Virus record (IMG/VR): IMGVR_UViG_3300010354_000519
Coordinates: 1-26,877 of that record
Length of the DNA stretch: 26,877 nucleotides
Strand: one strand, 5' to 3'
Source of the DNA: a virus
Under the pieces are notes generated by a model. That model worked only from the letters and a program-made list of their open reading frames with translations. It did not search any database and had not been told where the DNA came from. Shown piece after piece: positions 1-26,877 of this stretch. The position numbers were made by a program, and so were the translations under genes. Position 1 is the first letter of the stretch. Every line of letters starts with the position of its first letter.

Positions 1-375
1 GTGTGCCACATGGTTACAAAAATGTGGATGGAAAATGCAGACGGTTATGGAAAATTAAAAATCCTGCCTACACCAATGGGGAACTTAGTGAAAACTATGT
101 TAGAAAGCGGTGTTAAGTTAGGAGTAAGTAGTCGCGGATCCGGGAACGTTCGAGAGGACGGTTCCGGTGAAGTTTCCGATTTCGAGATTATCACAATAGA
201 TGTGGTAGCTCAACCAAGTGCTCCTGGAGCGTATCCTACACCAATATACGAACACCTTATGAATTCTCGTAATGGTTATCGTAGCTTGCGTATAGCGCAA
301 GAGGTTAAAAACGATCCTAAGGCACAAAAATATCTCAAAGAGAGCCTATTAGCAATAATAGGCAAGCTCCGATAA
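1..375 (+). CDS. 21: Prohead core protein protease gp21 (C-terminal part)
   Basis: C-terminal 124 residues of a T4 gp21-type prohead protease. The frame is open from base 1, so the start and the upstream catalytic region (including the expected NHP-type histidine motif) lie outside the window; the GTG at base 1 is probably just an internal Val codon. Residues about 38-48 read VKLGVSSRGSG. The GVSSRG motif carries the nucleophilic serine of the gp21/assemblin-like capsid proteases, and the following PSAPGAYPTP segment resembles the PSAP motif near the T4 gp21 C-terminus. The family cleaves scaffold, capsid and internal proteins after (L/I)-x-E motifs during head maturation, then digests itself. 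It is followed 15 bp later by the scaffold gene, and this 21-22-23 order is the classic T4 head module. The identification is firm; only the missing N-terminus limits it. Confidence 0.92.
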   Translation: MCHMVTKMWMENADGYGKLKILPTPMGNLVKTMLESGVKLGVSSRGSGNVREDGSGEVSDFEIITIDVVAQPSAPGAYPTPIYEHLMNSRNGYRSLRIAQEVKNDPKAQKYLKESLLAIIGKLR

Positions 376-390
376 ACAAAGGAGAATCAC

Positions 391-1482
391 ATGTTGGATG
401 CATTAAAACAACTATTTGAGAATAATGTGATTTCTGAAGAGGTAAAAGCTGATATTGAGAAGGCTTGGACTAGTCGCATTAATGAGGCTCGTGAACAAGT
501 AACTCAAGAACTACGTGAAGAATTTGCCCAGCGCTACGAACATGACAAACAAGTTATGGTCGAAGCCATTGATCGTATGCTTGGCGACCAGCTAAGAACA
601 GAGATCCAGCAATTTGTAGAAGATCGCAATCAATTGGCAGAAGCAAAAGCCAGAGTTGTAGTAGAAGGAAGAAAAACTGCTACTTTAATGAAGGAATTCA
701 TTACTCGTCAACTTTCTGCTGAAGTTAAAGAGTTGCACGAAGATCAAGTACAAATGGCTAGTAAATTCAAAACTCTAGAAAAGTTTGTAGTAGAAGCTCT
801 TGCTCAAGAAATAGCAGAATTTCATTTAGACAAGCAGGACTTAGCAAAAACTAAGGTAAGACTTGTTCGTGAAGGCCGTGAAGCATTTGCAAAAATGAAA
901 GAACAGTTTGTAAAACGTGCAGCACAATTAGTAGAATCTACAGTTGAAAAAACCCTTACAAAGGAAATTGGTCAACTTAAAGAAGACATCGAAAGTGCTC
1001 GTCGTAATGACTTCGGTCGCAAACTATTCGAAGCATTTGCTAACGAATATCAGGGCAGTTATCTTAATGAAAAATCAGAAACATCTCGTTTGCTCAAGGT
1101 CATAGACACAAAAGAATTAGAACTAGCGGCTGCTAAAAACGCTGTAGCAGAAGCACGTTTAGTCATGGAGAGCAGAGAGAAACAAATCAGGGTTCTTAAG
1201 GAAAGTCAAGAACGTCAAGTAATCTTAAGTGAATTAGTAGCACCTCTTGCTCCACAGCAAAAGAATATTATGAAAGAATTACTTGAAAGTGTACAAACCA
1301 CAAAGTTACGTTCAAGTTTTGAAAAATACTTGCCTAGCGTAATTGCAGGCGACGTTCCTCAGAAGAAAAAACAGGCATTAGTTGAGGCAAAAGAAGTAAC
1401 AGGCAATAAAGAAACCAACAGCGTAAGTAGCAGCAAGGAAGACAACAATATTGTAGATATTCGTCGTCTTGCTGGAATTTAA
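391..1482 (+). CDS. 22: Prohead core scaffolding protein gp22
   Basis: A 363-residue, highly charged protein rich in Glu, Lys, Gln, Arg and Ala, with almost no aromatic residues and long heptad-like stretches from about residue 10 to 290. This is the all-helical, coiled-coil composition of T4-type core scaffolds. Its place between gp21 and gp23 makes the assignment secure despite the low sequence conservation of the family. It is longer than T4 gp22 (about 270 residues). Repeated blocks of the type V-x-EGR-(E/K)-x-(F/T) near residues 85-90 and 150-160 suggest internal duplication. Many (L/I)-x-E tripeptides are present, as expected of a substrate chopped by gp21. The role is to form the inner core on which gp23 assembles, after which it is removed by proteolysis. 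A good ribosome site (AAGGAG, about 379-384) precedes the ATG. The last 40 residues are Ser/Asn/Lys-rich and probably flexible. Confidence 0.9.
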   Translation: MLDALKQLFENNVISEEVKADIEKAWTSRINEAREQVTQELREEFAQRYEHDKQVMVEAIDRMLGDQLRTEIQQFVEDRNQLAEAKARVVVEGRKTATLMKEFITRQLSAEVKELHEDQVQMASKFKTLEKFVVEALAQEIAEFHLDKQDLAKTKVRLVREGREAFAKMKEQFVKRAAQLVESTVEKTLTKEIGQLKEDIESARRNDFGRKLFEAFANEYQGSYLNEKSETSRLLKVIDTKELELAAAKNAVAEARLVMESREKQIRVLKESQERQVILSELVAPLAPQQKNIMKELLESVQTTKLRSSFEKYLPSVIAGDVPQKKKQALVEAKEVTGNKETNSVSSSKEDNNIVDIRRLAGI

Positions 1483-1508
1483 GTTAAAGACAATTAGGAG
1501 ATAATATA

Positions 1509-2699
1509 ATGTCAGAACTACTAACAAGCCGTTGGGCAGATACAAAAGAGGCTCTTTTGGAAGGCCTACAAGGCACCAAGAAATCTGTAATGGCTACTAC
1601 TCTCGAGAATACACGTAAGTATCTCGCAGAAAGTGCTACAGCTGGTGCTACTTCTGCCGGCAACGTTGCAACATTAAATCGCGTGATTCTTCCAGTAATC
1701 CGTCGCGTTATGCCAACCGTTATTGCTAACGAGTTAGTTGGTGTACAGCCAATGACTGGACCAGTTGGACAAATCCATACTCTAAGAGTTCGTTATGCTG
1801 ATAATTATTCAGCAAGCGCAGGAGATGGCGCTGTTCCAGGTGAAGAGGCATTAAGCCCATTTAAGATTGCTGAAGGCTATTCAGGTAAGACAGGTACAGG
1901 CGACGGTAAAGCCGCTGCTACTGCAAACCTAGAAGGCGAAGCTGGTCGTAGAATGAGCATTCAAATCCTCAAGCAAACAGTTGAAGCGAAAACTCGTAAG
2001 TTAAGCGCTCGCTGGACCTTTGAGGCTGCTCAAGATATGCAAGCTCAACACGGTATCGATGTAGAAGCAGAAATTATGGCTGCTCTAGCACAAGAAATTA
2101 CTGCTGAAATCGATCGTGAAATTTTAAGCAGTCTAAGAACTTTAGCTGGTACACAAAATAATATCGCTTTTGACCAAGCTGCTGTAAGTGGTACTGCTAC
2201 ATTCGTCGGTGACGAGCACGCTGCTCTTGCAGTTGCTATCAACCGTGTAAGTAACAGAATTGCTCAGCGCACACGTCGTGGTGCTGGTAATTGGGCTGTT
2301 GTAAGTCCTCAAGTATTAACAATGCTTCAGAGTGCTACAACTAGTGCATTTGCTCGCACAACTGAAGGTACGTTCGAAGCACCAACAAATACTAAGTTTG
2401 CTGGTACATTAAACGGCGCAATGAAGATTTATGTAGACACCTATGCTGTAGAAACATCAGGTAGCGATAAGGTTCTTATCGGATACAAAGGAAGTACAGA
2501 AAGTGATGCAGCAGCATTTTACTGCCCATACATTCCATTGATGAGCAGTGGTGTTGTACTTGATCCAAGTAGTTTTGAGCCAGTAGTTAGCTTTATGACA
2601 CGTTACGGTTATGTAGAGTTAACAAATACTGCAAGTTCTCTTGGTAACGCTCAATATTATCTTGGTACAGTAACAGTAAGCAATCCAACATTCTTCTAA
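1509..2699 (+). CDS. 23: Major capsid protein gp23
   Basis: A 396-residue T4-type major capsid protein. Diagnostic segments are LNRVILPVIRRVMPTVIANE (about residues 61-80), the GVQPMTGPVGQIHTLRVRY block just after it, and the C-terminal FMTRYGYVELTN. The N-terminus contains KYLAES, where L-A-E (39-41) fits the gp21 cleavage rule. Maturation after Glu41 would therefore remove a 41-residue Delta domain, compared with 65 residues in T4. The protein is shorter than T4 gp23 (about 520 residues), mostly through missing insertion loops, as seen in marine and far-T4 lineages. It forms the hexameric capsid shell. The start is supported by TAGGAG about 10 bases upstream. It is the last gene of the head block and is followed directly by a strong terminator. 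No gp24 vertex paralogue follows, so that gene is elsewhere or absent. Confidence 0.95.
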   Translation: MSELLTSRWADTKEALLEGLQGTKKSVMATTLENTRKYLAESATAGATSAGNVATLNRVILPVIRRVMPTVIANELVGVQPMTGPVGQIHTLRVRYADNYSASAGDGAVPGEEALSPFKIAEGYSGKTGTGDGKAAATANLEGEAGRRMSIQILKQTVEAKTRKLSARWTFEAAQDMQAQHGIDVEAEIMAALAQEITAEIDREILSSLRTLAGTQNNIAFDQAAVSGTATFVGDEHAALAVAINRVSNRIAQRTRRGAGNWAVVSPQVLTMLQSATTSAFARTTEGTFEAPTNTKFAGTLNGAMKIYVDTYAVETSGSDKVLIGYKGSTESDAAAFYCPYIPLMSSGVVLDPSSFEPVVSFMTRYGYVELTNTASSLGNAQYYLGTVTVSNPTFF

Positions 2700-2724
2700 A
2701 ATTAGGAAGACATGTAGAGATTAT

Positions 2725-2757
2725 TAAAGGGCACTTCGGTGCCCTTTATTATTTTTT
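2725..2757 (+). terminator. Rho-independent terminator after gp23
   Basis: A perfect 10-bp stem (2725-2734 pairing with 2739-2748) is closed by a TTCG tetraloop (2735-2738) and followed by a T-rich run to 2757. The C(UUCG)G loop is an especially stable class. It lies 26 bases after the gp23 stop and separates the head block from the fibre block. Confidence 0.93.
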
Positions 2758-2765
2758 ACTAAATA
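2758..2765 (+). promoter_or_regulatory. Weak T4-like late promoter element
   Basis: ACTAAATA resembles the T4 late -10 octamer TATAAATA (two mismatches). It sits directly after the terminator and 66 bases before the next ATG, the right place to restart transcription, but the match is weak and the leader is longer than at the other sites in this window. Confidence 0.4.
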
Positions 2766-2831
2766 CATAGTCAATACGATTTATGCGGGACCCGCCGCGT
2801 AGACCTAGAACGTCAGCATAAGGAGAAACAA
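2766..2831 (+). other. Leader with GC-rich patch and ribosome site
   Basis: Untranslated leader of the 2832 gene. In an otherwise AT-rich window it contains a 15-base GC-rich patch (GCGGGACCCGCCGCG, 2785-2799) with the arms GCGGG and CCCGC separated by one base. A clear Shine-Dalgarno AAGGAG at 2820-2825 serves the gene. The function of the GC patch is unknown. Confidence 0.5.
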
Positions 2832-3275
2832 ATGGGACGTCCATTAAGAAAAGATATAAACGGCTTAGATGTAATTAAGTCGCCAACTTCAACAAGCATT
2901 GGTGTTACAGTAAAATATTATGACCATGTCGCATCTGCATTAAGAACAGATGGAGTGCTTGTTAAACAAAGAGGTGCTAAGACTTTTATAGTAGCACGAG
3001 TAGGCGATGTTAATACTGCTATTTCAACTTCAGAAAATCTTCAGTCACTAGACAATGCAAATAAATTTACATGCAAATTAGTTGACGGCACACCAAGTGC
3101 TGAAGGTGAGATGCAATTAACAGGCTCAACAGCACCTAATGCAACTTCGAATACAAATTTAATAAATTGTGCTAAAATTACAAAAAGAATTTTTACAGAT
3201 TTTAGCGGCAATAGATACAAATGGTATATACAATCAGATTCTTCATTAGATTACATAGTGTTAACAGCAGTCTAA
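2832..3275 (+). CDS. Small conserved virion-associated protein (hypothetical)
   Basis: 147 residues with no assigned function. It starts MGRPLRKDINGLDV, a type of start found on small structural proteins of marine T4-like phages. The middle (GVLVKQRGAKTFIVARVGDV) and the tail (FSGNRYKWYIQSDSSLDYIVLTAV region) look like beta-strand-rich modules ending in a compact C-terminus. There is no signal peptide or membrane segment. It is the first gene of the post-capsid block, follows a terminator and a possible late promoter, and is separated by one base from the downstream fibre gene, so the two are probably co-translated. A virion or fibre-base role is inferred from context and from a family resemblance recalled without a search. 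Confidence 0.6.
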   Translation: MGRPLRKDINGLDVIKSPTSTSIGVTVKYYDHVASALRTDGVLVKQRGAKTFIVARVGDVNTAISTSENLQSLDNANKFTCKLVDGTPSAEGEMQLTGSTAPNATSNTNLINCAKITKRIFTDFSGNRYKWYIQSDSSLDYIVLTAV

Positions 3276-3276
3276 T

Positions 3277-4401
3277 ATGTCAATAAGAGTATTAAATGTA
3301 AGTGATGGCGACTATAAGGTAAAAGTACAAAATACCGGTTCTATTACTTTACAAACAGGCGACTTTGATCCTATAACAGGAACTGTATCCAACTCCGGAA
3401 GAGTTGACATTTACGGTGACTTATGGGTTTACGGTAGTCAAACTCAAGTGGAATCAACAAATCTTTATATTAAAGATCAAATTATTACACTTGCAGACGG
3501 TAATACTAACGCTACTTTACCTGGAGGACTTGGAGGTATACTCATACAAAGAGCATCAGGAAATGCTCAAATACTGTTTAATGAATCTTTACAACATAGA
3601 AATAGTGCATTTTCACTTGTAAATGGAAGTTTCGAATTAACTCTTGGTAATGATAGAGCAGGTTTGTTTGTAAGCAGTATACAAGTAGCGCCAGACGAAG
3701 ACTTATATTTGATAAATCAAGGTGACGGTGTAATTACTGTTGAAGGCACTAATAATTACGAAGAAAATATTTTAGACTATCCAATAGGACATACTCCTGG
3801 AGGACCATATTCTGCATCTATAGGTCCAATTGTTTTAGGGTCTAGTAATCGACTAAAAGATGCTTTAGTAAACACGCAGGGACTTGCAGATTATGTAACT
3901 TCTGCCCTTTATTATGCTAATTTTACGCATATTACTAATGATGACACTGAAGTTAGAGTTTATGACTCTGCGTCATTAGATCCTGCATCTATTGCAACTC
4001 CTAGTTATATTAATTTTAAAGTTGATAATACACAAAGGGCAAAGATTGATTCTAATAATTTAAGTATTCCTATTACATATTCAGGAACTGTAGGAGACCA
4101 TTACTTAAGAATTTCTGGCGACGGTACAAATGCAGTGCTAAGTGTAACAGGTGGGAATAGAAATATTGAATTTGATCCGAGCGGTACAGGAAAAGTAAAA
4201 GTTTCTAGTGATTTAGAAACAACAGGTGTTGTTCAAATTGGTAATCAAGTAAGTGCTCCTTCTACAAACAGTAATTATAATGTCCTTTATAGTAAGTCTA
4301 CACTCGGTATGGGTAAAACAGGATTGTATTTTTCCAACCCGACTACCGGTGATGAACTAGTAAGCAGACGTAGGGCTCTAGGATTTAGTATGATATTTTA
4401 A
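3277..4401 (+). CDS. Tail fibre-like virion structural protein
   Basis: 374 residues, rich in Gly, Ser, Thr and Asn. Residues about 40-75 (VDIYGDLWVYGSQTQVESTN, then LYIKDQIITLADG) are the fibre module repeated across phage fibre proteins, in which a labelled strand is followed by an I-x-L-A-(D/N)-G turn. Around residue 140 is the EDLYLINQGDGVITVEGTNN block. The C-terminus KTGLYFSNPTTGDELVSRRR, then ALGFSMIF, is a conserved ending of marine T4-like structural proteins. A beta-rich, trimeric, elongated structure is likely (inference). The start lies two bases after the preceding stop and has no strong Shine-Dalgarno, which suggests translational coupling. It is the first of three fibre-type genes in this sub-block. 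A baseplate or tail-fibre location is the best guess; the attachment site cannot be seen. Confidence 0.75.
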   Translation: MSIRVLNVSDGDYKVKVQNTGSITLQTGDFDPITGTVSNSGRVDIYGDLWVYGSQTQVESTNLYIKDQIITLADGNTNATLPGGLGGILIQRASGNAQILFNESLQHRNSAFSLVNGSFELTLGNDRAGLFVSSIQVAPDEDLYLINQGDGVITVEGTNNYEENILDYPIGHTPGGPYSASIGPIVLGSSNRLKDALVNTQGLADYVTSALYYANFTHITNDDTEVRVYDSASLDPASIATPSYINFKVDNTQRAKIDSNNLSIPITYSGTVGDHYLRISGDGTNAVLSVTGGNRNIEFDPSGTGKVKVSSDLETTGVVQIGNQVSAPSTNSNYNVLYSKSTLGMGKTGLYFSNPTTGDELVSRRRALGFSMIF

Positions 4402-4411
4402 GGACAAGAAA

Positions 4412-4750
4412 ATGGCAATTTCAAACGCAAAATTATTAACAGGAGGAACTACGGTATTCACTTGTCCCGGTACACCAGTTACTGATGTGCAAGAACACGC
4501 AGTCACTTGTATGATTTTTTGCAATACAGATTCGGTTGATCGTAATATAGATTTACATGTTTTAAATAGTTCTCAAACAGTGCTATCAAACCCAGAAACA
4601 CAAATTATAAAATCTCTAACTATTCCAACCGGAGAAACTTTTACTTTTGACACAGAAAAGTTAGTGCTAACAACTGGCGATTTTATTGAAGCAGTACCTA
4701 GTGCAAGTAATGTTATTATGGTCACTGTAAGTTCATTTAGGGTAAGTTAA
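4412..4750 (+). CDS. Small beta-sandwich virion protein
   Basis: 112 residues, predicted all-beta. The pattern is MAISNAKLLTGGTTVFTCPG, then a central CMIFCNTDSVDRNIDLHVLN, then IPTGETFTFDTEKLVLTTGD and a C-terminal strand ending at the stop. The IPxGETFTFDTEKLVLxxGD pattern defines a widespread family of small virion proteins in marine phages, possibly fibre or baseplate caps. The genes at 5360 and 20144 show the same overall plan: an N-terminal strand, a central N-T/N-R turn, and a strand ending in a gain-of-axis (L/V)-x-x-G motif. Its ribosome site AAGGAC overlaps the previous stop, and its own stop overlaps the next ATG (TAATG), so it is translated as part of a polycistron. The exact function is unknown. 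Confidence 0.65.
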   Translation: MAISNAKLLTGGTTVFTCPGTPVTDVQEHAVTCMIFCNTDSVDRNIDLHVLNSSQTVLSNPETQIIKSLTIPTGETFTFDTEKLVLTTGDFIEAVPSASNVIMVTVSSFRVS

Positions 4751-5292
4751 TGAAGTTTCTAAAAAAGAGTCAACTTAATTTTAGAAATGTAAAAGATAAA
4801 AGTGTCAGTGTAGAAACTGATGGTCGTGTTACTATGGATGGCAAATTAAGTTTGCTAATACCCAAAGGCGGAAATAGTGATAGGCCAGGAACTCCGGTTG
4901 AAGGTATGATAAGATATAATTCTGATACAAAAGAATTTGAAGCCTATCAAGGAGACAGCGGTACTTCTAGTTCGGCATGGCGTAAAATTAAATTTAAAGA
5001 GCCTTCAACAATATCATTTCAATCCTTTGAAAACCATAGCGGAGGAGACATGTTTGGGCCTTTAAGTATAAATCCTTGCGACTTTATTAAAGAAGGAACT
5101 ACAACAAATATTTCAGAAACCGAAGCGGCACAAAGATTACTTGTAATAGTAGAAAATGTTATTCAAGTCGCTAATGTAAATTATGAAATACTAAACAACC
5201 CGGTGGGGTATTCTGCCGGCGCATGGATACACTTTGGAAGCAACGTTCCTCTAACCAAAAATGTTTATGTTATTAACGGCTTTGATCGTTAA
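4750..5292 (+). CDS. Fibre-type virion structural protein
   Basis: 180 residues. Residues about 40-62 (SDRPGTPVEGMIRYNSDTKE, followed by FEAY) form a module common at the base of phage fibre tip domains, with consensus S-x-R-P-x-x-P-x-x-G-x-(I/M)-R-Y-N. The second half contains MFGPLSINP and a long block (LLVIVENVIQVANVNYEILN, then GYSAGAWIHFGS and VYVINGFD) that matches a conserved C-terminal domain of marine T4-like virion proteins. That domain looks like a compact beta-fold near the fibre end. The ATG overlaps the stop of the upstream gene by one base. A bare gap of 67 bases with a late promoter follows, so this gene ends the first fibre transcription block. Function as a fibre component is inferred from motifs and position. 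Confidence 0.72.
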   Translation: MKFLKKSQLNFRNVKDKSVSVETDGRVTMDGKLSLLIPKGGNSDRPGTPVEGMIRYNSDTKEFEAYQGDSGTSSSAWRKIKFKEPSTISFQSFENHSGGDMFGPLSINPCDFIKEGTTTNISETEAAQRLLVIVENVIQVANVNYEILNNPVGYSAGAWIHFGSNVPLTKNVYVINGFDR

Positions 5293-5324
5293 TAATTCCA
5301 AAAAAGTATATGTATTTGAAATTT

Positions 5325-5332
5325 AATAAATA
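5325..5332 (+). promoter_or_regulatory. T4-like late promoter
   Basis: AATAAATA differs by one base from the T4 late octamer TATAAATA. It lies in an intergenic gap 27 bases before the ATG at 5360, close to the spacing of the strong site at 11516. Confidence 0.55.
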
Positions 5333-5359
5333 CTGGTAGTAGATTTTTTTGGAAAAAAC

Positions 5360-5689
5360 ATGGCAACATTTTTTAGAACCAAACTTGTACAAGGAATCGG
5401 AACCACTCCTACTGATATTATTGCTACTAATGCAAATAATAGATTTACAATTTTGGGATGTAATTTAGCAAATATAATTGAAGATAACACCACAGTTGAT
5501 ATAACTGTTGTTGATGCATCTAGCACAGAAGTATATTACATTAAAGGAATTGTTATTCCTGCTAATAGTAGTTTGAAAGTTGTAACCAACGGGGAAAAAT
5601 TAATATTGGCAGAAAATTGTAGTCTTAGAATTGTTACAGATGTTGCCGATAGCGTTGATGCAGTTATAAGTTATGCAGAAATAATTTAA
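5360..5689 (+). CDS. Small beta-sandwich virion protein
   Basis: 109 residues, predicted all-beta. It reads MATFFRTKLVQGIGTTPTDI, then a central RFTILGCNLANIIEDNTTVD strand pair, IPANSSLKVVTNGEKLILAE, and a final strand with AVISYAEII. The IPAxSSLxVxxxxKLxLxxxxSLRI pattern resembles small virion proteins of marine T4-like phages and parallels the architecture of the genes at 4412 and 20144. It is the first gene after a late promoter and is followed nine bases later by the next gene, whose ribosome site overlaps this stop. Its role is probably a decoration or tip of the fibre or baseplate; that is inference, not visible chemistry. Confidence 0.62.
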   Translation: MATFFRTKLVQGIGTTPTDIIATNANNRFTILGCNLANIIEDNTTVDITVVDASSTEVYYIKGIVIPANSSLKVVTNGEKLILAENCSLRIVTDVADSVDAVISYAEII

Positions 5690-5698
5690 GGATAAAGT

Positions 5699-6052
5699 AT
5701 GTCAGGGAATTATATTTTTACATCCGACGATGCAATATTTGGAGAAAATTCTCCTAAGTTCTTTTATGGACTTAGGAGAAACGACGAAGGAGAATTGTTC
5801 TTAACAAGAAACAATCTGATTCAAGCAAGTTCAAGTATTGTTATTAATAATCCAGGCCCGCCTGATGAAGACTATGTTGAATTTGAGTATGGGTTAGATT
5901 ACGTAGATAATGTAAATGAAGACCATGAAATTCTATTTGATAATTTGTTCTTCAGTCAGTATAGATGGGATACAAGATCAATATACTATTATGTTTCCGA
6001 GGACGGAAGTTTTGTAGTTAGGATTAATCAAAAATATACATACCCAGAGTAA
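5699..6052 (+). CDS. Conserved phage structural protein (hypothetical)
   Basis: 117 residues, acidic. Its N-terminus (SGNYIFTSDDAIFGENSPKF, then FYGLRRNDEGELF) and C-terminus (YRWDTRSIYYYVSEDGSFVV, then RINQKYTYPE) are recognisable in a small protein family encoded beside the giant fibre genes of marine T4-like phages. The family has no experimentally named function that I can state. The middle is Asp/Glu-rich (about residues 57-83) and may bind a basic partner. A good ribosome site AAGGAT (about 5688-5693) overlaps the upstream stop. The adjacency to the giant adhesin gene, which follows after a late promoter, suggests a shared structural assembly (inference). Confidence 0.62.
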   Translation: MSGNYIFTSDDAIFGENSPKFFYGLRRNDEGELFLTRNNLIQASSSIVINNPGPPDEDYVEFEYGLDYVDNVNEDHEILFDNLFFSQYRWDTRSIYYYVSEDGSFVVRINQKYTYPE

Positions 6053-6060
6053 AATAAATA
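6053..6060 (+). promoter_or_regulatory. T4-like late promoter
   Basis: AATAAATA is a one-mismatch match to the T4 late octamer, placed just after the preceding stop and 30 bases before the ATG of the first giant adhesin. The spacing mirrors the perfect site before the second giant adhesin. Confidence 0.55.
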
Positions 6061-6090
6061 TAGTTTATATGTAGAAATTAGGAAGAAACA

Positions 6091-6696
6091 ATGGCAGAGT
6101 TTAAGATCAGCAGACTGCGCTACCGATGGATTGGCAACTGGCAACAGAATTATGCCTATAGAAGAGATGACTGCATTTTTTATGCTGGTGGTGCATGGAG
6201 TTGCATTAGAGCACATCAATCTTCTACTTTTTACGCAGATCAAAATTACAAATATAATATAACCGACACTGAAGTTGCTCCTGCTTGGCAGAGAATGACT
6301 GGTGGTTTAGAATTTAAACAAGATTGGACAACTGCTACAGTTTATACAGATGGTGATGTTGTATCTCATGGAGGCAATGTTTACACTTGTAGTATAGGAC
6401 ACGTTTCGTCTGCTACCTTTGATTTAGATTATTCTTATTGGACATTATTTTTTGCAGGAGAAAATTGGGTCAGCACTTGGGCTTCTGGATACAGATATAA
6501 ATTAGGTGACATCGTTACTTATAATGGTATCACTTATCGATGCATTAAAGAGCATACTTCTAATAGTGCAGGTATCAATGTAGGAAGTAACGACGGAATT
6601 GATGATAGCGCGAATGAAACATGGAAATTGTTGTTACTAATTTCAAATATAGAGGAACATTTTCTTCATCTACACTTTATCGAAAAAATGATGTAG
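6091..6696 (+). CDS. N-terminal fragment of giant adhesin 1 (CBM5/12-like repeats), frameshifted
   Basis: 201 codons, of which about 181 belong to the real protein. It begins MAEFKISRLRYRWIGNW, the same start as the giant gene at 11553 (MAEFKLGRIKFVWKGEW). It carries three repeats of the form W-x5-Y-x2-(G/D)D-x-(V/I)-x-Y-x-G-x2-Y-x-C-x3-H-x-S...W, which resemble CBM5/12 (ChtBD3) carbohydrate-binding domains. The third repeat ends ...ETWKLL at about 6633. The reading frame then turns into unrelated LLISNIEEHFLHLHF and stops at 6696, while the -1 frame continues the repeat as VTNFKYRGTF. The natural product is most likely one 6091-11513 polypeptide. Reading WKLL then VTNFKY restores exactly the W-to-aromatic spacing of the other repeats. 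No X-XXY-YYZ slippery heptamer is present, so a one-base deletion (real or an assembly error) is the simplest explanation. Confidence 0.8.
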   Translation: MAEFKISRLRYRWIGNWQQNYAYRRDDCIFYAGGAWSCIRAHQSSTFYADQNYKYNITDTEVAPAWQRMTGGLEFKQDWTTATVYTDGDVVSHGGNVYTCSIGHVSSATFDLDYSYWTLFFAGENWVSTWASGYRYKLGDIVTYNGITYRCIKEHTSNSAGINVGSNDGIDDSANETWKLLLLISNIEEHFLHLHFIEKMM

Positions 6697-9600
6697 TTAA
6701 GTATGGAGGATCTTTATTTGTTTGCACTGACGAACATACATCTAGTTCTACAAGTAACCTTATCAATAATACATACTTTTCTATACTATTTTATGGATTT
6801 AACTTTTATCAAAATTGGAATAATTCTACATATTATGCTATCGGTGACATAGTAAGAGTTAGCAGTAGTCTTTACATAGCAGTTAACAATAATTATAACA
6901 GTGAACCAGGTCAGACTGTATCAGCCCCTCAAGAAAACCCTAACTGGAAACACTTAGTTAGTGCAGTAAATTTTATAGGAACATTCAACCCTTCTACTTT
7001 TTATAAAAAAGGAGATTTGGTTAGACGAGGCGGCGCACTGTATGTTGCATTAACCGATCAGGTTGAAAATGATAGTACCGATGCCTTTTTAGATGAATCT
7101 AATTGGGAAGTTATAATTCCTGGATTAGAATTCAAAGGAAACTGGAAACTTGAAGTAGGCGAAGATTTTACAGTTTATAACCCTAATGATGTTGTTTACC
7201 ATAAAGGCAGTGCATATAAATGTATAGTTCCTCATACTTCAACTTTAACATCTAGTCCAAGCAGTATCAATAATCTTTGGGAAATTCTAATTGAAAACGA
7301 GCCTGGCGGTCTTGATGAAATAGGTGACATGTTAACCTACGGCAAGATAATAGAAGGTGAAGATAGTAGTCGCGCTCCTAAACGTATACCAATTGGATCT
7401 AAAGATCATGTTATTACAGTTTTAGATCCTACAGAAGGAACATTTGAATGGCAAAGTTTTGGTGATTTACAACGAATTTTTCATGTTAGAACCAATGGTG
7501 TAGACGATGATGATCCTGAACGAGGAATAAATTATTTCAAACCGTTTAGAACAGTTAGATTTGCAGCAGAAAAAGCGGACGATGGGTTTGCAGGTCACAC
7601 TACTATTAAAGTTTCAACAGGGTTGTATCAAGAAGTACTGCCAATTATACTACCAGAGCGTACAGCAGTAGTCGGAGAAGAACTAAGGTCTGTTATTGTA
7701 GAGGCTCGTGGACCATCGGACGATTTAGCAAATGATCCTCCTAAAACAAAAGGAGCATTAACTAGAATCGCTCTAATTTTAGATGATTTATTCACTGGGG
7801 TTTCAATAAGTCCTAGTTTAGGAAATACAGAGTCACAAAATACTAGTTACATAGCAACTGCTACAGAGGCAGACTTGGTTCAGCAAATGATCCAAGATGC
7901 TATTCAATATATCGATTATAAACTAGGGTTGGCAGGATCAAAACCTAATGTTACCGGGCATAATACTTTAACTACAAATGCAGGCCGTCTTGCAGCAGCA
8001 AATAATTTAGATGCAAATAGAGAATTTTTAAAGCAAGAAGCATTATGGTTTACAAAGTCTGATGAAGAATACACATTTAATGAAGAACTTTGCTTACGTG
8101 ACTTAGAAAAATTTTTAGATGCATTTATATATGATTTAAGATACCCAGGAAATTATAAATCAGTTATGGCGGGAAGATACTATGCCAATGCTGTTGTAGG
8201 TAGTGCATTAGAAGACATGTTTTATGTTAGAGATGCTACTGGTATAAGGAACATGACCCTGAAAGGATTAGAAGGTGAATTGCTTCCTAATGTTACAGGT
8301 GAACCCTATCAAAGAGTAACAGGAGGCAATTATGTAAGTTTAGATCCAGGATGGGGACCTGATGATCAGAGAGTCTGGATTAAAACAAGAAGTTGTTATG
8401 TTCAAAACTGCACAACTTTCGGATTTGCAGCAGTGGGACAAAAGATTGACGGTAGCCTGCATAATGGTGGTAATAAATCAATAGTTAGCAATGATTTTAC
8501 ACAGGTTATTAGTGACGGTATAGGTGCTTGGGTGCTAAATGGCGGACGAGCAGAACTTGTTTCTGTTTTTACTTATTATGCTCAAATAGGAATGTTTGCA
8601 GAAGACGGAGGTATTATTCGTGCTACCAATGGCAATAGTTCTTACGGTAGATTTGGAGCAGTTGCCGACGGTGATGACCCAGAAGAAGTCGTGCGTTTCG
8701 GTAAAATAAACGCACGAGATCAAGATGCTCAAGTAGCAGCGGCATTTTGTGGTGAAAGTACCGACCAAGTTTTTGCACTTGAATTTAGCAATGCAGGTCA
8801 ATATTATACGAATGTAAACTATGCGTTTCAAGGTTCAGGAACAGGTATTAATGTAGAACAAGAAGAATACAGAGACAATGCTATCTTTGAATGCCAAGTT
8901 ACAAGCAAAGGTGCAGGATATATTATTAGAGGGTTTAATGCTCAATTTGGAGACAATTTAACAATTACACTGGGCACAAACGACGACTCTGAACAAGCAG
9001 AAATTTTAGGCACAAGAATAATAATAATTGCTGGTGACGGAACAGGTCAGTATGGGTATGTTCATGCATACAATGAAAGCACTAAGCAAGTTACTGTCTA
9101 TAGGGAAAGTGATAGCACACCGGGTTGGGATCATGTAGTTCCAGGTTATCCAATTAAACCTACACTTACTGGATCAGCAAGATACAGGTTTGAACCTCGT
9201 CCAATTTTTAGTCATCCAGGATTCAATCCAACAGCATACATCTTACCAACAGATAACTTATGGGGTGCATTGTGCTATGGTGAAACAAAGGAAACTTATC
9301 TAGGAATTATTACTGACACCGGACTTGCTTTGTTTAATGTAGTAAAAGAAAATAGAACTTACACAGTGACCTTGGCGTTTGCAGGTAACGGTTACAGTGT
9401 AGGTGATGTGCTAACAATTGTAGGAAGTCAAATAGGTGCCCAAGACTTTGAGCATGATATAAAAATTACGGTAACAGGAATCGGAGCAAACGGCTTAATA
9501 TCAACATTTACCTATAAAGGATTAGGTATTAGTGGAAGATTTTTACTATTTTCTTTAAATGGCGATACAATTTACACTAGCAGACAAGGAGAAACATGGA

Positions 9601-11513
9601 CTGGAGCACTTCTTCCTATTGTTGGCGAATGGCGTTGCGTTGCAGCAGGAGCAACAAATTTTGTTGCTTTAAAATATAACAGTAATCAAGCAGTTTACTC
9701 AGAAGATGGAGTGAACTGGGACGAAAGTGAACTACCATCAACTAGTAACTGGAAATCATGTGTTTACGGAGATAGCATATTTGTAGCGATTGCTACAAAT
9801 CAAGATGCAGGAGCATTTAGTGAAGACGGGGGAGAAACTTGGACATTCTCTGAATTACCGGCTATAGGCGATAGTACACAAAACGAATGGGTAGACATTA
9901 CTTATGGACAGGGAAAGTTTGTAGCAATTGCTAACAGTAATAACGCTTTGGCAAAAGGAGTTTACAATTCAGGTACATCGACTATTTCATGGACCGCAGA
10001 AGTTATAGAGGTTCAAGATTCAAGTTTACAAGATTGGGTAGGAATAGCCTATGGTGCAGGTAAGTTTGTTGCACTATCAAGCACCGGATACACAACTTAC
10101 AGTTTTGACAGTGTAACTTGGTATAGCACAGCACATGGTATGCCAGGCCCGGTCCCAGGAACCGAAATGACTTGGAAAAAAGTTGTTTACGGACATGGAG
10201 TGTTTTTAGCAATTTGTACAAGCCCAACTAACTCTAATACAACATTTTGTGCAACATCCGAAGATGGCGTAAATTGGGTTGAAAGAACCTTAGACTCTAA
10301 CCTACAATGGGCATTTGCTGCCTTTGGATCACCTGATATAACTCCTGGAGATTCTACAATCAGTAATAATACACCTATGTTTGTAGTAGCGCCATCAAAT
10401 AATAGTAATACTGTTAATCAAATAATTACAGGAGCAAGAGCACAAGGAAGGGTTATAATTGAAGGCGGCCAAGTTACGCAAATCAGATTGTGGAATCCTG
10501 GATCAGGTTACGCTAGCAATGAAGACGCAACTTGTACAATTATAGATCCTAACAATAATATAGAAGCAACTTTGAGATGTAGAGTCGGTGACGGTGTAAT
10601 TCCACAACCAACATTTTATAACAGAGGAACTTACTACAAAACTAATTCTACTGTAGTAACAGTAACTGGTGATGGATTCGCTGATATTCAACCTACAGGA
10701 AAGTTTATTACTGTTGATGGGTTATCTGTAATACCAGGGCCTGGAGCACAATTCTATATAGGCGGCAAACCAAATTTCTGGACTGCGGTGAAAGTAGACT
10801 TGGATACAAGTTTAAACAGCGATGGAACTTATAAATCAACATTCCAAATTAGCCCAATACTAGACTACGATGACGAAATACAAGATGACATGGAAGTGCT
10901 AATTAAAGAGCGTTATAGTCAAGTAAGAATTACAGGACATGACTTCCTTGATGTAGGCACAGGAAACTTTGTAGAAACAAATTATCCTGTTCTTTATATT
11001 GATTACGAGTTTGACAGACAACCACAAAATGAAGTGGGACAATTAAACGGTGGTCGTGTATTCTATACCAGTACTGATCAAGATGGTAACTTTAGAGCAG
11101 GAGAATTGTTTGCAGTAGAACAAGCAACAGGAGCAGTAACACTTAGTGCTGATTTCTTTGACTTATCCGGTCTTACTGAAATTGCTCTAGGAGGCATTAT
11201 AGTAGGCGGAACAGCAACAGTTATTAGAGAGTTTAGCACAGATGTTACTATGCAGGCTAATTCAAATAACATTGTTCCTACTCAAAGAGCAATTGCTGCT
11301 TATTTGAATAATAGATTGAATGTGGGCGGTGAAGATTTATTAACCGCAAGTTTTATTGCAGGTGTTGTTAAAGTAGGTCCTGCTGAAATTAGTAACACAG
11401 CCAACTTTACTAATCAAATTCCGATAGTTATGGACTTTAGTGGTGCAGATGTTCATATACAAGGATCATGGCTTGCTCAAAATATGTTCTATCGTTCTTT
11501 TAAAAGAACCTAA
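6621..11513 (+). CDS. Giant tail-fibre adhesin 1 (main part), multidomain
   Basis: 1630 codons from the first ATG in this frame. That ATG has no ribosome site, so it is probably not a natural start, and the gene should join the fragment at 6091. Domain order in this numbering: four more CBM5/12-like repeats (about 8-230, giving seven with the upstream three); a linker and beta-helix entry (FHVRTNGVDDDDPERG, about 290); a helical module with CLRDLEKFLDAFIYDLRYPG at 491-510; a right-handed beta-helix, pectate-lyase-like (about 530-770, with HNGGNKS and SNDFTQVISDGIGAW); five Asp-box-like BNR motifs (about 987-1235, such as SEDGVNW and SEDGGETW); and a C-terminal cassette with GHDFLD, GRVFYTSTDQDGNF and IVPTQRAIAAYL (about 1431-1566). 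Probable role: a fibre that binds surface polysaccharide. No catalytic residues can be assigned, so enzymatic activity is not claimed. Confidence 0.82.
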   Translation: MEIVVTNFKYRGTFSSSTLYRKNDVVKYGGSLFVCTDEHTSSSTSNLINNTYFSILFYGFNFYQNWNNSTYYAIGDIVRVSSSLYIAVNNNYNSEPGQTVSAPQENPNWKHLVSAVNFIGTFNPSTFYKKGDLVRRGGALYVALTDQVENDSTDAFLDESNWEVIIPGLEFKGNWKLEVGEDFTVYNPNDVVYHKGSAYKCIVPHTSTLTSSPSSINNLWEILIENEPGGLDEIGDMLTYGKIIEGEDSSRAPKRIPIGSKDHVITVLDPTEGTFEWQSFGDLQRIFHVRTNGVDDDDPERGINYFKPFRTVRFAAEKADDGFAGHTTIKVSTGLYQEVLPIILPERTAVVGEELRSVIVEARGPSDDLANDPPKTKGALTRIALILDDLFTGVSISPSLGNTESQNTSYIATATEADLVQQMIQDAIQYIDYKLGLAGSKPNVTGHNTLTTNAGRLAAANNLDANREFLKQEALWFTKSDEEYTFNEELCLRDLEKFLDAFIYDLRYPGNYKSVMAGRYYANAVVGSALEDMFYVRDATGIRNMTLKGLEGELLPNVTGEPYQRVTGGNYVSLDPGWGPDDQRVWIKTRSCYVQNCTTFGFAAVGQKIDGSLHNGGNKSIVSNDFTQVISDGIGAWVLNGGRAELVSVFTYYAQIGMFAEDGGIIRATNGNSSYGRFGAVADGDDPEEVVRFGKINARDQDAQVAAAFCGESTDQVFALEFSNAGQYYTNVNYAFQGSGTGINVEQEEYRDNAIFECQVTSKGAGYIIRGFNAQFGDNLTITLGTNDDSEQAEILGTRIIIIAGDGTGQYGYVHAYNESTKQVTVYRESDSTPGWDHVVPGYPIKPTLTGSARYRFEPRPIFSHPGFNPTAYILPTDNLWGALCYGETKETYLGIITDTGLALFNVVKENRTYTVTLAFAGNGYSVGDVLTIVGSQIGAQDFEHDIKITVTGIGANGLISTFTYKGLGISGRFLLFSLNGDTIYTSRQGETWTGALLPIVGEWRCVAAGATNFVALKYNSNQAVYSEDGVNWDESELPSTSNWKSCVYGDSIFVAIATNQDAGAFSEDGGETWTFSELPAIGDSTQNEWVDITYGQGKFVAIANSNNALAKGVYNSGTSTISWTAEVIEVQDSSLQDWVGIAYGAGKFVALSSTGYTTYSFDSVTWYSTAHGMPGPVPGTEMTWKKVVYGHGVFLAICTSPTNSNTTFCATSEDGVNWVERTLDSNLQWAFAAFGSPDITPGDSTISNNTPMFVVAPSNNSNTVNQIITGARAQGRVIIEGGQVTQIRLWNPGSGYASNEDATCTIIDPNNNIEATLRCRVGDGVIPQPTFYNRGTYYKTNSTVVTVTGDGFADIQPTGKFITVDGLSVIPGPGAQFYIGGKPNFWTAVKVDLDTSLNSDGTYKSTFQISPILDYDDEIQDDMEVLIKERYSQVRITGHDFLDVGTGNFVETNYPVLYIDYEFDRQPQNEVGQLNGGRVFYTSTDQDGNFRAGELFAVEQATGAVTLSADFFDLSGLTEIALGGIIVGGTATVIREFSTDVTMQANSNNIVPTQRAIAAYLNNRLNVGGEDLLTASFIAGVVKVGPAEISNTANFTNQIPIVMDFSGADVHIQGSWLAQNMFYRSFKRT
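11049..11097 (+). repeat. 49-bp near-identical patch shared with 19692-19740
   Basis: 47 of 49 bases match between the two giant adhesin genes across the codons for GGRVFYTSTDQDGNFR. The flanking codons encode similar protein but differ at many synonymous positions. Confidence 0.85.
11494..11509. repeat. 16-bp perfect palindrome at the end of adhesin 1
   Basis: GTTCTTTTAAAAGAAC is fully self-complementary. It lies within the last codons of the first giant adhesin and ends seven bases before the perfect late promoter octamer. Confidence 0.7.
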
Positions 11514-11515
11514 TG

Positions 11516-11523
11516 TATAAATA
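11516..11523 (+). promoter_or_regulatory. T4 late promoter (perfect octamer)
   Basis: TATAAATA is identical to the T4 late -10 element, which is read by RNA polymerase carrying the phage sigma-like gp55 and the gp33/gp45 system. It sits in the 39-base gap before the 2859-residue adhesin gene, 29 bases before its ATG. CGGAG (about 11542-11546) provides the ribosome site. Confidence 0.8.
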
Positions 11524-11552
11524 CTAAAACTTCATAAAAACCGGAGTAAAGA

Positions 11553-14500
11553 ATGGCTGAGTTTAAACTAGGTAGGATCAAATTTGTTTGGAAAGGTGAA
11601 TGGAACACCGCAACACAATACATTAAAGATGATGTAATAAAGTATGGTGGAAAAACATACATGTGTGTCTTAGGACATACATCGTCGGTAGATTTCAATA
11701 CAGATCTAAACATTATTCCTACAAGATGGAATTTGATGGCAGATGGACAGCGTTGGAGAAGCGACTGGACAACTAGTACGATCTACGAAAAAGGTGATCT
11801 GGTAAAATATGGCGGCAATGTTTATCTTGCGATAACATATCATACATCTAGTTCTGTTTTGTCATCTGGGTTAGAAGCAGATAGTTCAAAATGGGAACTA
11901 TTTGCTGAAGGGTTTGATTGGAAAGGTGTTTGGACAACAGCAACTCGTTACAAACTCAATGACATAGTCAAGTATGGTGGTATAAATTATATTTGTATAA
12001 CTCAACATACATCTGCTTTAATGGCGAGCCAAGGACTTGAGCAAGATCAAGGCAAATGGCAAGTATTTACAGAAGGAACAGAGTATAAAGGAATATGGAC
12101 AGCAACTACACGCTACAAACTAAATGATGTAGTCAAATATGGTGCTGGAACATGGATTTGTATAACTCAACATACTTCATCAGGAACATTTGCATCTGAT
12201 TCCGCTAACTGGAATCAATACATTGAAGGTCTAGAATACGAATCAATCTGGAATAATAGCACAGCCTATCAACCAGGAGACATTGTAAAGTATGGTGGAA
12301 ATCAATATGTTTCAAAAACACAGCATACAGGCAGCAATCCAGTTACTGGAACAAGCAATTGGGATTTATTCAGTAAAGGATTAGATTTTAAATCAGATTG
12401 GGATATTGCAACAAGTTACTTAATCAGTGAAATGGTTAAGGTAAATGGTTATAATTATGTTGCCAATATTGATAGCCCAAGTTACCAATCAACTGTAACT
12501 GCAACTAGTAGCACAACTGATACCTTCTCGACTGCATCCACAACCAATATGCAGGTTGGAATGGCAATACAGTTTACAGGAACAACATTTGGAAATGTAT
12601 TCAATGGCGCAACCTATTATGTAAAAGAAATATCTGGTGCAACAACCTTTAAAATCACAAATTTCCCAGGTGGCCCTATTTTTAATCCTACTACTGGAAC
12701 CGGTTCTATGACAGCAACATATGCTGTTAAACCTCCTAATACAACTTACTGGACATTATTAAGTAATGGAATTAATTGGAGAGGTTACTGGGCTGATGAT
12801 ACAGAATATGTGCTAGGAGATGCAGTAAGATATCTTAATAATTCTTATATTTGTAAATTAGCACACAGATCAGATGCCGACGATGGTTCCACAACCGCAG
12901 CAGCAGGCGGTGGTCAAACAAATAGCAGACCTGACCAAGATACTTCAGGAACATATTGGAGTGTTTTAAGTGTAGGATCTGAAACTGCTACACTACAAGA
13001 ATTAGGTGACTTGGTTTACTATGATGGTGCTGGTCCTGCGAGATTGCCAATAGGAACAGATGGTCAAATTTTAAGAGTAAGTTCAGATCTTAAGCCAGAA
13101 TGGGTAACCTATGGTGTAACTGATAGAGTGTATTGGGTAGGCAATCATGGTGAAGATATGCCATGGCCAACTAGAGGTGCAACATTTGATAAGCCATGGA
13201 AGAGCATAAGATACGCTTGCGAACAAATTGAAAGAGGTGCGAGATATCCTGAAGCAAAGCGTTTACTAGAAATGAACAGACTGTTCATTCAAAGAGAAAC
13301 TACACAATGGATTAACTATCAAATTACAAACAGTTTGGCACCATTTGCTTCAAGTTTTAAATATAGGGAAGATCGTTGCGAACGAGATATCGGATGGGTT
13401 ATTGACGCACTTGTATACGACTTAGGTCACGGTGGAAATGTAAGAACCCGTGGAGCAGCACTTGCTTATGTGAACGCCTTAACTGAAGATGAGCAAACTG
13501 GAACAGGTGTATACTCGAAACTCAGCGCAGAGAGTGACGAAGATATTGCAGCATATAACTACATGCTTACCTTAATAGGAAATGTTTTAAATAACCAGGC
13601 ACCTGCACAAGCCTATCAAAATGTTACAGAGGATAGCACAAACATTATTCCTCAGTGGTTTGATAATGATCTAGTAGCAGAAACCGGAGCATTAGGAGAA
13701 ATTACAGATCTAGTAAGCATAGTTACTACTGCTCTTTCAGATAAAAATGCTACAAATATACCAGCAAGATATGCTGCATTTAACACAATTCATGTATTAA
13801 CTGGACAGTATAGAGAAGTACTACCTATTATTGTTCCAGAAAGCACAGTGGTGCTAGGAGATGAAGTTCGTTCTACAAATGCAGGTCCAGCAGGAAGTTT
13901 AGTTAATGCATCTGATGTAAAATATAGCGTTAGTAGTTTAGGAAGATTGGAGAGTATTGCTGGAGACATTGTAACTGGAACAGCAGTTACAAGAAGTCAA
14001 ACCAATACAACCGATCAAGTAATTCAGATTCCTTTAGGACAAACTGCTCAACGAACACTAGTCACACGACTAGCAAGAATGATGCAGCATAGGGTTGATT
14101 TCCTTACTACACAAACTAATATGATAACTTACACCTTGCCAACAGGATACGGGTCAACTTATCTGCAAGGATATCATCATGCTAGAAAACTAGTTTTAGA
14201 AAATAAAGAATTTATTAAAGCAGAAATTACAGCATTTATTAACTTTACATTTCCTAATGTAAAATACTCTAGAACGCAATGTAAGAGAGATGTTGGCTAC
14301 ATTGTAGATGCATTAGTTTATGATCTTACATATGGTGGAACAACTCAAATGTTGAATGCTGCATTAGCCTACTTTGATGGTCCAGGATCTAATCTTGTAA
14401 CAGACGACAGCGAAGCATCTGCTAACATTTCTGCCTATAATAGAATGAAAACTATATTGGCACAAATAGTTGTTAACACCTCTGTTACTAAAACTACAGG

Positions 14501-17500
14501 AAATACAGCAGTCCAATTTAGAGATACAAGTAATTTAACAAACGGAAATCTTGCTGTTACATTTATTAATAGTGCAATGGATTTAATTATTAATATGTTA
14601 GTTGGTGGAAATACTAATACTAGACCATCGATTACTGTAACAACAATTACCGGAGGAAATCTTTTCACAACAAGTGGAAGTCACGGATTAAGTTCAGGTG
14701 ATGTTGTCTACGCTACATCAACTTCATTAAATGGAATTGTGTCGGGAACAAAGTACTTTGTTTTACCTATTAATTTAACAGCAACTAGTTTTCAATTAAG
14801 TTTATCATTAAATGGTCCTGCTATCACAGTAGTGAACGGAACAGGATTATCGATAGGTTTCCATACAGAAGTTAGACCCCCATTAACTAACGGTGTTACA
14901 ACAACTACAGCGTTAATTAATGCATTTAATTCTTTAAGCGCAGCAGTTCCAGGAATTCAAATTGATACAATTGACTATATTAATAGTACATACGGAAATT
15001 TCACTTATAAAAGTGACTACTGTAGAAGAGATATTGGCTACTTAATTGATGCTGGATATTATGATTCTGCATTTGGATCAAATTACTGGGAAATTCAAAA
15101 CGGAATATCGTACTTAAGATTACAAGCCAGTGTTGTAACTAATTTCCAATTAGATCAAGAACTGGCATCTATCGCCTATATTAAATCTCAAGTTGCTGTT
15201 TCATTAGCAGCAAGTTCTACCGCGGTTACAAGAGCAAATAACTGCTACGACGGCATTATTGATATAATTTCCAATGGGCTATCTGCGGTACCGGCTATTA
15301 CGTGGACAGATCCAGGTGTAGACTCTAATAAATTATACGCTAGAGAGCAATTACAAACAAACAGAACATTTATTATAAACACAATAACCACTTGGCTTAT
15401 AGTTAACTATAATACTGTATGGGCAGGATTAGGAGCAACAGGACAGGCTAAATGTCAGCGTGATATTGGCTACTCTATCGATGCATTTAGTTATGACATA
15501 CAATATGGTGGAAATCTTGCTACAATTAATGTAATTAGATCCTTGTTTAATCAAGTAACGGGAGATAGTGTATATCCTGACAGTCAACAAAGAACTGCAA
15601 GTGCAGCAATGTATACTCAACTAGGATCGGTTTGCGGGCAAGTAGTTAGAGAACTGTACTCAGGGCAAGACACAAGTGGTAATGCCGCAACTGCAACAGA
15701 GCAAACAGCAATTACTACATTGGCAGGATACATTAATATTGCTATAGTAGCAAATGATCCTAATTCCTTACCAGGAGAAAGTTTACCTCTTGTAAGTTGG
15801 ACTGCCGGTGATATTCAAACTGCGTTAACATTGCTAAAATTAGAAAAAGCAGAGATTACATCAGATACTTTACAATTTATAACAGATACATTTAATGATT
15901 TCAAGTATAATCAATCAAAGTGTAGTAGAGATTTGGCTATTATCTTAGATGCTGTTGCTTACGATTTTTGCTTTAACACTAATCATCAAACAATTAAGGC
16001 AGCATACTCTTATCTTAGAGCAAGTGCTTCAGAAGTCTTTACATTAAATCAAAAAACTGTAACTAGAGAAGCATTAAATTATGCACGAGACATTGCACTT
16101 AATAACTTAAATGCTAATCTTACTGCTCAAACAAGATTAACTTCTCTAATGCAAATAGTTGATGATATATTATTCGGCGCAACAACAGAAGGAATTACTT
16201 GCAGCCAAGGTGAAGCGAATACAGATTATGCTATACATCTACTAGAATTGAATAGACAATTTATTATAGATGAAATTAAAGCATATAATATTGCTAATTT
16301 TTCGTCAACTGTGACTCTAACAACCACTTCTACCTTTACTTGTGGATCAACAGCATGGATGCAAAGAAATGCTGCTGTGAAGTTTGTAGGCACACTGTTT
16401 GGAGGAGTAAGTTTAAACACAACTTATTATATTCAAAATGTAATCGACGGTACATCATTTAGCATTGCAACAACTAGAAATGCTACTAGTCCGCTAAGTA
16501 TAACAGGCGGATCGGGTTCTATGGTTGTTCAATTAGATTATGACTTAGACTTCTGTTTAAGAGATGTTAACGAGTATATCAACGCACTAAAATTTGACCT
16601 ACGATTCACAGGAAATTATAAGTCGTGTCTAGCAGCAAGATACTATGCTAATGCTGTAAAAGGTAGTTTAGAAGAAGATATGTACTATCTACGAAATGCT
16701 ACCGGTATTAGAAATCAAACACTAGAAGGGCTAACAGGAGACTTATTAGCACCTAACCAATATGGAACAAGTAGAGTTAGTGCAGGTGCCTATTGCTCGT
16801 TAGATCCAGGTGCAGGACCGCATGACTACCATTCATGGATTATCAGTAGAAGTCCATATATTCAAAACGTGGCTACATTTGGATATGCTGCTATTGGACA
16901 AAAAGTAGACGGTGCATTACACAATGGCGGTAATGATAGTTTAACATCTAATGACTTTACCCAAATTATCAGTGACGGCATTGGTGCATGGATTACAAAT
17001 AATGCTCGCGCTGAATTAGTTAGTGTATTCACATACTATTCGCACGTAGGCTATCTTGCTGAAAACGGTGGACGTATTAGAGGCACTAACGGCAATAATT
17101 CTTACGGAGACTTTGGTAGTGTTGCTGAAGGGTTTGATGCTACAGAAACACCTATTCTAGCCGAAGTAGATAATAAAGGATTTAAAGCATCAGTTGGATC
17201 AGTCTTAACAGATGGAACTAATAAGTTATGGACTATAGAATATGACAATGCAGGCCAAGACCATACATTTGCAACATGGGCATTTGGGGGCAACGGATCA
17301 GGAATAAGCGTAGAACAAGATGAATTTAGAGACAACGGTGTTTTCCAAGTCAGGTTAACAGATCTTGTGGACGATAGTACTGATGCACCAGAGGCAGCAG
17401 GAAACTTTGGTGGATTTGGTTATATTACTAACAGTAACGTAGCGCAGTCAGGAACTACTACAGGAATTAAAATTGCTGCTGTAGATGCAGAAGTTGCAGC

Positions 17501-20132
17501 AGCCTATGTAGGAATGCGAATTGTTCTTACATCCGGTGCAGGTGCAGGACAATATGCTCAAATTACTAGTTATAATATTGGAACTAAAGATTTAACTATT
17601 ATTAAAGAGAGTGATGGATCAGCAGGGTGGGACCACTTTGTTCCTGGTACAACCATTGTAGCACCTGACGCATCGACAAGTTATACTATTGAGCCAAGAT
17701 TATCATTCACTAGCCCAACTTACACATCGACTGCAACTACCTTGTCAAATGCTGCTACCTATAATGATGCTATTTGGACAGAAACTTATAGAGTTTTTTA
17801 TCCTGTAACAGGCAATACAAGTGGTGGCGGTTCAGGTGCTAGATTTGTTGTTGTTAAGAAAGGTGGAAAATATAGTTCTATTACACTAATTCCTGGATAT
17901 TTAGGAATTAACTATGCAAGACTAGATACTATAACATTAGTAGGCGCAGATGTTGGTGGTGTTACAGGAACACATGATATTACCTTAACAATAACAACAA
18001 TTAATTCTACCAATGGAGCAATTGTTGAATTTGAATATGTTGGTATTGCACAATCTGGTAATTATATTGCTATTCCTAACACAGGACAAACACCTATAAC
18101 ATCTTCAGACGGTATAAACTGGACAACTCGTCCAGGAGTTTTACCAAGTAGTCTAACATGGACTGCTATGGCATCAGGTGAAGTGATTGAGACTAGTCCT
18201 ACACAGGCAGGTTCATTTGTTGTAGGCAGAAGTTATAAAATTGCAGCGCTGGCTACTACACAATGGACATTAATCGGGCATCCTGCTAGCAGTAACTTGT
18301 CTGTAAAACTAGGTGATTATTTTACAGCCACTGGCGCTGGTACTGGTACTGGTACTGCGACAGCATTTGAAAGACTAACTGTAGCGATTGCCAACGGAAG
18401 TAATGCAACAGCATACAGTAAAGATGGCGGAGTAAGTTGGACAGCAGGCCAAAATCTTACTGGCGCTTCTACTGCTAATAGTGCTATTGCATATTGTAGA
18501 TTAACAAGCGGTGCTACAAGATGGGTAGTAATTAAGTCAGGTGTAACTCAAACAAGTTGGAGCTCAACTGGTGGGGTAGGTGCTTGGCAGACAGGCGGCG
18601 CAATGCCTACAGCAAGCAACTGGAGCAGTCTCGCTTATGGTGCTGGAAGATTAGTTGCTATAGCAAATGGTTCAAGAGACACAGCATATAGCACAGATGG
18701 CGGGACTACATGGACTGCTGGAGGGCAAGTACCTGACGTAGGAACTAATCAATGGATAAGTGTAACTTATGGTAGAAATAAATTTATTGCTGTAACAGCA
18801 GATACAGGAGCAACAGCAGCATATAGTTTCGACGGAATTACCTGGACATCTGTAACGCTAAGTGAAAGTGCAAGTTACTCTAATGTAAGCTATGGACAAG
18901 GTGTATTTGTTGCTGTAAACGGCACTAATACAGCATCAAGTTCTGAAGATGGAATTAACTGGACTGATAGAGCTTTAACTCGTGCAAGTGGTACAGGATT
19001 TAAGAAAGCAGTCCATGGCAACCCATCAGGAACTCCAATATGGTCCATAATTCCTAGTGCCTCAACAACCGCAGCAAGTAGAGCAATTTTAGGCGCAACA
19101 ACACAGGCCAGATGCTTTGTACAAGAGGAAAAAATTTATGCAGTAAGAATTATAGATCCTGGAAGTTCTTATTCAAGTCCTCCTACTATGACAATTACTG
19201 ATCCAAATAACATTTATGAAGCACCTTTCCAAGTAAGAACTGCTAAAGGCGTTCTTGCACAACCTAGTTTTAGAAATAGAGGAACAGGCTATAATAATGT
19301 TATAGCAAACATTGATCAGACAGACGGATTAGCTGATAATTATCAAAGTGGAAAATTTATTTCTGTTAAACGCCTGACAGGAACACCACAATCAGGTGCT
19401 AACGTTGTATTTGCTAATTTACCTAATAGAACATATAAACTAGTGCAGGTATTAAGTTTACAAGGAACTAATGATGGAAGCATCAAGGCTTTCTTACAAG
19501 TGAGTCCAGATGTTACATTGTTTGATGCACCTAATGATGGAACTGGTGTAACAACTAGAATTCGTTATAGTCAAGTTCGTTTAACTGGCCATGACTTCTT
19601 AGATATAGGAACTGGTAATTTTGTAGAAACTAACTATCCAGGAACACCTACTCAAGTTCCTGTACAGGCCAATGAAACTGTAGATAATAATGGTGGTCGT
19701 GTATTCTATACCAGTACTGACCAAGACGGTAACTTTAGAGTTGGTGAATTGTTTACTATTGAACAAAGTACTGGTGTTGCTACATTAAATGCTGATGCAT
19801 TTAATATTGCAGGACTTTCAGAATTGACACTTGGTGCTGTAACATTAGGCGGAACAAGTGCAACAATTACTGAATTTAGTACAGATCCGTTCTTTACTTC
19901 TAACAGTGATAGCGTTGTGCCAACACAAAGAGCAATAAGGGCTTACATTTCAGCACAGATCGGTGGCGGCGGTGCGTCAATTAATGTAAATAGTGTAGTG
20001 GCAGGATTTATTGAAATTTCTGGAACAACTATTACAACAACCACAGGGCAACCGATAACAATGAAAGCTAACTTTAATTTTACAGGCGGGGTCAAAGGAT
20101 TGCCAATAGCCTGGAATTACTTCTTAAATTAA
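11553..20132 (+). CDS. Giant tail-fibre adhesin 2, 2859-residue multidomain protein
   Basis: Paralogue of the 6091-11513 gene and the largest gene here. Domain order (approximate residues): seven CBM5/12-like repeats (1-478), the sixth split by a beta module (312-392); an entry segment DRVYWVGNHGEDMPWPTRG (525); six helical modules whose C-x-R-D-(I/V/L) cysteines are at 609, 910, 1157, 1301, 1457 and 1668, each followed by I-(D/N)-A-x2-(Y/F)-D; a second beta module at about 1027-1107 and a third at 1585-1663; a right-handed beta-helix (1710-1935); Asp-box blades (2180-2483, such as SSDGINW and STDGGTTW) interrupted by an AGSFVVG module (2219-2274); and the C-terminal cassette GHDFLD, GRVFYTSTDQDGNF and VVPTQRAIRAYI (2671-2785). 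No signal peptide or membrane segment is seen. Predicted to be a very long trimeric adhesin that contacts host glycans. It has a perfect late promoter and a good ribosome site. Function is inferred from domains; no active site can be assigned. Confidence 0.88.
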   Translation: MAEFKLGRIKFVWKGEWNTATQYIKDDVIKYGGKTYMCVLGHTSSVDFNTDLNIIPTRWNLMADGQRWRSDWTTSTIYEKGDLVKYGGNVYLAITYHTSSSVLSSGLEADSSKWELFAEGFDWKGVWTTATRYKLNDIVKYGGINYICITQHTSALMASQGLEQDQGKWQVFTEGTEYKGIWTATTRYKLNDVVKYGAGTWICITQHTSSGTFASDSANWNQYIEGLEYESIWNNSTAYQPGDIVKYGGNQYVSKTQHTGSNPVTGTSNWDLFSKGLDFKSDWDIATSYLISEMVKVNGYNYVANIDSPSYQSTVTATSSTTDTFSTASTTNMQVGMAIQFTGTTFGNVFNGATYYVKEISGATTFKITNFPGGPIFNPTTGTGSMTATYAVKPPNTTYWTLLSNGINWRGYWADDTEYVLGDAVRYLNNSYICKLAHRSDADDGSTTAAAGGGQTNSRPDQDTSGTYWSVLSVGSETATLQELGDLVYYDGAGPARLPIGTDGQILRVSSDLKPEWVTYGVTDRVYWVGNHGEDMPWPTRGATFDKPWKSIRYACEQIERGARYPEAKRLLEMNRLFIQRETTQWINYQITNSLAPFASSFKYREDRCERDIGWVIDALVYDLGHGGNVRTRGAALAYVNALTEDEQTGTGVYSKLSAESDEDIAAYNYMLTLIGNVLNNQAPAQAYQNVTEDSTNIIPQWFDNDLVAETGALGEITDLVSIVTTALSDKNATNIPARYAAFNTIHVLTGQYREVLPIIVPESTVVLGDEVRSTNAGPAGSLVNASDVKYSVSSLGRLESIAGDIVTGTAVTRSQTNTTDQVIQIPLGQTAQRTLVTRLARMMQHRVDFLTTQTNMITYTLPTGYGSTYLQGYHHARKLVLENKEFIKAEITAFINFTFPNVKYSRTQCKRDVGYIVDALVYDLTYGGTTQMLNAALAYFDGPGSNLVTDDSEASANISAYNRMKTILAQIVVNTSVTKTTGNTAVQFRDTSNLTNGNLAVTFINSAMDLIINMLVGGNTNTRPSITVTTITGGNLFTTSGSHGLSSGDVVYATSTSLNGIVSGTKYFVLPINLTATSFQLSLSLNGPAITVVNGTGLSIGFHTEVRPPLTNGVTTTTALINAFNSLSAAVPGIQIDTIDYINSTYGNFTYKSDYCRRDIGYLIDAGYYDSAFGSNYWEIQNGISYLRLQASVVTNFQLDQELASIAYIKSQVAVSLAASSTAVTRANNCYDGIIDIISNGLSAVPAITWTDPGVDSNKLYAREQLQTNRTFIINTITTWLIVNYNTVWAGLGATGQAKCQRDIGYSIDAFSYDIQYGGNLATINVIRSLFNQVTGDSVYPDSQQRTASAAMYTQLGSVCGQVVRELYSGQDTSGNAATATEQTAITTLAGYINIAIVANDPNSLPGESLPLVSWTAGDIQTALTLLKLEKAEITSDTLQFITDTFNDFKYNQSKCSRDLAIILDAVAYDFCFNTNHQTIKAAYSYLRASASEVFTLNQKTVTREALNYARDIALNNLNANLTAQTRLTSLMQIVDDILFGATTEGITCSQGEANTDYAIHLLELNRQFIIDEIKAYNIANFSSTVTLTTTSTFTCGSTAWMQRNAAVKFVGTLFGGVSLNTTYYIQNVIDGTSFSIATTRNATSPLSITGGSGSMVVQLDYDLDFCLRDVNEYINALKFDLRFTGNYKSCLAARYYANAVKGSLEEDMYYLRNATGIRNQTLEGLTGDLLAPNQYGTSRVSAGAYCSLDPGAGPHDYHSWIISRSPYIQNVATFGYAAIGQKVDGALHNGGNDSLTSNDFTQIISDGIGAWITNNARAELVSVFTYYSHVGYLAENGGRIRGTNGNNSYGDFGSVAEGFDATETPILAEVDNKGFKASVGSVLTDGTNKLWTIEYDNAGQDHTFATWAFGGNGSGISVEQDEFRDNGVFQVRLTDLVDDSTDAPEAAGNFGGFGYITNSNVAQSGTTTGIKIAAVDAEVAAAYVGMRIVLTSGAGAGQYAQITSYNIGTKDLTIIKESDGSAGWDHFVPGTTIVAPDASTSYTIEPRLSFTSPTYTSTATTLSNAATYNDAIWTETYRVFYPVTGNTSGGGSGARFVVVKKGGKYSSITLIPGYLGINYARLDTITLVGADVGGVTGTHDITLTITTINSTNGAIVEFEYVGIAQSGNYIAIPNTGQTPITSSDGINWTTRPGVLPSSLTWTAMASGEVIETSPTQAGSFVVGRSYKIAALATTQWTLIGHPASSNLSVKLGDYFTATGAGTGTGTATAFERLTVAIANGSNATAYSKDGGVSWTAGQNLTGASTANSAIAYCRLTSGATRWVVIKSGVTQTSWSSTGGVGAWQTGGAMPTASNWSSLAYGAGRLVAIANGSRDTAYSTDGGTTWTAGGQVPDVGTNQWISVTYGRNKFIAVTADTGATAAYSFDGITWTSVTLSESASYSNVSYGQGVFVAVNGTNTASSSEDGINWTDRALTRASGTGFKKAVHGNPSGTPIWSIIPSASTTAASRAILGATTQARCFVQEEKIYAVRIIDPGSSYSSPPTMTITDPNNIYEAPFQVRTAKGVLAQPSFRNRGTGYNNVIANIDQTDGLADNYQSGKFISVKRLTGTPQSGANVVFANLPNRTYKLVQVLSLQGTNDGSIKAFLQVSPDVTLFDAPNDGTGVTTRIRYSQVRLTGHDFLDIGTGNFVETNYPGTPTQVPVQANETVDNNGGRVFYTSTDQDGNFRVGELFTIEQSTGVATLNADAFNIAGLSELTLGAVTLGGTSATITEFSTDPFFTSNSDSVVPTQRAIRAYISAQIGGGGASINVNSVVAGFIEISGTTITTTTGQPITMKANFNFTGGVKGLPIAWNYFLN
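18333..18356 (+). repeat. Short tandem hexamer repeat (GGTACT)
   Basis: Three exact GGTACT units (18339-18356) follow one degenerate unit, GGCGCT. They encode the alternating Gly-Thr run within GAGTGTGTAT, at the end of an inserted module in the propeller region of giant adhesin 2. Confidence 0.8.
19692..19740 (+). repeat. 49-bp near-identical patch shared with 11049-11097
   Basis: Second copy of the patch in giant adhesin 2; only two third-position T/C differences separate it from the first copy. Confidence 0.85.
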
Positions 20133-20143
20133 TGGAGATTTAA

Positions 20144-20485
20144 ATGGCAACAGGAAGATTAGGCATTCAAGATATTATAACAGCAAACACTTATTACACT
20201 CCGTATCAAGTGCCCGCTAACACATTTAGTGTAGTAACTATTAGTATCGCGAATCGCAGTTCAACAAACGTAGCAACAGTAAGACTTGCTATTACTACAA
20301 CAGCAGCGCCTTCAGCGCCTACTGATGGAGAATTTTTAGAATATGATTCACAAATTCTCAGTAACGGTGTTTTAGAAAGAACTGGGCTAGTGTTAGACGC
20401 TGGAAAATATATCAGTGTTAGAGGCGCAGGCACAGGACTAGGACTTAGTGTTACCATTATGGGTATCGAAACAACAACAGCATAA
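20144..20485 (+). CDS. Small virion structural protein (MATGRLG family)
   Basis: 113 residues, beta-rich. The start MATGRLGIQDIITANTYYTP, the core FSVVTISIANRSSTN, the EFLEYDSQIL turn and the ending GVLERTGLVLDAGKYISVRG are characteristic of a small protein family that travels with fibre genes in marine T4-like phages. The two shorter proteins at 4412 and 5360 share its plan. It lies 11 bases after the giant adhesin 2 stop, with GGAG about ten bases before its ATG, so it is probably read from the same transcript. It may form a small cap, collar or tip module on the fibre; that is context-based inference. Confidence 0.7.
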   Translation: MATGRLGIQDIITANTYYTPYQVPANTFSVVTISIANRSSTNVATVRLAITTTAAPSAPTDGEFLEYDSQILSNGVLERTGLVLDAGKYISVRGAGTGLGLSVTIMGIETTTA

Positions 20486-20498
20486 TAAGGATTGAATT

Positions 20499-21407
20499 AT
20501 GGGACGCAATGTAAGTACAGGTGTAGCGGGAAGTGGTGCTGGATTAGGCTCAGTATACGCATCTGGTCAAAATACTATCACTACCGCAGTTACTAACCAA
20601 GATATTATATTTGATCCTAACGGAACAGGAACAGTGCAGTTTGTCGGAGGTCTACAATTAAGGACCAACGGTGAAATGAGAGCATATAACACTGCGAATA
20701 CATTTTACACATCAGTTAAATCCTTGGCAGGTCTGAGTGCAAACACAACGTTTCAATTACCTAGTAGTAACGGATCAGTCGGTGCATTTTTGCAAACCGA
20801 CGGAACCGGAGTAACAAGTTGGCAAGCCGTTCCTACGGCTGCATTAACGGTCAGTGATGCAGGATCAAATAGTAATACACATTATGTTTATTTTGGTACA
20901 AGTACACCAACTGAAGGAAGTTTGCCTACAGGCGCTCAATCAACTATGAGAGTTGACAGTGGGCTTACATTTATACCTAGTGAAAATAGAATAGTATCAA
21001 GTATAGGCCAACACCCCACAGTTACTGGCAGTAGCGGTGCTAGTGGACAACTTACTATTCAAGGAACAACAAATTCTACTAAAAACACTGCCAGTGTTCT
21101 GTTTAATGATAACGTTACAAGTTCATCCACAAGTACAGGAACAGTGGTGGTCACTGGAGGTGTAGGTATTAGTGGAGCATTAAATGTAGGCGGTTCTATA
21201 AGTTCAAATAGTTCTACTGTAGTTACACAATCTAGTCTAGGAACTTTACAACCTACCTTAGGAACTAATGCTATAATTAGAACAAATGCAAATACAATAA
21301 ATGAAACAATTACTATACCAGCAGGCACAAATGGCATGAGTTCAGGACCAATAACAATTGCAAGCGGCCAAACAGTTACAGTAAACGGTGATTGGAGTGT
21401 TGTTTAA
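20499..21407 (+). CDS. Tail fibre protein with conserved C-terminal tip
   Basis: 302 residues, rich in Gly, Ser, Thr and Asn. The N-terminus (GRNVSTGVAGSGAGLGSVYA) is followed by DIIFDPNGTGTVQFVGGLQL, a strand repeat typical of fibre shafts that also appears in the gene at 3277 (IEFDPSGTGKVKV). Residues about 210-232 (TSTGTVVVTGGVGISGALNV) are the widespread fibre collar repeat. The C-terminal ITIPAGTNGMSSGPITIASG, then TVTVNGDWSVV, is a conserved beta-helical tip in which short I-T-I strands pack in a triangular spiral. No cleaved chaperone domain is visible. The stop overlaps the ATG of the first small adhesin gene (TAATG), and a GGAG (21393-21396) sits just upstream of it. The likely role is the shaft onto which the small downstream adhesins attach, an inference from order. 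Confidence 0.75.
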   Translation: MGRNVSTGVAGSGAGLGSVYASGQNTITTAVTNQDIIFDPNGTGTVQFVGGLQLRTNGEMRAYNTANTFYTSVKSLAGLSANTTFQLPSSNGSVGAFLQTDGTGVTSWQAVPTAALTVSDAGSNSNTHYVYFGTSTPTEGSLPTGAQSTMRVDSGLTFIPSENRIVSSIGQHPTVTGSSGASGQLTIQGTTNSTKNTASVLFNDNVTSSSTSTGTVVVTGGVGISGALNVGGSISSNSSTVVTQSSLGTLQPTLGTNAIIRTNANTINETITIPAGTNGMSSGPITIASGQTVTVNGDWSVV

Positions 21408-21973
21408 TGAGCACATTAGTTGTAGATGAGATTGCCGGAAGACAAGATGGCGATCATCTAATTGCTTTTCCTAACAATAATACTCTTTATGTACCTGGGC
21501 AAGTTATTCAGTGTGTTTGGACCAAAATGGACAATCATGCTACATATAATAGTTACAATGATAACACTAGTAGAGATATAGCAGGGCTTAATACTACAAT
21601 AACCTTAAAACGTGCTAATAGTTTAGTATATATGCAATGGTGGTTATTTTATGAATGCCACCATGATATTACGTTTCAGGCCAAAAGAAGTGGAACAGTA
21701 ATAGGATACAATACAGAAGTAGGCAATGTTAGATGGAGTGGCATAGGCTGTGCTGAATATGAACACTCGCATGATCAAAGCAGTACACCATCTTACACTC
21801 ACATGGCTTGGGTTGATACACCAGGAAGCGTTGGTCCTCATGTTTATAGTTTAGGATCAAGGAGTAGTACAGGAACAAACTATGACATACGTGTTAACAG
21901 AGCATGGGGCGCTTTTCAAGATGATCATGAAGGTGGTGTAAGTTTTTGTATGATACAGGAGATCGCTCAATGA
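21407..21973 (+). CDS. Small jelly-roll-like adhesin, array gene A1
   Basis: 188 residues from ATG 21407, which is preferred over an in-frame ATG at 21392 because it overlaps the upstream stop (TAATG), has TTGGAG about 11 bases upstream, and restores the family start MSTLVVDEI. The core reads YVPGQVIQCVW, LFYECHHDITFQ, VIGYNTEVGNVRWSG, then STPSYTHMAWVDTPGS and HVYSLGSRSS. It belongs to a family of short beta-sandwich proteins encoded after the fibre genes of aquatic phages. The HHD motif with a nearby Glu could hold a metal or mediate ligand contact (speculative). It is the first of three related genes (A1-A3) and overlaps the next start by four bases (ATGA). A host-receptor-binding or fibre-tip role is inferred. 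Confidence 0.72.
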   Translation: MSTLVVDEIAGRQDGDHLIAFPNNNTLYVPGQVIQCVWTKMDNHATYNSYNDNTSRDIAGLNTTITLKRANSLVYMQWWLFYECHHDITFQAKRSGTVIGYNTEVGNVRWSGIGCAEYEHSHDQSSTPSYTHMAWVDTPGSVGPHVYSLGSRSSTGTNYDIRVNRAWGAFQDDHEGGVSFCMIQEIAQ

Positions 21974-22518
21974 CCTTAACAGTAGGCGGTCTAGCACCTG
22001 CAACTGGTACCCAGTTACAAATAAACAATGGATTAATACAGCAAGGCACTGTTATACAGTGGGTGCAAGCAAGTACAAGTGTTAGAACTACGTATACTGC
22101 TCAGCCCAGCGGTAACGGCACTGCTATTACACAATTAAATCTTACTATAACTCCAAGAAGAGCAGATAGCGTCATATGGCTAAGATGGACAACTTTTTAT
22201 GAAATGCATCATGATTGCGGGTTTGTTGTTCTAAGAGACTCAAACTTAATTGGTTATAATACATATAGAGGAAATGTTAGATGGTCTAATATTTTAACTC
22301 CACTATATGACAATGACTATAGTACAACTCCACAACAGAGCACAATAAATTGGTTTGACCCCGCAGGAAACACCACAGCCAGAACTTATAGTTTGGCTGT
22401 TAGAAGTAGTTCAACTGGGACTTTTACTTATGCTCTAAATAGATCATTAAATAGTGCAGGTACAGACGGGCAAGAAGTGGGACATAGTTGGGGATGGGCT
22501 AGGGAGATTTCAGGATGA
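21970..22518 (+). CDS. Small jelly-roll-like adhesin, array gene A2
   Basis: 182 residues from ATG 21970. This start overlaps the previous stop as ATGA and has AGGAGA at 21957-21962, a better choice than an in-frame ATG at 21946. It shares with A1 the segments TTFYEMHHDCGFVVLRDSNL, IGYNTYRGNVRWS, then STTPQQSTINWFDPAG and RTYSLAVRSSSTG. Its N-terminus, MTLTVGGLAPATGTQL, is shorter and lacks the S-T-L-x-V-D start of its relatives. The C-terminal WGWAREISG is a shared closing strand, and the stop again overlaps the next ATG by four bases. The fold is probably a single beta-sandwich domain per chain. Role inferred: receptor binding at a fibre tip. Confidence 0.7.
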   Translation: MTLTVGGLAPATGTQLQINNGLIQQGTVIQWVQASTSVRTTYTAQPSGNGTAITQLNLTITPRRADSVIWLRWTTFYEMHHDCGFVVLRDSNLIGYNTYRGNVRWSNILTPLYDNDYSTTPQQSTINWFDPAGNTTARTYSLAVRSSSTGTFTYALNRSLNSAGTDGQEVGHSWGWAREISG

Positions 22519-23129
22519 GCGTACTCAAAGTTGATACTATAACAGGACCAGTTAGAGTAGCATATCCTAATGCTATCTATGCTCCAGGACACATCGTACA
22601 AGTTACATATTCTGTAGCCATGCAGCGTCATTATTATTCAGTTCCAAATAATGATGGCGGCATGCGAGCAGATATTTTTGCTGAAGGCATCCATGAAGGT
22701 GGTGTTATTATAAGGCCATTAGATGTTAGTATAAAGCCACGTAGTAGAGACAGTTTTATCTTTGTTGAGTTTAATGTGTTTTTTGAAGCAGGACAAGATG
22801 TAGTGTTTACAGTTTTACGAGATGGCAATATGATAGGTGCAGCACAACCAGATCATGAAATCATTGGTAGATATGGCGCAAGTAAACAACAAGGCATTGG
22901 TGTTTCTCGCTACGATAACAACTATGATAGTACGCCAAGTTACATACAGGTTCCGTGGATAGATCGCCCAGGTAAATTAGACTGGGTCACATACAGTTTT
23001 GCAGCAAAAAGTTCAGGTGGATCAAATCAAACCTTTACACTAAACACAACATTTACAAATTATCAAAACGGAGCCGACGCCTATGAAACAGGCGTTAGTT
23101 TTGGAATAGCACAAGAAATAGCCGCATAA
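22515..23129 (+). CDS. Small jelly-roll-like adhesin, array gene A3 (longer, divergent)
   Basis: 204 residues, starting MSVLKVDTITGPVRVAYPNA; the ATG overlaps the preceding stop by four bases. It follows the plan of A1 and A2 (YAPGHIVQVTYS, IKPRSRDSFIFVEFNVFFEA, FTVLRDGNMIG, DSTPSYIQVPWIDRPGK, YSFAAKSSGG, FGIAQEIAA), but the HHD motif of the other two is replaced by AGQD. It also has two insertions, one before the RPLDVSIKPR strand and one after MIGAAQ (PDHEIIGRYGASKQQ). If HHD matters for ligand contact, this copy should differ in specificity. It ends the A group. A late-promoter-like octamer overlaps its stop and opens the next block. Confidence 0.68.
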   Translation: MSVLKVDTITGPVRVAYPNAIYAPGHIVQVTYSVAMQRHYYSVPNNDGGMRADIFAEGIHEGGVIIRPLDVSIKPRSRDSFIFVEFNVFFEAGQDVVFTVLRDGNMIGAAQPDHEIIGRYGASKQQGIGVSRYDNNYDSTPSYIQVPWIDRPGKLDWVTYSFAAKSSGGSNQTFTLNTTFTNYQNGADAYETGVSFGIAQEIAA

Positions 23130-23132
23130 ATA
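23125..23132 (+). promoter_or_regulatory. T4-like late promoter overlapping a stop codon
   Basis: CATAAATA is a one-mismatch match to the T4 late octamer. It overlaps the stop of array gene A3 and lies 20 bases before the ATG of the chaperone-like gene. Confidence 0.5.
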
Positions 23133-23152
23133 ATAGAAGGAATTAGAAAAAC

Positions 23153-23584
23153 ATGTCAGATACCGCTAGCCCAAGTAGAAGAATTTTACCAATAGCAGAA
23201 GCAGTGCATTTATTAGCCCCTAATGCTACATGGAGTCTCGAAGGAGATGAAATTACTAATTTGGTATGGGAATCAGATCCTAGTCTCAGACCTAGTAACC
23301 AGGCTATTTTAGCCAAAGCAGAAGAATTGCTCAATGAAGCACCGATGAGGGCGCTTCGTAGAGTAAGAGATGCTCGTTTAAGAGAAACAGATTGGGTTAC
23401 TCTTAGAGCGATGAGAACTGGAGAACCTATTCCTCAAGAATGGAAAGATTATATGCAGGCCTTGGCAGACATTACTAAGAATAGCAATCCTCAGTTGGTA
23501 AGCGGAGAACTTGTGGGTGTGACATGGCCTGAAAGACCTGACGGAGAAACAGCAGGTCAGGGAAGATTTAGAGTAATTCGATGA
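23153..23584 (+). CDS. Tail fibre assembly chaperone-like protein 1
   Basis: 143 residues, unlike the beta-rich genes around it. The N-terminal half (VHLLAPNATWSLEGDEITNL, VWESDPSLRPSNQAILAKAE, ELLNEA) has the shape of the first domain of phage tail fibre assembly proteins. The second half, RRVRDARLRETDWVTLRAMR, followed by TGEPIPQEWKDYMQALADIT, is the R-D-x-x-L-x-x-(S/T)-D-W...G-x-P-x-P-x-x-W-x-x-Y-R/M-x-x-L-x-x-I/L signature of the tail chaperone (Caudo_TAP-type) fold. Such proteins fold fibre tips and may stay bound as caps. It follows a promoter-like element and precedes four adhesins (B1-B4), overlapping B1 by four bases, so it probably serves them. Naming is by motif resemblance, not by a search. 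Confidence 0.75.
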   Translation: MSDTASPSRRILPIAEAVHLLAPNATWSLEGDEITNLVWESDPSLRPSNQAILAKAEELLNEAPMRALRRVRDARLRETDWVTLRAMRTGEPIPQEWKDYMQALADITKNSNPQLVSGELVGVTWPERPDGETAGQGRFRVIR

Positions 23585-24087
23585 GCACAGTTAGAGCAGA
23601 TAATCTTCAGGCAGTTACAAGTGAAGTAACTTTGCCGTTAACTGAACTAAGGCAACGTGTTATAAAAGATTTTAGATCACGTTACACAGGAGGATCTTAT
23701 ATACCTGGGGATACATATGCCTGGGCACTAGGCATGTTCCAAGATTATGCTCCAGCATCTGCTTCTAGTAGAATTAGAACGACTATAAGTTTTAGTTATA
23801 GCCATGAAAATGGACATGCAATTAGTCACTGGATATTTTATGCCAATGGCACAGAAATTGGTCGTCATAGTATTGCAGGACAAAGTCCTGAACATAGACA
23901 TGTTTATGTTTGGGATTTTGCCAGTTGGGGAACTAGCACTGCTCGTATAGGCTATCAAGTTAGACGATACGGTGGTGGCAATCAGCCTAGAATACACGCC
24001 ACACATCATTGGGATGGCACTGGCAGTAATCAATCGTCCCTTGCTGTGGGTGAAATGACAATAGAGGAATATTTTGCAATACCATGA
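23581..24087 (+). CDS. Small jelly-roll-like adhesin, array gene B1
   Basis: 168 residues, starting MSTVRADNLQAVTSEVTLPL (four-base ATGA overlap with the chaperone gene). Family B core: YTGGSYIPGDTYAWALGMFQ, DYAPASASSRIR, GHAISHWIFYANGTEIGRHS, VWDFASWGTSTARIGYQVRR, then HHWDGTGSNQSS and MTIEEYFAIP. The repeated aromatic and SWGTS turns suggest a beta-sandwich. Family A genes share its plan (a TPRR-x-DS-x-I-like strand, an F-x-E/A-x-G/H-D strand, a final EE-closing strand), so A and B may be distant homologues. No enzyme motif is seen. Role inferred: fibre-tip receptor binding. Confidence 0.72.
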   Translation: MSTVRADNLQAVTSEVTLPLTELRQRVIKDFRSRYTGGSYIPGDTYAWALGMFQDYAPASASSRIRTTISFSYSHENGHAISHWIFYANGTEIGRHSIAGQSPEHRHVYVWDFASWGTSTARIGYQVRRYGGGNQPRIHATHHWDGTGSNQSSLAVGEMTIEEYFAIP

Positions 24088-24593
24088 GTACACTAATAGT
24101 TGATCAATTAACTGTAGACCCAGAACAAACACAGGTTCCTCTTACCGAACTAGGCTATCGTGTTATAAGAAGTTATAGAGCCACTTATACAGGTGGGCAA
24201 TGGAACCCTAATACAAGTTATCAGTGGGTGCCAGGAATGTTTTACGATTATACACCATTGCTAGGCAGCAGCAGGATAAGAACATATTGTCATCTTCCTT
24301 ATGCACGAAATAGCGGTGCAGCACACGCCATAAGTCATTGGATCTTTTATGCCAATGGTGTAGAGCAAGGTCGTCACAGCATATCCGGTAACCACTTAGA
24401 GGACATGAGCACCTATACCTGGGATTTTGCCAGTTGGGGCACTAGTGTAGGCCGTATAGGATATCAAACACGATCTTATGGTGATGACAACCACGAAGTT
24501 CGTCCTTACACTACACAATATTGGGATGGTGGTGGCAGTGCTCAAAATTGTTATGGCCAACTTGTCATAGAAGAATATTTGCCAGGAGTGTAA
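24084..24593 (+). CDS. Small jelly-roll-like adhesin, array gene B2 (mosaic)
   Basis: 169 residues, starting MSTLIVDQLTVDPEQTQVPL (ATGA overlap with B1). Its ends match its downstream neighbours (YTGGQWNPNTSYQWVPGMFY at the start; DDNHEVRPYTTQYWDGGG and LVIEEYLPG at the end). Its centre matches upstream B1 (HAISHWIFYANGVEQGRHSI and YTWDFASWGTS). At DNA level a 20-base stretch spanning the WDFASWG codons is identical to B1 (23911-23930 against 24420-24439). This mix points to recombination between adjacent copies. The gene reads directly into B3, with AGGAG at 24584-24588 before the next start. Confidence 0.72.
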   Translation: MSTLIVDQLTVDPEQTQVPLTELGYRVIRSYRATYTGGQWNPNTSYQWVPGMFYDYTPLLGSSRIRTYCHLPYARNSGAAHAISHWIFYANGVEQGRHSISGNHLEDMSTYTWDFASWGTSVGRIGYQTRSYGDDNHEVRPYTTQYWDGGGSAQNCYGQLVIEEYLPGV

Positions 24594-25097
24594 ATGGGAG
24601 CCCTTACTGTAGAAACATTAAGAGACGTTGGCGGAACAGTAACTATTCCAGTACGCGATCTTAAGCAACGAGTTATACAATACTACCAAGCAGTATATAC
24701 TGGTGGAGAGTGGAATCCAGATAACACCTTTAACTGGATACCTGGAGCATTTTATGATTTTACTCCACGCAGATCGGATTCAAGAATAAAATACACAATG
24801 AGACTTCCTATAGCATGGGTTGCAGCAACCCATGCTATAAGCCATATGTATTTTTATGCTAATAATATTTTGTATTACTATTGGAGTGAAAGCGGAACAC
24901 ATATTGAAAATGGCAGGACTTTTGAATTTGAAGTCCCAAGTTGGGGCACTAGTCTGGGACGTATAGGTATGCAGCATAGATCTTATTCGAACGACAATCA
25001 TGAAGTCAGGATGTACACAACATACTATTGGGATGGCGGCGGTCGAAGCGCTCAAAATGCAAGAGGTCATTTAATGATAGAGGAGTTGCTTTACTAA
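24594..25097 (+). CDS. Small jelly-roll-like adhesin, array gene B3
   Basis: 167 residues, starting MGALTVETLRDVGGTVTIPV immediately after the B2 stop with no gap. It shares with B4 the segments YTGGEWNPDNTFNWIPGAFY, DFTPRRSDSRIK, HAISHMYFYANN, YYYWSESGTHIENG, PSWGTSLGRIGMQHRSYSND, NHEVRMYTTYYWDGGG and RSAQNARGHL. The centre holds a perfect 15-bp inverted repeat (24809-24839) in the codons for PIAWVAATHAIS. The stop overlaps the B4 ATG by one base. Function inferred from the family; no catalytic motif is present. Confidence 0.72.
   Translation: MGALTVETLRDVGGTVTIPVRDLKQRVIQYYQAVYTGGEWNPDNTFNWIPGAFYDFTPRRSDSRIKYTMRLPIAWVAATHAISHMYFYANNILYYYWSESGTHIENGRTFEFEVPSWGTSLGRIGMQHRSYSNDNHEVRMYTTYYWDGGGRSAQNARGHLMIEELLY
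24809..24839. repeat. Perfect 15-bp inverted repeat inside array gene B3
   Basis: Left arm TATAGCATGGGTTGC (24809-24823) and right arm GCAACCCATGCTATA (24825-24839) are perfect complements around a single A. As RNA it would form a strong hairpin with a three-base loop. It lies in coding sequence, not at a gene end. Confidence 0.95.
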
Positions 25098-25654
25098 TGG
25101 GTACACTAAGATTAGATGCAATTAGTAATAGACTAGGAACGATTACTATTCCTGTAGCCGAGTTGACTGCTAGAGTTATACAACGTTATGAAAATACCTA
25201 TACCGGTGGAGAATGGAATCCTGATAATACTAGTACATGGGTTCCTGGGGGATTCGTAGATTTTACTCCCCGCAGTGCCCAGTCAAGAATTCATTTTTTG
25301 TGGAGAATACCACATGCTTGGTCAAATGCCTCACATGCTATAAGTCATTGGAGATTTTTTGTGAACGGCATATGCTATTACTGGCATAGTCAATCCGGCG
25401 TTCATATCGAAGATGGTAATATTATACAATGGGATGTTCCTAGTTGGGGCACTAGTTCTGGGCGTATAGGGTATCAAGTAAGATCATATGCAAATGATAA
25501 CCATGAAACTAGACTATATACTACTTACCACTGGGATGGTACAGGGCGCAGTGCTCAAAATGCACGAGGACAACTTATAGTAGAAGAATATCTAGGAGTC
25601 GGCGAGCCGACAGCAGTTGGTACCGCTACAAGACAAACAATTACAGCAAGGTAA
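25097..25654 (+). CDS. Small jelly-roll-like adhesin, array gene B4
   Basis: 185 residues from ATG 25097. An in-frame ATG at 25028 lies inside B3, but 25097 overlaps the B3 stop (TAATG), has GAGGAG at 25080-25085, and yields the family start MGTLRLDAISNRLGTITIPV. It is closest to B3 (YTGGEWNPDNTSTWVPGGFV, DFTPRSAQSRIH, HSQSGVHIEDGN, NHETRLYTTYHWDGTG, RSAQNARGQL). The C-terminus runs about 18 residues past the family end at EEYLG, with a Gly/Thr/Ala-rich tail (VGEPTAVGTATRQTITAR). The tail could be a linker, or coding that grew through a lost stop. A weak late promoter overlaps its stop. Confidence 0.72.
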   Translation: MGTLRLDAISNRLGTITIPVAELTARVIQRYENTYTGGEWNPDNTSTWVPGGFVDFTPRSAQSRIHFLWRIPHAWSNASHAISHWRFFVNGICYYWHSQSGVHIEDGNIIQWDVPSWGTSSGRIGYQVRSYANDNHETRLYTTYHWDGTGRSAQNARGQLIVEEYLGVGEPTAVGTATRQTITAR

Positions 25655-25657
25655 ATA
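25650..25657 (+). promoter_or_regulatory. Weak T4-like late promoter overlapping a stop codon
   Basis: GGTAAATA contains the TAAATA core with two mismatches at the 5' side. It overlaps the stop of B4 and lies 19 bases before the second chaperone-like gene, the same layout as at 23125. Confidence 0.38.
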
Positions 25658-25676
25658 AAGAAACAAGGAGATAACA

Positions 25677-26006
25677 ATGTCTAATGATGTTGATTTTGGG
25701 GAAGTGATGCATAAATTCTACGCTGGTCGTTTATACGGTGTGAGAGGACCTTTATACGATGACATCACATGGATGGAAACTACACCTAAGCCCACTAGAG
25801 AAGAACTCATTGCTAAATGGGAAACAATTAAAGATGAAATAGCATTGCGCAGAATTCACGAGAAGCGTTCAATGCCAGGAAAATATCCAAGCAGAGATGA
25901 AATGATTGTTGCATTGTGGGAAATGGTTGTAGAAAATCGTCCCGAAAAGGTTGCAGCACTTCAGGCCCGTAGAGAACAAATTAAGCAAGAATTTCCTAAG
26001 CCATAA
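25677..26006 (+). CDS. Tail fibre assembly chaperone-like protein 2
   Basis: 109 residues, charged and helical. ITWMETTPKPTREELIAKWE (about 32-50) and RSMPGKYPSRDEMIVALWEM (about 64-83), followed by REQIKQEFPKP at the end, look like the second half of phage tail-fibre chaperones: a W-x-(D/E)-x-T-x-K-P-T-x-x-E-L strand-helix, then Y-P-S-x-x-(D/E)-x-x-x-A-L-W and a C-terminal I-K-x-x-F-P-K-P. It is distinct in sequence from the 23153 protein, so the two may serve different tips. It has a strong AAGGAG site at 25665-25670 and a possible late promoter. Two family B adhesins follow, the second cut by the window end. Assignment is by motif resemblance. Confidence 0.68.
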   Translation: MSNDVDFGEVMHKFYAGRLYGVRGPLYDDITWMETTPKPTREELIAKWETIKDEIALRRIHEKRSMPGKYPSRDEMIVALWEMVVENRPEKVAALQARREQIKQEFPKP

Positions 26007-26008
26007 AC

Positions 26009-26518
26009 ATGACTGGTACACTATTAGTTAATACAATTAGAAATTCTGCAAATTCTGTCAATCTTTCTACGACTTATTTTAACAGAAGACTAGTTCAAAG
26101 GACCTATAGATGGTTCAGGGGTGGCGCATGGAATCCCGGTAATAATTACTATGAAGTTCCTGGTAGTTGGTTAAACATAACACCAGTTTACAGTAATAGT
26201 TTTTTAACTTATACTTGGATGTGCCCGCTAGGACACAGAGGTGCTGCACATTCAATTACTCATTGGATTTTTATGGCCAATGGTCAAGAATATGCAAGAC
26301 ATAGTGTAAGTGTAGATCATCAAGAATCAGGCATAATTCGCAGATGGGAAGTTCCTAGTTGGGGTGCAGGTAAAGCATCAGGTATGGGATATATTACAAG
26401 ACAATATACTGATAGTAACCATAGTGTTCATTTTAATGCGCAAAGATATCAAAATGGCGGTGATAGCACAAGGGGTGTTCCTAGTTGGGTTAGTGTAGAG
26501 GAGTATACAGCAGCATGA
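26009..26518 (+). CDS. Small jelly-roll-like adhesin, array gene B5
   Basis: 169 residues, starting MTGTLLVNTIRNSANSVNLS. It keeps the family framework (FRGGAWNPGNNYYEVPGSWL, AAHSITHWIFMANGQEYARH, EVPSWGAGKASGMGYITRQY, DSNHSVHFNAQRY, SVEEYTAA), but SWGTS becomes SWGAG and the R-x-SAQNARG block is missing. It is closer to the next gene than to B1-B4, forming a separate pair. It begins two bases after the chaperone stop without a visible Shine-Dalgarno, so translation is probably coupled. Its stop overlaps the next ATG by four bases. Confidence 0.7.
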   Translation: MTGTLLVNTIRNSANSVNLSTTYFNRRLVQRTYRWFRGGAWNPGNNYYEVPGSWLNITPVYSNSFLTYTWMCPLGHRGAAHSITHWIFMANGQEYARHSVSVDHQESGIIRRWEVPSWGAGKASGMGYITRQYTDSNHSVHFNAQRYQNGGDSTRGVPSWVSVEEYTAA

Positions 26519-26877
26519 CCGGCATTTTACAGGTAGACAGTGTTACTAACGAGGCTAACTCATTTAGTATTACAACTGATTATTTTAAAAGACGAGTAAT
26601 TCAACGAACAAGTTATATACATAGAACTGGTTGGTGGAGAGCAAATAATGCCTACTATTGGGTTCCTGGTGCTTATATGGACTTTAGACCAATGAGAGGT
26701 GATACTCGTATTCGCGCAAGTTATAATATTCATACAAGACAGTATGGACCAAGTCAGCATATGATCATGCACTATATCTTTTATGTAGACGAAGTTGAAT
26801 ACGGACGTTTTACTAGAGGCGGACATCACGTAGAAAATACTAACACAATACAGTTTGATGTTCCAAGTTGGGATGCA
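26515..26877 (+). CDS. Small jelly-roll-like adhesin, array gene B6 (cut by window end)
   Basis: 121 codons are visible, open to the last base, with no stop. It starts MTGILQVDSVTNEANSFSIT at an ATGA overlap, with GAGGAG about 11 bases upstream. It pairs with B5 (YFKRRVIQRT and AYYWVPGAYMDFRPMRGDTR against YFNRRLVQRT and NYYEVPGSWLNITP). It retains the family pattern in MHYIFYVDEVEYGRF, then a HHVEN segment and PSWDA at the cut. The array therefore continues downstream of the window. Confidence 0.72.
   Translation, partial: MTGILQVDSVTNEANSFSITTDYFKRRVIQRTSYIHRTGWWRANNAYYWVPGAYMDFRPMRGDTRIRASYNIHTRQYGPSQHMIMHYIFYVDEVEYGRFTRGGHHVENTNTIQFDVPSWDA

Follow-up and report, generated by a model that had tools for sequence, protein, structure and literature searches.

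The nine short genes that close this stretch of viral DNA probably encode the non-redundant subunits of obligate heterotrimeric fibre tips, one built from A1, A2 and A3 and two built from family B proteins, a reading that we hold with moderate confidence. A trimeric fold encoded as three conserved, non-equivalent genes is most simply explained by an obligate heterotrimer, and most clusters of these genes contain either one or three members (six and nine occur too), which points in the same direction. In addition, relatives of this virus keep the same nine genes in the same order, which suggests three fixed mixed trimers rather than a swappable stock. The original prediction for this DNA had proposed a bank of interchangeable or co-displayed receptor-binding tips with a separate chaperone per bank, and had missed the counting pattern of ones and threes.

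It is usual to regard phage fibre tips as homotrimers. Should the heterotrimeric reading hold, a single tip could show three distinct faces, it would be inappropriate to annotate duplicated "adhesin" genes as alternative receptors, and predictions of host range based on one tip gene would be misleading in a family that is widespread and aquatic. As the genes are short and co-expressible, the counting pattern makes the heterotrimer idea directly testable. The tip domains, the chaperones and the genes of the A trio are already known or annotated; as far as we found in the literature searched, the fixed nine-gene array, the phage B family and the counting pattern have not been described.

Layout and fold of the tip-gene array

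The source record, here called the window, is a virus record of 26,877 bases that ends inside B6. By sequence, it comes from a T4-like large myovirus, a virus of bacteria, whose major capsid protein shares 71% identity with its counterpart in Vibrio phage 2.275.O and 66% with that in PA5oct. On the plus strand, the giant fibre gene (with TATAAATA 37 bp upstream of it) is followed by genes for a 113-aa protein and a 302-aa shaft protein and then by A1-A3, C1, B1-B4, C2, B5 and B6 (Table 1), giving the array pattern AAA-C-BBBB-C-BB, in which three A genes, a chaperone gene, four B genes, a second chaperone gene and two B genes succeed one another. Array genes overlap by 1-4 bases or are separated by gaps of 0-23 bases, with the 23- and 22-base gaps standing solely before C1 and C2. 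Four-base ATGA overlaps join A1/A2, A2/A3, C1/B1, B1/B2 and B5/B6, while B3 and B4 share one base, B2 and B3 abut, and C2 and B5 lie 2 bases apart. The open reading frames and their junctions are as originally described, namely nine consecutive short genes in two families, A1-A3 and B1-B6, packed by overlaps or near-zero gaps. The count of "at least nine" can be made exact, since in the 63.7-kb contig of a 94%-identical relative (L004) B6 is complete at 170 aa and is followed by unrelated genes (a 161-aa gene, two tryptophan-halogenase genes and a 2OG-Fe(II) oxygenase gene), so that the array comprises exactly nine tip genes.

Table 1. Positions in the window of the fibre, tip and chaperone genes and of the promoter-like boxes.
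Feature	Position	Strand	Evidence
Giant tail fibre, 2859 aa, six CBM_5_12 stretches	11553..20132	+	phrog_9851 tail fibre 1e-194; PF02839 5e-28
302-aa fibre shaft protein	20499..21407	+	C-terminal connector motif; phrog_7459 and phrog_5342 matches
A1, TNF/C1q-like tip subunit	21407..21973	+	AlphaFold pLDDT 91.9; Foldseek; slot clade 100/98
A2, tip subunit	21970..22518	+	phrog_6942 tail fibre C-terminus 2e-15; clade 100/99
A3, tip subunit	22515..23129	+	phrog_6942 8e-8; clade 100/99
Late-promoter-like box before C1, CATAAATA	23125..23132	+	
C1, tail-fibre assembly chaperone	23153..23584	+	PF16778 1.7e-13; phrog_4912 tail fibre assembly 2.7e-13; PDB 2kz6 2.4e-10
B1, TNF/C1q-like tip subunit	23581..24087	+	Family B similarity; one clade 100/99 across contigs
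B2, TNF/C1q-like tip subunit	24084..24593	+	AlphaFold pLDDT 89.5; Foldseek
B3, tip subunit	24594..25097	+	Family B similarity; trees
B4, tip subunit	25097..25654	+	Family B similarity; trees
Late-promoter-like box before C2, GGTAAATA	25650..25657	+	
C2, second chaperone-like protein	25677..26006	+	N-terminal domain homologous to C1; phrog_9114
B5, tip subunit	26009..26518	+	One clade 100/98
B6, tip subunit, cut by window end	26515..26877	+	Family B similarity; one clade 94/81

Copies within family A match one another with E-values of 1e-22 to 1e-32, and those within family B are 24-61% identical (E-values of 1e-12 to 1e-80). BLASTP yielded no convincing relationship of A to B; comparison of the two family profiles gave 97.9% over 162 columns. 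As the profiles align end to end, the nine genes are ancient paralogues, and the duplication behind the array is ancient rather than recent. The AlphaFold single-chain models of A1 and B2 are both confident (pLDDT in Table 1) and have the same compact TNF/C1q-like jelly-roll fold, which, together with the homologous profiles, bears out the structural plan predicted to be shared by A and B. Foldseek matched both models to the C-terminal domain (CTD) of Chlamydia Pgp3, the TNF-like lectin domain of BC2L-C, the PLTL lectin and the C1q head, and additionally matched the B2 model to the tail needle knobs of phages Sf6 and HS1. The probability was 1.00 for Pgp3 CTD, BC2L-C and C1q, at moderate TM-scores of about 0.4-0.6 by query length. 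The C1q head, the BC2L-C N-terminal domain, PLTL and the Pgp3 CTD have the jelly-roll in common with A and B, whereas the C1q head, the TNF-like lectins and the Pgp3 CTD, listed as cellular proteins, are without sequence relation to them (about 8-15% identity). The TNF/C1q-like jelly-roll normally trimerises; the Pgp3 CTD, the TNF-like lectins, the C1q head and the Sf6 and HS1 needle knobs are all trimers, and in the C1q head the three chains differ, making it a heterotrimer.

Elsewhere, the A-type domain forms the C-terminus of phrog_6942 tail fibre proteins and residues 491-657 of orf22 in PDB 9efk (3.9e-26), a 658-aa protein present there as 18 identical chains, which indicates that the fold is capable of forming homotrimers. 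In these proteins tip and shaft are fused into one chain from one gene, unlike in the array. The B-type domain ends a 960-aa fibre-like protein in one contig (L018) and a 577-aa collagen-like protein in another (L019), with an A gene next in both. As A and B domains thus lie at the C-termini of fibre proteins elsewhere, their designation as fibre-tip domains is well supported; fold and position together suggest that the tip proteins bind receptors. The last ~50 residues of the shaft protein form a connector motif, which occupies the extreme C-terminus in all 112 matches. The gene directly after this motif is an A gene in 84 of these matches and a B gene in one, a count biased by the loci having been fetched by A or B, and in one relative (L008) it is the giant fibre that ends in the motif. 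The connector motif is likely the docking end for the A head.

Chaperones and transcription units

C1 scored 50.6 bits against PF16778 (Phage_tail_APC), well above the cut-off of 26.6, and its profile matches a solved chain (PDB 2kz6). For C2, Pfam gave no match to PF16778, and its named matches are weak (phrog_9114 at 1.9e-5 and XkdW at 0.022). Its N-terminal domain matches that of C1 in profile comparison (98.3% over 60 columns), while the C-terminal domains differ. Having no PF16778 match and only the N-terminal domain in common with C1, C2 is called chaperone-like here, so that of the two fibre-chaperone-like genes predicted, the first is confirmed by family membership and the second is tied to it through the shared domain.

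A TAAATA box resembling T4 late promoters precedes C1 or C2 in 13 of 16 cases and a tip gene in 0 of 72 across eight contigs, with a background of 0.02 per window scanned. This makes it likely that C1-B1-B4 and C2-B5-B6 are separate late units, and A1-A3 are likely transcribed from upstream. The promoter-like element proposed before each chaperone is therefore better supported than had been claimed. Matches to sigma-70-like promoters near the array were in modest excess (29 vs 21 in shuffles) and terminator matches were fewer than in shuffles, and neither was used. The idea of a separate chaperone per bank survives in part; judged by the boxes, C1 and C2 start two transcription units, but A1-A3 have no upstream chaperone of their own, and the B genes, which group as three sister pairs, are split 4 + 2.

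Conservation of the array and tip-gene clusters in other phages

Contigs carrying the full array were 57-96% identical to the B4 query, some being near-identical copies of one another, and trees were built from ten representatives including the window, which make up about eight lineages and five groups at 70% identity of A1. All full-length related contigs read AAA-C-BBBB-C-BB, with number and order invariant. In the trees, A1, A2, A3, B1, B5 and B6 each form one clade across contigs and B2, B3 and B4 nearly do, the exceptions being two divergent contigs (L014 for B2-B4 and L009 for B4), and the family B tree takes the form ((B1,B2),(B3,B4)),(B5,B6). The ratio dN/dS against the two nearest contigs was 0.016-0.047 for every A and B gene, below the values for the shaft protein (0.07) and C1 (about 0.11) in the same comparison; with dS near saturation, these values are rough. 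Every A and B gene is under strong purifying selection. The original prediction had suggested comparing copy number between related genomes, with a fixed single-copy arrangement and no duplication counting against it; the arrangement did prove to be fixed, but it is multi-copy and anciently duplicated.

In order to be counted in a census of clusters, A and B genes in all fetched loci were collapsed at 70% identity and had to lie clear of contig ends; because the seeds were themselves trios, the census is not unbiased. Cluster sizes were one gene (n = 44), two (n = 6), three (n = 16), four (n = 1), six (n = 1) and nine (n = 5), with the nine-gene contigs being of common ancestry and thus not five independent cases. 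Three of the two-gene clusters are single tips separated by a chaperone (L100, L129 and L126), one has a third gene of similar size with no family assigned (L127), one is a B-A pair (L018), and one adjoins a further member (L133). The trios of different phages draw their members from different branches, yet there are always three. For A trios, slot orthology was found within groups and not between distant phages. Of the A members in the single six-gene cluster (L030), three are close and three distant.

Contigs of up to 230 kb (L146-L149) carry a separate trio, BBB, whose third gene belongs to a 1170-aa protein containing a glycine-rich domain. As a candidate proof that the six B genes stem from one trio, the L146 trio was rejected, its members grouping together and not with the three pairs. 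In two cultured Synechococcus phages, ACG-2014j and S-WAM2, the giant fibre gene is succeeded by exactly three A genes and then by a small chaperone-like gene. These A genes are homologous to those of the array, annotated "tail fiber protein" and placed as in the array, whereas no B genes were found in these phages. A tblastn search of 50,697 phage records returned no relative of family B.

A precedent for a trio of this kind exists in the Dishui Lake virophage DSLV2, in which three consecutive tail proteins implicated in receptor binding co-purify 1:1:1 and the slots form separate clades (PMC12724248). The DSLV2 genes are small and homologous to one another, and A1-A3 are likewise consecutive paralogues with slot-specific clades. 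Unlike the array, DSLV2 is a virophage with three such genes rather than nine, and its proteins resemble T4 gp37 tips with a collar domain (PMC12724248); Pfam gave no match to a gp37-like collar domain in A1-A3 or B1-B5. The precedent is therefore one of analogy.

Proposed assembly of the tips and alternative readings

In the heterotrimeric reading, A1, A2 and A3 would assemble 1:1:1 into one trimeric head capping the fibre with the connector-ended shaft encoded at 20499-21407, and the six B proteins would form two further heterotrimers. The B pairs would be compatible with an ancestral trio that was duplicated in situ, giving for instance B1/B3/B5 and B2/B4/B6. The positions of the chaperones do not delimit trimers, as the array is organised as 3 + 4 + 2 and not as 3 + 3 + 3. 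C1 and C2, which each probably open a late transcription unit, may hold the tip subunits and nucleate trimerisation. In phage Pam3, the N-terminal beta-sandwich of gp25 holds the TNF-like fibre tip gp24 while its helical C-terminus drives trimerisation (PMC9608196). As in the array, a TNF-like fibre tip there has its own chaperone (PMC9608196), but the Pam3 fibre gp24 is a homotrimer of one protein, in contrast to the mixed trimers proposed here. By analogy, gp25 offers a fitting model for how C1 might act. Three different faces per head would create an asymmetric receptor-binding surface. We see an even chance that receptor-binding heads of aquatic tailed phages are obligate heterotrimers in which three paralogous chains of the TNF/C1q-like type combine, so that tip genes come in threes; this phage would then have three such heads, each a counterpart of the C1q head with three faces per tip, and some subunits would bear variable extra domains.

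The evidence is not uniformly in favour of heterotrimers, as the B genes fall into three pairs, the L146 BBB trio does not correspond one-to-one with these pairs, and a few two-gene clusters exist. The pairs, together with operon splits that fall between them, would suit a six-chain or pairwise heteromer of B proteins (B1/B2, B3/B4 and B5/B6), perhaps a collar or tip ring, leaving A1-A3 as the only heterotrimer; we regard this as improbable, since the solved structures closest to the B fold are trimeric and a BBB trio exists elsewhere. A somewhat stronger alternative, although still an unlikely one, is that the nine genes encode nine different homotrimeric adhesins, co-displayed at distinct sites and each serving a different receptor or structural position. 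The fold can homotrimerise, as the identical chains of orf22 in 9efk illustrate, single-gene clusters are the commonest in the census, and all nine genes are separately conserved, which makes co-display itself, as originally proposed, likely. Homotrimers do not, however, predict clusters of one or three, trios that recur with different make-up, or a single connector-ended shaft protein before A1-A3.

The other half of that proposal, interchangeability, fared worse. Tips swapped by recombination or alternative expression for host range would be in keeping with tandem paralogues, with B genes as similar as the closest pairs here (61% identity), and with C-terminal extra domains that differ between relatives. 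A bank meant for swapping should vary, and the array does not; number and order are fixed in all full-length contigs, slots keep to their clades with the few exceptions given above, purifying selection is strong, and no conserved exchange site was seen. Interchangeability is therefore rejected, and we grant it very little probability. One candidate exchange site, a perfect palindrome of 31 bases within B3, is not conserved in L003 or L004.

Finally, most B genes of one relative (L008) carry extra C-terminal domains. These are Ig-like in B1 and B6 by Pfam and, by eye only, cupredoxin-like in B2 and B5, with a propeller-like region in B6; in B6 of another relative (L012), a discoidin-like match was weak and fell short of the cut-off. 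As such additions vary on a conserved core, the core may be a scaffold for specificity domains in some relatives.

Promoter boxes in the window

The T4-late-like promoter box TAAATA, which usually lies upstream of the chaperone-like genes C1 and C2, is rarer than chance across the whole window, with 12 occurrences on the + strand and 2 on the - strand against about 23 expected per strand by a first-order chance estimate. Despite this overall scarcity, five of the + strand boxes sit 25-36 bp upstream of a gene start.

Fibre genes and the palindrome in B3

Both fibres match a carbohydrate-binding module, and the perfect palindrome within the fibre-tip gene B3 is not present in L003 or L004, both close relatives of the window.

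Coordinates of features in the window and in other viral contigs
Feature	Location	Size	Detail
Giant fibre	window 11553-20132	2859 aa	CBM_5_12 matches in six stretches
Second fibre	window 6621-11513	1630 aa	CBM_5_12 matches in two stretches
B3 palindrome	window 24809-24839	31 bases	arms 15 bases, centre one base
A-gene cluster with the genes after it	L030 (135-kb contig) 7911-16156		six A genes, three close and three divergent, then adhesin-like and chaperone-like genes
Protein with B gene	L148 9033-12545	1170 aa	third B gene of BBB trio plus glycine-rich domain
B genes with additions	L008 7770-14001		C-terminal additions differ among genes
Halogenase/oxygenase set	L004 12459-16092		2OG-Fe(II) oxygenase gene between two tryptophan-halogenase genes

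Genes in other contigs

In L030, three adhesin-like genes of the glycine-rich kind come after the six A genes, along with two that are chaperone-like. By eye, the C-terminus of the L148 protein is fibrinogen-like. Among the L008 additions, Ig-like ones were assigned by Pfam and cupredoxin-like and propeller-like ones by eye, as was a region common to L008 B6 and a 494-aa protein of L018. The L004 halogenase/oxygenase set lies past the array and one 161-aa gene, and genes resembling it, as judged by eye, are also found downstream in L008 and L012.
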